From NCBI GenBank assembly GCA_030280995.1, contig JASXTE010000002.1, forward strand, positions 40,528,183 through 40,592,182: a DNA stretch of 64,000 nt, written 5' to 3'. The notes beneath the pieces are model-generated. The model saw only the letters and a program-made list of their open reading frames with translations. It had not been told where the DNA came from and did no database searches. The translations under genes were made by a program, and so were the position numbers. This DNA is from Hemileia vastatrix (lineage: Eukaryota; Basidiomycota; Pucciniomycetes; Pucciniales; Zaghouaniaceae). Of this stretch, positions 1 through 64,000 are shown in pieces; positions within the stretch are counted from its first letter, which is position 1; every line of letters starts with the position of its first letter.

Positions 1-1
1 T

Positions 2-493
2 CGAAGATACAAGAAACAGGCCGACAAACATCGACAATCTGCTCCTTCCTTTAAACCAGGCGACAAAGTATGGCTCAACGCACAAAACATTCGAACAACA
101 CGAACATCCAAGAAACTGGCTGAAAAGCGCTTGGGACCATTCGAAATCTACTCTGAAGTCTCTAAAACTGCATTTCGACTCAAGTTACCTCCTAAATGGC
201 AGGCGATTCACCCTGTTTTCCATGTATCTCTCCTGGAACTGGCTCGAGAAATATACCCAGGCAAGAACCAACCCCCTCCGGAACCGGTCGAAGTAGAAGA
301 TCATCTAGAGTGGGAAGTAAGTCGTATCCTTGATTCAAGAATACGCAAGGGGAAACTTCAATACCTCGTGGAATGGGAAGGCTTCCTCAATGACTCAGAC
401 AAAACATCCCGGGAACCAGCCATCAATGTTTCTAACGCCCCTGAACTCCTAAAATCTTTTCATTCGAAATATCCTTTAAAACCAAAACCTTAA
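2..493 (+). CDS. Integrase C-terminus with GPY/F domain and chromodomain (A1 pol, 5'-partial)
   Basis: The frame is open from base 2 to a TAA. The N-terminal stretch KPGDKVWL followed by GPFEI is the GPY/F region of Ty3/gypsy integrases. The C-terminal about 60 residues (VEVEDHLEWEVSRILDSR, then QYLVEWEGF) fit a chromodomain, which in chromoviruses steers integration to particular chromatin. The cage-like positions are Y/L near LQYLVEW and the first W of EWEV. One change is visible against A3: TSWEPA is TSREPA here, so an aromatic-cage tryptophan is replaced by arginine. The upstream catalytic part lies left of the window. Confidence 0.93.
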   Translation, partial: RRYKKQADKHRQSAPSFKPGDKVWLNAQNIRTTRTSKKLAEKRLGPFEIYSEVSKTAFRLKLPPKWQAIHPVFHVSLLELAREIYPGKNQPPPEPVEVEDHLEWEVSRILDSRIRKGKLQYLVEWEGFLNDSDKTSREPAINVSNAPELLKSFHSKYPLKPKP

Positions 494-1489
494 AATTTCT
501 TTATTTAAAATTTTCTTTTATTTTCTTTCTTTAAAATCTAAAACATCTCTTAAATTTCTTAGCCTTGTTTTCTTTTTCCTCTCTTCTTTTTCTTTCTTCT
601 CCTTCTATAAAATTTCCTCCAAAACCAACTAAAATTAAAATCAAAATTAAAATTAAATACAATAAAATAAAATAAAATAAAATTAAAATTAAAATTAAAT
701 AAAATAAAATAAAATAAAATAAAATAAAATAAAATAAAATAAAATAAAATTAAATAAAATAAAATAAAATAAAATAAAATAAAATAGAATAAACATAAAT
801 AATAAAATAAAATAAAAAACTCATAAATCTCTCTAAATATTTTCCTTCTTTTCTTTTTCAATTCTTTAAATACATTCTTTTCTTAAATTTAAAATTCTCT
901 TCAAAAAATTCCTCTTCCAAAAAATTTCTTCTCTCTTTTAAAAACTTTCTTTCCTTCGAATCATCAAATCTTGTACAACACGACCATTTCCTCGAACTTA
1001 ACTTCAACCTCTAAATCTCCCTATAATAATTCTTCGAAACAAGTAAATCTTCTTTTCAATTCTCTTAAATTCTAAATTCTGTTTTTTTTCTTTTCTTTCT
1101 TCTTCCTCTCTTTTCAACTAAAAAAAAAAAAAATTTTTTTAAAAAAATCCTCAATTTTTCAAACTCATCTCAATCACAAAACCGTTTCTTTTTCTCTCTC
1201 TTTTCTTACATATAAATTTTCCTTTTTAAAACACTAAAACTTCCTTCAATTAAAACAACCTTTTTTCTTTCTTTAAAATTCTTCTTTCAAATTCTAAATT
1301 TTTTTATTTAAAACTTCTTTTTTCTTTTTTTCTCTTCTTTTTCTCTCTCTCTCAAATCTTATAAAATTAACTACATTCACCTACAATAAAAAAAATAAAA
1401 TAATAATAATAATAATAAAATAAAATAAAAATAAAATAAAACTAAAATACAATTTTTTTTTCTCTACTTCTTTACATCTCCTTTTCATT
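494..1489. repeat. AT-rich, strand-biased tail with (AAAAT)n microsatellite
   Basis: This 1 kb lies between pol and the antisense gene. It is strongly pyrimidine/A biased on this strand and carries a pentanucleotide AAAAT array at about 655-790 plus A/T homopolymers. The same position in A2 and A3 has equivalent AT-rich sequence, so it is a family feature and not a local accident. It separates the convergent 3' ends of pol and the antisense gene and could supply polyadenylation signals for both. I see no credible coding sequence. Confidence 0.8.
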
Positions 1490-2445
1490 TCAAATCTTTT
1501 CTTTTAACTTCTCTCGAACCAATCTTTTCATTTTCTCCAAAACTACCCTTATTTCCTTCCTGCATTTCTCAAATACCTCCTCCTCTCCTACCGGAACCAC
1601 CTCTCCCATCTCCAAGAGCTCCTCTGCCACGTCGAAGGAAGCAGCGTCAATAATAGCGTCGACCTCCCCACATAGTTCTTCTGCGAACCTTACTCGTTGA
1701 CCTTGACGAGGTTTCTTCGACCACACCTGGTCCAGGGTGTCTTCGGGCTCTTCAACTACTTCCGTGGCTGGAGGGTTTGCCTCAGTTGGTATAACTGGAG
1801 CAGGCTCTGCAATCGGCTCTTCAAGGTTATTCTATGTCTAAAACAAAAAAAATCTCATCAGTAACTTCATCCTTAAAACAAACAAATAAAACTTACCTCG
1901 AAGATGGGGTCAGGCTCTAGAAATAACCTGGGCGTCACTTCGACCTCTACCTCTCTCTCTTCCTCATCGTCCTCGATGACCACCCATCGTTTCTTGGGTG
2001 CCCGCCCTGGAACAGGGACTTCATCTTCATCCTCCTCCACCAATTCGTCGACCTCTTCCTCGACACCTCGCTTCGAACTCGTGGCCTGGGTTACCCAGGT
2101 TGAGATCTCGTTGTTCAACTCCTTATCATTTTCCCCCACCGATTGTTCATCTTTGATCGAGACATCCCAAATGTCTTCGACCACCTCTTTGGTCTTCGGA
2201 ACTACCCAAAACTTAGTTTTGGTAAATCTTTTTTTGATTTCCGCATTCTTCGTCAACACATCGCACGCCACTTGCCGCCAACGGCAAAACTCGCATTTCT
2301 GGCGAGGGCCTCGAGTCGCTGTACTTTCGACACAGAAATATTCCACGCTTTCACAAGCCGTGCAAGTCTGTGAAAACTGTCGTGTGATTATTCCCCCATC
2401 CGCTTTAGGGTGTGGAGGCGTGGGTGTGGGAGTAGGGCAGTTCAT
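1490..2445 (-). pseudogene. Antisense Zn(II)2Cys6 protein of family A, copy A1 (one stop codon in exon 2)
   Basis: Homologous to the antisense genes of A2 and A3. Exon 1 spans 2445-1897 (183 codons) and exon 2 spans 1837-1490, joined by a 59-base intron with GTAAGT donor and TTTTAG acceptor at exactly the position seen in A2 and A3. Residues 28-61 have cysteines spaced C-x2-C-x6-C-x12-C-x2-C-x6-C, the fungal Zn2Cys6 binuclear cluster that binds DNA. A basic APKKRW stretch follows near residue 150, then acidic runs. The second codon of exon 2 is TAG where A2 has TTG, so this copy is probably broken or relies on another acceptor. It reads opposite to pol, starting next to the 3' LTR. Confidence 0.82.
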
Positions 2446-2554
2446 TATAAAATAAGTAATTAAGAGGTGAGGGAAAAAAGTATTAGAAAAGGGAAATTAG
2501 TGTGGGAAGATGGCTCAAGCTCAACGGAGTTCGCATTTTTTATACCCGGGCATC
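2446..2554 (-). promoter_or_regulatory. Promoter/5' UTR of antisense gene (A1), TATA box
   Basis: On the minus strand a TATAAAAAA box (2544-2536) lies about 90 bases before the ATG and ten bases inside the LTR boundary. A3 has TATAAAAA at the same place. The same bases occupy the position where a plus-strand polypurine tract would be expected for reverse transcription. Confidence 0.65.
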
Positions 2555-3327
2555 TGTCACGCGCCACGTGACACTCAAGGCGAAATTAACTCAATAAATC
2601 AATAATATCGAGTCCTAAATCTATACTCGAAGCGCAGAAAGCAATTCTCCATAGCAACTGTGATTTTCCTTTGTGTACTTACTATTTAACTGCGCTAGCC
2701 TAAACTCTAAATCTAAATTAGTCAATCTCCCAATAGGGTACCTTAGTCCTTTTCAATAAGTGACGCGCAGCGCTAGGATCAACGAAATAGTATAGTAGTA
2801 GTTTTTTTCATTAAAGTTTTGTTAATTAATTAAAAAGGGGTAAATTGAGCATGGACGGATATTTAGTGGAGAGGGTCCAAGTGTATGTTAGTAATGGTCA
2901 ATGGAATGGGAATGCTGCAATGGAAGGGAGGTCAATGCGAGGAGGAACAAAGGATAGAAAAGGAGTTGGGTATTTGGTTCGATATTCCTTAGAATTATTA
3001 TAATATCGTATTTACATTAATAGTGGTAAATCCTTAAAAGTTAAATCATTGTTATTGTATCTTTCTTTTACTTTCTCAATATTCATTTCTAAATCCTAAA
3101 TCTTTGATTATTGAGTTTCCAACCCTTCGTGAGATTTTAAGAATTATTATTACCTTGGAACTATTTTATAATTCTTCTCGAAAAAACCTCGAACCTATAG
3201 CTATTACTTCGAGTGACCTTCGAATCATTTCCTCAAATCATTCCTCTGTGCTTCAAAGAAGTTTCTAAAATCCCTCATCTCACTTACAGGAACATCCTCG
3301 ACCTTGTGCGTAGGTCGTCCGGTGACA
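2555..3327 (+). repeat. 3' LTR of A1
   Basis: 773 bases beginning TGTCACGCGCC and ending GTCCGGTGACA, with a 6-base terminal inverted repeat TGTCAC/GTGACA. It is the reverse complement of the LTRs at 11918, 19766, 29865 and 37498. Confidence 0.93.
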
Positions 3328-4457
3328 ATTACAACAAATTGAGCAGCCAAAAGCTCCATGGGAAATAATTAACATGGACATTGTAACAGGTTTGCCAATA
3401 GCAGGGCATAAGAATTATAACTCCTGCTGGGTAATTGTAGATAGATTTATAAATATGTATAAATTTATTCCTACCCACAAAGAGGTTTCTGCAAAGGACT
3501 TAGCTTTTTTATGGTGGACACAAATGTTAAATATAGCAGGATTCCCCAAAGCAATATTTTCTGACAGAGATCCTAAATTTACTTCTGAGTTTTGGACATC
3601 ACTTATGGATGTTTAAGGGTGTCAATTAAAACTATCTACTGCACACCATCCACAGACTGATGGGCTAGAAGAAAGAATGATACAGACTTTAGAAGATATG
3701 ATAAGAAGATAATGTGCTTTTGGTCTTAAATTTAAAGACAATGAAAAATTCACGCATGATTGGGTAACCCTTATCCCAGGTTTAGAGTTTGCATACAATA
3801 GTACAGTACATTCTGTCACTGGAAAAAAAGCCATTTGAGTTATGGTTGGGTTATGTAACTGATACCCCTGCTAAAACTCTTAGTAAATTAGGTAGATTGG
3901 ATATCCATCCAGGTACTAAATCTTTTATTCAGATGCAAGAATTATGCAGAAAACATGCTCAAGAATGTATAAATAAGGTGTTTAAGTATGAGAAGAAAAG
4001 ATGGGATAAAGCCCATAAAGGACAAATTTTCAAAGAGGGTGATGAAGTCCTTATTTCTACACTAAATTTCAATTTAAATGGTAATGTTAAATTGAAGGAT
4101 CCATTCATTGGACCATTTGTAGTTAAAAATATGGTTGGTAAAAATGCTGTTGAGGTTATTCTATATGCACCATATGATAGAAAACATCCAGTATTTCCTA
4201 TTTCTCTTATAAAACGATACCATTCTAATGAGACTTCTCAATTTCCAAGATTATCAGGAAGGCATAAACAGCAACCTGAAGAAATAGTTGAAAAGGCAGA
4301 AATTGAAAAAATACTTTAAAAGAGACACCTTACTAAAGAAAAGGGAGTTGAGTATCTATTAAGATTTAAAAATAAATCGAGTGAATATGACCAGCAGATT
4401 CCAGAAAATGAAATCTCTGATCTTAAAAATCTCTTGAAAAAATTTAAATCAAAATAA
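3328..4457 (+). pseudogene. Integrase of family C (truncated, with stops)
   Basis: The retroviral-type integrase core is readable. The first Asp is in MDIVTGLP, the second in FSDRDPKF, and the Glu in PQTDGLEERM, giving the D,D,E triad. A TAA follows SLMDV, a second stop follows MIRR, and the frame shifts near PFELW. The downstream part runs open from 3789 to 4319 and includes GPFVVKNM of the GPY/F type and DRKHPVFPISLIK, where the chain leads into a chromodomain-like tail after another stop. The related fragment at 57176 shares this C-terminus. The N-terminal zinc-binding part is missing because A1 is inserted upstream. Confidence 0.85.
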
Positions 4458-4571
4458 TACTGTTTATTCAGTATATGTATTATAGAAAATTTTAAAAAAA
4501 ATTCTATTCGCTCCTTACTTTTAATTAAAATGTCTTAACATTTTTTTATAATTTTTTTTTGGGTGAGGGAG
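4458..4571 (+). other. 3' untranslated stretch and polypurine tract of family C
   Basis: AT-rich sequence ending in GGGTGAGGGAG immediately before the LTR TGTCAG. A purine run at this place primes plus-strand synthesis in LTR elements. The second family C-like copy has AGAGTGAGGGAG at the same place. Confidence 0.7.
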
Positions 4572-5747
4572 TGTCAGCCTAGATATCCCTAGAACTGAGT
4601 ATTTCATATACTTAAAATAAGATAACCTTAAGTACATTAAGCTTATATCTTAAAAATAAGGTTAAAACAATAATATATATGATTATATTACATATATATA
4701 TAATTATTACTCTATTATATAAATTATAGTACTTTAAATAGCTTATCCATAGCCTAATAATACTTATTAAGGTGTTAATTGAGTCATAATATACTTATCT
4801 TAAGTGATATGAAGTAATTATTGACATACATAAGCTTATATGTATACATAAATCTCATATTCAGTGAAATATGCAGTATTTTATGTATATTTAGGTATAT
4901 AAGTGGGTTTTAGCCTATTAAAAGCCTATAAACTTTGTTTTTCTGCTTATTTTAGGTCATATGGATGTGTCCAGTGGACTCTCAATGCCTACAGAAGCAT
5001 AAACATCTATTTCAGGCACATACACTCAGTTCGGACAAATTAATCTGCTTCTTTGGATGGATATTCATGGATTTATGGGTTGGGAGGTCATTGCTGGGTT
5101 AATATGGATGCTTGGGGATGTTATTGGGAGCTTGGAAATTTAATTTGTTTCATTTATATGCTTTGGGTTTCATTATATTCTCTTTGGATGAGTTATTTTA
5201 CCTGTTTCTTTATGGTATCCACTTTTATCTGGATTTTCTATTTATGGTATAGGTCTGTGTTATCATTAATTGTGATGGAGGGTCCTTACTGGAGGTCTGG
5301 GTGTTGAATCAGCTTGAAGAGGACGCCATGGGGAGATGATGGGACCTCACAGTGCTGTAATTTCCAAGGATAGCAGTGACATCATCTGGATTGAAGGTCT
5401 GTGCACTCCAGTGGATTTTGGTATAAGTAAGGGAGGATTTTGACGGTTATTAGACATCAATTACTTACTATAATTCAAATAAACATTATAAAAAAATTAT
5501 TATTATTCAGAAATATATTATAAAGCCTTTATAAATTGATATTATCTTTATATAAGCTATAACTATATTATATTCATCAATTTTCCATTACTAACACGCA
5601 TTTAAATCCAAGTATTGTGAGTTTTATTTGAGTATAGCTATTTTATTAGTCTTCCCCTGAGGTTTAATGACAAATTCATTTATTAATAAGTAGTAGGAAA
5701 ATTAATAAATACTATTAAATCATACATAAATACTAGATACACTGACA
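4572..5747 (+). repeat. 3' LTR of family C
   Basis: 1176 bases, beginning TGTCAGCC and ending ACTGACA, so it has TGTCAG/CTGACA inverted ends. It contains a TATATAAG box near 4893, a plausible promoter. An 84-codon open frame inside it (5053-5307) has no recognisable domain, and I do not call it a gene. Sequence homologous to family B resumes immediately after. Confidence 0.78.
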
Positions 5748-5754
5748 ATTATTC

Positions 5755-7030
5755 TGAAGATGACACATCTGCTGATGAGAAAGTGGAGTTGTTAAGGTTA
5801 TATCTGGAAGGTAGTATTCAACCAGATTCTTGTGATGAAAAGGCTTGGCGTAACATTGAGAAGTGAGTTTAAAGTTATTTTATTAAAGATAGAAAGTTAT
5901 GGAGGAATCAATCTTCTTTTCCTCAGTTAGTAGTTTGAACTAGCAAAAGAAAAGGGAGAAATTATTTAGGCGCTACATGAAAATTTAGGTCAAAGAAGTC
6001 AGATGAGACATATTGCAGAGTCAAGGAAAGATTCTGGTGGCCTAATATGAGAGCAGAGGTCAAGGATTGGGTTCAATATTGCCCAGAATGTCCGTGTAGG
6101 AGTTACAGAAAGCGTAAAGAAAAAGGGAAAGCAACAGGTGAAGATACTATTTTTGGCAGAATTAGTTTAGACGCGGTTCATATTAAAGAAGGGCACTTTA
6201 TGTACTTGGTAGTAGCCAGGGAGAATATTTCAGGATGGGTTGAAGCAGAACCACTAGTAAACCTTAAGGTGAGTAATGTAGCTGAATTTTTAATGAAGGA
6301 ATGGGTACATAGATATGGCATAATGAAAATGGTAACTGTGGATGGTGGCACAGAATTTTCAGGTGAATTTCAAGAATTTTTTAATTTAATTGGCTATAAA
6401 ATTTAAGTTGAAACACCATATTATCCAGAGGCAGAAGGAATGATTGATAGAGGGCTCAAGTATTAAAGGATGCTCTGGTTAAGTTATGTGAAAACAATGG
6501 TTCAAAGTGGAAGAACTACTTACCATTAGTTTTGTTTTCAGATAGGATTTCAGTTAAAAGGACAACTGGGCTTTAACCATATGAAATTATGTTTGGTCAA
6601 AGGGCTGTATTACTTATTGATCTAGAAGCTGGATCACTTCTAGGATGAGATAAGGATAAAGTGCTCTTTACTGAAGATTTAATTCTAGAAAGGGTAGCGC
6701 AGCTTGAAATGAAAAGATTAGTTTGTGGAGAAGTCATATGAAAGAATGATGAAAATCCGGGACAAATCAGTTAAATATTGGGATGAGAGTTTAGTGCATA
6801 GATTAAGAAAGCCATTAAACCCAGGAGATTTGGTTTTGGTCTATAATAGAAGCCTAGAAAGCCAACGGGGAAAATTTTTTGCTGACATATGGAATGATCT
6901 GTATAGGATAAGGAAGAAAATAACCAGAGGATCTTATTTACTGGAGGAATTAGATGGTACTGAATGGAAGCGATGTGTAGCAGCCAATCAGATCAAAAGA
7001 TTCTACCCAAGAGGAATATCAGTAACATAA
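5755..7030 (+). pseudogene. Integrase of family B, copy B1 (degraded)
   Basis: Aligns by eye with the B4 integrase. Recognisable parts are the zinc-binding remnant WVQYCPECPCRSYRK, the first catalytic Asp in SLDAVHI, the second in VTVDGGTEF, the Glu region PEAEGMIDRG, and the C-terminal GPY-like domain starting LNPGDLVLVYNRSLES. There are several stops (after RNIEK, after IGYKI, after GLKY) and indels. The longest open pieces are 6047-6406 and 6725-7030. The domain normally ends at RFYPRGI, as in B2 and B4. Family B has no chromodomain after it. Confidence 0.85.
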
Positions 7031-7749
7031 TAATTACCTCTGGAATGAGGGAAAAATAGTAAGATGACCTCCAGGAAAAGGGTAAACTAGCAAGATTCTA
7101 TTACGAGTTTTTTTATGTTACCTTTTGGATGAGGATAAACTAACACAAAGTTGAAAATTTTATATATGCTCTGGAAAGTGAATAAACTATCATTATGATT
7201 TATTGAAACTATGTGAGGCTATGACACAGCTGTGAAAGGTAGGGCATAAGCATTGGTGACAAGACTATGGCTTAATAAGCTGTTGGAATTAGCACTCAAT
7301 ATAGATTTATGAATGGAAGAATTGTTATCATTTGAGGAGATATGAAAAAAAGGGTGAACTGGATAGAGAAAAATCTGTCTGGTTGAATCAGAAAGCTACT
7401 TTACGCTTAGAAGAAGGCTAGTAAATTAGCTGAAGAAGCTTTTCAGATTCAGCGCCAAAATTCAGGCAACCATTTTCATAAACAATCTTGAAATAAAAAG
7501 TTAAACCGCAGGGTTGAAAATTGTTTAAAGATAGTACAGGGATTTCTAGAAATTGATCTCTAGAAAAATTGAATGAGGCAAAAGGCAAGTGTGTCTCAAA
7601 GCGCTACGCACTTTTCTAATGATTTTAGGCTTAATTACCAGTTTATGATTATTACAAATGATAATGAAAATCATAGTTTAAGGAGAACTATGCACAAGTT
7701 TAAAGTAATGGCACTAATCAGAAAAGAAAATGAAGAGGAAAAGTTAAGA
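7031..7749. other. B1 spacer between integrase and antisense gene 1
   Basis: Corresponds to 22922-23576 in B2 and 52518-53125 in B4, where pol and antisense gene 1 converge. The short frames seen here are not conserved between copies. No gene is supported. Confidence 0.6.
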
Positions 7750-8544
7750 CTAATTGGATTCTGCTTTAAAACTACTGAGGAATCCTTTCCACTCTTCTGG
7801 CATAATAAAGTTGTTGGGATCCACAGGAAGACGGTGAATAGAAGTGGAGCTAAATTTGTTCATTAATTTACTGATCATTTCTATATGATTATAGAAAGCA
7901 TTCAATTTTTCATCTGAGAAAGAAGGAGTATTATTAAATGAGGATGACATAGCATCATAGATGAGACAAAGGTGTGAGAAGATTTTCATGGAAAGAATGA
8001 AGGGAAGGGATTGAGGAGCCCATCCTAAGGAAATGGACTCATTAAATCCTTAGGATAGAGTAATATTAGGAATGGTTAATGAGAAAATATGAACAATGAA
8101 CTTACTTGTGAGTAAATTTGAAGGCCTCTCTGAAGAGGAAAGCACTCTTACAGTGTTGGGCACAAATGTAGAGGAAGATTGCATGACATATTCTTGTTCA
8201 AAGGAAGAAGGTGATTCAGCTTTAGTTTGGATGGAGATTTCTCGTTGAGAGTACGCAGGAAGAGAAGTTCTATCAATGAGTAAGGTTTCATTTGAGCTGG
8301 CACTAGTAGCTCTATTTAGTACAGTAGGAGCACTGGATTTATCTCCAGGAGGAAACTGTACAAATTCTTTAGGAGATGAAGGATAAACATAGGAAAAGGT
8401 GCAGGATTTATGATATCTGAAACAAATATCACAGGCAGGTCTGAAGGCAGCATAAATACAAGGCTTAGAGAATGTACAGTTAAAATTATGTTGGCAGAAA
8501 AAATTTCAAGCTTGATCTCTAGGTAAGGTACCATATTGGGTCAT
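7750..8544 (-). pseudogene. Antisense gene 1 (Zn2Cys6) of family B, copy B1, degraded
   Basis: Begins MTQYGTLPRDQA like the B2 gene. The first two cluster cysteines are damaged (a TGA and a small indel where B2 has CLFC), while the second half, RPACDICFRYHKSC, keeps C-x2-C-x6-C. Exon 1 is 8544-8106. A 57-base intron (GTAAGT donor, CTAAG acceptor) leads to exon 2 at 8048-7750, which contains the conserved MKIFSHLCLIYDAMS and HIEMISKLMNK segments shared with B2, B3 and B4. Intron position is the same in all copies. Function is inferred from B2. Confidence 0.78.
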
Positions 8545-9116
8545 GTATAATCAGATTTGAGAAAGTTCTGGGTTTGAATAAAAAATGAGCATGGAATACA
8601 AGGTCTATTTATAAGTGCTATATAGACATAAGTGAGGGTAAGTTCTGAATAGTATCCATGTGGGGATGTTAAACAGCAGAAGAATATAGTGTAACAAGGC
8701 TTACAGGAAAAGAAGGTTAGTGCTAAGCAGCACAAGATCTTGTGAATATCTGAATTTAATTCAAGAATACTAGGTAAAAGAAGCATGACGCTAATCAATT
8801 AAGATATGTGGGAAGATTTTTGTCTCAAGGTTATTTCAGAAGGAGTCAAGAAAGAAGATTTTCTAAGAAATATAATAATTTCTTAAGAATTTATAAGATT
8901 TTCTCACTCTCACAGATTTATTATGGGCAATATGTGGCAAAGTTTTAATATAAGAAAAGAATAATTTATTTCAAAAAATAAATAAATACTAGATACATAT
9001 TTTTATATAGAGAAAAATTGAAGAGAAAATTTCTGAAGGAAAAATGGAAAAATTAGTGCTAGAATTGAATAATAAGAGAAGAGATCAGAACTTACTTTAG
9101 CTTCTATCAAAAAAAA
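8545..9116. other. B1 region between antisense genes 2 and 1
   Basis: Equivalent to 21648-22125 of B2, where gene 2 ends and the promoter of gene 1 lies. It is AT-rich with no supported coding sequence. Confidence 0.5.
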
Positions 9117-9748
9117 TGTACTGCCAGTCAATGTAGATGTTAATAGAATTTGAATTCAAAGTTTTGACTAGGGTGATTCAGTTTTGGATGTCTTGCTTGT
9201 CAAGGGCCGGGGTATCTTTGAGATATGTGTATACTGCGCTGAAAGAAGTATTGACTCAATTGAAAGTGTGGTAGTAAGGCATCGCAACCACTCAATTTAG
9301 AACTTGAAAATCTTGAGGGCAAGGCAGGTGGATTCTAAGAGTGTCTTCCTTGAAAGTTTGACTTGACATTGGTGGAGCCAATAACTAATTGTCGCGGGTG
9401 AAAGGTGTAGGTGTAGCCTCCGGTTCAGGCCCAGTGATAGTGTCTTCTGTGACTGTGTAGAACCAAGTGCCAGGCATTATAGCCCAGAAGGGATCTTCTT
9501 CCAGACCTGGGATAGTAAAGTCAACACAAGAAGCTGAAGGTTATTCAGCATAGGGGGTGAAAGGGACATCCAAATAAAGAAAGTAAGAAAAATATTATTG
9601 TTAGAAGGAAAATTTAAAAGAGGGAATGAAAATGGAGAGCAACTTACAGTGTGAATTTACTCTTCAGAGATGAGTGAATGAAGCATTTCATGAGACGCAG
9701 TGCTTGGCATAGGCAAGCAATGATCTGGTTTAGCTCTCTTAGGAGCAG
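9117..9748 (-). pseudogene. Antisense gene 2 of family B, copy B1, exon 2 remains
   Basis: Reading leftward, pieces such as PYAE, LEEDPFW and, later, a CDALLPH-like segment match exon 2 of the intact B2 gene (PYAEMPPPSS, LEEDPVWD). Several stops are present. Its exon 1 lies at 39490-39680, cut off by the inserted LTR. The protein family is unknown; see the B2 copy. Confidence 0.6.
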
Positions 9749-10956
9749 TGTCGACTGTTCTAAAGTACTGAGCAGTAGACACAATGCGAGATGGGTTGGT
9801 TCTCCTCTTAAATTTCTAAAATAAAGTGCCTGCCACTCTTATTTTTAAAGACAGCGCAATAATGTGTAACACTAATATTTGATTAGAAAATTTAAAAGTT
9901 AAGAGATGAGTTTTAGAGATCAGGAAAAACAAGTATTACTATCTGGATATTTCTATTCTTAACAAGCGCTAATATCCACAGCTACTCCCTCTTGAAGCAC
10001 TCTCTTTGAATATGCCTTATTATAGCAATAAAATAACTCTTGTAATAGTCAATCCTACTAAATCTATATATTCTTTCTATGTTGCACTCTTTTCACTATA
10101 CTATATGAAAATACACACACAGACACACAAATGATAAACGATTTAGAGAAATATCTCCAATTCACTTATTCTATTCTTCTTATATTCTACTTACGAAAAA
10201 GTCTCTCTATCTCTATCAAATAGTCCTCCTTTTATATTTTTCCAGTACTCAAGACACAGTTCCCTGGTGGATCTTCAGCGCTGGCTCTAGCGCCACATTA
10301 GTAAAACAATAACTAATCTATTAGTAAACTACATACACTGCTTGTAGTAACTACAGAGCCTAAAACATATCCTATAATTACTAACACTAGTATTAACTTG
10401 TTTCACTCATACTCCACATATGCGCTTTTGACTACCTTTGTTATGTTTCAGCGCTACTTTCAGGTTTGACATATTCTAATACTGATCCTAGTTGCCTTGA
10501 CTCTTGGGTAGTTTTGTGATTGAGTCCCCACTCTTCTTTCTTTAATACTAAGTTCATAGTTCTGATGATTCACTTAACTAGTTAGCCTCCTTTATTACCT
10601 GTTTCAGTAAGTTTACCCGAATAGCCGCGGTGCAGTATACTATGCACTTGAGTTGTCCTTAAGCCATAACTCCTTCCTTAATGCATAAGACACAATTATT
10701 GGAAAATCCAAATCCATATTATTTAGCGCTTTACAGTCCTAAATCAATAACACACTATTCCCCATTGTGCGGCATATCTTGCTGCAAAATCCGAGCGCAC
10801 CAACCCTTAATCCTTTTCCGCGCTTCCATTTCCTTTGTTCTTTGAAACACACAAATACATATGATATTTTAGCACTACCTACTGCGCTAACTCCCTTTTT
10901 CCTTCCTGGACTATGTGCACTGATTGGTCTAAAATTATGCTACCTGCAAGGCGCGT
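9749..10956 (-). repeat. Family B LTR, probable solo LTR inserted in B1 (main part)
   Basis: Starts TGTCGACTGTTC, a variant of the family B end TGTAGACTGTTC, and runs to CAAGGCGCGT. The last six bases of this LTR (ACCACA) are found at 39484-39489, on the other side of B2. Total length is 1214 bases, matching the B2 LTRs (1213 and 1216). It has the opposite orientation to B1, so it is not B1's own LTR. With no internal region attached it is most simply a solo LTR. The flanks do not give a clean target duplication: GCAG on the left and GTGG on the right, or CAGTG on both sides if the two terminal bases are shared. Confidence 0.72.
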
Positions 10957-11917
10957 TGTAGACTGTTATAAAGTACTAAGCAGTAGACACGGTGCGAGAT
11001 GGGTTGGTTCTCCTCTTCAATTTCTAAAAAGAAGCACCTGCCACTCTTATTTTTAAAGACAGCACAATAATGTGAAACAGTAATATGTGATTAGAAAATT
11101 TATAAGTTGAGAGATGAGTTTTAGAGATCAGGAAAAACAAGTATTACTATCTAGATATTTCTATTCTTAACAAGCACTAATATCCACAGCTACTCCCTCT
11201 TGAAGCTCTCTCTTTTAATATGCCTTATTATAGCAATAAAATAACTCTAGTAATAGTCAATCCTACTAAATCTATATATTCTTTCTATGTTGCACTCTTT
11301 TCACTATATTATATGAAAATACACACACAGAAACACAAATGATAAAAGATTTAGAAAAATATCTCCAATTCACTTATTCTATTCTTCTTATATTCTACTT
11401 ACAAAAAAGTCTCTCTATATCTATCAAATGGTCCTCCTTTTTTACTTCCAGTACTCAAGACACAGTTCACTAGTGGATCTTCAGCACTGGCTCTAGCACC
11501 ACCTTAGTAAAATGATAACTAATCTATTAGTAAACAACTTACACTGCTTGTATCAACTACAGCGCCTAAAACATATCCTATGATTACTAACACTAGTATC
11601 AACTTGTTTCACTCATACTTCACATATGCGCTTTTGACTATACCTTTGTTATGTTTCAGTGCTTTTTTCAGGTTTGAATCATTCTAACGCTGATCCTAGT
11701 CGCCTTGACTCTTGGGTAGTTTTGTGATTGAGTCATCACTCTCCTTTCTTTAATACTAAGTTCATAGTTCTGACAATTCACTTAACTAGTTAGCCTCCTT
11801 TATTACCTGTTTCAGTAAGTTTACCCAACTAGCCGCAGTGCAGTATACTATGCACTTGAGTATTCCTTAAGCCATAACTCCTTCCTTAATGTATAACACA
11901 CAATTATTGAAAAATCC
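10957..11917 (-). repeat. B2 left (3') LTR, first part
   Basis: Starts TGTAGACTGTTATAAAG directly after the host LTR and is closely similar to 9749-10700. It is interrupted at AATCC by A2 and continues at 20543. Compared with the neighbouring LTR, many differences are GCGC to GCAC, that is, at CpG sites. Confidence 0.9.
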
Positions 11918-12669
11918 TGTCACCGGACGACCTACGCACAAGGTCGAGGATGTTCCTGAAAGTGAGATGAGGGATTTAGAAACTTCTTTGAAGCACAGAG
12001 GAATGATTCAAGGAAGTGATTTGAAGGTCACTCAAAGTAAGAGCTACGGGATTGAGGTATGTTCGAGAAGAATTATAATATAGTTTCAAAGGTATTAGGA
12101 ATTCTTAAGATCTCACGAAGAGCTGAAACTCAACAATCAAGGATTTAGGATTTTAGAAATGATTACTGAGAAAGTTTAAAGAAAAATACAATAACAATGA
12201 TTTAATTTTGTAATTTTACCACTATTAAATGTAAATACGTTTTATAATTTAATTCTAAGGAATGTCGAACCAAAAACCCAACCCTTTTATATCCTTTATT
12301 CCTCATTGCACCATTCCCATACCACAGACCATTAATAACATACACTTAGACCCTCTTCGCTAATATCCGTCCATGTTCAATTTACCCCTTTTAATTAATT
12401 AACAATCTTTTTCATGAAAACTACTAATGTACTATTACATTGATCATAGGGCTGTGCGTCGCTTATTGAAATTAAGACTAAGACACACTATTGAGAGATT
12501 GACTAATTTAGATTTAGATTTTAGGCTAGCGCAGTTGAATAGTAAGCACACAAAGGAGAATTGCAGTTGCTATGGAGAATTGCTTCCTGCGCTTTGAGTA
12601 TAGATTTACAACTCGATATTATTGATTTAATGAGCTTCTTTTGCCTTGAGTGTCACATGGCGCCTGACA
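11918..12669 (-). repeat. A2 left LTR (3' LTR of the element)
   Basis: 752 bases from TGTCACCGGACGACC to GCGCCTGACA. The outer end differs from the right LTR at several CpG positions, for example TTTGAAGC here against TTCGAAGC at about 19835. The right LTR carries about 20 extra bases. Confidence 0.95.
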
Positions 12670-12781
12670 GATGCCCGGGTATAAGAATCGCGAGCTCCGT
12701 TGAGCTTGAGCCATCTTCTCACACTAGTTTCCCTTTCCTCTATATATATCTTTTCTTGTTTATTACTTTCCTCATTATATA
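12670..12781 (+). promoter_or_regulatory. Promoter/5' UTR of A2 antisense gene
   Basis: A TATAAG box (12680-12685) follows the LTR end by ten bases. It is weaker than the TATAAAAA of A1 and A3. The leader is pyrimidine-rich up to the ATG at 12782. Confidence 0.55.
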
Positions 12782-13665
12782 ATGAACTGTCCTACCCCAA
12801 CGCCTACGCCTCCACACCCTAAAGCGGATGGGGGAATGGTTATGCGACAGTTTTCCCAGGCTTGCACAGCTTGTGAAGTGATGGAATACTTTTGTGTCGA
12901 AAGTACGGGGACTCGAGGCCCTCGCCAGAAATGCGAGTTTTGCGGTTGGCGACGAGTGGCGTGCGATGCGTTGACAAAGAACGCAGAGATTGGACGACGA
13001 TTCACCAAGACTAAGTTTTGGGTGATCCCTAAAACAAAAGAGGTGGTCAAAGACATTTGGAATGTCTCGGTTGGAGACGATCAATCGGTGGGGGAGAACG
13101 ATAAGAAGCTAGATAACGAGATCACAACCTGGGTAACACAGGCCACAGGTTCAAAACAGGGTGTCAAAGAAGAGATCGACAAATTGGTGGAGGAAGATGA
13201 GGATGAAGTCCCTGTTCCAAGGCAGACACCCAAAAAACGACGGGTGGTCATTGAAGATGATGAGGAGGAGAAAGAAGCAGAGGTAGAGGTGGCTCCAAGG
13301 TTGTTCTTAGAACCTGACCCCATCTTCGAAGTAAGTTTTATCTGTTCCTTTTTTAGGGATGAGGTTACTGATGAGTTCTTGTTTAGACATTGAATGCCAT
13401 TGTTGAAGGCTCAATTGGGGAACCTGCGTCGCTTTTACCAACTGAGGCAAACCCTCCGGTCACAGGTGGAATCAAAGAACCTGAGGAAACGCTGGACCAG
13501 GTGTGGTCGAAGAAGCCTCGTCAGGGTCGACGAGTTAGGTTCGCAGAAGAGTTGTGTGGGGAGGTTGATACAATTATTGACACTGCTTCCTTCGACGTAG
13601 CAGAGGAACTGTTGGAGATTGGAGAGGTGGTTCCGGTAGGAGAGGAGGAGGTATTTGAGAAATGA
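12782..13665 (+). CDS. Antisense Zn(II)2Cys6 nuclear protein of family A, copy A2 (C-terminally truncated)
   Basis: Exon 1 (12782-13330, 183 codons) and exon 2 (13387-13665) flank a 56-base GTAAGT...TTTAG intron at the family-conserved position, phase 0 after PDPIFE. Cysteines 28, 31, 38, 51, 54 and 61 form C-x2-C-x6-C-x12-C-x2-C-x6-C, a Zn2Cys6 DNA-binding cluster. TPKKRRVV (around 150) looks like a nuclear localisation signal and is followed by acidic stretches. Exon 2 carries a second basic patch KKPRQGRRVRF. It stops at TGA after VFEK, where A1 and A3 read TGT and continue about 33 residues, so this copy is shortened. It lies opposite to pol and is driven from the LTR side. The likely role is a DNA-binding regulator encoded by the element; the target is unknown. 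Confidence 0.85.
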
Positions 13666-14689
13666 AGGAAGGAGATAAGGGTAATTTTGGAGAAGATGAA
13701 AGGATTGGTTTGAGAAAAATTAAAAGAGAAAAATTTGAAATGAAAGGGAGAGATGTAAAGAAGTAGAAAAGTAGAATTTTCTTTAGTTTTTTTTTTTTGT
13801 ATTATTTTATTATATTTAAGGTGAATATTATTTTTTATAAGATTAGGGAGAGAGAGAAAAAAAGTTTTAAATAAAATTTTTCTTTAGAATTTGAAAGAAG
13901 AAATTAAATAAAGAAAGAAAAAGAAAGAAGTTATTAATTGAAGGAAGTTTAAGTTTAAAAGAAAAATTTATGTAAGAGAAGAGAGAAAGAAGAAAAAAAA
14001 TGGTTGGTGATTGAGATGAGTTTGTTGAAATGAGAATTTAATGAAAGAAGAATTTGATATTTGCGAAAAGTTGTTTATTGATGTTTTAGGAATTTTAGAT
14101 AGTTGAAAAGAGAGAAAAAACAGAATTAGAATTTAAAGAGAATTTGAAAAAGAAGAATCATTTGTTTGAAGAATTTTATAAAGAGATTTAGAGGTTGAAG
14201 TTAAGTTCGAGGAAATGATCGTGTTGTTATTCGTACAAGATTTTGATGGTTCGAAGGAAAGAAAGTTTAAAGAGAGAATAAATTTTAGAAAAGAAAATTT
14301 TAAAGAGAATTTTAAATTTAAGAAAAGAATGTATTTAGAGAATTGAAAAAGAGAAGAGAAAAAAAACATTTAGAGAGATTTAAAAGTTTTTTATTTTTAT
14401 TTTATTATTTATGTTTATTCTATTTATTTGTTTTTTTGTTTTTTTTTTTTAAATTTTATTTTATTTTTAATTTTTAATTTTAATTTTAGTTGGTTTTGGA
14501 GAAAATTTTATAGAAGTAGAAGAAAGAAAAAGAAAAAAAAAAGAAAACAAGGATAAGAAATTTAAGAGGTGTTTTAGATTTTAAGAAAAAGAGAAAAAAG
14601 AAAGAAAATAAAAAAAGAAAAGAAAATTTAAAATAAAAGAAATTTTAAGGTTTTGGTTTTAAAGGATATTTCAAATGAAAAGATTTTAG
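13666..14689. repeat. AT-rich tail of A2
   Basis: Purine-biased, AT-rich stretch between the convergent antisense gene and pol, with T/A runs around 14390-14500 that correspond to the AAAAT array of A1. The first about 100 bases are the abandoned end of the antisense reading frame. No other gene is supported. Confidence 0.75.
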
Positions 14690-15180
14690 AAGCTCAGGGG
14701 CGTTAGAAACATTGATGGCTGGTTCCCAGGATGTTTTGTCTGAGTCATTGAGGAAGCCTTCCCATTCCACAAGGTATTAAAGTTTCCCCTTGCGCATTCT
14801 TTAATCAAGGATACGACTTACTTCCCACTCTAGATGATCTTCTACTTCAACCGGTTCCGGAGGGGGTTGGTTCTTGCCCGGGTATATTTCTCGAGCCAGT
14901 TCCAGGAGAGATACATGGAAAACAGGGTGAATCGCCTGCCATTTAGGATGTAACTTGAGTTGAAATGCAGTTTTAGAGACTTCAGAGTAGATTTCGAATG
15001 GTCCCAAGCGCTTTTCAGCCAGTTTCTTGGATGTTCGTGTTGTTCAAATGTTTTGTGCGTTGAGCCATACTTTGTCGCCAGGTTTAAAGGAAGGAGTAGA
15101 TTGTCGATGTTTGTCGGCCTGTTTCTTGTATCTTCGAATCGCTGATTCCAAATTTTTTTTAAGTTCTTCTTGGAGTCGTG
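14690..15180 (-). pseudogene. Integrase C-terminus and chromodomain of A2 (stop in chromodomain)
   Basis: GPFEIYSEVSKTAFQL marks the GPY/F domain, followed by LLELAREIYPGKN and the chromodomain start VEDHLEWEVSRILD. A TAA interrupts it after RILD, and the rest of the chromodomain (QYLVEWEGF region) lies downstream in a disturbed frame. A stop also separates this part from the integrase core. The intact equivalent is in A3. Confidence 0.85.
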
Positions 15181-15373
15181 ATATAGTTCGAAGATAATGT
15201 TCCGCAGGATGATTAGTTCCTACATGGATTGAGTTGAATCAAGGATGTCGTCCATAAATCGTTTCGAAGGGAGATTGTTGTGTTGAAGAATAAGTCGAGT
15301 TATTATAAGCAAATTCGGCCAGTGGTAACCATGTTGTCCAATTGTCTTGTTGGTAACTGACATACATTCGAAG

Positions 15374-16155
15374 TTATTGTTTGAGGATTTGGTTAACTCT
15401 TTCTGTTTGACCGTCGGTTTCAGGGTGATAGGCCGTGGAGAGGTTCCTCGTGATACTGAGTTGTTGACACAGTTGGGTCCAGAATGTGGATACAAACAAT
15501 GAGCCTCTATCTGAAATAATATCATTTAGTAAGCCGTGTTTGGAAAATACATATTCTAGAAACAATTTTGACAAATCTTCTGCTGTAGCAGTAGTAGTGG
15601 TTTTAATGAAAATAGACATTTTTGAAAATCTATCTACTATTACTAATATAGCATCAAAATCATTAGAAAAAGGAAGTTGAGAAATGAAATCCATCGATAA
15701 AGATTCCCAAGGTTTAGAGTGAATAGGAAGTGGTTGAAGCAACCCATGCTTCCGGTGACGGCGAGCCTTATTCCTATTACATTTGTAACAAGCTTTTATA
15801 TAGGCCTTGATTTCTCTGGTCATACCTGGCCAGAAGAAATCCCTCGCTATTAACTGGTAGGTTTTATCAACCCCAAAATGACCAGCTAATGAGGAATCAT
15901 GTCGACTGTTGAAAATACATAATTTTATCTCATTGTTGTTGGGTATGACTACTCTACCTTTGAAGAGTAATAGACCTGATTCAATACTAAATCTTTTGCC
16001 CCTTGCTTTGAGAATATTTTCTCTTTTAACCCTAAACAATAATTGTCCTTCGACTGAGCTTCGAGAATGTTGGATAGTGGATTTTGAAAGGATTGAATTG
16101 TCATCGAATTAAGTTGATGAGTCGTTAACATTGATTCTTTGAAGATTGATTTCAC
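15374..16155 (-). pseudogene. Integrase core of A2
   Basis: Contains HFGVDKTYQLIARDFFWPGM and CYKCNRNK of the N-terminal HHCC zinc domain. The catalytic triad is visible as MDFISQL (Asp), IISDRGSLF (Asp) and PETDGQTERVNQ (Glu). It ends at a stop after QILKQ, where A3 continues EQYLRMYVS. The start overlaps a frame change after the RNase H piece. It would integrate the cDNA; the chromodomain lies in a separate fragment downstream. Confidence 0.88.
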
Positions 16156-16160
16156 ATTTG

Positions 16161-16508
16161 CTAGGTTCTTGTCAGAAAATTCGTCCCCCGCTGTGTGTAA
16201 ATGTCATCACGACGTGACAAGATATCTGGGACAATGCAGCTCTTACCTGGGCAATAGGAAATAGAAAAAGGAAATTCAGACAGAAATTCAGCCCACCTGG
16301 CTTGACGCCTGGTTAACACTTTGGAAGACATGAAGTATTTTAAAGCATTATGATCTGTTAAAATTTGAAAAGGACTATCTAGGCTGAGAAGAAAAGAACG
16401 CCATTTTTTAAGACAATGGATAATAGCTAAAAGCTCTTTGTCATGAATTTCATAATTTAATTCTGCGGCTATGAGTTTGTGTGACTCAAAAGCAACAGGA
16501 TGAAACAA
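16161..16508 (-). pseudogene. RNase H domain of A2
   Basis: HPVAFESHKLIAAELNYEIH and LTDHNALKYFMSSK are typical of Ty3/gypsy RNase H, with the conserved TDH motif and the ending PDILSRRDDI. The frame is offset from RT by a small indel near 16515 and breaks again before the integrase. Confidence 0.87.
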
Positions 16509-16522
16509 ATTTGTTTCAGGAT

Positions 16523-17419
16523 TTAATTGAGAGATGACCCCTGCAATAGCATAATCGCTGGCATCTGTCTCAACGATTGTCGAAGAATTGGGACTGTGGT
16601 GAACACCGTTTTTAGTGCTTCGAATTCCTTTCGTGCTGTAGAAGTAAAAACAAAAGGAATGTCTTTTCTAAGAAGATAAGTAAGATTGGAAATAGTTTTA
16701 GAGTAATCTTTAATAAATCTTCTATAGAAGTTTGCAAAACCCAAAATTCCTTTGAGTGATTTAATGGTTTTGGGCTCAGGCCATTCCAGGATTTTCTGGA
16801 CTTTTTTGTCATCCATGACTAAACCTTCAGTGGATAACGTAAAACCCAAAAAATCAATTGATTTAAGGTGGAATTTGCATTTATTATGCTTGGCGTAGAG
16901 ACCATGATCTCGAAGTCGATTTAGGACCTGTCGAGCATGATGAATATGTTCATCTAGTGTTTTCAAGAATATTAAAATATCATCTAAATAGAAGACTACA
17001 AATTGTTCAACAACATCTTGAAAGATGTCATTAACAAAAGTTTGAAAAGTTGAAGGTGCGTTACACAATCCAAAAGGCATAACTAAATATTCAAAACTAC
17101 CAAATCTAGTGCACATTGCAGTCAGTGGTTCATGACCTTCTGCAATGCAAATCAGATTGTAAGCGCCTCTAAGATCAATTTTAGAAAAGAAATTAGCACC
17201 ATTGAAAAGGGTAAGAAATAATGACATAGGAGGAACAGGATATGCATTCTTCTTAGTGACTGTGTTGAGCTTTCTATAGTCAACACACAACCTAAGACTA
17301 CCGTCCTTCTTTTTTACAAAGAGGACAAGGGAGCTGGTTGGAGATTTACTGGCTCTGATGAAACCTTTGGCTACATTCTCTGCAATGTAGTCTCGAAGAA
17401 CTTGAGATTTGTCCTTCAA
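16523..17419 (-). pseudogene. Reverse transcriptase of A2
   Basis: Conserved RT blocks appear in order: KKKDGSLRLCVDYRKLN, FSKIDLRGAYNLI, MPFGLCNAPSTFQ, then VVFYLDDILIF with the catalytic YLDD, and FLGFTLSTEG. The catalytic residues are intact. It is in the same frame as the protease but separated from it by a TGA at about 17483, where A3 has GGA, so a single-base change splits pol. Confidence 0.92.
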
Positions 17420-17482
17420 AAAAGAATAGACAGGACCTGCCGGAGGTACTGGGCCTATTAACTCTATTTGATGGTCATAGGG

Positions 17483-18253
17483 TCAATGAGGTGGTAACTT
17501 ATCGGCCTTGCGGATTGAGAAAACATCAAGGAAATCGTGGTAGATTTCTGGTAGAGTTGATTTAATGGCTTCAACGTTGATTTGGTCGTCCTCTTCATCT
17601 TCGAGAGAATCTGTCAAGGGGATACCTGAATTGAGAGAGCAGAATTTGATTACTTCAAGGCAATTTAAATCCTCTTTGAGTGAAGTCATTGAGCTAGAAG
17701 GGTTAGCCAATTGCTCATTTAGAAAAAGATCAGATGCTTTCAAGTCATCTGGCAGAGATTCGTCCTCTTGCAAGACATTGTCAGGCGGGTTGTTTAACTC
17801 CCTATTGACCTGCATTGAAGAATCAGAAATATACTTAGAGTGTGGGGTGATCAATCCCCTAGTCCAATCAATTTTGGGATTCCAATGCGTTAAAAAGTCA
17901 TGGCCAAGAATGGTATTGTCCATCCTTGGGGCGTCCAAGACTGATAATTCCCACTCGAAGGGGGGAAAGTTTGGAAAGTTGAAAACCCATAAAACTTTTT
18001 TACTTAACCAATATTTGGGTTCCTCTGATTCGACCAAATAGATTGGAGTTCGATCAACATCTGTAAATGTTAGTTGAAGCTTCTCGCCAAAAGATAAACT
18101 AACAAAAGAAATTGAAGCTCCAGAGTCTATAAGACAACTGAAGGGGATGTCCTCCTTAAAAATAATGAATCTCAAGCCATTTAAGGCAACTCCAGTCCTT
18201 AAGACATGGAGGTTCTGTGCACTGGGAGAGATAAGATAGTTTGCTTTGCACAC
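17483..18253 (-). CDS. Aspartic protease region of A2 pol
   Basis: The pepsin-like retroviral protease signature is LIDSGASISFVS (D-S-G-A), about 40 residues from the start of the open frame. ILGHDFLTHWNPKID follows, as in chromovirus proteases. The second half is an acidic linker to RT that runs to IRKADKLPPH, where the stop occurs. The protease cleaves gag and pol in the virus-like particle. A3 has lost this active site. Confidence 0.88.
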   Translation of the reverse strand: MCKANYLISPSAQNLHVLRTGVALNGLRFIIFKEDIPFSCLIDSGASISFVSLSFGEKLQLTFTDVDRTPIYLVESEEPKYWLSKKVLWVFNFPNFPPFEWELSVLDAPRMDNTILGHDFLTHWNPKIDWTRGLITPHSKYISDSSMQVNRELNNPPDNVLQEDESLPDDLKASDLFLNEQLANPSSSMTSLKEDLNCLEVIKFCSLNSGIPLTDSLEDEEDDQINVEAIKSTLPEIYHDFLDVFSIRKADKLPPH

Positions 18254-18276
18254 AAGTAAACTATCTAATAGTTTTT

Positions 18277-19693
18277 TTACTTCGAACTAGTACTTTCTCT
18301 TTCCTTCAACTTTACACAGTCTTCAAACTTGTGCTTACCCCCACAATACATACATAACCCATTATCTGCTCGTCTCTTCCTCTCAGCTTCTTTAAGTTCC
18401 CCTTTAGGATCCAGTACTTTGCTGATATCGCCTGGAGTCGAGCCTTTTGGTTGAGGTTTATCCTTCCCCTTATTGGCTTTGGATTGAGTCGAGGAGGATT
18501 GATTTGGTCGTGGGTGTGAAGAAGATCCCGATTTAAAATTTAGGCCTTGAGATTTGTTGGCGTATTGACGATGTTGAAGTTGTCCTTGATAAACGCCGTC
18601 AAGTTCGAGGGTTTGATCCATTAAATCCGTCAAAGTAGTCATCTTCTGACCGTGAAGATTAAATTGATCCAGAATCCTCAAAGGAAGTCCTTTCTTGAAA
18701 TGATACTTAAGGGCAGAATCATTCCAACCTACTCGAGTTTGAAGTGCTCTGAAGTTTGAGATATATTCAGAGGCTTTACCATTATCACTCATGCAAAGAA
18801 AATCAAGTTCAATTTCTGCGTTTTCAGTTTCATTAGAGTCCCCAAACAACGTAAAGAGTTGGTCTTTGAACTTTTCCCAATTATTGATAAGTAAGTGGGT
18901 TTCTGTCGAAGAAAGCATGAGCAGACACTACGCAATATAGGGGGTGGACTTGCTAGCAAGTCCTCAACCTGAACTCAGATGGAACTCAGACTGAACTCAT
19001 ACTGAACTCATGCTGAAGTCTACTTGGACACCCACCTAAAACTGTTCTGCTGAGTGGTGTTCATCCCTGATTGTATGGTTCCTTTATCAATAGCTCAATG
19101 TGTGCTCAATCTGTGGTGAGTTTGGGTCCAAGGTTGCGGACTCGCTAGAAAGTCCGCCCCCCATATTGCGTGGTGAGATAAGTTTTGAACCATCTTTCTG
19201 CTTTCCCGGCTAGGAATGAAGAAGTGTAAACAACCTTTGATCGGTCGCTATTAAAGTTTCGAGGGTCATTATGGAACAGTAGCTTGCAGGTTTGCAAGAA
19301 GGGTCGCAATCTGTCAGGGTGATCTCCGTCAAATTTGTCAGGAGTTTTGAACTTAGATCCCTCTGAAGATGTTGGATTTGAAAGGGTTTTCATGAAAAGT
19401 CTCATGAAATCTTCCAGAGAGTTAGATGGTCCAGGTTCTGAGGATTGACCAGAAGGGTGATTGGCAGGGGCGGATGGTGCCTCGTGCATTGTATCCTCTC
19501 CTTCTTCTTCATCACTAGAATCCTCAAAATCTTGTGGGATGTCTTCTACAGATTGAACTGAATGTTGCCTTTCCCTAAGGTCGAGTGGTTCCAAAGAGTG
19601 AGTGCGGGAAACAGACCTTGTGGCTGTTGGCCTGCCTCTAGCACGAGCTCTAGTAGTAGCGCCCGTAGGAGGAGTGCCTTGAACAGGTGCCAT
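18277..19693 (-). pseudogene. gag of A2, interrupted by a MITE
   Basis: The N-terminal part starts MAPVQGTPPTGATTRA at 19693 and reads to GKAERWFKTYL. The 250-base MITE then interrupts it, and the C-terminal part resumes at about 18918 (LLINNWEKFKDQLF). It ends with a zinc knuckle CMYCGGKHKFEDC (C-x2-C-x4-H-x4-C) near the C-terminus, which packages RNA. The frame closes shortly before the protease frame. Without the MITE the two parts would align with the A3 gag. The break must disable gag. Confidence 0.92.
18926..19175. mobile_element. MITE with CACTA-type ends, copy 1
   Basis: 250 bases. The ends are inverted repeats of about 44 bases, CACTACGCAATATAGGGGG at one end and its near-complement ending GCGTGGTG at the other. 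The 3-base target duplication AGA is at 18923-18925 and 19176-19178, and A3 shows the empty site. No coding capacity. Repeated CTGAACTCA motifs lie inside. The CACTA start with a 3-base duplication suggests the CACTA/EnSpm superfamily; no transposase for it is visible in the window. Confidence 0.9.
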
Positions 19694-19765
19694 TTAAAAA
19701 TTTTAAAAACACCTAAAAGGACGTAGTAGTGCAAAGAATGAGAACTACAGAGAATTAAATTATAC
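19694..19765 (-). other. A2 5' leader and primer-binding region
   Basis: The sequence after the 5' LTR reads GTATAATTTAATTCTCTGTA on the minus strand and is identical in A3. It lacks the TGG start expected for a tRNA 3' end, so priming may use an internal tRNA site or self-priming. This is unresolved. Confidence 0.4.
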
Positions 19766-20537
19766 TGTCACCGGACGACCTACGCACAAGGTCGAGGATG
19801 TTACTGAAAGTGAGATGAGGGATTTAGAAACTTCTTCGAAGCACAGAGGAATGATTCGAGGAAGTGATTCGAAGGTCACTCAAAGTAAGAGCTACGGGTT
19901 CGAGGTATGTTCAAGAAGAATTATGATATAGTTTCAAAGGTAATAGGAATTCTTAAGATCTCATGAAAGGTTGAAACTCAACAATCAAGGATTTAGGATT
20001 TTAGAAATGATTACTGAGAAAGTTTAAAGAAAAATACAATAACAATGATTTAATTTTGTAATTTTACCACTATTAAATGTAAATACGTTTTATAATTTAA
20101 TTCTAAGGAATGTCGAACCAAAAACCTAACCCTTTTATATCCTTTATTCCTCCTCGCATTGACCTCCCTCTCATCGCACCATTCCCATACCACAGACCAT
20201 TAATAACATACACTTAGACCCTCTTCGCTAATATCCATCCATGTTCAATTTACCCCTTTTAATTAATTAACAATCTTTTTAATGAAAACTACTAATGTAC
20301 TATTACATTGATCATAGCGCTGTGCGTCGCTTATTGAAATTAAGACTAAGACACACTATTGAGAGATTGACTAATTTAGATTTAGAGTTTAGGCTAGCGC
20401 AGTTGAATAGTAAGCACACAAAGGGGAATCGCAGTTGCTATGGAGAATTGCTTCCTGCGCTTTGAGTATAGATTTAGAACTCGATATTATTGATTTAATG
20501 AGCTGCTTTTGCCTCGAGTGTCATGTGGCGCGTGACA
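19766..20537 (-). repeat. A2 right LTR (5' LTR of the element)
   Basis: 772 bases from TGTCACCGGACGACC to GTGGCGCGTGACA, a near-identical partner of the LTR at 11918. It is followed by the target duplication AATCC. Confidence 0.95.
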
Positions 20538-20542
20538 AATCC

Positions 20543-20794
20543 AAATCCATATTGTTCAGCGCTTGCAGTCCTAAATCAATAACACACTATTCCCCATTGT
20601 GCAGCATATCTCGCTGCAAAATCCAAGCGCACCGACCATTAATCCTTTTCTTTGCTTTCATTTCCTTTGTTCTTTAAAACACAAAAATACATATTATATT
20701 TTAGCACTACCTACTGCGCTAACTCCCTATGTCCTTCTTGAACTACACGCGCTGATTGGTCTAAAATTATGCTATCTGCAAGGCGTGTACCACA
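20543..20794 (-). repeat. B2 left LTR, second part
   Basis: Continues the family B LTR after A2 (AAATCCATATTGTTCAGC) and ends GGCGTGTACCACA. Together with 10957-11917 it makes 1213 bases. Confidence 0.88.
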
Positions 20795-20902
20795 TCCTCC
20801 CTCTACTTGCGATGTTCCCAGGAGCCCATAAATACCTGCATCTCACAGCGTTTCCTTCCTCCATCTTCTATCTTCTTCTCTTATTTTCATTTATATCTTT
20901 AC
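20795..20902 (+). promoter_or_regulatory. Promoter/5' UTR of antisense gene 2 (B2)
   Basis: An ATAAATA box (20828-20834) lies about 34 bases inside the LTR boundary and 70 bases before the ATG, followed by a pyrimidine-rich leader. The B1 copy has CACTATAAAA at the equivalent place on the other strand. Transcription would run inward from the 3' LTR, against gag-pol. Confidence 0.6.
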
Positions 20903-21647
20903 ATGAATACTAGAAGAACCAATCCTAACACTGAAAATACCGCCAACGTTGTGGACGCAATTCAACAGTTCGTGCGCACTCAGCTCCCTGCTGCTCCACC
21001 TACAACACCAGTAACTACACTGATGTGTGGGACAAGATGCACCCGCTGTATTGAGAATGGCATAACTCCTTTCATTTCTCAAAAGCCCGTCATGGAAATA
21101 ATTTCTTTACTGTAATTTATCTTCACTTTCCTTCCTTATTGTTACTAACCATTCATTTCTTCCCCCTTTTTTTTTTAGTCGTGCCATTACTCCAGGCACA
21201 CCTTACGCTGAAATGCCTCCGCCTTCTAGCGTTCCACTATTCCTTCCAGCCTTGGAAGAAGATCCCGTCTGGGATACCGAACCTATTCTCGAGTGTACTC
21301 CTTGTATACCCACTCCTGAATGGACAACTATGCAGCTGGTCTTCAATACCATCATCCCGGACAAATGGCCCATTGAAACTTTTCCGGATGTCAATGATGA
21401 AGAGCCCTCCATGGCTCAAAACTGGGAATTTGCAGAGCAAATTGCCTGCGCTCCATACAATGCGACCATGCGTCATATGAACAACATGTTAACTGCCGTC
21501 AAAGGATTCCTCGAGGCGGTCCAGGTTTATACTTGCGCCAAGTATGATAAACCAAAACAGCTAATAACCACCTTGCAACAAAACATGCAAGAGGCTGTTA
21601 GCGACTGGGCTTTCTGCGTTCCCATTTTTGATGACGCAGAATACTAA
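20903..21647 (+). CDS. Antisense gene 2 of family B (B2): unknown 225-residue protein with a Cys-rich motif
   Basis: Two exons, 20903-21111 and 21179-21647, flank a 67-base intron (GTAATT donor, TTACTAAC branch-like site, long T tract, TTTTAG acceptor). The joined frame is 226 codons including the stop and is fully open. Residues about 47-54 are CGTRCTRC, a small cysteine cluster, followed by a Pro-rich segment, ECTPCIP, and a mostly helical-looking C-terminal half. I recognise no family. The same gene, degraded, is split in B1 (9117-9748 and 39490-39680), so it belongs to the element. It reads opposite to gag-pol, next to the Zn2Cys6 gene and in the same direction. Confidence 0.75.
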
Positions 21648-22125
21648 AAATCTCCTTGTATATATTCCCTGTGAATTGTATATAACCTTGTAAAAAAAAC
21701 TGTAATTTTACTTTCCCTTAATTTTCCTGTGAGAATTCTGCAACTGCAAGATGAGTTGCCTTCAAAAAAATATCATTTTTTTCTAACCGCGCACCCTTCT
21801 ACTAAGTGCCTATGAATGATGAAACGACAAAAAATAACAACTTGAGATCTTTGCTACTTTCTATAGCAGCAAATACTTCATCTGTGTCGTATATGCATGC
21901 ACTCTCTTGTAATCTTCAGATCTTTGCAATATATGAATTTCTCTTGACTTAGACAGATTTTCCTTTCCTAGGGTCCTTCATTGTGACAAAACATTTTTTC
22001 ACTATCTTCTTAGAAACCATCCAGAGCTCAAGTCAGACATGGCGCAACTGATGACTTCTTTATAATGCCATTGTTATCTTATAAATAGCCCTTCTAATAA
22101 CCTAGATATTTTTCATCCAAATATC
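21648..22125 (+). promoter_or_regulatory. Intergenic region and promoter of antisense gene 1 (B2)
   Basis: AT-rich. A strong TATAAATA box (22080-22087) precedes the ATG by about 40 bases. The same box (as its complement CTATTTATA) is present in B4 at about 53968. No other coding sequence is seen. Confidence 0.6.
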
Positions 22126-22921
22126 ATGACTCAATATTTTACGGTTCCCAAAGATCAAGCGTGCTTGTTTTGTAAGCGCCGCAACTTTAATTGTACATTT
22201 TCTAAACCTCGGGGGTATGCCTCCTTTAGACCTGCCTGTGACAATTGCTTTAGATACCACAAAACTTGCAATATCTCTCTAAACCAGAATACTCCTCGGC
22301 CTACTGGTTATATTCGCTTTCCACCTAGCTCTACTAGTAGCGCTCCCATAGTTACCACCATTAGTCTCACTATTTCCACTAATAATAATGTTCCTTATGA
22401 ATCATCATCGCTTCCTAGTTTTCCCAAGCGGGAAATATCTATTCAGCCTAGCGCTACACCTTCTTCCACTCCAAGTTCTAATGCTTCTATGCGCTCAGGC
22501 TCCACTGCAGCTGCTCCTGACACAGTTACTATTACTTTGCCATCAGCATGCCCCCAAAACTTATTAGCAATTAAGTATCCTTCATTATACTTATTCTCCC
22601 CTTTCCAACTGACTCCTTGTCAGGCTTCAATGAATCCATCTCCCTGGGATTGGCCCCTATTCCTTTACCCTTTGTCCATTCCATGCGAATGTTTTCCAGA
22701 CTTCGTCTTATATATGACACTATGTCTCTATCCTATTCTAATGCACCAGCTTTTTCTGACGCTGAACTTCAAGCTCGCTATACCCATATAGAAATGATAG
22801 GTCAACTAATGAACGAAATCAGCTCATCAACTATTCTTGGATTCCCCGCCAATCCCGTCGCTTCGTCATGCCTGAAGACTGGAAAGGATATCCTATTAGC
22901 TTTCACCATGATACTGAATAG
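22126..22921 (+). CDS. Antisense gene 1 of family B (B2): Zn(II)2Cys6 protein
   Basis: Cysteines 13, 16, 23, 38, 41 and 48 give C-x2-C-x6-C-x14-C-x2-C-x6-C. The first half, CLFCKRRNFNC, matches the basic CxxCKRRxxxC pattern of fungal binuclear-cluster transcription factors. A Ser/Thr/Pro-rich linker of about 100 residues follows. Exon 1 ends at 22570. A 53-base intron leads to exon 2 (22624-22921), with conserved HSMRMFSRLRLIYD and HIEMIGQLMNEISS. Two defects are visible: the donor reads TTAAGT where B4 and B1 have GTAAGT, and a one-base deletion near 22853 shifts the frame before MPEDWKGYPISFH. All six cluster cysteines are intact only in this copy. The role is inferred: a DNA-binding regulator. 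Confidence 0.8.
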
Positions 22922-23576
22922 CCCACTAGCGCTTCTCCTTATGAGCCTCCTCTGTCCATTCTCCCTGTACATATTCTTCATAAATTTTTCATGCTATGCC
23001 TTCAGATAATCTTTTTAGACATGGCACTATTTTATTACACCTGTCTTCCATACTATAGAGCGCCTAACTTTGCTCCCTCTACTTTCTTTAAAAAACTGTA
23101 AACCCTAAAAAAAAAATCATAAATAAACTTTTATATCATAAAACGTTACTGCCTTTACTGCTATACAGCAATATAAAATGTAAAATAAGAGTTGAACTGT
23201 AGAGCACCCCATCTATAAATTGCTATTCCACTCCTGGTTAGTTAACTCATTTTCTAAATTCCCACTGTCTTTTGCATTTACATGGTATGCGTCTCCTTTA
23301 ATCCAATTGTCTATCTCTTCATGTCCCCTCAAACAATGAGAATATAAGATTTCATTTTCCTCTACACCCTCATCTGAGCGCTTATTCCAGTTGCCTGTTC
23401 AGCCATAGTCCACCTAACTTCCAGTTAGCACCCTCTATCCGTCACAACTGTGTCAAAGCCTCCTGTGAGTCCTCTTAGAAAAACAAAACTTAACATAACT
23501 TGTTAGTTCAAACTCTTCCCAGAGGTAACATAAAAACATAAAGAATCATTGATAGTTTAGCCTCTTCCCGGAGGTA
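22922..23576. other. B2 spacer between antisense gene 1 and integrase
   Basis: The two genes converge here. AT-rich; no frame is conserved with the B1 or B4 spacers. Nothing further is seen. Confidence 0.55.
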
Positions 23577-24953
23577 TTATTCTGGTAGTTTGTTCTCATT
23601 CCGGAGGTTATCTTGTATCACTGGAACACCCCTTGGGTAGAATCTTTTGATCTGATCTGCAGCCACACATTGCTTCCACTCAATACCATCCAATACCTCC
23701 AGTAAGTAAGACCCTCCAGCTATCTGCTTTCTTATCCTATAAGGACCATTCCATCTGTCAGAAAACATCTTTCCCCATTGGCTTTCTAAACTTCTATTAT
23801 AAACTAAGACCAAATCTCCTGAATTCAATGGCTTTCTTAACCTATGCGCTAAGCGCCCATCTCAATATTTAACTGACTTGTCCTGGATCTGCATCATTCT
23901 TTCATACGCCTTCTCCTTTCCTTCAAGCTGCGCTACCCTTGCTAGAATCAAATCTTCAGTTGAGCGCACTTGACCCCAGTCACATCCTAGAAAAGATCCA
24001 GCCTCCAGATCAATAGGTAATACGGCCCCTTGACAAAAAATCAGTTCATACAGTGAAAACCCTGTTGTCCTTTTAACTGAAATCCTGTCTGCAAACAAAA
24101 CTAATGGCAAGTAGTTCTTCCACTTTGCCCCATTATTTCAATATAATTTAACTAGCGCATCCTTTAAAACTTGATGTCCTCTTTCTATCATTCCCTCTGC
24201 TTCAGGATAAGATGGTGTTGAAACTCTTAACTTTGCGCCAATACCTTTTACTACTTCTTGGAATTCTTCAGAAAATTCAGCGCCACCATCTACGGTTACC
24301 ATCTTCATTACCCCATACCTGTAAATCCATTCTTTCTTCAAAAATTCAGCTACATTACTCGCCTTAAGATTTACCAACACTGCTGCTTCAACCCATCCTG
24401 ATAGATCATCCCTGGCCAATACCAAGTATTTAAAGTGTCCTTCTTTTATATGAACTGCATCTAAACTGACCCTACCAAAAACAGTATCTTCTCCCGTTTC
24501 TCTACCTTTCTCTTTTGGCTTTCTGTAACCCCTGCTCTGACATTCAGGACAAGATTTAACCCAATTTCTTACTTCATTCTTCATATTGGGCCACCAGAAT
24601 CTTTCCCTAACTCTGTGATACTTCTCATCTTGACCTCTATGTCCTAAATTCTCATGCAACTCCCTGAGTATCTTCTCCTTCCCTTCCCTAGTTTGAACAA
24701 CTAACTGAGGAGACAAAGCTTGATTCTTCGATAAATTCTCATTTTTAATAAAGTAACCCTTAGCGCGCTTCTTAATATTACGCCAAAACTTTTTTTTGCA
24801 AAAATCCAGTCGACTACTACCTTCTAAACATAACCTTAACAACTCTACTCCCTCATCAGTAGATGTGTTGTCTTCAAAATACTCCCCCTCTTTGAGATGA
24901 GTACTACTGTCATGACTTCCCCTTGAATCATCTTCATCATCTGACTCTTCCAC
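23577..24953 (-). pseudogene. Integrase of family B, copy B2
   Basis: The zinc domain (LHENLGHRGQDEKYHRVRER, then WVKSCPECQSRGYRK) is followed by the core with the D,D,E residues in SLDAVHI, VTVDGGAEF and PEAEGMIERGHQ. A stop after LVKLY, another after DKSVKY, and the C-terminal piece NSGDLVLVYNRSLES with NGPYRIRKQI (GPY domain) show that it is broken into three frames. It ends RFYPRGVPVIQDN with no chromodomain. The N-terminal 80 residues are an acidic linker joined to the minisatellite region. Confidence 0.9.
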
Positions 24954-25087
24954 TACCTGGTGTTGCGCACTTCTTTTCGCTTCGTTAGCTTCATCTTCCC
25001 CTAAATCCAGTTGCAGACTACCCTTGCTACAAACATCCTTTGCATTGTCAATATCTAGTTTTAGATTTTTACGGACATTCCATGTTA

Positions 25088-25253
25088 CTAGTTTATTGTT
25101 GTTGCGGATGATACTACTGCTATTTTATTGTCATCGCAGACGTTACTACCTGCTATTTTATTTTCATTGCGGATGATACTACCTGCTAGTTTATTGTCAT
25201 CGCGGACGTTACTACCTGCTAGTTTATTGTCATCGCAGACAATACTATCAAGT
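25088..25253 (-). repeat. 33-base coding minisatellite in B2 pol
   Basis: About five tandem units of 33 bases (11 codons, consensus DDNKLAGSNVR) lie between RNase H and integrase. Units start with variants of CGCGGACGTTACTACCTGCT on the plus strand. Related but shorter arrays lie at the same place in B3 and B4. Confidence 0.85.
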
Positions 25254-26566
25254 CTTTCATAACAATAATCTATCCAATTTAACCATCTCTGATCTTCTTC
25301 GAATTCTTCCGCTTCCAAGTCCTCTTCACACAACGGTCTTCTTGACAATGAATCCGGAATAGTGAACAATTTTCCCGACTTATGGACTAAATCAAAAGAA
25401 AAAAAATTAATCTGCGCTACCCACCTCATCATGGGCGCATCTGGTAAACTTGGGCTACTAATCATTTGTACCAATGATAGCGCATCAACCTGCAGCTCTA
25501 AATGTTTCCCCCAAAGCATCCATTGTAGCTTCTTAAGAATTTTTGCTACTCCGCATAACTCCAGCTTGGACTGAGAGTACCTGGACTCCACTTTGGTAAA
25601 AGTCTTAGACTCATAAAGGACAGGTCTATCATTACCTTCCTCATCCTCCTGCATCAAAACTGGGCCCACCGCGGACACACTAGAATCCACCGCTAGAGTA
25701 ATTTTCCCAGCGCCTGGTCCATACTCCAAATTCTTCAAAAGATTATCTTTCCCTACAATCCTTTTCAATCAGTCGAATGACTCCTCACATTCCTCTGTCC
25801 AATCCCATACAACATCTTTTCTCGTTAAGCGCCATAAAGGTGAAGACAACAAAGCAAAATCTCGAATAAACATTCTTACATATGTACAGATGCCTAAAAA
25901 CCCTGTAACTTCCTTAGTATTTCTTGGTCTTGGCCATGTAAGTACCTTATTCCTCTGTTTTTCAGCAATGATTCTCCCTTCCTTAAATACCACATGTCCC
26001 ACTATATCTAGTGCTGGAACACAACAAGCAAATTTGGACCCAGAAATTGTTAATCCTGCCTCCTCTATCCTAAATAGCACTCTTTCCACAGTAATTGCAT
26101 ATTCCCAAACAAACTTTCTAATATACGGATTCTCTTCTAGCACTTCCCCATCATAATCACTGGCTGGTCCTTTTATACCACCATCATAAATGAAAATTCC
26201 CACATGTTCTGAAATTTCATCCTGCAATATTCACATCATCTGTGTTTGATATACCGCCACAGAACTCTTTGCGCCTTGCGGTAACCTTGTCAACCTGAAG
26301 CACCCCAGTGGTGTTTCAAACATCGTCATGGGTCTGGATGATTCATCCAATTGGCGCTCATTGTATCCTCCCATAATATCACCTAATCCATAACATGCAC
26401 GAGCCGCAAAAAAATCCACAAACTCCTCTGGCGTTGGTGGCATCCCTGCATCCTTTACTGTAACCTTGTTCATCTCCCTAAGATAATGAACAACTCTTAA
26501 TTTACCATTATGTTTAACAACACAAAACACTGGACTTGAATAACTAGACATAGACTTTTCATACAA
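25088..26566 (-). pseudogene. Reverse transcriptase and RNase H of B2
   Basis: RT blocks: SMSSYSSPVFCVVKHNGKLR, ARACYGLGDIMGGYNER, TRLPQGAKSSVAVYQ, and FIYDGGIKGP where B4 has FIDDGGIKGP. The first catalytic Asp of the YxDD-type box has become Tyr, which should inactivate this copy. RNase H follows, with LAVDSSVSAVG, ESRYSQSKLELCGV and VDALSLVQM. Stops separate the pieces at about 26230 and 25768. The tail carries the minisatellite described separately. Confidence 0.88.
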
Positions 26567-27456
26567 GCCAGACTTTAACCTTCCCCTAATTAATTACGTA
26601 TACTCTTCTTTTATAGGCGCTGGTATTGGAAAAGCCTTCTTCTGCCACGGCGCATGAGGTATAACTGGAACAATATAAGGTTTACTATAAGAGTGTTTCA
26701 ACAAACCTCTTTCCTCTTCTGAAAACGCAATAGCATTTTGCCTAAGAACCATAACATGTAACAACAACTTCTTTTCTTCCTGCGATAACCAATCCTATGG
26801 TCCAAAATTAATCATCTGAAGACTTTCCATTGTAATCTTATTAGTAGGCGCAAAATCAGGCGGAAACTTCTTTAAAGAAGTATCATAAGGACTCCTGCAC
26901 AGCGCCGGCCTCTGAAAAGGAGGATTCAAATTGGGCATTGCTACATTCAATGGTTTAACTTTAACGGCTACTGGTTTATACTTTGATGTGAAACAGCTCT
27001 TGCTGCTTTCTTCATTAATTAAAATCAAACCCTTTCTAATATAACTACAGGTTTCACCTAAATCCTGTTTTTGTCTTTTCTTTTCAATATAAGTATAAAA
27101 ATATCCATAATCAAAGAAATTAAAATGCTTAGGTATAATACATTCTACAGTAGTATTCCCAAGAAACCTATGAAGTACTGCTTTACGTATCCCTTCTTGT
27201 TGGACTGACTGGTCACTAACCAGGTTCCTCTCATCCTGGGAGATAGTAACACCTAAAATGCCAGTCCCTAATGAAAATGTTGGCGCCTTCCTGGAGGTCG
27301 CCCTATCTTGTCATCTGAGACTTCCTCATAAAATTCTCTTTCTTTCTCTAACTGTGAATCTCCGGAGTACTTAGTTTCCCAGCCATCATCCTTGGGCGCT
27401 ACTAAGACTGCTGTTACTGGAACACCATCATCACCCATAATCCTTATTCCAATAGT
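26567..27456 (-). pseudogene. Linker between protease and RT of B2 pol
   Basis: Only short open pieces remain (for example 26795-27028, with PVAVKVKPLNVAMPN). They match the sequence upstream of RT in B4 (KPVAVKVKPVNIAMP). It contains the RT N-terminal motif AFPIPAPIKE in a broken frame near 26620. No independent gene. Confidence 0.7.
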
Positions 27457-28383
27457 CTAATTCAAACAATAATCAATAGTTGCAGAATAATCAATTAAAA
27501 ATGGTGTGCCTAAAACTGGTTTAGCTACACCCATTGGAAAATAAAAATGTATATCCCTCTTTGCTCCCGCAACTCTAGTGAGTACATACTCTGCTACACC
27601 TATAACAGGTAACCTACCTCCACCAATTCCTGCAACAGTGCCTTCACCGTCTTTAACAGGAAGACCTAACTCCACTTCATCATCCACTGACACCACATTG
27701 ATTTGTGAACCTTTATCCACTAACGCTTTAATTTGCTTACCATTTACAGTAATTGTTAAATACCCTAAGGGTCCTGCATAATGTGGCGCCCTAGGTAATC
27801 CAAAGACCGGCTGAAATGACTGCTGTTCAACATCAAACTCAGCCCAATTAGCAATCATTTTCTTCCTGCACTTATCCACAATTCCATTTTCTACATCCAG
27901 TGCTACTGCTGTCAGCATCCCCAATGAAACAGAGACTGTAGTCTTCAAACATTGCGCAACTAAATCCTCAGCCACTTTAGGAAAATAAGAGTGAACCGGG
28001 CGCTGCATTCTACATTTAGGTTGAGTTGACTTCGCACCAGCTTTGGCTCTTTCAGGTGGGTTCTTTGGAGTATTATGCCTTGCTCCTGGCATTCCTTCAG
28101 CAGGTACCGCTCTTTGCTGTACTACCTCTGACTCCTCAAACATTGCCTTTTGATCTTCTACCTGATGATCCACATCATAATCACCTGGTTCCATACCATC
28201 CATTTCAACATCCTCTATAGGTGAAGGTGTATTTTCCCTAGTAGTATACCCTACTTCCTCCATATCCTCTGGATTTGCATACCTAGCGCCAGTCCTTCTT
28301 GGCCTAGTAATTGTAGGTGGGGCCATTTTCTTGTGCTTTGCTGTGAACATCTCCAAAGGTGCTGCGGTAAAAAGGCACTGCAA
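27457..28383 (-). CDS. Aspartic protease region of family B, copy B2
   Basis: ALVDKGSQINVVSVDDEVEL corresponds to VDTGSQINVV in B4, so the catalytic D-T-G has become D-K-G. GVAKPVLGTPFLIDYSATID follows, as in retroviral-type proteases. The N-terminal half is Pro/Met/acid-rich and joins the gag zinc knuckle. The frame is open for 308 codons. The DTG to DKG change makes activity doubtful. Confidence 0.8.
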   Translation of the reverse strand: MQCLFTAAPLEMFTAKHKKMAPPTITRPRRTGARYANPEDMEEVGYTTRENTPSPIEDVEMDGMEPGDYDVDHQVEDQKAMFEESEVVQQRAVPAEGMPGARHNTPKNPPERAKAGAKSTQPKCRMQRPVHSYFPKVAEDLVAQCLKTTVSVSLGMLTAVALDVENGIVDKCRKKMIANWAEFDVEQQSFQPVFGLPRAPHYAGPLGYLTITVNGKQIKALVDKGSQINVVSVDDEVELGLPVKDGEGTVAGIGGGRLPVIGVAEYVLTRVAGAKRDIHFYFPMGVAKPVLGTPFLIDYSATIDYCLN

Positions 28384-29572
28384 CTGCTCCCTCTTCTACT
28401 TTAAAATCCAGCACTGCACAAGTAACTGCAAAGTTGACTGACTTCGCATCCTTGCCTTTCTCTTTAATTTCAGGCTCTTTGCCATTGCTTGACCTGCCTT
28501 ACATAGACTTTCTATTAATTTGATCTATGACCATGGCTTACATCCCTCAATCCTTGTCTTTAACAAGCTTAGTGCCATCTTCCAACATAAGCGTAGTCCT
28601 GTCCTCGTAAACTACCTTTTCCTCTTTATCTTTTTGAAGCGCATTACACCTCATCCTAGTATGCCCCTCTTTATTACAATAATAGCACACCATAGCAGAA
28701 AAACCCAAAGGTTGAGGAGAACTCTTGGGCCTAAACAATTCTTTTGCCTTTGCAGCTTCAATTATCTTTTCTCCAACTCATCAATTCTTGCCATAACTGA
28801 ATCTGGCTCCTTAGTGAAAAATTTGACTTTAGGAGAAGACATCTGAGGAGGCAATTGTACGCCAGACGCATCTTCATTCATCTCCTCATTATCCAAAGCA
28901 ACCCTAACTGCGCGAAGCTCAACTTGACGCAACTTCATTTCAGCTTCCACTGCCATTTCTACTTCTTCTAATCCAGGGTACTTATAATTTCCGTCCCTTT
29001 TTTTAGCCAGCTTTCCTTCGTTATCCAAGCGCCTTTTCGCCCAGTCTTCAACTTCTGGCACTAACGCTTCACAAAACCAAGGTCAAGACGCATTAGCATC
29101 ACTAAAATTTTTATTACCAACTAAATATTCTACTATTTGGTTGAAGTCTTCCCTAAAACTTTTAAATTCCTTAGGGTCTCAAACACCCCCTTTAGCTTTG
29201 ACCCTATTTACCAAGATATCCAGGTCCTTCATTGTATACCTAGTCTCCTCTGTAACCTTTGACATCTCTTGAGCATCTGTTCTTTTAGTGCTGACAAATT
29301 TCACTCTTCATGCGCCTTTAGATCCTCTAAATACTCTTTTCATTCATTAGTTACAAAGAATAGTACTTGACGCAATATATCATATTCAGTCACTCCATGA
29401 ACTTCAGCTGCTTGTTCAAACCTGCGTAAAACCTTCTTGGTATTAATTCCCGCAAAACGCAAGCTTTTATCTTTACACCTAATGATCGTAGTTACCGTCT
29501 TTGGCAATGATGCCGAAGAATTGGGTGATTTAACCCTCTCTTGACATCCCCTAGATGTAGTCGCAGTAGGAT
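28384..29572 (-). pseudogene. gag of family B, copy B2
   Basis: A CCHC zinc knuckle, CYYCNKEGHTRMRC, occurs near the C-terminal end. The capsid-like part carries WAKRRLDNEGKLAKKRDGN. Several frame breaks occur. The initiation codon seen in B4 (ATGGAACCTACTGCG) reads AGGGATCCTACTGCG here, so the start is lost. Family B gag lacks similarity to family A gag beyond the knuckle. Confidence 0.8.
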
Positions 29573-29797
29573 CCCTTCCTGAAATATAAAATCAAAACAG
29601 AGATCACAAAAACACACACTTGGTAATTAAACCTAACTATATTCACAATACAGCCCTAAGCTATCCTCTGATAAGGGCTATTTATCCACTCGTTGCAGAC
29701 CCTACGACTCTTCCGCTGAAGCACCGGCTTGATTACGTCCTCTTGATGAAAACCTGAAAAACCAAACAATCTAATCAAAAAATACTAGTTACAATTA

Positions 29798-29818
29798 TGC
29801 CACTGTTGGGACACCAAT
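29798..29818 (-). other. Primer-binding site of B2
   Basis: On the minus strand the sequence just after the 5' LTR is ATTGGTGTCCCAACAGTGGC, identical in B4 (46328 onward). It begins with TGG two bases after the LTR, as a tRNA 3' CCA complement would. I cannot name the tRNA. Confidence 0.55.
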
Positions 29819-29864
29819 TGTAGACTGTTCTAAAGTACTAAGCAGTAGACACAATGCAAGATGG
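29819..29864 (-). repeat. B2 right (5') LTR, first part
   Basis: 46 bases, TGTAGACTGTTCTAAAGTAC to GCAAGATGG, then interrupted by A3. It continues at 38310. Confidence 0.9.
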
Positions 29865-30671
29865 TGTCACTGGACAACCTACGCACAAGGTCAAGGATGT
29901 TCCTGTAAGTGAGATGAGGAGTTTAGAGACTTCTTCGAAGCACAGAGGAATGATTCAAGGAAGTGAATCAAAGATGACTCGAAGGAAGAACTACTGCTTC
30001 GAATTATGTTCGAGAAGAATTCTAATATAATTTAAAGGTAATATTAAAATTCTTAAGATCTCACGAAGGGTTGGAAACTCAATAATCAAAGGTTTTAGGA
30101 TTTAGGAATGATTACTGAGAAAATAAGGAAAGATACGATAATAATGATTTGACTTAAAATTTTTACCACTATTAACTATAAATACGTTTTATAATTTAAT
30201 TCTAAAGAATATCAAACCAAAAACCCAACCCCTTTTATATCCTTTACTCCTCCTCGCATTGACCTCATACCCATCCACTATTCCGCACATCACAGACCAT
30301 TAAAATACACCCCTTACACCTTGTCCCTACTCACTAACATCCGTTAACCCCTTAGTCCTCCACTAACTATTCCGTCCATTCTCACTACCCCTTTTAATAA
30401 TCCACAGACATTTCATAAAACCTTTATAATGTACTATTACATTGACTATTGCACTGTGCCTCGCTTATTGAGAAAAAGACTAAGACACACTATTGAGAGA
30501 TTGAATAATTTAGATTTAGAGTTTAGACTAGCGAGGTTGAAGAGCGAGTACACAAAGGAAAGTCACAGTTGCTATGGAGAATTGCTTTCTGCCCTTCAAA
30601 TATGGATTTAAAACCTCTTATTATTGATTTAATGAGCTTCTTTTGCCTCGAGTGTCACGTGGCACGTGACA
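29865..30671 (-). repeat. A3 left LTR (3' LTR of the element)
   Basis: TGTCACTGGACAACC to GGCACGTGACA, 807 bases. The outer end shows C-to-T changes at CpG relative to the right LTR (CACTGGACAACC against CACCGGACGACC). Confidence 0.95.
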
Positions 30672-30768
30672 GATGCCCAGGTATAAAAACGCAAGCTACA
30701 TTGAGCGTAAGACATACTTTCCACACTAGTTTTCCTTCCCTCTTTATTTAATTATTCTATAATTTACT
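30672..30768 (+). promoter_or_regulatory. Promoter/5' UTR of A3 antisense gene
   Basis: A TATAAAAA box (30682-30689) lies ten bases after the LTR and about 85 bases before the ATG. It is the clearest of the three family A promoters. Confidence 0.65.
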
Positions 30769-31768
30769 ATGACAGATTTCCCTACACCAGCTCCCACGCC
30801 TCCAAACCCTAAAGCGGATGGGGGAATCGTTACCTGGCAATATTCCAAGGCTTGCACGGCCTGCGAATCAATGGATTATTTTTGCGTTGAAAGCATGGCA
30901 ACACGAGGCCCTTTCCAGAAGTGCAAATTTTGCCGCTGGAGATGGGTGGTGTGCGATGCCTCTTCGAAGAATGCTGACATCAAGCATTGGTTCAAGAAGA
31001 CCAAATATTGGGTGATCCCTAAGACAAAAGAGGTAGTCAAGGATATTTGGGACGTTTCAATTGGGGACGATCAATTGGTGGGAGAGAATGAGGAGGAGGC
31101 TGATGATGATGTAGCAACCTGGGTGACTCGGGCCACGAGCAAGAAACAAGTGGTCGAAGAAGAAGTAGACAAGTTACTTGAAGAGGAGGAGGAAGTCTTC
31201 ATCTGGAGACGGACCCCGAAAAAGAGACGGGTGGTCATCAAGGATGAAGAAGAGGAGAAGGAAGTGGCAGTGGAGGTCATTCCAAGATTATTCTTAGAAG
31301 CAGACCCCATATTCGAAGTAAGTCCATTCTCCTGATATATTATTAATTTAGTTACTGATGATCTTGTTTTAGAATTCAGATGTCATTGCAGAAGTCCCTA
31401 CGGCAGAAGCTTCAAATATGGAAGCGACCATTGTGGAACCCACTGCTGTGGAAGTGGCATTGTCGATCCCTACCAAAGAAGAGTTACCGGTGGCTGCCTC
31501 GAGGGAGGAAAATAACAAAACCCTCGATCAGGTATGGTCGAAAAAGCCTCGCCAGGTTCGGAGAGTGAGGATTATTGAAGATTTAAGCAGCAAAATCGAT
31601 AAGATTGTCAATTCTGCCTCCTTTGACATGGCCGAGGAACTACTGGAAATTGGAGAAGTGGTTCCGGTAGGAGAGGTGGAAGTCTTTGAGAAATGTAGGA
31701 AGGAAATAAGGGAAATTTTAAAGAAGATGAAGGGATTGGTTCGGGAGAAAATAAAGGAGAGAATTTAA
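30769..31768 (+). CDS. Antisense Zn(II)2Cys6 nuclear protein of family A, copy A3 (intact, 314 aa)
   Basis: Exon 1 is 30769-31317 and exon 2 is 31373-31768, with a 55-base GTAAGT...TTTTAG intron at the same codon as in A1 and A2. The joined frame has 314 codons with no break. Cysteines 29, 32, 39, 52, 55 and 62 form C-x2-C-x6-C-x12-C-x2-C-x6-C, a fungal Zn2Cys6 DNA-binding cluster. TPKKRRVV (about 149-156) is a likely nuclear signal; Glu/Asp-rich runs on both sides could be activation or interaction surfaces. Exon 2 holds SKKPRQVRRVR and a Lys/Glu-rich helical C-terminus (RKEIREILKKMKGL). No fungal-specific transcription-factor middle domain is seen, and the chain is much shorter than typical host Zn2Cys6 factors. 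It is convergent with pol across an AT-rich tail. Confidence 0.88.
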
Positions 31769-32669
31769 AATGGAAGAGAAAAGAAAAAGAAAGAAAAGAA
31801 AAGTAGAAACAATTTGTATTTAGTTAATTTTATTTTGTTGTTTTATTTAAAAATTTTAATATTTTTTTTATAAGATTTTTGAGAGACAAAGAAAAAGATT
31901 AAATAAATTCTTGTTTTAAATTTTGAAAGAAGAAGTTTAAATGAAAGAAGAAAAGAAAGAATATTTGATTGAAGGAGTTTTAGTTTTAAATTTTGAAAAG
32001 AAAAAAAGAATTAAGCGAGAAGAAAGAAATAGTTGATTGAAATAATTTTGCTGAAAATAAAATTTAATGAAAAGAAAAAATTTGTTATTTATGAAAGTTT
32101 ATTAAAAGAAGAGAAGAAATAATTTTTAAAAGAATTTTGAAAGAAAAGAAGTAATTTGTTTGAAGAATTTTAAAAGAGAGATTTAGAGGTTGAAGTGAAG
32201 TTCGAGAAGATGGTCGTGTTGCATTTGTGAAACATTTTGATAGTTCGAGGAAAAGAAATTTTTGAAGATAGAATGTATATAGAAAATTGAAGAAGGAAAA
32301 AAGAAAAAGAAAAATTTTTTTATAGAAAAAGATTTTAATTTTATTTGTTTTTTTTTTAAATTTTAATTTAATTTAATTTAATTTTAATTTGGTTTTATTT
32401 TGTTTTATTTTACTTTATTTTATTTTATTTGATTTATTTTAATTTAATTTGAATTTTATTTATTTATTTTAATTTGAATTTTATTTTATTTAATTTTAAT
32501 TTTAATTTATTTATTTTAAAGAAGGTTAAAAATTTTGAAAAGAAAAAAGAATAAAGAAGAAAACAAAATTAAGGAATTTTTTCGAAGTAAAGATGTTTTA
32601 GATTTTAAAGAGAAGAAAAGAAAAGAGAAAAAAGAAAGAAAAAAGAGAAAGAAAAATAAAAGAGAGTTT
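31769..32669. repeat. AT-rich tail of A3
   Basis: Purine-biased AT-rich stretch with TTTTA-type pentamer runs at about 32340-32520, equivalent to the AAAAT array of A1. No coding sequence is supported. Confidence 0.75.
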
Positions 32670-33176
32670 TTAAGGTTTTGGTTTTAAAGGATATTTAAGA
32701 TGAAAAGATTTTAGGAGTTCAGGGGCATTAGAAACATTGATGGCTGGTTCCCAGGATGTTTTGTCTGAGTCATCAAGGAAGCCTTCCCATTCCACGAGGT
32801 ATTGAAGTTTTCCCTTGCGCACTCTTGAATCAAGGATATGGCTTACTTCCCACTCTAGATGGTCTTCTACTTCGACCGGTTCCGGAGGAGGTTGGTTCTT
32901 ACCTGGGTATGTTTCTCGAGCCAGTTCCAGGAGAGATACGTGAAAAACAGGGTGAATAGCCTGCCATTTAGGAGGTAGCTTGAGTTGAAATTCAGTTTTA
33001 GAGACTTCAGAGTCAATTTCGAATGGTCCCAAGCGTTTTTCAGCCAGTTTCTTTGATGGTCGAGTAGTTCGAATGTTTCGTGCATCTAGCCATACTTTGT
33101 CGCCTGGTTTAAAAGAAGGAGCATTTTGTCGATGTTTGTCGGCCTGTTCCTTGTACCTTAAAATTGCTAATTCCAA
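32670..33176 (-). CDS. Integrase C-terminus with GPY/F domain and chromodomain (A3)
   Basis: 168 open codons. KPGDKVWLDARNIRTT and LGPFEIDSEVS are the GPY/F region. The chromodomain reads VEDHLEWEVSHILDSR, then QYLVEWEGF and TSWEPA, with all three aromatic-cage-type positions kept, unlike A1. A stop just upstream (about 33180) detaches it from the core. It is the best-preserved chromodomain in the window. Confidence 0.92.
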   Translation of the reverse strand: MELAILRYKEQADKHRQNAPSFKPGDKVWLDARNIRTTRPSKKLAEKRLGPFEIDSEVSKTEFQLKLPPKWQAIHPVFHVSLLELARETYPGKNQPPPEPVEVEDHLEWEVSHILDSRVRKGKLQYLVEWEGFLDDSDKTSWEPAINVSNAPELLKSFHLKYPLKPKP

Positions 33177-33302
33177 ATTTTAATTAAGTTCCTCTTGGAG
33201 TTGTGATATGGTTCGAAGATAATTTTCCGCAGGATGACTAGTTCCTACATGGATTGAGTTGAATCAAGGATGTCTTCCATAAACAGTTTTGAATGGAGAT
33301 TG

Positions 33303-34247
33303 TTATGTCAAAGAATGAGTCGAGTTATTATAAGCAAATTCAGCCAATGGTAACAATGTGGTCCAATCATCTTGTTGGTAACTGACATACATTCGAAGGT
33401 ATTGTTCAAGGAATTGGTTAACCCTTTCCTTTTGCCCATCAGTTTCAGGATGATAGGCTGTGGAGAGGTTCCTCGTGATATTGAGTTGTCGACACAGTTG
33501 AGTCCAGAATGTAAATACAAACAATGAGCCTCTATCTGAAATAATATCATTAGGTAAGCCGTGTTTGGAAAATACATATTCTAGAAACAATTTTGAAAAA
33601 TCTTCTGCTGTAGCAGTAGTAGTGGTTTTAATAAAAATACACATCTTTGAAAATCTATCTACTATTACTAATATAGCATCAAAATTGTTAGAAAGAGGAA
33701 TTTGAGAAATAAAATCCATCAATAAAGATTCCCAAGGTTTAAAGGGAATAGGAAGTGATTGAAGCAACCCATACTTCCGGTGACAGGGAGCCTTATTCCT
33801 ATTACATTTGTAACAAGCTTTTATATAGGCCTTGATTTCCCTGGTCATACCTGGCCAGAAGAAATCCCTCGCTATTAACTGGTAGGTTTTATCAACCCCA
33901 AAATGACCAGCTAATGGAGAATCATGTCGACTGTTGAAAATCCATAATTTTATTTCATTGTTGTCTGGTATGACTACTCTACTTTTGAAAACTAATAGAC
34001 CTGATTTAATACTAAATCTTTTGGCCCCTTGCTTCGAGAGTATCTTGTCTTTCAACACTAAACAATAATTGTCCTTCGACTGAGCTTTGAGGATGTTGGA
34101 TAGTGGATTTTGAAAGGATTGAATTGTCATCAAATTAAGTTGATGAGTCGTTAACATTGATTCTTTGAAGATTGATTTCACATTCGCTGGGTTCTTGTCA
34201 GCAAATGCGTCCCCCCGCTGTGTGTAAATGTCATCCCGGCGTGACAA
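33303..34247 (-). CDS. Integrase core of A3
   Basis: 314 open codons containing HFGVDKTYQLIARDFFWPGM and CYKCNRNK (zinc domain), and the triad in MDFISQI, IISDRGSLF and PETDGQKERVNQ. It ends at a stop after NNSTHSLT, roughly 40 codons before the chromodomain fragment. The RNase H tail (SRRDDIYTQRG) is read at its N-terminus, showing it was continuous with RNase H. Catalytic residues look intact. Confidence 0.92.
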   Translation of the reverse strand: MSRRDDIYTQRGDAFADKNPANVKSIFKESMLTTHQLNLMTIQSFQNPLSNILKAQSKDNYCLVLKDKILSKQGAKRFSIKSGLLVFKSRVVIPDNNEIKLWIFNSRHDSPLAGHFGVDKTYQLIARDFFWPGMTREIKAYIKACYKCNRNKAPCHRKYGLLQSLPIPFKPWESLLMDFISQIPLSNNFDAILVIVDRFSKMCIFIKTTTTATAEDFSKLFLEYVFSKHGLPNDIISDRGSLFVFTFWTQLCRQLNITRNLSTAYHPETDGQKERVNQFLEQYLRMYVSYQQDDWTTLLPLAEFAYNNSTHSLT

Positions 34248-34560
34248 GATATCTGGGACAATGAAGTTCTTACCTAGGCAATAGGAAATAGAAAAAGGAA
34301 ATTCAGACAGAAATTCAGCCCACCTGGCTTAATGACTGGTTAACACTTTGGAAGACATAAAGTATTTCAAAGCATTATGGTCTGTTAACATTTGAAAAGG
34401 ACTATCTAAGCTGAGAAGAAAAGAGTGTCCTTTTTTAAGACAATGAATAATAGCTGAAAGCTCTTTGTCATGAATTTCATAATTTAATTCTGCTGCAATG
34501 AGTTTGCCTGACTCAAAAGCAACAGGATGAAACAATTTTGTTTCAGGATTTAATTGAGAA
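34248..34560 (-). pseudogene. RNase H of A3
   Basis: HPVAFESGKLIAAELNYEIH and LTDHNALKYFMSSKVLT. It stops after VLTSH, and the end of the domain reads into the integrase frame. One stop separates it from RT. Confidence 0.85.
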
Positions 34561-34628
34561 GTGACCCCTGAAATAGCATAATTGCTCGCATCTGTCTCGA
34601 CTATTGTCGAAGCAGAAGGATCAAAGTG

Positions 34629-35759
34629 TCAAAGAATTGGATCTGTGGTGAACGCCATCTTCAATTCTTCAAATTCCTTTTGTGCTGTGGAAGTAAAAAC
34701 AAAAGGAATATCTTTTCTAATAAGAGAAGTAAGATTGGAAATATTTTTAGAGTAATCTTTAATAAATCTTCTATAGAAATTTGCAAAACCCAAAAATTCC
34801 TGGAGGGATTTAATGGTTTTGGGCTCAGGCAATTCCAGGACCTTTTGGACCTTTTTTTCATCCATGACTAACCCATCAGCGAATAACGTAAAACCCAAAA
34901 AATCTATAGATTTAAGGTGGAATTTTCATTTATTATGCTTGGCGTAGAGACCGTGATCTCAAAGTCGATTTAGAACCTGTCGAACATGATGAATATGTTT
35001 ATCTAGTGTCTTTGAGAAAATTAAAATATCATCTAAATAGACGACAACAAATTGTTTGAAAACATCTTGAAAGATGTCATTGGCAAATGTTTGAAAAGTA
35101 GATGGTGCATTACACAATCCAAAAGGCATAACTAAATATTCAAAACTACCAAATCTAGTGCGCATTGCAGTCAGTGGTTCATGACCTTCCGCAATGCGAA
35201 TAAGATTGTAAGAGCCTCTAAGATCAATTTTAGAAAAGAAATTAGCACCATTGAAAAGGGTAAGAAGCAATGACATAGGAAGAACAGGATATGCATTATT
35301 CTTAGTGACTGTGTTGAGCTTTTTATAGTCAACACACAACCTAAGACTACCATCCTTCTTTTTTATAAAGAGAACAGGGTAGCTGGTTGGAGATTTACTG
35401 GCTGTGATGAAACTTTTGGCTACATTCTCTCCAATGTAGTCTTGAAGAACTTGAGATTTGTCCTTTGAAAAAGAATAGACAGGACCTGCGGGAGGTACTG
35501 GACCTATTAACTCTATCTGATAGTTGTAGGGTCCATGAGGTGGTAACTTTTCGGCCTTGCGGATTGAGAAAACATCGAGGAAATCATAATAGATTTGTGG
35601 TAGAGTTGATTTAATGGCTTCAACGTCAATTTGGTTGTCCTCATCATCTTCAAGAGAATCTGTCGAGGGAAGACCAGAATTGAGAGAGCATAATTTGATT
35701 ACTTTGAGGCATTTTAAATCCTCTTCAAGTGAAGTCAACGAGCTGGAAGGGTTAGCCAA
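34629..35759 (-). pseudogene. Reverse transcriptase of A3
   Basis: Open from 35759 to 34959 and again from 34898 to 34629. Blocks include FIKKKDGSLRLCVDYKKLN, FSKIDLRGSYNLI, MPFGLCNAPSTFQ and VVVYLDDILIFS with an intact YLDD. The protease-RT linker RKAEKLPPHGPYNYQIELIG is uninterrupted here, in contrast to A2. A stop after VLNRL splits the thumb part. Confidence 0.9.
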
Positions 35760-36224
35760 TTACTCATTTAAAGAAGGATCAGATGCTTGAAAGTCATCTG
35801 GCAGAGATTTGTCCTCTAGCAGGACATTTTCAGGTGGGTTGTTTAACTCCCTATTGACCTGCATTGAAGAATCAAAAATATACTTAGTACGTGGGGTGAT
35901 CAATCCCCGTGTCCAATAAATTTCAGGATTCCAATGCGTTAAAATGTCATGGCTAAGAATGGTATCGTCCATCCTTGGGGCATCCAAGACTGCTAATTCC
36001 CACTCGAAGGGGGGAAAGTTCGGAAAGTTTAAAACCCATAAAACTTTCTTACTTACCCAAAATTTGGGTTCCTCTGATTCAAAGAAGTAAATTGGAGTTC
36101 GATTGGAAAACTGAAGGGGACATCCTCCGTATGAAGAATGAATCTCAAGAAATTTAAGGCAACTCCAGTCCTTAAGACATGGAGGTTCTGTGCACTGGGA
36201 GAGATAAGATAGTATGCTTTGCAC
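35760..36224 (-). pseudogene. Protease region of A3 with active-site deletion
   Basis: The A2 sequence between the PFSCLIDSGAS and DRTPIY segments is largely absent here: the text passes from GGCPLQFS directly to NRTPIY, so the catalytic DSGA is lost in an apparent deletion of about 60-70 bases. The rest (ILSHDILTHWNPEIYWTRGL) is recognisable. This copy cannot process its own gag-pol. Confidence 0.82.
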
Positions 36225-36269
36225 ACAAGTAAACTATCTACTAGTTTTTTGACCTTGAACTAGAACCTT

Positions 36270-37425
36270 CTCTTTCCTTCAATTTTACACAATCTTCCAG
36301 CTTGTGCTTACCCCCACAATACATACATAACCCATTATCTGCTCGCCTCTTCCTCTCAGCTTCTTTAAGTTCCCCTTTAGGATCCAGTACTTTACTGATA
36401 TCTCCTGGGGTCGAGCTTTTCGGTCGAGTTTTGTCCTTTCCCTTATTGGGTTTGGATTGAGTCCAGAAGGATTAAATTGTCCGTGGGTGTGAAGAAGGTC
36501 CCAATTTAAAATTTAGGCCTTCAGATTTGTTGGCGTATCAACGATGTGGAATTCATCCTTGGTAAAAGCCGTTGAGTTCGAGGGTTTGATCCATTAAATC
36601 CATTAAAGTAGTCATCTTCTGACAGTGAAGATTTAACTGATCCAGAATCCTCGAAGGAAGTCCTTTTTGAAATGATACTTGAGGGCAGCATCATTCCAAC
36701 CTACTCCAGTTTGAAGTTCTCTGAATTTTGAGATATATTCAGAGGCTTTACCATTATCACTCATGCAAAGAAAATCAAGTTCAATTTCTGCGTTGTCAGT
36801 TTCATTAGGGTCACCAAAAAACATGAAGAGTTGGTCTTCAAACTTTTCCCAGTTATTAATAAGTAAGTGGGTTTTTGTCAAAGAGAGCATGAGAAGATAA
36901 GGTTTGAACCATCTTGATGCTTTTCTGGCTAGGAATGAAGAAGCATAAACAACCTTTGATTAATTGTCATTGAAGATTCGAGGGTCATTATGGAACAGGA
37001 GCTTGCAGGTTTGCAAGAAGGGCCGCAATCTGTCTGGATGTTCTCCATCAAATTTATCAGGAGATTTCATAGAAGGAGTTTTGAATTTAGATCCCTCTGA
37101 AGACCTTGAATTTGAAAGGGTCTTCATGAAAAGTCTCATGAAATCTTCCAGAGAATTAGATGGTCCAGGTTCTGAAGGTTGACCAGAAGGGTGATTAGCA
37201 GGGGCGGATGGTGCCTCATGCATTGTATCCTCTCCTTCTTCATCATCACTAGAATCATCAAAATCTTTTGAAATGTCTTCTACAGATTGGACTGAATGTT
37301 TCCGCTCCCTAAGGTCAAGGGCTCCAAGGTGTGGGTGCGAGAAACAGGCCGTGTGGCTGTTGGCCTGCCTCTGGTTCCAGCTCTAGTAGTAGCGCCCGTA
37401 GGAGGAGTGCGTTGAACAGGTGCCA
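36270..37425 (-). pseudogene. gag of A3
   Basis: Starts MAPVQRTPPTGATTRAG at 37425. It shifts frame near SLEPL, is open again 37223-36960 (MHEAPSAPANHPSGQPSEPG) and 36890-36633, and ends with the zinc knuckle CMYCGGKHKLEDC in a broken frame near 36320. It shows the empty site of the MITE found in A2. Confidence 0.87.
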
Positions 37426-37497
37426 TTTAAAATTTTAGAAACACCTAAAAGGACGTAGTAGTGCAAAGAATGAGAACTACAGAGAATTAAATTATAC

Positions 37498-38304
37498 TGT
37501 CACCGGACGACCTACGCACAAGGTCGAGGATGTTCCTGTAGGTGAGATGAGGAGTTTAGAGACTTCTTCGAAGCACAGAGGAATGATTCAAGGAAGTGAT
37601 TCAAAGATGACTGGAAGGAAGAACTACTGCTTAGAATTATGTTCGAGAAGAATTCTAATAAAATTTAAAGGTAATATTAAAATTCTTAAGATCTCATGAA
37701 GGGTTGAAAACTCAATAATCAAAGGTTTTAGGATTTAGGAATGATTACTGAGAAAATAAGGAAAGATACAATAATAATGATTTGACTTAAAATTTTTACC
37801 ACTATTAGCTATAAATACGTTTTATAATTTAATTCTAAAGAATATCGAACCAAAAACCCAACCCCTTTTATATTCTTTACTCCTCCTCGCATTGACCTCA
37901 TACCCATCTACTATTCCGCACATCACAGACCATTAAAATACACCCGTTACACCTGGACCCTCCTCACTAAAATCCGTTAACCCCTTAGTCCTCCACTAAC
38001 CATTCCGTCCATGCTCACTACCCCTTTTAATAATCCACAGACATTTCATAAAACCTTTTTAATGTACTATTACATTGACTATTGCGCTGTGCCTCGCTTA
38101 TTGAGAAAAAGACTAAGACACACTATTGAGAGATTGAATAATTTAGATTTAGAGTTTAGACTAGCGCGGTTGAAGAGTGAGTACACAAAGGAAAGTGGCA
38201 GTTGCCATGGAGAATTGCTTTCTGCGCTTCAAGTATGGATTTAAAACCTCTTATTATTGATTTAATGAGCTGCTTTTGCCTCAAGTGTCACGTGGCGCGT
38301 GACA
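37498..38304 (-). repeat. A3 right LTR (5' LTR of the element)
   Basis: TGTCACCGGACGACC to GTGGCGCGTGACA, 807 bases, followed by GATGG. Confidence 0.95.
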
Positions 38305-38309
38305 GATGG

Positions 38310-39479
38310 GTTGTTTCTCCTCTTCAATTTCTAAAAAGAAGCGCCTGCCACTCTTATTTTTAAAGACAGCGCAATAATGTGTAACACTAATATTTGATTA
38401 AAAAATTTATAAGTTAAGAGATGAGTTTTAGAGATCAGGAAGAACAAGTATTACTATCTGGATATTTCTATTCTTAAAAAGCGCTAATATCCACAGATAC
38501 TCCCTCTTGAAGCGCTCTCTTTGAATATGCCTTATTATAGCAATAAAATAACTCTAGTAATAGTCAATCCTACTAAATCTATATATTCTTTCTATGTTGC
38601 ACTCTTTTCACTATACTATATGAAAATACACACACAGACACACGAATGATAAAAGATTTAGAAATATATCTCTAATTCACTTATTAGATTCTTCTTATAT
38701 TTTATTTACGAAAAAGTCTCTCTATCTCTATCAAATAGTCCTCTTTTTATATTTTTGCAGTACTCAAGACACAGTTCCCTAGTGGATCTTCAGCGCTGGT
38801 TCTAGAGCCACCTTAGTAGAAGGGTAACTAATCTATTAGTAAACTACGTACACTTCTTGTAGCAACTACAGAGCCTAAAACATATCCTATAATTACTAAC
38901 ACTAGTATTAACTTTTTTCACTCATACTCCACATATGCGCTTTTGACTATACCTTTGTTATGTTTCAGCGCTACTTTCAGGTTTGACCCATTCTAATGCT
39001 GATCCTAGTTGCCTTGACTCTTGGGTAGTTTTGTTATTGAGTCCCCACTCTTCTTTCATTAATACTAAGTTCATAGTTCTGATGATTCACTTAACTAGTT
39101 AGCCTCCTTTATTACCTGTTTCAGTAAGTTTACCCAACTAGCCGCAGTGCAGTATACTATGCACTTGAGTTGTCCTTAAGCCATAACTCCTTCCTTAATG
39201 CATAAGACACAATTATTGGAAAATCCAAATCCATATTATTTAGTGCTTTACAGTCCTAAATCAATAACACACTATTCCCCATTGTGCGGCATATCTTGCT
39301 GCAAAATCCGAGCGCACCAACCCTTAATCCTTTTCCGCGCTTCCATTTCCTTTGTTCTTTGAAACACACAAATACATATTATATTTTAGCACTACCTACT
39401 GCGCTAACTCCCTTTGTCCTTCCTGGACTATGCCCGCTGATTGGTATAAAATTATGCTACCTGCGAGGCGTGTTCCACA
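38310..39479 (-). repeat. B2 right LTR, second part
   Basis: Continues from 29864 after A3 and ends GGCGTGTTCCACA. Together the two parts make 1216 bases. It is followed by GCGT, the B2 target duplication. Confidence 0.9.
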
Positions 39480-39489
39480 GCGTACCACA
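39480..39489 (-). repeat. Target duplication of B2 and last six bases of the solo family B LTR
   Basis: GCGT repeats 10953-10956. ACCACA completes the host LTR interrupted by B2, as judged from the uninterrupted LTR end GTGTACCACA at 20785-20794. Confidence 0.7.
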
Positions 39490-39815
39490 GTGGGAGTAGG
39501 AGTTGTAGGAGAAGGGCACTTAAGGGACAGCTTGTTCATGAGGTTTGAAGTTGACACATTAGGATTGACAGTAGAATTGGTGGTTGATTTTTCAGAAATG
39601 GAAGGGGGACCATTTAGGCTGAATCTCTTCGTGTCAAAAAATTGATGTATAGCCTTGAAGATTTCTTGGTTGGTGTTCATGATAAAGTGAATTAAATTTA
39701 AGAAGAAGAAGAGAGACTAGAAGATGAGAGAAGAGAAGAAGAAAGAATGAGGAAAAAGTGCAAGATATGCACCTGGTTTTATAGTGCCTGGGGACAGTAG
39801 CCAGTAGAGGGAGAC
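39490..39815 (-). pseudogene. Antisense gene 2 of family B, copy B1, exon 1 and promoter
   Basis: Starts MNTNQEIFKAIHQFFDTKRF at 39680 and aligns with MNTRRTN of B2. After MNKLSLKCPSPTTPTPTV it runs into the inserted LTR; the continuation is at 9748 leftward. A CACTATAAAA box lies near 39780 on the minus strand. The flanking LTR is B1's own 3' LTR. Confidence 0.65.
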
Positions 39816-40990
39816 TGTGGTACATATCTTGCAGAAATTCAGCAATGTTTCAGCTTTCAGAAAGTGCAACAAAGGGTTTGTCAAATAGAGTGGCTAAATG
39901 AGCACAACAAAGGGATGTGATAGCGCAGAAAAGGAAGACTCTCTGCACACAGTTTTTTGTTTTTTGTTTTTTTTGTGTATTATGGAATTATAGACCACGG
40001 CGGGGAAAAGATTCATGTAAGTAAAAAACGGGCTAAAGAACAAGGAAATATGGTATGTACTTGCAAGAAGTTGTGGGCAGCGCTAGATGTATGATATGGA
40101 CTTATGAGGCAGTGATAGAGGTGGCATAGAAATTTATGCTAGCAGCAATGCTTTTAGGTGAAGCTGTGCCTGCCCATGAATATAGAAAACGTTTTAGGAA
40201 AAATAAGAAGAAGTGCTAGAAAATAAAAGGCTTTCTCATTAGCGCTCAAGAAATATAGGACTTGAGATAGGAAAGTCATTTTATGAAGTGAAAAGGGTTT
40301 CACAATTAGTGGATACTTGTGTCACCAGCATGGGTCATTGCAATAGGTATAAAAGGCAGTGCAGTACCTATTATTTAGTAAGGGATATTAAGAAGTGTAG
40401 GTGTCAGGTGTTATTGGAGCCAAAACCTATGATAATAAATGTACTTATATTATTGAGATATTTAGATACTGTTTGATATACTTGTATTAGCGCTGAACTT
40501 TTGTAGGAAAACCTGTAGGGCAAGGAAACATAGGAAAGGGGTGCTGAACATACAAATGTATATAAGTACTCACTTACTAATAGTAGAGGTGTGTGTGTGT
40601 GTGGTAGATTAGTAATTAATAGAACAATAGATATATTTTATTTTTTTGTACATATTGGGTGTGCATACCAGAAGTAGCACTTTAGAGTTATTTTATTGCT
40701 ACAGTAAGGATAGTATTAGAAAGAGTGCTACAAGAGGGAGTGACTGAGAATAGATATAGCCAACAGTTTGATTGCTTATATTAAAATATATTCACATTTT
40801 ATTTCTTTTATTTATTGCCATCCCATCTCCATACCCAGAATAAATAACCAGACTTAAAATATGTGCTTTCACTGTCTTTAAATATTAGAGTGGCAGGCGC
40901 TTCTTTTTAGAGTTTCATTTAAGAAGGAGAACCAACCCATCTCTGAATTGTGTCTATAGCTTAGTATAATAGAGCTCTTTCTTGTCTACA
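39816..40990 (+). repeat. 3' LTR of B1
   Basis: TGTGGTACATATC to GTCTACA, 1175 bases. It is the reverse complement of the B2 LTRs, preceded by a purine tract AGTAGAGGGAGAC that fits a polypurine primer. Family B internal sequence from a different copy (B3) follows directly. Confidence 0.85.
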
Positions 40991-43900
40991 GCATCTGCCA
41001 GGGTGGCACCAATCTTTCCGCTAGGGGCTGAAATTATAGGTATTACTATCTCTTAGAGTAAGAGGAACACAGATAGGGATCTTTCAGTCCAAGAAGGGAT
41101 ATGTAAAGTGGGGCTTCATAGGTGTCTTGGTAATACTAATATAAGGGGGTATCAATGTTGGAAATTTGTAATTCTTTAAAAGGTATTTCACAACATAAGA
41201 AGAAAGCCACAAACTTGACATTATTTATCAGTAAAAAGGTATTTTTGGGGCACAATATGGCATACTTTAAAAAAATAGTCATGGTTCATTTGGTGAAGAA
41301 AAGAGGTATTTTGAAATTGAAGATTTCCAACTTTGATACCCCCTATAGAGTGTATTGTGCTTGGACTTTTTAATTTCTTTGGTTTTGGGTATTGTTATGC
41401 TTATGTTAAAAAGAAAAGACAAAAAAATTATGTAGGTACAACTCAGAGTTATATTAGAAAAGGTCTAATATACAGTAATGAAGGCAGCAGTTGGCGCTGT
41501 CTAAAATCAAAGTATAAACCAGTAAATGTACCAATACCAAATTCAAACCCTGCTTTTCAGAGGCCTGTCCTATCAAGAAATCCGTATGAAACACTGTTAA
41601 AAAGGTCTCTTCCATAATTTCCACCTACAATTATGATAACCTTAGAAAGAATTCAGATGTTTAATTTTGGACCAGAGGATTACTTGTGGCAGGAATAAAA
41701 GAATTTATTAATGCATTTTATGCTACTTAGGTAAAAAGCTATTGCTTTTGCAAAAGAAGAAAGATTCTTATCAAACCAGTCTTATGGAAAACCTTTAATT
41801 GCTCCAGTTATACCTCATGCTCCATGGAAAAAGAAAGCTTTTCCAATACCAGTGGCAATAATAACTAATTAGGGAAAGATAGAGGTCTGGCTTGTATGAA
41901 AAATCAATGTCTAGCTACTCAAGTCCAGTAATTTGTGTTTTCAAGCACAATCTAAAGTTAGGTGTTGTTCATGATTTGAGAGAGATGAACAAGGTTACAT
42001 TTAAGGATGCAGTATTACCACCAACTCCAGAGGAATTTGTGGAATCTTTTTCAGGAAGAGCATGTTATGGATTAGAGGATATAATTTAAGGATCCAATGA
42101 GCACAAGTTGGAAATTTCCTCAAGACCCATGACTATGTTTGAAACTCCTTTGCGGCGCTTTAGGTTAACAATGTTACTGAAGGGTGCTACAAACTCAGTG
42201 GCAGTGTATCAGGCTCAGATAATGTGGGTATTATAGGATGAAATTCCAGAACATGTAGGAATTTTTTTCAACAATGGTGTTATAAAAGGGCCAATAACTG
42301 ATTATGACGGGGAGGTTCTAGAGGAGAACCCATACATTAGGAGGTTTATTTAGGAATATGCTATTACTCTTGAAAGGGTACTATTAAGGATAGAAGAGGC
42401 TGCTTTAACGTTCTCAGGGACAAAATTTTCTTGTTGCATACCAACGCTAGATATTGTTGGTCATGTTGTACATAGGAAGGGAAGATTAATAACAGAAAAT
42501 CAGAAAAACAAGGTGCTCACATGGCCAAGACCAAGAAACACCACAGAAGTTAGGTGGTTTTTAGGTATTTGTACCTATGTGAGAATTCTTATTCTTGACT
42601 GTGCCTTGTTATTTTCACCATTAAGGCATTTGGTAAGGAATGATTTTGTATGGTATTTGACAGAGGAATTTTAGGAATAATTTAAGTTGTTAATAAGTAT
42701 TGTAGGAAAAGACATTCTCTTGAAGAAACTAGAATATTGGCAAGGTGCTGAAAAGATTACTCTATTAGTAGATTCAAGTGTGTTGTTTTGATGAAAAAAG
42801 ACAAGAAAGTAAGTGATAGGCCTGTCCTTTATGAGTCAAAGATTTTTACCAAGGTGGAATTAAGGTAATCTCAATCTAAGTTGGAGTTGTGTGGGGTTGC
42901 AAAGATCTTGAAAAGTTGCAATGGATGCTTTGGTGCAAAATTTTGAGTTACAGGTTGATATGCTATATTTAGTTCAAATGATCAGTAGTCCAAGTTTAAC
43001 AGACACGCCAATGACTATGTGGGTGGTGCACATTAATTTGGTCTCTTTTGATTTAGTCCAAAAGCCAGGAAAATCTTTCACAATGCCAGATTCTTGTCAA
43101 GAAGACTGTTGTGTGAAGAAGATTTGGGGTGGAATAATTTGAAGAAGATAAAAAGTGGATAAAAGGTATAGGCTATAGTTATCAAAGGTTTAGAAATAAC
43201 AATGTTAGAAAAGACGTAAAACTAATAGAAAACGTCTGTGAAGATGTAAAACTAGTGACTAGTATATGGAAATATGTCAAACTGTCATTTTTGTCTAGGA
43301 GTGTTTTAAATGAAATAAAGCAGAAAAGTCTTAAGGGTGATGTTCTTTATAGGAAAGATCATGAGGAGAAAAATGTAAAAGGGTTAGATGGTAAAGCTAA
43401 CATAGTGACAAGGACAGCACCAGATGAAATGGCTCAAGATTCAGATGAAAATAACTCAATAAGCAGTCAAGAAGATGATTCTCTATTTGAAAATGGAGGA
43501 TTAATTGAGCACTCAGCTGACCAAGTGGATTGGTTAAAGGAGTATCTAGAAGGAAATAATAAACCAGAAAATTTTGATAAAGACACATGGTGAAAAATAG
43601 GGAAGTGCACTAAAGACTACTTTATTAAGGATGGAAGGGTATGTAAGTAACACTTTTCTACGCCGCAATTGGTTATAATGGATAGAGGCAGGAAAGAAAA
43701 GATTCTCAGAGAATTACATAAGAATCTAGGACATAGGGGTCAAGAAGAAACCTATAGAAAGGTTAAAGAAAGGTTCTGGTGGCCTTATATGAGAGCAGTG
43801 GTCAAGAATTGGGTTCAATCTTGTCCAGAATGTCAGCCTAGGAGTTACAGAAAGCCTAAAGAAAAAGGGAAAGCAACAGGTGAAGACACTTTTTTTGGCA

Positions 43901-44790
43901 GAATTAGCTTAGATTAATTTCACATTAAAGAAGGACACTTTAAGTACTTGGTAGTAGCCAGGAATGATCTGTCAGGATGGGTTGAGGCAGAGCCATTGTT
44001 AAAACTTAAAGCAATTAATGTAGCTGTATTTTTAAAGAAGGAATGGGTGTATAGATATGTTGTGATGAAAATGGTAAATGTGGATTGGGGCGCTGAATTT
44101 TCTGGTTAATTCCAAGAAATTGTTAAAGGGATTGGTGCTAAGATTCAAGTTGCAACACCGTATTATTCAGAGGCAGAAGAAATGATTGAGAGAGGGCATC
44201 AAGTAGTTAAAGATGCACCTGTTAAGCTATGTGGAACAAATGGGGCTAAATGGAAGATTTATTTGCCTTTAGTATTATTTAAAGATAGGATTTCAGTAAA
44301 AAGGAGGACAGGTTTTTCACCTTATGAACTCATGTTTGGTCAAAGGGCAGTATTACCTATTGATCTGGAAGCTGGATCTTTTCTAGGATGCAATTGGGAT
44401 CAAGTGCACTAAACAGAAGACTTAATTTTAGCAAGAGTAGTGCAGATTCAATAGAAGGATGAGTTCTTGGAAAAGGAATCTAAAAGAATGATGCAGATTA
44501 GGAACAAATCAGTGAAATATTGGGATGACCACTTAGTGCACAGATTAAGGGAACTATTAAAACCAGGGGATTTGGTATTGGTATAAAATAGAAGTCTTGA
44601 AAGTAAATGGGGAAAATGTTTGCAGAAAGATTGAATGGTCCTTATAGGATCAGGAAACAGATAACTGGACGGTTTTACTTACTGCAAGAATTCAATGGTA
44701 CTGAATAAAAATGCCAGGTAGCGGCCAATTAGATCAAAAGATTCTACCCAAGAGGGATATAAGTAACACAAAAATTACCTCTGGGGTGAG
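40991..44790 (+). pseudogene. pol (RT, RNase H, integrase) of B3, heavily degraded
   Basis: Readable pieces in order: SKYKPVNVPIPNSNPAFQRP, SMSSYSSPVICVFKHNLKL, RACYGLEDII, an altered catalytic box (GIFFNNGVIKGP for FIDDGG), SKLELCGVAKIL, VDMLYLVQMISSPSL, an array-like stretch NNVRKDVKLI at the minisatellite position, then integrase ELHKNLGHRGQEETYRKVKE, WVQSCPECQPRSYRK and PEAEEMIERGHQ. There are many stops and frame shifts. It aligns throughout with B4 at 48860-52500. It cannot be functional. Confidence 0.85.
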
Positions 44791-45331
44791 GATAAACTAA
44801 CAACAAAGTTTGAAACTTTATATGCTCTGGAAAGAGTATAAACTATCATGATTTTTTGTTTGGGAAAACTATGTGAGACTATAATGCAGCTGTGACAGGT
44901 AGGGTGCAAGCATTGGCAATGAGACTATGGCTGAATAAAAAGTTGGAATTAGCTCCAATATAGATATATGAATGGTAGAATTATTGTTGTCAGAAGAGAA
45001 ATGAAGAAAGGAGTGAAATAGATAAAGGAACAGCTGTCTGGGCAAATCAGAAAGCTACTGTATGCTTAGCAGAAGGTAGTAAATTTAGCTAAAGAAGATT
45101 GGCAGATGGAGTGCCCAAAAATTTAGGCAAATTTTTCATGAAAGGTCTCAATGATGAAGTTAAACCTTGGGGTTTAACATTGTTTAAAAATAGTAGAGGT
45201 AGCAAGAACAATTACTCTCTATGTATAGTTTTTGGGGATAAAAGGCAAGTACGTTGCAAAGCGCTATGTGCTTGCTCATGATTTTTTGGGAAAATTTACG
45301 ACTTTATGATATTTATAAATGTTAACAGAAT
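44791..45331. other. B3 spacer after integrase
   Basis: Corresponds to the B1 and B4 spacers. No conserved frame; nothing further is seen. Confidence 0.5.
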
Positions 45332-46212
45332 TCATAGTTTAAAGAGGGAACAATATACAAGTGCTAAAGTAATGGCGGTAATAAGAAAGGAAAGTGAAGA
45401 AGAGAATCTAAGACTAATTGGAGTCTGCTCTGAAACTACTGGGGAATCCTTTTCACTCTTCTGGCATAATAAAATTGTTGGTATCCGCTGAAAAACAGGA
45501 ATAGAAGTGGAACTAATTTCATTCATCAACTGAATGATCATTTCTATATGATTATAAAAGATGTTCAATTTTTTATCTGAGAAAGCAGGAGCAGGATTAA
45601 AGGAGAATGACATAGCATTGTAAATGAGAAAAAGGTGTGAGAAGATTTGCATGGAATGGACAAAGGGAAGGGGTTAAAGAACCCATCCTAAAAAATGGAT
45701 TCCTTAAAAGATTAGGATAGAGTAATATCAGGTATAGTTAATTAAGAAAAATATTATAATGAACTTACTTGCTAGTTAATTTGAATGCCATGTGGAAGGA
45801 GAAGGCACTCTTACAGTATTGGGCAAAAATGTAGAGGAAGATTGCATGGCAAATCTTGTTTGGAGGATGAAGATGATTCAGCCTTGAGTTGAATGGAAAT
45901 TTCTCATTGAGATTATGCAGGAAGAGACATGCTATTGATGGGTAAAGTTTCATTAGAATGTAAAGTAGTGCTAGTAAGTCAAGCTAGTACAGTAGGAGTG
46001 CTGGATGTATTTCCAGGAGGAAACTGACCAAATTCATTAGGCAATGAAGGATAAGTGTAGGAAAAGATACAAGTTTTATGGAATCTGAAGCATCTATCAC
46101 AGGCAAGTCTGAAGTTGGAATAACCAAAAGGCTTAGAGAAATTACTGTTAAAATTACGGTGGCATAAAAATCTGAAAGCTTTATCTCTAGGTAAGGTACA
46201 ATATTGGGTCAT
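45332..46212 (-). pseudogene. Antisense gene 1 (Zn2Cys6) of family B, copy B3, degraded
   Basis: Starts MTQYCTLPRDKA. The first half of the cluster is lost (FRFLCHRNFNS keeps one cysteine), while RLACDRCFRFHKTC keeps C-x2-C-x6-C. The exon 2 remnant contains MQIFSHLFLIYNAMS and HIEMIIQLMNEISS, as in B1, B2 and B4. A stop occurs between the parts. The conserved second exon confirms the gene model. Confidence 0.72.
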
Positions 46213-46267
46213 GTCTAATTATATTTGTGAGAGCGCTGGGTTTGGATAAGGAGTGAGCAAGGAATAA

Positions 46268-46327
46268 AAAGGAGAACCAACCCATCTTGCATTGTGTCTA
46301 CTGCTTAGTACTTTAGAACAGTCTAAA
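46268..46327 (+). repeat. Family B LTR fragment (terminal 60 bases)
   Basis: AAGGAGAACCAACCCATC through AACAGTCTAAA, matching the inner end of the B1 3' LTR and the complement of 29819 onward. The terminal ACA has become AAA. The primer-binding site ATTGGTGTCCCAACAGTGGC follows. Confidence 0.85.
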
Positions 46328-46576
46328 ATTGGTGTCCCAACAGTGGCATAATTGTAACTAGTATTTTTGATTAGATTGTTTGGTTTTTTTTTAGGTTTTT
46401 GTCAAGAGGACGTAATCAAGCCGGCACTTCAGCGGAAGAGTCGTAGGGTCTACAACAAGTGGATCAATAGCCGTTATCAGAGGATAGCGTAGGGCTGTAT
46501 CGTTAAAACAGTCAGGTTTAATTACCAAGTGTGTGTTTTTTCTTTGTGATCTTTGTTTTGATTTGATATTTCGGGA

Positions 46577-47607
46577 ATGGAACCTACTGCGACTACATCT
46601 AAGGGATGTCAGGAGAGGGTTAAATCGCCCAATTCTTTGGCATTGTTGCCAAAAATGGTAACCACAATTATTAGGTGTAAAGACGAAAGCTTGCGCTTTG
46701 CGTCATTAATACCAAAAAGTTTTTACGCAGGTTTGAACAAGCAGCGGAAGTTCATGGAGCAACCGAATATGATATGGTATGACAAGTACTATTCTTTGTA
46801 TCTGATGAGTGCAAAGAAGATTTAGAGGATCTGAAAGGGCATGAGGAGCAAAATTGGTCAGCGCTAAAAGAACAAATGCTCAAGAGATGGCCAAAGGTTA
46901 GCAAGGAAACTAGGTATACAATGAAGGACCTGGATATTTTGGTAAATAGGGTCAAAGCTACAGGAGGTGTTCGGGACCCCAAAGAATTTAAAAGTTTTAG
47001 GGAAGATTTTAATCGGATAGTAGAATATTTAGTTAGTAACGAAGATTTTGGTGATGTTAATGCGTTGTTACCCTGGTTTTGTGAAGCGTTAATGCCAGAA
47101 GTTGAATACTGGGCAAAAAGGCGCTTGGATAACGAAGGAAAGTTGGCTGAAAAGAGGGACGGAAATTATAAGTACCCCGGATTAGAAGAAGTAGAAATGG
47201 AAGTGCAAGCTGAAATGAAGTTGCGTCGAGTTGAGCGACCTGCAGCAAGGGTGGCTCTGGATAATGAGGATATGGGGGAAGATGCGCCAGGCGTACGATC
47301 GCCTTCTCAGATCTTGTCTCCTAAAGATAAAATTCTCTCTAAGGATCCATATTCAGTCATGGCAAGAATCGATGAGTTGGAGAAGAAGATAGTTGAAGCG
47401 GAAAAGCAAAAGAATAGTTTAGGCCCAAGAGTTCTCCTCAAACTTTGCGTTTTTCTGCTATGGTGTGCTATTATTGTAATAAAGAGGGGCATACAAGGAT
47501 GAGGTGTAATGCGCTTCAAAAGGATAAAGAGGAAAATGTAGTTTACGAGGATGGGACTACGCTTATGTTGGAAGATGTTACCAAGTTGATTAAAGAAAAA
47601 GATTGAG
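46577..47607 (+). pseudogene. gag of family B, copy B4
   Basis: Starts MEPTATTSKGCQERVK, shifts frame near MSAKKI, and is open again from 46876 (MLKRWPKVSKETRYTMKDLD through WAKRRLDNEGKLAEKRDGN). The zinc knuckle CYYCNKEGHTRMRC (about 47465-47510) is in a third frame, after a shift at NSLGPR. The central part is helical and acidic with no detectable similarity to family A gag. It is about 340 codons if joined. Confidence 0.82.
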
Positions 47608-47609
47608 GG

Positions 47610-48700
47610 ATGCGAGCCATGGTCATTGATCATATTAATAAAAAGTTTATGGAAAGCAGGTCAAGAAAGGGTAAAGAGCCGGAAAAAAAGGAGAAAAGCA
47701 AGGATGCGAAGCCAGTTAATTTTGCAGTTACTTGCGCGGTGTTAGATTTTAAAGTAAAAGAAGGAGGGGTTGCAGCACCACTTACCGCAGCACAATTGGA
47801 GATGTTCGCGTAAAAGCATAAGAAAATGGCCCCACCTACAATTACTAGGCCAAGAAGGGCTGGCGCAAGGTATGCAAATCCAGAGGATATGGAGGAAGTA
47901 GGGTATACTACTAGATAAAATACACCTGCGCCTATCGAGGATGTTGAAATGGACGGTATGGACTCTGGAGGCTATAATGTGGATCACCAGGAAGTAGAAC
48001 AGACAGCAATGTTGGAGGAGCCAGTGGTAGTACAGCAAAGAGCGGTACCTGCTGAAGGAATGCCAGGAGCAAAGCATAATACTCCAAAGAACCCACTTGG
48101 AAGAGCAAAAGCTGGTGCCAAGGCAACTCAGCCTAAATGGAGAATGCAGCTCCCAGTTCATTCTGATTTTCCTAAAGCTGCCAAGGATTTAGTTGTGGAA
48201 TGTTTGAAGAATAAAGTTTCTGTTCCATTGGGGATGCTGACTGCAGTAGCGCCAGATGTAGCAAATGGAATCGTGGAAAAGTGCAGAAAGAAAAGGATTG
48301 CTAATTGCGCTGAGTTTGATATGGCGGAACAGTCATTTCAGCTAGTTTTTGAATTACCTAGGGCGCCACATTACGCAGGACCCTTAGGGTATTTAACTAT
48401 TACGGTAAATGGTAAGCAAATTAAAGCGTTAGTGGATACGGGTTCACAAATCAATGTGGTATTAGTGGATGAGGCAGTTGAATTATGCCTTCCTGTAAAA
48501 GATGGCGAAGGCACTGTTGCAGGAATTGGGGGAGGTAGGTTACCTGTTATAGGTGTAGCAGAGTATGTACGCACTAGAGTTGAGGGAGCAACAAGCAATA
48601 TACATTTTTATGTTCCAATAAGTGTAGTTAAACCAGTTTTAGGCACACCATTATAAATCGATTATTCGGCGACTATAGATTATTGTTTAAATAAGACTAT
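47610..48700 (+). pseudogene. Aspartic protease region of B4
   Basis: ALVDTGSQINVVLVDEAVEL has the catalytic D-T-G. SVVKPVLGTPL then stops (TAA) where B2 reads FLIDYSATID. Earlier stops lie near EMFA and after YTTR. The N-terminal part is Pro/acid-rich. It aligns with 27457-28383 of B2. Confidence 0.82.
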
Positions 48701-49397
48701 AGGAATAAGGATTATGGGTGATGATTGTGTTCCAGTAACAGCAGTCTTAGTAGCGCCCAAGGATGGTGGCTGGGAAACTTAGTACTCTGGAGCTGCGTGG
48801 TTAGAGAAAGAAAGAGAGTTTTATGAGGAAGTCTCAGATGAGGAGATAGGGCGACCGCCAAGAAGGCACCAACATTTTCATTAGGGACTGGCATTTTAGG
48901 TTTTACTATCTCCCAGGATGAGAGGAACCCGGATAGTGACCAGTCAGTCCAACAAGGAGGGATACGTAAAGTGGTACTTCATAGGTGTCTTGGGAATACT
49001 ACTGTAGAATGTATTATACCTAAGATTTTTAATTTCTTAAATTTTGGATATTGTTAGACTTATATTAAAAAAAAAGACAAAAACAGGATTTAGGTGAAAC
49101 CTGTAGTTATACTAGAAAGGGTTTTATTTTAATTAATGAAGGAAGCAGTAAGGACTGTTTTGCATCTAAGTCTAAACCAGTAGCTGTTAAGGTTAAACCA
49201 GTGAATATAGCAATGCCTGCTTTTAATCCTCTTTGCAGAGGCCGGCGCTATCTAGAAATCCTTATGATACACCTTTAACAAAGTTTCCGCCTAATTTTGC
49301 GTTCACTAGTAAGATTATGATGGAAAGGCTTCAGATGGTAGATTTTGGACCAGAGGGCTGGTAATTGTAGGAAGAAAAGAAGTTATTATTACATGTT
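48701..49397 (+). pseudogene. Protease-RT linker of B4 pol
   Basis: Broken frames matching B2 26567-27456 and B3 41000-41890, including KPVAVKVKPVNIAMP. One stop (WYLW-like TAG) lies directly before the RT frame. No separate gene. Confidence 0.65.
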
Positions 49398-50963
49398 ATG
49401 GTTCTTAGGGAAAAGGCTATTGCATTTTTAGAAGAGGAAAGAGATTTGTTAAAACACTCTTATGGTAAACCTTATATTGTTCCAGTTATACCTCATGCGC
49501 CGTGGCAAAAGAAGGCTTTTCCAATACCGGCGGCTATAAGAGAAAAGTATATGGAATTAATTAGGGGAAGGTTAAAGTCCGGCTTATATGAACAGTCTAT
49601 GTCTAGTTATTCAAGTCCAGTGTTTTGTGTGGTCAAACATAATGGTAAATTAAGGGTTGTTCATGATCTTAGGGTGATGAACAAGGTTACAGTAAAGGAT
49701 GCAGGGATGCCACCAATGCCAGAAGAATTTGTGGAATCTTTTGCGGGGCGTGCATGTTACGGATTAGGTGATATTATAGGAGGATACAATGAGCGTGAGT
49801 TGGACAAATCGTCCAGACCCATGACGACGTTTGAAACACCACTGGGGCACTTTAGGTTGACAAGGTTACCGCAAGGTGCAACAAATTCTGTGGCAGTATA
49901 TCAAGCACAGAATATGTGGATATTGCAGGATGAAATTCCAGAACATGTGGGAATTTTCATTGATGATGGCGGTATAAAAGGACCAGCCAGTGATTATGAA
50001 CGGGAAGTGTTAAAAGAAAATCCGTATATTAGAAAGTTTATTTGGGAATATGCAATTACCCTGGAAAGAGTGCTATTTAGGATAGAGGAGGCAGGATTAA
50101 CGATTTCTGGGTCTAAATTTGCCTGTTGTGTTCCAGCGCTAGATATAGTGGGACAAGTGGTATGCAAGGAAGGGAGAATCTTTGCTGAAAAAAAGAGGAA
50201 TAAGGTACTTACATGGCCAAGACCAAGAAATACTAAGGAAGTTAGAGGGTTTTTAGGCATTTGTACATATGTAAGAATGTTTATTCAAGATTTTTCTTTG
50301 TTGTCTTCGCCTTTACGGCACTTAACAAGAAAGGATGTTGTATGGGATTGGACGGAGGAATGTGAGGAGTCATTTGAGTTATTAAAGAGGATTGTAGGAA
50401 AAGATATTCTTTTGAAGAAATTGGAGTATAGACCAGGCGCTGGAAAAATTTCTCTAGTGGTGGATTCTAGTGTGTCCGCGGTGGGCGCAGTTTTGATGCA
50501 GGAGGACGAAGAATGTAATGATAGACCTGTCCTTTACAAGTCCAAGACTTTTACCAAAGTGGAGTCTAAGTACTCCCAGTCTAAGCTGGAGTTATGTGGA
50601 GTAGCGAAGATTCTTAAAAAGCTACAATGGATGCTTTGGGGGCAGCATTTCAAGCTGCAGGGTGATGCGCTATTGTTGGTGCAAATGATTAGTAGCCCGA
50701 GTTTACCAGATGCGCCCATGACAAGGTGGGTAGCGCAGCTTAATTTGTTCTCTTTTGATTTAGTCCATAAGCCAGCGAAATCTTTCACTATGCCAGATGC
50801 GCTGTGGAGAAGACCGTTGTGTGAAGAAGACTTGGAAGCGGAAGAATTTGAAGAAGATAAGAGATGGGTAAACGGGATAGATTATTGTTATACAAAATTT
50901 GGCAAGAACGTCCGTAACGACGATAACTATCAGGCAAGAATGTCCGTGAAGACCATAAACTAG
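49398..50963 (+). CDS. Reverse transcriptase and RNase H of B4
   Basis: 521 open codons. RT blocks: YSSPVFCVVKHNGKLRVVHD, CYGLGDIIGGYNEREL, FRLTRLPQGATNSVAVYQ, and GIFIDDGGIKGP containing the catalytic IDD pair. RNase H follows, with SLVVDSSVSAVGAVLMQEDE, SKYSQSKLELCGVAKIL and GDALLLVQMISS; the tether ends PDALWRRPLC (LSRR in B2). RT and RNase H are fused in one frame, as usual for Ty3/gypsy. The C-terminus runs into the minisatellite (NVRNDDNYQARMSVK). The best-preserved polymerase in the window. Confidence 0.93.
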   Translation: MVLREKAIAFLEEERDLLKHSYGKPYIVPVIPHAPWQKKAFPIPAAIREKYMELIRGRLKSGLYEQSMSSYSSPVFCVVKHNGKLRVVHDLRVMNKVTVKDAGMPPMPEEFVESFAGRACYGLGDIIGGYNERELDKSSRPMTTFETPLGHFRLTRLPQGATNSVAVYQAQNMWILQDEIPEHVGIFIDDGGIKGPASDYEREVLKENPYIRKFIWEYAITLERVLFRIEEAGLTISGSKFACCVPALDIVGQVVCKEGRIFAEKKRNKVLTWPRPRNTKEVRGFLGICTYVRMFIQDFSLLSSPLRHLTRKDVVWDWTEECEESFELLKRIVGKDILLKKLEYRPGAGKISLVVDSSVSAVGAVLMQEDEECNDRPVLYKSKTFTKVESKYSQSKLELCGVAKILKKLQWMLWGQHFKLQGDALLLVQMISSPSLPDAPMTRWVAQLNLFSFDLVHKPAKSFTMPDALWRRPLCEEDLEAEEFEEDKRWVNGIDYCYTKFGKNVRNDDNYQARMSVKTIN

Positions 50964-51020
50964 TAGGTAGTATTGTCCGTAATGACAATAAACTAGTAAT
51001 GTGGAATGTCCGAAAAGACA
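50895..51020 (+). repeat. Decayed pol minisatellite of B4
   Basis: Three to four imperfect units around GTCCGTAACGACGATAAC, GTCCGTGAAGACCATAAAC, GTCCGTAATGACAATAAAC and GTCCGAAAAGACATAAA. It matches the cleaner 33-base array at 25088-25253 of B2. Confidence 0.7.
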
Positions 51021-51129
51021 TAAAATTAAATGCTGACAATGTAAAGGATGTTTGTAGCAAGGTGAACTGCAACTGGATTTAGGGAACACTGAAGCTAATG
51101 TAGCGACAAGGAGTGCGCAAGGCAAGGAA

Positions 51130-52517
51130 GTGGAGGAGTCAGATGATGAAGATACTTTAAAGGGAATTCAGGATAGTAGTACTCAACTCGAAGTGGGGGA
51201 GTATTTAGAAGACAACACATCTACAGATGAGGGAGTAGAATTGTTAAAGTTATATTTGGAAGGTAATAGTCGACCGGATTTTTGCGATAAAAAGGTTTGG
51301 TGCAATATTAAAAAGCGCGCTAAAGGCTATTTTATTAAAAATGGGAAGTTATGGAAAATCAAGCTTTGTCTCCTCAGTTAGTTATTCAAACTAGGGAAGG
51401 GAAGGAGAAGATACTCAGGGAGTTACACAAGAATTTAGGAAATAGAGGTCAAGATGAGACTCATCGCAGAGTTAGGGAAATATTCTGTTGGACCAACATG
51501 AAAAATGAAGTAAGAGATTGGGTTAAATCTTGTCCTGAATGCCAGCGCAGAAGTTACAGAAAGCCAAAAGAAAAAGGGAGAGCGACGGGCGAGGATACTG
51601 TTTTTGGTAGGGTCAGTTTAGATGCAGTCCATATAAAAGAAGGATGCTTTAAATACTTGGTAGTAGCCAGGGATGATCTATGAGGATGGGTTGAAGCAGC
51701 CCCGTTGATAAACCTCAAGGCAAGTAATGTGGCTGAGTTTTTGAAGAAAGAATGGATTTATAGGTATGGGGTAATGAAGATGGTAACCATAGATGGTGGC
51801 TCTGAATTTGTGGGAGAATTCCAAGAAGTAGTAAAAGGTATTGGTGCAAATTTACGAGTTGCAACACCATATTATCCTGAAGCAGAGGGAATGGTAGAAA
51901 GAGGGCATCAAGTTATAAAAGATGCGCTTGTTAAGTTATGTGGAAATAATGGGGCAAAGTGGAAGAGCTACTTGCCATTAGTTTTGTTTGTGGACAGGAT
52001 TTCAGTTAAAAGGACAACAGGGTTTTCGCCATTCAAGCTTATGTTTGGTCAAAGGGCGGTATTACCTATTGATCTGGAGGATGGATCTTTCCTAGGATGT
52101 GATTGGGATCAAGTGCACTCAACTGAAGATCTAATTCTAGCAAGGGTAGCACAACTTGAAGGAAAAGACGAGTTTGTTGAACAAGCTTATGAAAGAATGA
52201 TGCAGATCTGGGACAAGTCAGTTAAATATTGGGATGAGCGCTTAGGGCATAGGTTAAGAAAGCCATTGAACCCAGGAGATTTGGTTTTGGTTTATAATAG
52301 AAGTTTAGAAAGCCAATTGGGGAAGATGTTTTCTGACAGATGGAATGGTCCTTATAGGATAAGAAAGCAGATAACTGGAGGGTCTTACTTACTGGAAGAA
52401 TTAGATGGTACTGAGTGGAAGCGGCGTGTGGCAGCTGACCAGATCAAAAGATTCTACCCACGGGGTGTTCCAGTGATACAAGATAACCTCTGGAATGAGG
52501 AAAAACTACCAGAATAA
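51130..52517 (+). pseudogene. Integrase of B4
   Basis: Zinc domain ELHKNLGNRGQDETHRRVRE and WVKSCPECQRRSYRK; the core has SLDAVHI, VTIDGGSEF and PEAEGMVERGHQ (D,D,E all present), then NPGDLVLVYNRSLES and NGPYRIRKQIT (GPY). A frame shift lies near 51360 and a TGA after RDDL (51680, where B2 reads LSGW). From 51705 to 52517 the frame is open for 270 codons. It ends RFYPRGVPVIQDNLWNEE without a chromodomain. A histidine of the HHCC motif is changed (GHRG to GNRG). Confidence 0.9.
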
Positions 52518-53125
52518 TACCTCCGGGAAGAGGTTAAACTAACAAGTTATGTTGAGTTTTGTTTTTATAAGAGGACTCACAGGAGGCTTTGACACAGTTG
52601 TGACAGATAGAGGGCACTAACTGGAAGTTAGGCGGACTATGGCTGAACAGGCAACTGGCATAAGGGCTTAGATGAGGGCATAGAGGAAAATGAAATCTTA
52701 TATATTTTCATCGTTAGAGGGGACATGACCAAATAGGTAATTGGATTAAAGGAGATGTGTACCATGTAAACGCAAAAGACGCTGGGAATTTAGCCAATGG
52801 GTTAACTAAACAGGAGTGGAATAGCGATTTATAGATGGGGCGCTCTACAGTTCAATTTCTTATTCTACATGGTATATCGCTGTATCACAGTAGAGGTGGT
52901 AAAGTTTTATGATATAAAGTTAATTTGGGATTTTTTTGAGGGGTTTACAGTTTTTTAAAGAAAGTAGAGGGAGAAAAGTTAGGCGCTCTAAAAGTATGGA
53001 AGAAAGGTGTAATAAAATAGCGCCATGTCTAAAAAGATTATTTGATGGCATAGCATGAAAAATATATGAAGACTATGTACATGGAGAATGGACAGAGGAG
53101 GCTCATAAGGAGAAGCGCTAGTGGT
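52518..53125. other. B4 spacer between integrase and antisense gene 1
   Basis: Convergent 3' ends. No conserved reading frame. Confidence 0.5.
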
Positions 53126-53925
53126 CTATTCAGTATCAGGATGAAAGCTAATAGGATATCCTTTCCAGTCTTCAGGAATGATGAAGTGACGGGTATCGGC
53201 GGGGAATCCAAGAATAGTTGTTGAGCTGATTTTGTTCATTAGTTGACCTATCATTTCTATATGAGTATAGTGAGCTTCAAGTTCAGCGTCAGAAAAAGCT
53301 GGTGCGTTATTGTAGGATAGGGACATAGCGTCATATATAAGACGAAGTCTGGAAAACATTCGCATGGAATGGACAAAGGGTAAAGGAATGTGAACCAATC
53401 CCAAGAAGATGGATTCATTGAAGCCTGACAGGAAGTTACTAAGCAAGAAGAGCATAAGTATTGTGAAGGATACTTACTTGCTAATAAGTTTTGTGGACGC
53501 GCTGACCGTGAAGTAACGGTAACCGCATCAGGAGCAGCTGTAGGGGAGCCTGAGCGCATGGAAGCACTGGAACTCAGAGGGGAAGAAAGTGTAGCGCTAG
53601 GCTGTATGGATATTTCGCGCCTGGGAAAACTAGGAAGTGATGGCGACTCATAAGGAACATTTTTATTATTAGTGGAAATAGTGGGACTAGTGGTGGTAAT
53701 TATGGGAGCGCTACTAGTAGAGCTAGGTGGAAAGCGAATATAACCAGTAGGCTGAAGAGTATTCTGGTTAAGGGAGGTATTGAAAGTTTTGTGGTATCTA
53801 AAGCAACTATTACAGGCAGGTCTAAAAGAGGCATACCCCGGAGGTCTAGAAAATGTACAGTTAAAGTTACGGCGTTTTCAAAATGAGCAAGCTTGATCTC
53901 TGGGAACTGTGCGATATTGAGTCAT
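53126..53925 (-). pseudogene. Antisense gene 1 (Zn2Cys6) of family B, copy B4
   Basis: Starts MTQYRTVPRDQACSF, then TGA replaces the second cluster cysteine (CSF-stop-KRRNFNC), and the sixth is Phe (RYHKTF). The frame is otherwise open. Exon 1 is 53925-53478 and exon 2 is 53424-53126, with a 53-base intron with GTAAGT donor and GTCAG acceptor. The conserved exon 2 has HSMRMFSRLRLIYDAMS and HIEMIGQLMNKISS and ends PEDWKGYPISFHPDTE, which shows the ancestral C-terminus lost in B2 by a frameshift. Confidence 0.8.
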
Positions 53926-54080
53926 GATGTTAGGATAGAAGAAATTAAGGTTATTAGAAGGGCTATTTATAGGTTAACAATAGCATTATAAAGAAGTCAT
54001 CAGTTGAGCCACGTCTGACTTGAGCGCTGGATGGTTTCTAAGAAGCTAGTAAGAAGCGTTTCTCATAATGAAGAACCCAA

Positions 54081-54640
54081 GGATTTAAAGTAATGACAAT
54101 TCCTTAAGCCAAAATGCAGATCAAGTCTAGAAACTAGGTTTGGGACTTTCCACAAGTATAGGCTAGAGGAACCCCATGAAACAAATTAATGTTATCATGA
54201 TACCATTTATACAACACAAGGTCGTGGGCCCATTACTTTAATTTCATAAATTGAAATATCATATTTATTTATTAAAAATTTATGGAAGAATATTAAATAT
54301 TTGGTGACTCTACAAATCCCCATACTTTTTAGATATACCTAAATAATGTTTAAATTTATTACCTTTTTCTTCTTTTTTTAACTTGTTTATTTGTTGGATT
54401 AACTTTTGACTGATCTGGAAAGAGCAACTGAAATTCTTGAAGTCTTGACAAGATTCCAAACCTGGAGGAGCCTTTGTGGTTTGGTGATTATCGTAAGAAG
54501 AATTCAAAAATGTTTCGATGATTCTATTTCCTAATCCAAAATCGATTATACATCTATGATCCGGGAAATATAATCCATGTCCTTTAATTTTTGCAGGTGA
54601 CGGAATAGGTTGTCCAGTGATAGGATTAATATATGTGAAA
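54081..54640 (-). pseudogene. Repeat D, copy 1: 3' end of an unidentified DNA-transposon gene
   Basis: Matches 59411-59980 closely in direct orientation and 61420-61700 in inverted orientation. The minus-strand frame contains PAKIKGHGLYFPDHRCIIDF, then SSYDNHQTTKAPPGLESC and SCSFQISQKLIQQI. The pattern of a PDxxxxxDF segment followed by DNHQT and a final SxQI strand reminds me of 2OG-Fe(II)/TET-JBP-like proteins found in basidiomycete transposons, but I am not certain. The N-terminal part is missing here. Confidence 0.4.
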
Positions 54641-54995
54641 ATTCAGGTACACCTCTACAAATTTCATAAACATTTTGAATTGAAGCAAAAATACACATGT
54701 TTACGCTGATATTTGCTTTTAGATCAAGGTACACCTTTTCAATTTTTAAGAACAATGTGTTGAAAGGAAACAATATAGTGGTAAACCCAATCATGTGTAC
54801 CCTGATCTTTGTGCAAAGATCAGGGTACACTTCTCAAAATCTCTGATACATTTTTATCAAGACCAATATACAATGGTGGACTCTGATGTTCAGCCAAAGA
54901 TGAAGGTCCACCTCTTCAAATATCACTGAACACATGGTTGCAGGCAAAAATAGCATGGTGTACCCTGATCTTTGGCCAAAGATCAGGGTACACGT
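54636..54995. repeat. Degenerate tandem repeat with palindromic cores
   Basis: Five units, 79-101 bases apart, each ending like TCAGGGTACACCTCTTCAAAT (near 54640, 54722, 54823, 54906, 54985). Two units contain near-perfect palindromes, GTACCCTGATCTTTG followed by CAAAGATCAGGGTAC, at about 54797-54830 and 54958-54991. Each could form a hairpin of about 15 base pairs. Confidence 0.8.
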
Positions 54996-55601
54996 CTTCA
55001 AATTTCAAGAAATATTTGAATAGGAGAAAAAACATATGTAAAAGGGTTTTGTTAACAATGTACATTGATGTATTGAGACTGAAGGAGAGGGGATGTATCC
55101 ATTCCAAGGAGAGGGTAAAGGTGGGAAAAAGCCCAGGCCAAGGGGGATAAAGAATAGGATAAATGAGAGAAAAGAGGGGAGAGAGAGAGAGAGAAGAAAA
55201 AAAGTTAATTTTACCTATAAACTTAAAAAACACCACTTAAAAAAAAACCCCCCAAAAAACCATAAAAAAAAAAATTAGCAAAAAATTAAGTAAAAAAGAT
55301 AAAATGACTTACCTGGAGAGATGAGTTGAGAAAAAAGAAATATAAGCAAAATTGTTTGAGTGATGTAGGAAGAGAGGAGAAAACGGATATGAGTGAATAA
55401 AAAAAAGAGATTGACTGAAAAAATACGCGTTTGCTGAAAATATGTGATTTCATGTTGAACTGATGAAAGAAGACACAGAGAGATAAAAAAAATAAGACTT
55501 TAACAGCAAATTCAAAAACAAAAAAAATATGCAAAAAAATTCACCATTATCAGTGAATAACACATGCAAATTGATCATTTGAAGAGAATGAAAATTAAAA
55601 A
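54996..55601. other. Unassigned AT-rich region
   Basis: Purine-rich stretches and A runs at 55200-55270. Short open frames exist on both strands but show no domain or homology within the window. It may be the 3' flank of the Harbinger-like element. No terminal repeat was found here. Confidence 0.4.
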
Positions 55602-56867
55602 TTAAAATTGCGTTGAAAAATGTTGGAGTGTTATTGGAAGAATTTTTGCCCTTATACTAGTTGATTGAGAAATAAAAGTGTTGGATATAGTCGGAGGTGA
55701 ATCAACTTGTTCATCTTCATACAGCTCTAACCATTGATCTTTGAGGTCAGCAAGTAGGTTATGAAGTATAGTGCAACACAGAATCCAGTTGATCACCGCC
55801 TCCATTTCAGATTTATTTCTAAAAGGACTTCTTAATTCCCTTAAACTATAAAAACGGCCTTTCAAGATTCCAATAGAATGTTCAATACGGACTCTTGACT
55901 TTGCCAAATGATTTTTGAACTTGGCATTTTGACTGTCTTCTGAAACTGCTCCCCAAGAAGCAGGAAGTACATACTTTCCATTCACATAAGCAGAATCTGC
56001 AAGAAGATACTGATTTTCATCAAAGAATTTTTCAGGTTCATTTGAAATATGCATTCTTTGGAAGACGTAGGAGTCATGACATGAGCCAGGATAGCCAGCT
56101 AATAATGATATAAATTTTTTGTTTACCTCACATATAAGCTGAACAGAAATTGAATATCTATAAAGAAGACATATTTGTTTGTGTTAGTTTCAAAGAGAAT
56201 GAAAGGAGTTAAAAATAATCTACCTCTTTTTACGGTCAAAGTAATTTTTTCCACCTTGAGCAGGTTTCTGGCTCAAAGGAATAGTAGTACCATCAACAAA
56301 ACCAATACATCCTGGGAAGCCCTCTGCTTACATAACCTGAGATGATTTAAGTTTCTCTTCTTTTGTTGGCCAGGTGAGAAGTTGAGATTCCAAGGAGTTG
56401 ATGGAAGTGATACATTGTTTGGTATAAGTGTTAACTGAACCATACCCTAAATCAAAGACACTTTCTAAACGTTTCAAAGCGGCTCCATTACAATTTGAAC
56501 CCAAATGACATAGTGTGATGGCCAATTGAATTGAAGGATGTTGTTGTTCTTTTTGAGAATTATTGTGAAATATGGGATGATCCTGAATAATCTCAAGCAA
56601 TTTAAGGAAACATTCCTGAGAAGTCCTGAACAGATGTCTAAAACTGGGTGTAGATAGGTTAAGAAGTGTTTGGATGGTGTACTTGGGGGTATGAAGTACT
56701 TGAGGCTTTCTGGGAAGAAGGTAACGTTTCGTGGCCATTTTTGATAAAAAGACAAAATCTTCTTCTAGATCAGAATCAGAATTGGAATCAGAGTCCAAGA
56801 GCAGTTCAAGAGCCATGAAAGTCATTGCTTTATGTAATTTATCACGATTTGAAGGTGAGGAAGGCAT
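55602..56867 (-). pseudogene. PIF/Harbinger (HARBI1-like, DDE_Tnp_4) transposase
   Basis: Starts MPSSPSNRDKLHKAMTFMAL. The helix-turn-helix-like middle (AITLCHLGSNCNGAALKRLE, YGSVNTYTKQC) precedes the catalytic domain. D,D,E residues are visible: GFVDGTTIPL, PGSCHDSYVF and SRVRIEHSIGILKGRF. LADSAYVNGKYVLPASWG is typical of this family. A 66-base intron (56223-56158, GTAGAT donor, TTTATAG acceptor) lies after FDRKKR. A single TAA (56328-56330, after SSQVM) interrupts exon 1, so the copy is probably dead, though nearly whole at about 400 codons. It would cut and paste a DNA element with 3-base TNA target duplications. Confidence 0.9.
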
Positions 56868-57017
56868 AACTCTTATATGATATGATATGAAGATGTAAAT
56901 GATGTACGATGTTTTGAGTTATGAAGTGTTATGCTGCGGAGTGCTGCATATGAATAGGATGATGCTGACAAATCAGTGAAATGGGACTTGATGGTGAAAT
57001 CAGCACTTTTTGTTGAG

Positions 57018-57175
57018 AAAGTGCGGATTTGAGTGAAATAAGTGACTTTTTTAACTTTTGAAATCCACCAGTATTCGGGCTAGTGTGTTTTAGAAATCCG
57101 CACTTAGATAAGTGCCGATTTGGTCAAATTTAAGTGCGGATTTGTAAGTGTGGATTTGCCAGAACTGACACCCCC
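57018..57175 (-). repeat. Subterminal repeats and right end of the Harbinger element
   Basis: Five copies of a 13-base motif AAGTGCGGATTTG, one inverted (57094-57106), lie at 57018, 57110, 57132 and 57146. The end reads CCAGAACTGACACCCCC, followed by TAA, a typical PIF/Harbinger target duplication, and then by family C-like sequence. The matching left end (GGGGGTGTCAG) was not found. Confidence 0.6.
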
Positions 57176-57179
57176 TAAT

Positions 57180-57890
57180 GACAGATTCACTCATAATTGG
57201 GTTACCTTACTGCCTGGGTTGGAATTTACTTATAAAAGCACTGTTCATTCTGTTACTCAAAGAAAGCCTTTTGAGCTCTGGCTTGAATATTTTCCAAATA
57301 CTCCTGCCCAAATTCTCAATAATAAAATACCTAAATTGGATTTACATCTTGGTGTAAAATCTTTTCTTTAAATGCAACAACATTGCAGAAGTCATGCTCA
57401 AAAATGTATTGAAAAATCCTTTGAATATGAGAAGAAGAGATGGGACAAATCCCATAAGAAATACACCTTTAAAAAGGGTGATGAAGTGTTTGATTTCTGA
57501 AGTCCACTTCAATTTACAAGGTAATAACAAATTGAAAGACCCATTGCTTGGTCCATTTTTTGTCAGAAGAATGGTTGGTGGTAATGCAGTTGAAGTTATT
57601 TTTTATTCTCCATATGACAGAAAACATCCTGTTTTTCCAATATCTCTCTTGAAACCTTACACATCCAATAGTGATTTATTTCCCAAAAGGAGGGGAAGAC
57701 CAAAAAAGACCCCTAATGAAATCACTGAGACAGAAGAAATTGATAAGATTCTAAATGACAGAATAATTACAGCTGAAAAAGGTACAGAATACTTATAGAG
57801 ATTCAAAAATAAATCTTCTGAATATGATACTCAGATACCTGGGAAGGAGATATCTAATCTTCCTACTCTTCTAAAAAAATATAAAAAGAA
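57180..57890 (+). pseudogene. Integrase C-terminus of the family C-like element
   Basis: FTHNWVTLLPGLEFTYKSTV aligns with the first copy (FTHDWVTLIPGLEFAYNSTV). PFELWLEYFPNTPAQ, GPFFVRRMVGGNAVEVIF (GPY/F type) and DRKHPVFPISLLKPY follow, then a chromodomain-like tail RFKNKSSEYDTQIP. Stops after KSFL and after GTEYL and a shift near DEVFD show decay. The core triad is not included. Confidence 0.82.
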
Positions 57891-57930
57891 AAAATCTTAG
57901 CATTTTTTTTGTTTTTTTAGAGTGAGGGAG

Positions 57931-58620
57931 TGTCAGCCAGTCTGCTAGACTTACCCAGTAAAATAATTGATTATTTACTGGATGAAGCCACACCTTATTA
58001 TTTTAATTTTATTAATTATAAATTATTTACATTAAATTTACCTATAAAAAATTAACTAATTACAAAATGGTAAAGTTACTGAATAATTAAAATTAATTTA
58101 AAATGTCCCTTATATTTCTATCTTCTAACACTGTGCTCAATGACAGGTTATAAGAAATATAAATTAATATTAAAATAAATTAAAATAAAAATTTAATATT
58201 CAAATAAAATTAACTACCTACAAAAAATTCAAATTACTTATTTAAAATTGACATTTACAGTAAATTTTAAATACATTAATTTATTTCTGTCATATACAGT
58301 AAATACACTTTTGAAGCCTTCTTTTTAGAACAACTTTATTATTTGAGAATATTCCTTCTGGAATATTCCTTTTCCTCTCTCTGATACTACTGTTTTTAGA
58401 ATTTATTACCTTGCTCTGTCTCTCCTTTGCCTATATAAAGGCCTATCTTTTGGTTGTTTTAAATTCATTCCTTACTTATTATTTTATTAAACCAATTTAT
58501 TACACTCAACATATTTATTACTATTTATTGTTTTTAGTATTTATTTACAGAAATTCTAAATCATTAATTATAATATTTATTAAAATTTTTACCTCTTTAA
58601 CTTGAGTAAAGCAAGTAAAA
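57931..58620 (+). repeat. LTR of the family C-like element
   Basis: Starts TGTCAGCC after the purine tract AGAGTGAGGGAG, as in the first copy. It contains a promoter-like CTATATAAAG at about 58431. The 3' end could not be fixed; the stated end is approximate. Confidence 0.55.
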
Positions 58621-58728
58621 GATAAACATATGTACCTAAACTTTGAAATCCCAAAATTCCCCTATCACAACCATTGGACCTCCAATTAAAACCTTCTAGA
58701 CATAAAAGTCCCCTGGACAGCACATGAG

Positions 58729-59757
58729 TTGGAGGTGAAGAAATTAAAGATAAAGAAAGTGAAGAAGGCTCTAGAGTACAATTTCCTATTGGATCAAATG
58801 AAACTCAAGTATAAACTTGAAGATGGTTCAAAAAAGAAAGATTTCTTGATAGAATGTGTTGAAGCTAATATATTTATTGAGGAAATTGAATGCTTAATGA
58901 TGATGTTTGATAACTAGTTTTTTTTATTTTGTTTAGAAAGTTTTCTTGATTGAATGCATTAAAGCTAATGATAAATTCTTGGCACACACTCCTTACTGAA
59001 ATGTGAAAAAGTTTATTTCAACATTTTAGATTATTTGATTTTTTGGTTAAATTAATTTTGTTTTATTTCTTTTTGGTGATAATTTCATATGTGCTGACTT
59101 TTTAAAGGTCTTTATTCTAGAAGATTTTTTTTTGCAAAAATTTTAAAATTTCATACATTTTTTCTTCTTTAAATTCTAATCATTAAATTTACTTTTCTAA
59201 ATACTGATAAGTCAAAAAAACTCTATATCTGTTTTAAAAAATTGGAAATACCCTCCCCTGCATTTTATTAAAGCAAGGGGTGGGTATCACCAAAATTTTT
59301 ATAAGTCATCAATTTCAAATGTCAGATTTGACAATTTCGCAGTACCCTCCACTGCATTTTATTTAAGTAAAGGGTTAAAAAGTATATAAACAACTATTAT
59401 ATATTAATTTCCTTAGCTTTAAATTAATGACAATTCCACTAGCCAAAATGTGGATACATCTAGAAAAAAATGTTTGGGACTTTCCACAAGTGTAGGCCAA
59501 TGAACCTCATGAAAAAAAAAATGTTGTCATGATTTCCATTTATACAACACAGGGTTCTTGACCCATTACTTTATTTTAGGAATTTTTAATATAAGAGTTA
59601 TTTATAAAAGATTTATGAAAAAATAAAAAATATTTGATTACTCTACTCATCCCCATACATTTTTGAGCTACATAAAGTTTTTTTATATCTGTTTAAGTTA
59701 CCTTATTTTTTTACCTTATTGATTTGTTGGATTAGTTTTTGACTAATTGAAAGGAGC
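58729..59757 (+). repeat. Repeat D, left arm of a large inverted repeat
   Basis: About 1.03 kb that recurs inverted at 61352-62690. It starts with a short plus-strand coding tail (58729-58917) ending LKYKLEDGSKKKDFLIECVE and IEEIECLMMMFDN, the same C-terminus as the gene at 62441. A non-coding part shared by both arms follows. The spacer between arms is about 1.6 kb. Confidence 0.8.
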
Positions 59758-60480
59758 ATCCAAAATGAGTAAAGTCGTGACAAGATTCTAAACCAGGTAG
59801 AGCTTTTGTTGTTTGTTGATTATCCTTTGAAGAGCTCCAAATAGTTTTGATGATTCAAGTTCCCAATCCAAAATCTATTATACAGCTGTGATCTGGAAAG
59901 TATAACCCATGACCTTTTATTTTAGCTGGGGAAAGAATAGGTGGTCCAGTTATCAGATTGATATATGAGAAAATTCCAAAAGTAAGAATATTGGCATCAT
60001 TCCTATTGATATGAATCCTATTGTTGAATCCTCAATGAGTAATAATAACATTTGAAAATAAAAAATGTTTTTTGCTAATTTCTACCTATTAGAAGTCACT
60101 CCAATTTGGTATTCCAACTTTGGTAGCAAGTTGATGATTATTTCAAAAGCTTTATTACTAAATTTTTGAGGAGAAGAGAAAGAAAATTATTGAAAGAATG
60201 TAAGGTGTCCCACAAGCAAAAATCAACATCTTTTTCAGCTTTTGATAAATTTTTAAGTAAAGAATAGATGCCTATGGAAATAAAACTGGTGCCATGATTT
60301 TAAGAAAGAATCATATATTTTCAGACATACCAAGAGAATAGCTTTTAACAAATCCTGGTCTCCAACTAAATCCAATTATAATACCACCCAACAAATTTGT
60401 ATTCCTTAATTGTAAACAAACCAAAGCCATTTTATATAGTGTTCCTATGAGATTGGATAGTTGATTAAATGTTTAATCTT
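59411..60480 (-). pseudogene. Unidentified DNA-transposon gene, possibly 2OG/TET-JBP-like (repeat D)
   Basis: Minus-strand pieces: GGIIIGFSWRPGFVKSYSLG near 60330, then, after several stops, FGIFSYINLITGPPILSPAK, KGHGLYFPDHSCIIDFG and DNQQTTKALPGLESC. The last pieces match copy 1 at 54310-54640. GxSWRPG at the start and the HGxxFPDxxxxIDF/DNHQT region are reminiscent of fungal 2-oxoglutarate dioxygenases linked to transposons. It is convergent with the coding tail at 58729. Family assignment is weak. Confidence 0.35.
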
Positions 60481-61351
60481 TTGAACCTTTAAAAAATAAT
60501 TTTCTTAAATAAATTGAGGCTTAAAAGAATTTCTGATAACTGCTTTAAATTCATTGTCTCCTGATTTAATTAAATATATTTAATCTTCTGGTAACTCATT
60601 TGGATGAGAATTTTTTTGATCAACTCTAGTTTTATAGTACTTGATATTTGATATATGGCCAAATAAGCAATCCAAATGAGCTTTTTTTTAAATTTCTTTT
60701 ATTCTGCTGACTTCTAACATCATTGTTTTTTTTGATATTTTTGATGATGATTGAAATAAAATTGAATTTGAAAAAGATGATAAAGATGATAAAGAGGATG
60801 ATGATAGAGAAGTAAGAGGTGATTCTGACAAAATAGAAATTTTTTTCTCTGAACAAAAAAAAATTGTGTCAAAAACCAAAAAAATAAAATGGAAAAAAAA
60901 TAAAACTCACAAAATTTAATATTTTTATTGAACCTTAAGAATTTTCTTGATAAAACTTAATCCAAATAATTTTTTTGAAAAGAAATCAATTACTAAAACT
61001 TTCCTTGAAAAAAAATTGAAACAAAAATAAAATAAAATAAAATAAAAATAAACATCAGTAAAATTAGTTCCAAAAAATTGAACTTCAAAGTTATTTGGTG
61101 TTAAATATACCAACTAAAGTCCTTGAAAAAAATGATAAAAATAAATTATAATCAAAGATGTAAGCCAAAAAAAATTGTATCCAAAAAATTATTCCCAAAA
61201 ATAAAAGTAAAAATTATAAACACAGCAAATTTATTATTTGGACAGCTTGAACCATAAAAAAAATTTTTTTTTATAATATTCTGTAAAAAAACAAAAAAAA
61301 ATACAAAATAATGTTAATAAAAAAAATAAAAATTATCTTTTACAAATTCTG
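60481..61351. other. AT-rich spacer of the inverted repeat
   Basis: Very AT-rich with long A runs. Open frames are low complexity (Phe/Ile/Ser/Lys). No gene is supported. Confidence 0.5.
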
Positions 61352-62690
61352 CTCTTCCAAATTAGTCAAAAACTAATTTAACAAATCAATAAGGTAAAAA
61401 AAAGAAGGTAAATATAACAGATATAAAAAAACTTTATGTAGATCAAAAATGTATGGGGATGATTAGAGTCATCAAATATTTTTTATTTTTTCATAAATCT
61501 TTTATAAATAACTCTTATTTTAAAAATTCCTAAAATAAAGTAATGGGCCAACAGCCCTGTGTTGTATAAATGGGAATCATGACAACATTTATTTTTTTCA
61601 TGAGGCTCCTTGGCCTACACTTGTGGAAAGTGCCAAACATTTTTTTCTAGATGTATCTACATTTTGGCAAGAAGAATCTTCATTACTTTAAAGCTAAGGA
61701 AATTGATATATGTTAGTCACCACACAATATCGGGGGCAGACTTGCTAGCGAGTACGCAACCTTGGACCCAAAATCACCACAGATTGAACACACATTGAGC
61801 TATTGATAAAGGAACCATACAATCAAGGATGAACCCCACTTAGCAGAGCAGTTTTAGGTGGCTGTTCAAGTAGAGCACAGTATGGGTTCAGTATGAGTTC
61901 AGTCTGAGTTCCATCTGAGCTCCATCTGAGTTCAGGTTGAGGACTTGCTGGCAAGTCCACCCCCTATATTGTGTAGTGAGTTGTTTATATATTAATTTAT
62001 GTAATTATATTAAATTTTGGTGATTTTCACTCCTTACTTCAATAAAATTCAGGGGAGGTTATTGCCAAATTTTCAAATCTGACATTTGAAATTGTTGACT
62101 TAGAAAAATTTTGGTGATACCCACCCCTTGCTTCAATAAAATGCAGGGGAGGGTGTTTCAAATTTTTTTAAACAGATATAGAGTTTTGTTGATTTAGCTG
62201 TATTTAGAAAAGTAAATTTAATTATTTGAATGTAAAGAAGAAAAAATGTATGAGTTTTTCAAATTTTCACAAAAAAAAATCATATATAATTAAGACATTT
62301 AAAAATTCAGCACATATGAACTTATCACCAAAAAGAAATAAAAAAAATTTATTTAAACAAACAAACAAATAATCTAAAATGTTGAAATATAATTTTTCAC
62401 ATTTCAGTGAGGAGTGTGTGCCAAGGATTTATTATTAGCCTTAATGCATTCTATCAAGAAAACTTTCTAAACAAAATAAAAAAAACTGGTTATCAAAAAT
62501 TTTCATAAAGCATTCAATTTCCTCAATAAATTTATTAGCTTTAACACATTCTATCATGAAATCTTTCTTTTTTGAACCATCTTCAAGTTTATACTTGAGT
62601 TTCATTTGATCCAATAGGAAATTGTACTCTAGAGCCTTCCACCCTTTCTTTATCTTAAATTTTTTCACCTCCAAGTCATGTGCCCTCTCA
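61352..62690 (-). repeat. Repeat D, right arm of the large inverted repeat
   Basis: Reverse complement of 58729-59757 with one extra insertion, the MITE at 61718-61977. Without the MITE the arm is about 1.08 kb. Matching landmarks: AATCAATAAGGTAAAAAAA near 61390 against its complement near 59720, and the coding tails at both outer ends. Confidence 0.8.
61718..61977. mobile_element. MITE with CACTA-type ends, copy 2
   Basis: 260 bases, in inverted orientation relative to copy 1. It starts CACCACACAATATCGGGGG and ends TATTGTGTAGTG, flanked by the 3-base duplication AGT (61715-61717 and 61978-61980). The empty site can be read in the left arm near 59400. It has lost more CpG than copy 1 (CACGCAATA there, CACACAATA here). 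Confidence 0.9.
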
Positions 62691-63740
62691 CCCCAATTTA
62701 AAGAAAGATCAAATTTCTTCTCCTCCAAGTCTTGTACCCTCCAATCCCTCAGTAAAGAAAGCTTGAATTTATTCTCCTCCTAGTCTTTTGCCCTATCATA
62801 TCTTTTTAAAGAGAGCTTTTATTGTTTTTTTTTTTTGAAACTTGAGAGTATCTCTTGCACCTTCAACTTTACCTAGAGTGAAAAGGAATATTAACAAAAG
62901 AAAAGAAAAGCTCACTTAATTATTAAGAGGTATACTATCACTTACAAGATTCATGTTTCTCCAGAAAATCATCAATAGAAGAAAAAGGGGTTTGGTAAAA
63001 ACTATCTCTGTTTTTCTTTCTATTACTGTTTAAATTCAAAGTATTTGATGGTCTTTGCTTTTCTTTGGAGTTAAAGTTTTCCTCTTCATCATTGATTCTA
63101 GCTTCAAACTCACTTGCTTGAGGATCCTGGGTTCATTCATTAGCCTTTTTAGAAATAAAAAAATAAAACAACTAGACAAGAATTAAAAAATTACTGGAGT
63201 GGGATCAAGTTGGTTTATATCACCATAAGAATCTATTGGAAAGCTATCTAGATTCTTTGAATTTAGAACAGGAATGATTGAGTTGAGGAAGAGGATGGGA
63301 AAAGATTTCTTTCAACATCATATTTGCAGATAGTATCTTCACCATCCAACATGTTGGCAGTATTTAAATCAGCTCGCTCTCCAAAAATAGCATCCATCTC
63401 TTTAAAGTATGGACATAGAGATTCAAGTTTATCATCTATGGATTATATGCCCTTACTGATATCAATGTCAGTAATACCAAAACCAGTAGAACATAAAAGA
63501 GTCTTTGCCTTCTTGTATTGGGCTCAGTAATTCTTGAAACGTTCAGAAATATGTTCAGGAAAAAGATTAATCCTTCCCTTGGTCTTATTTTGTAATTCAT
63601 TGTCCATTAGAAGATAGTCATTGACTTTTGATGCAGGGTGCTGTCCTTTTTTAGTTGAATTCTCAGTAACAAAACAAGAATAATAATTTGTTTTTATTCT
63701 CAGCCAGTTGATAAGTATGGGTTTATCATATTTTTTTAGT
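62441..63740 (-). pseudogene. Myb/SANT-like transposon-associated protein with coiled-coil C-terminus
   Basis: The N-terminal part (63730-63240) reads KYDKPILINWLRIKTNYYSC, GQHPASKVNDYLLMDNELQN, then RINLFPEHISERFKNY and LESLCPYFKEMDAIFGERAD. CPYFKEMDAIFGER resembles the segment after the SANT-like domain in fungal transposon-linked proteins. TGA replaces the Trp expected after FKNY and a TAA follows DISKGI. After one or more introns (a GTAAGT donor near 62942), the C-terminal exon carries 18-residue repeats and ends LDQMKLKYKLEDGSKKKDFM and IEEIECFMKIFDN. Probably an accessory DNA-binding protein of a DNA transposon; the exon structure is not fully resolved. Confidence 0.5.
62671..62832 (-). 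repeat. 54-base coding tandem repeat (3 units)
   Basis: Units begin at CCAAGTCATG (62671), CCAAGTCTTG (62725) and CCTAGTCTTT (62779), exactly 54 bases apart. Each encodes about 18 residues of the form LSLxxxxxRAxDLEEKKF, predicted helical or coiled coil. The third unit has an in-frame TAG. Confidence 0.8.
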
Positions 63741-64000
63741 TGAAAGTCTTTGATTTCTCAGCTGAGCGGGGGAGAGAGTGAGTAATGGGATTCGAAGGAC
63801 AACTGAGGGAAGGCTGCCTCTGAGAAGATCTATGATGACTGGGAATGTTGAGATATTTCAAGATGAAAAGGAGAAAAAAAACAGATTATATGGGAAGGGG
63901 TTTTTAATGGAAATGAATAGACAGGATAGGAGTTATCAAAAAGGTAGGGAGGCTGGAACATCCAGAAAGTTGTCCAAGATGTGGTTATGAAAAATTGAGG
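63741..64000. other. Unassigned right edge
   Basis: Purine-rich sequence, with an open frame from 63778 to 63990 that lacks any recognisable domain. Nothing can be supported. Confidence 0.3.

What the first reader, a model, noticed from the sequence alone, without database searches (positions are those of the whole stretch)
30769..31768. Intact antisense Zn(II)2Cys6 gene inside a Ty3/gypsy chromovirus (A3; also A1, A2)
All three family A copies carry, opposite to pol and next to the 3' LTR, a two-exon gene whose N-terminus has the exact cysteine spacing of fungal binuclear-cluster transcription factors (x2, x6, x12, x2, x6), plus a PKKRR nuclear signal. In A3 the joined frame is open for 314 codons. 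Extra antisense genes are known in a few plant LTR elements; I do not know of a described fungal element carrying a Zn2Cys6 regulator. The role is inference: self-regulation of the LTR, targeting, or interference with host silencing.
Basis: partly seen in the sequence, partly recalled or inferred. Interest (0 to 1): 0.88.

Follow-up and report, generated by a model that had tools for sequence, protein, structure and literature searches.

The report
Antisense zinc-cluster gene in rust retrotransposons
Two very abundant families of jumping genes in what appears to be a rust fungus each carry, back to front near one end, a small intron-containing gene for a cysteine-rich protein that selection has preserved, which looks like a home-made regulator of a kind so far known mainly from plant elements.

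Summary
In A3 a two-exon gene (30769-31317, 55-bp intron, 31373-31768; 314 codons) lies antisense to pol next to the 3' LTR of a Ty3/gypsy chromovirus. It is a real, selected gene. In 25 copies the six cysteines are kept in 92-100%, and dN/dS falls from 0.56 in close pairs to 0.09 in distant ones. It is at least as constrained as pol. An exon-1 search had 6,761 first-look candidates; all 150 scored matched. The pol relatives point to a rust fungus.

Zn_clus (PF00172) is not reached: A copies score nothing to 12 bits, B N-termini 16.4-20.8 (cut-off 21). It is Zn2Cys6-like, not a shown member.

Divergent antisense-gene types ride on a recently shared integrase, which points to module exchange. 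Best reading: an element-encoded nuclear, zinc-binding regulator expressed from its own TATA promoter, comparable to plant Grande and Retand antisense genes. The function is inferred.

The parts
29865..38304 (-). Element A3: Ty3/gypsy chromovirus copy, LTR to LTR; target duplication GATGG at 29860-29864 and 38305-38309
   Evidence: self-BLAST and terminal sequences; RT, integrase, SH3_Tf2-1 and Chromo domains
29865..30671 (-). 3' LTR of A3 (807 bp)
37498..38304 (-). 5' LTR of A3 (807 bp), 95.8% identical to the 3' LTR
30769..31317 (+). A3 antisense gene, exon 1 (183 codons): six-cysteine cluster at residues 29-62, acidic middle, PKKRR at residues 150-154
   Evidence: conserved in 25 copies
31318..31372 (+). 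A3 antisense gene, intron, 55 bp, GTAAGT...TACTGATG...TTTTAG, phase 0
31373..31768 (+). A3 antisense gene, exon 2 (131 codons and stop); helical C-terminus predicted with moderate confidence
30682..30689 (+). TATA-like box of the antisense gene, just outside the LTR end
   Evidence: sequence and alignment of 25 copies; a TATA string occurs in the last 120 bases up to the ATG in 23 of 25
32670..33176 (-). C-terminal end of A3 pol with SH3_Tf2-1 and Chromo domains
33306..34247 (-). A3 integrase
   Evidence: nearest named relatives in rust fungi
11918..20537 (-). Element A2, target duplication AATCC
12782..13330 (+). A2 antisense gene, exon 1 (open)
13387..13737 (+). A2 antisense gene, exon 2, two in-frame stops near its end
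1897..2445 (-). A1 antisense gene, exon 1 (open)
1493..1831 (-). A1 antisense gene, exon 2, open if the second AG (ending at 1832) is the acceptor
22126..22570 (+). Family B element B1, antisense gene exon 1: CX2CX6CX14CX2CX6C
22624..22920 (+). B1 antisense gene, exon 2 (frame breaks part-way in this copy; end approximate)
53128..53925 (-). B2 antisense gene, two exons, one stop at the second cysteine (boundaries approximate)
7756..8544 (-). B3: divergent B-type antisense gene (47% and 58% identity in exons 1 and 2)
45500..46212 (-). B4: divergent B-type antisense gene, decayed (boundaries approximate)

Best explanation
Family A is a high-copy Ty3/gypsy chromovirus of a probable rust fungus that carries an accessory gene on the opposite strand between pol and the 3' LTR. 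The gene has its own TATA-like promoter beside the LTR end and one 55-bp intron. The intron survives retrotransposition because it lies antisense to the RNA that is reverse-transcribed. The gene makes a small protein of about 300 residues: an N-terminal six-cysteine, probably zinc-binding cluster, an acidic middle with a basic nuclear-signal-like stretch, and a helical C-terminus. Shown: the gene structure, its conservation, the purifying selection, and its presence in at least 150 scored places. Inferred: that it works as a nuclear DNA-binding regulator in trans, most likely acting on the element's own LTR and promoter region to tune or rescue expression. Family B evolved or acquired a gene of the same plan.
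For: Joined frame and splice sites kept across copies: of 22 introns aligned, 21 keep the GTAAG donor and 21 an ACTGAT branch-like box. Median dN/dS in exon 1 drops steadily with distance, 0.56 at dS<0.15 to 0.09 at dS>1.2, as expected when live lineages are constrained and dead copies drift. Copies found without any protein search (A1, A2, A3, A4, A6) agree: dN/dS 0.07-0.16 in the 8 of 10 pairs where dS is defined, and second-position to four-fold divergence 0.14-0.28. Six cysteines kept in 92-100% of copies against a mean majority frequency of 0.86. TATA region conserved. 150 of 150 scored places match over nearly the full exon, from 6,761 first-look candidates. Family B: same plan, 150 of 150 scored of 6,859. 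C-terminal helices predicted at pLDDT about 62-85.
Against: No transcript data. The Zn_clus cut-off is not met. AlphaFold2 gave no usable model of exon 1 (pLDDT 31). No PDB match below E 0.5 and none at E<=10 in 5.8 billion proteins, so no function can be read across. The 20 searched copies were picked by protein similarity, which lowers dN/dS. The pol comparison is not clean: pol of the same pairs has a higher ratio (second-position to four-fold 0.31-0.67; dN/dS 0.30-0.56), but pol pairs are younger at silent sites, so drift after insertion weighs more; at like dS (0.15-0.30) the antisense exon 1 also gives 0.31. No binding site was shown.
Confidence: 0.5

Rival explanations
1. Anti-silencing factor: the protein acts on host chromatin or small-RNA silencing of the element family rather than as a promoter-specific regulator.
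For: Very high copy number in a genome of 747.6 Mb; strong constraint; element-encoded anti-silencing proteins are known in plant DNA transposons (recalled, no call).
Against: No domain link to silencing factors; nothing tested here separates this from self-regulation.
Confidence: 0.2
2. Accessory replication or import factor: the cysteine cluster binds nucleic acid in the particle or the pre-integration complex.
For: Cysteine cluster plus basic stretch and helices would suit it; a role around the pre-integration complex is discussed for plant antisense ORFs (passages of PMC7264820).
Against: Expression from a separate antisense promoter and a spliced mRNA is an odd way to make a particle protein; the protein is acidic in its middle part.
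Confidence: 0.13
3. The antisense RNA is what matters (double-stranded RNA with the element RNA) and the protein is incidental.
For: The mRNA would be complementary to the 3' end of the element RNA, by position.
Against: Differences by codon position 40/20/93, 69/40/165 and 66/43/146, and dN/dS near 0.1 in distant pairs, show that the protein sequence is selected.
Confidence: 0.04
4. A captured host transcription-factor gene of no use to the element.
For: Cysteine spacing like host Zn2Cys6 factors; an intron.
Against: Constrained over synonymous distances near saturation and present in 6 of 6 elements of the 284-kb sample whose integrase is at least 69% like that of A3; two families have such a gene.
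Confidence: 0.03

Closest known systems
Maize Grande antisense accessory gene (gene 23; number recalled)
   Same: [quoted passage not shown] antisense ORF between pol and 3' LTR (passage of PMC11963269)
   Different: Plant element; no cysteine cluster or intron known to me (recalled); no sequence comparison made here
Plant Retand antisense ORFs with TRP28 domain (PF04195)
   Same: [quoted passage not shown]
   Different: Non-chromovirus lineage, flowering plants only, different domain; the A3 protein has no Pfam match at E<=1
HTLV HBZ and other retroviral antisense genes
   Same: Antisense genes with nuclear products that act in the virus life cycle (passages of PMC11963269; splicing of HBZ recalled)
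   Different: bZIP protein (recalled), animal retrovirus; no homology claimed
Fungal Zn2Cys6 binuclear-cluster transcription factors (PF00172, Gal4 type)
   Same: Six cysteines, spacing x2, x6, x12, x2, x6 (A) or x2, x6, x14, x2, x6 (B)
   Different: Below the Pfam cut-off in all 14 copies tested; A mostly lacks basic residues between Cys2 and Cys3; B has a 14-residue loop

Membership tests
Ty3/gypsy chromovirus (element A) | LTRs with target duplication | tested here: met
   807-bp LTRs, GATGG on both sides (A3), AATCC (A2)
Ty3/gypsy chromovirus (element A) | RT before integrase in pol | tested here: met
   RVT_1 89.7 bits at 34959-35759, Integrase_H2C2 and rve at 33303-34247 on the - strand
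Ty3/gypsy chromovirus (element A) | Chromodomain at the end of integrase | tested here: met
   Chromo 47.4 bits, cut-off 25.1
Fungal Zn2Cys6 factor (PF00172) | Cysteine spacing CX2CX6CX5-12CX2CX6-8C (range recalled) | tested here: met
   Exact in A1, A2, A3 and A4, cysteines conserved in 25 A copies; B has a 14-residue loop, just outside
Fungal Zn2Cys6 factor (PF00172) | Score over the curated Pfam cut-off of 21 bits | tested here: not met
   A: 0 of 8 copies, best 12.0 bits; B: 0 of 6 copies, 14.1 (whole B1 frame) and 16.4-20.8 (N-terminal pieces)
Fungal Zn2Cys6 factor (PF00172) | Basic residues between Cys2 and Cys3 (recalled; seen in the Zn_clus domains) | tested here: not met
   A: ESMDYF, EVMEYF, ESVEYF, with one K in A4 and A6; B1: KRRNFN, which would meet it
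Fungal Zn2Cys6 factor (PF00172) | Profile-profile similarity beyond the cysteines | tested here: inconclusive
   A against 8 Zn_clus domains of this assembly: score 22.3, best of 20 cysteine-keeping shuffles 18.7, but only 17 columns and the second half of A on the first half of Zn_clus; B 12.1, shuffles up to 25.0; half-by-half scoring did not settle the order
Fungal Zn2Cys6 factor (PF00172) | Binds two zinc ions, binds DNA | not testable with these tools
   needs purified protein
[quoted passage not shown]
   6 of 6 A-type elements (integrase at least 69% like A3) in 284 kb
Antisense accessory gene of LTR elements (Grande/Retand kind) | Own promoter and nuclear product | tested here: inconclusive
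   TATA-like box conserved, basic stretch present; no expression or localisation data

The most novel reading that the evidence does not exclude
The antisense proteins are type-specific self-regulators: many ancient, divergent types are kept on one recently shared gag-pol backbone, and each type recognises its own kind, so that retrotransposons in a rust genome fall into immunity-like groups.
Probability: 0.1. Interest if true: 0.88.

Novelty: new variant of a known kind. Interest (0 to 1): 0.66.

Why it matters
Antisense accessory genes of LTR elements were, in the papers that I could search, a plant and retrovirus matter. Here two families in one probable rust fungus each carry one, with a new protein plan, an intron, and purifying selection, over thousands of candidate copies. 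That makes the old question of what such genes do testable with comparative data: copy number, selection and module exchange can be measured against expression. It may also bear on why rust genomes are so full of gypsy elements, and it warns annotators that these genes are element-borne.

Tried and rejected
Chance open frame: rejected by six-frame comparison, random placement and Markov controls.

Dead relic: rejected for the lineage, kept for single copies; A2 is broken in exon 2, and 15 of 25 copies have a stop in exon 1.

More constrained than pol: I first read so, and withdraw it to at least as constrained. The pol pairs are younger at silent sites, so drift after insertion weighs more in them; at dS 0.15-0.30 the antisense exon 1 has median dN/dS 0.31, like pol. 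The one older pol comparison (A5, dS 0.62-0.69, dN/dS 0.28-0.30) is higher than antisense exon 1 at dS 0.5-0.8 (0.14), but A5 is much decayed.

Faster mutation of the 3' end: I first read the 4-9-fold higher four-fold divergence of the antisense gene against pol as a possible rate effect. With more copies the ratio is 1.2-1.6 for the 3 pairs of the same antisense type and 2.8-25 for the other 42, and nearest neighbours by integrase and by antisense gene agree for 3 of 10 copies. So module exchange is the better reading. L041 was dropped (only 41 integrase codons). Against this, the two distance matrices still correlate weakly (r 0.32; 390 of 5000 permutations reach it; 10 copies).

Type-specific LTR sites: the LTR tip varies little between types (mean p 0.14 in 83 pairs with antisense K4>0.6, 0.08 in 25 pairs with K4<0.15; Mantel r 0.32, 0 of 2000; 23 copies, L044 and L048 left out), which neither supports nor excludes matching binding sites.

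Permuted half-clusters: hinted by hhalign and by Pfam local matches, not confirmed by half-by-half scoring.

Structure: exon 1 model useless (pLDDT 31); exon 2 partly helical, mean 59.5; no fold search was run.

Viral contigs: no relative.

Host name: the 18S rRNA search of the genome was asked 17 times and never answered.

Full report
What was checked. The window lies on a 56.2-Mb contig (C338) of an unnamed 747.6-Mb assembly in 791 contigs. I read the finding's region, joined the exons and compared the three copies. The gene is as described: A3 exon 1 30769-31317, intron 31318-31372, exon 2 31373-31768, 314 codons. A1 is open only if a second AG six bases downstream is the acceptor. A2 has two stops in exon 2.

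The element. A3 runs from 29865 to 38304 on the - strand, with 807-bp LTRs 95.8% identical and a 5-bp target duplication GATGG; A2 has AATCC. Pol has RT, H2C2 integrase, SH3_Tf2-1 and a Chromo domain over its cut-off. The antisense gene sits between the pol end (32670) and the 3' LTR (30671). A conserved TATA-like box lies just outside the LTR end, about 85 bp before the ATG. A TATA string is found in the last 120 bases up to the ATG in 23 of 25 copies.

Host. Searching the A3 integrase against 5.8 billion proteins gave 3,049 matches at E<=1e-10 among 3,534 candidates. Of the 120 listed, most that carry an organism name are Austropuccinia psidii, with one each of Puccinia sorghi and Tilletia walkeri. 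The 150 A matches lie on 20 contigs; the 18 whose length I saw are 26-71 Mb. This fits a rust fungus; the species was not identified. The same database gave no match at E<=10 for the joined A3 protein (4,349 word candidates) or the B1 frame (204 candidates). The pol search shows that rust proteins are in the database, but fast-evolving or unannotated relatives could be missed.

Selection. For A1, A2 and A3 the antisense frame has pN/pS 0.20-0.26. Random placement of the same changes gives means of 0.69-0.78 (lowest of 500: 0.41, 0.56, 0.56). Of the other five frames, the one on the opposite strand that shares third positions echoes the signal (0.29-0.36, 3-5 stops); the other four have 10-28 stops and ratios of 0.98-2.46. 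I then took 20 copies, every third row of the first 60 of the 150-row genome listing, plus A1, A2, A3 and two copies met by blind sampling (A4 at C338:10.02 Mb, A6 at C34:5.10 Mb). By NG86, median exon-1 dN/dS falls with distance: 0.557, 0.307, 0.208, 0.140, 0.103, 0.092 (269 of 300 pairs have a defined value, 265 fall in the bins); exon 2 falls from 0.70 to 0.13 (264 pairs defined). In the five unsearched copies dN/dS is 0.07-0.16 in 8 pairs and undefined for saturation in 2. NG86 overstates dS when transitions dominate, so I also used four-fold sites: second-position to four-fold divergence is 0.14-0.28 in the antisense gene and 0.31-0.67 in pol, lower for the antisense gene in 10 of 10 pairs. 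That does not prove stronger constraint than pol, because the pol pairs are younger at silent sites and carry relatively more drift; at like dS (0.15-0.30) exon 1 gives 0.31 and pol 0.30-0.47. A further copy, A5 (C338:10.07 Mb, divergent and broken), was left out of the antisense codon counts. Cysteines: five are invariant in every copy with a letter there, the second is kept in 92%. In the genome listing I count about 67 of 150 exon-1 frames without a stop (my count).

Intron. In 22 of the 25 copies an intron was cut out and aligned (A1 and A2 left out by design, L038 for a different acceptor end; the TTTAG end is part of how they were cut): 21 of 22 keep GTAAG and 21 of 22 an ACTGAT box. An intron antisense to the genomic RNA is not spliced before reverse transcription, which explains why it persists (inference from the known replication cycle).

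A second family. Family B (pol pieces between 23914 and 28383 on - and between 47402 and 52545 on +; no Chromo match in the three B pieces) has its own antisense gene at the same place: B1 22126 onward, B2 53925 downward, two divergent copies (B3, B4) and one more in the sample, B5. It too has one intron (about 53 bp in B1 and B2, phase 1) and an N-terminal CX2CX6CX14CX2CX6C, each cysteine kept in 20-24 of 25 copies. Between B1 or B2 and B3, exon-2 dN/dS is 0.13 and 0.08 and exon-1 0.26 and 0.32 (B5-B3 saturated); within B1/B2/B5 it is 0.30-0.58. With 20 further copies, picked by hand down the listing (25 in all), medians go from about 0.9-1.0 in the closest pairs to 0.31 (exon 1) and 0.14 (exon 2) in the farthest. 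Genome search: 6,859 candidates, 150 of 150 scored match. A and B proteins show no convincing similarity beyond the cysteines (hhalign probability 2.8%).

Is it Zn2Cys6? The spacing is, the profile is not. Whole A3: no Pfam match at E<=1. N-terminal pieces of 8 A copies: no match for three (A3, A2, L043), 10.0-12.0 bits for five. B: 14.1 (whole B1 frame), 16.4-20.8 (six N-terminal pieces), against a cut-off of 21. In several A and B matches one half of the protein's cluster aligns to the other half of the profile, and hhalign put A's second half on the first half of Zn_clus (score 22.3; 20 cysteine-keeping shuffles mean 13.9, max 18.7). Scoring the halves against half-profiles did not confirm a swap: A second half 6.6 against the first and 6.3 against the second; both B halves prefer the second (9.3, 7.8); true domains, left out in turn, score 20.8 and 14.0 on their own half. 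I therefore call it Zn2Cys6-like.

Module exchange. In 150-base windows along the 3' half, pol mostly differs by 3-15%, the LTR by 8-20%, and the spacer plus antisense gene by 14-42% between copies. With integrase pieces of six more copies (L071-L076; L041's piece too short and dropped), 3 of 45 pairs share an antisense type: median integrase K4 0.077, antisense 0.095, ratio 1.3. In the other 42 pairs integrase K4 stays at 0.04-0.20 while antisense K4 is 0.26-1.74. A1 and L031 have the closest integrases of all (0.043) but antisense genes at 1.07. Nearest neighbours agree for 3 of 10 copies. Against it: the two distance matrices correlate weakly (r 0.32; 390 of 5000 permutations). Old antisense-gene types thus seem to be re-combined with a recently spread pol. 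Four-fold sites are few (about 68-108 per pair), so single values are rough.

Literature. Seen: passages of PMC11963269 (plant Retand, antisense TRP28 ORFs in 97% of clusters), passages of PMC7264820 (plant additional ORFs; its reference list names the Grande accessory gene with its own promoter and nuclear product), and passages of PMC12210899 (rust transposons; 0 occurrences of antisense or zinc). Searches aimed at a fungal or rust case (listings only) showed none that I recognised, in an open-access library only. So the kind is known from plants and retroviruses; the fungal host, the protein plan and the intron make it a new variant.

How it most likely works. Antisense transcription starts at the conserved TATA box beside the LTR, the intron is removed, and the protein goes to the nucleus and binds DNA through its cysteine cluster, probably in the LTR and promoter region of its family. 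Only the gene structure, conservation and selection are shown; transcription, zinc, nucleus, DNA and target are inference. An anti-silencing or a particle role cannot be excluded.

Noticed in passing
7756-8544, 22126-22920, 45500-46212, 53128-53925: A second, different gypsy family (B) carries its own two-exon antisense gene with a six-cysteine cluster next to the 3' LTR.
   Followed up: yes
A copies genome-wide (window, L031-L050, L071-L076): Antisense-gene types are far more diverged than the integrase of the same elements, with mostly different nearest neighbours: module exchange between elements.
   Followed up: partly
30653-30671 and 38286-38304: The outer LTR end carries a near-palindrome (TGTCACGTGGCACGTGACA in the 3' LTR) about 10 bp from the TATA box of the antisense gene; a possible regulatory site.
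   Followed up: partly
L001-L005, L007, L008 (contigs C472, C511, C313, C446, C632, C698, C520): Small contigs of the assembly hold ordinary Zn_clus genes, mostly with long open frames, at GC of 0.36-0.53; they look like contaminating fungi rather than the main genome.
   Followed up: no
25088-25247 and 50906-51024: A 33-bp tandem repeat in the pol region of family B in both copies.
   Followed up: no
55602-56054: DDE_Tnp_4 transposase fragment (44.2 bits).
   Followed up: no
37440-37497: The stretch after the 5' LTR of A3 shows no usual tRNA primer site that I recognise; priming mode unknown.
   Followed up: no
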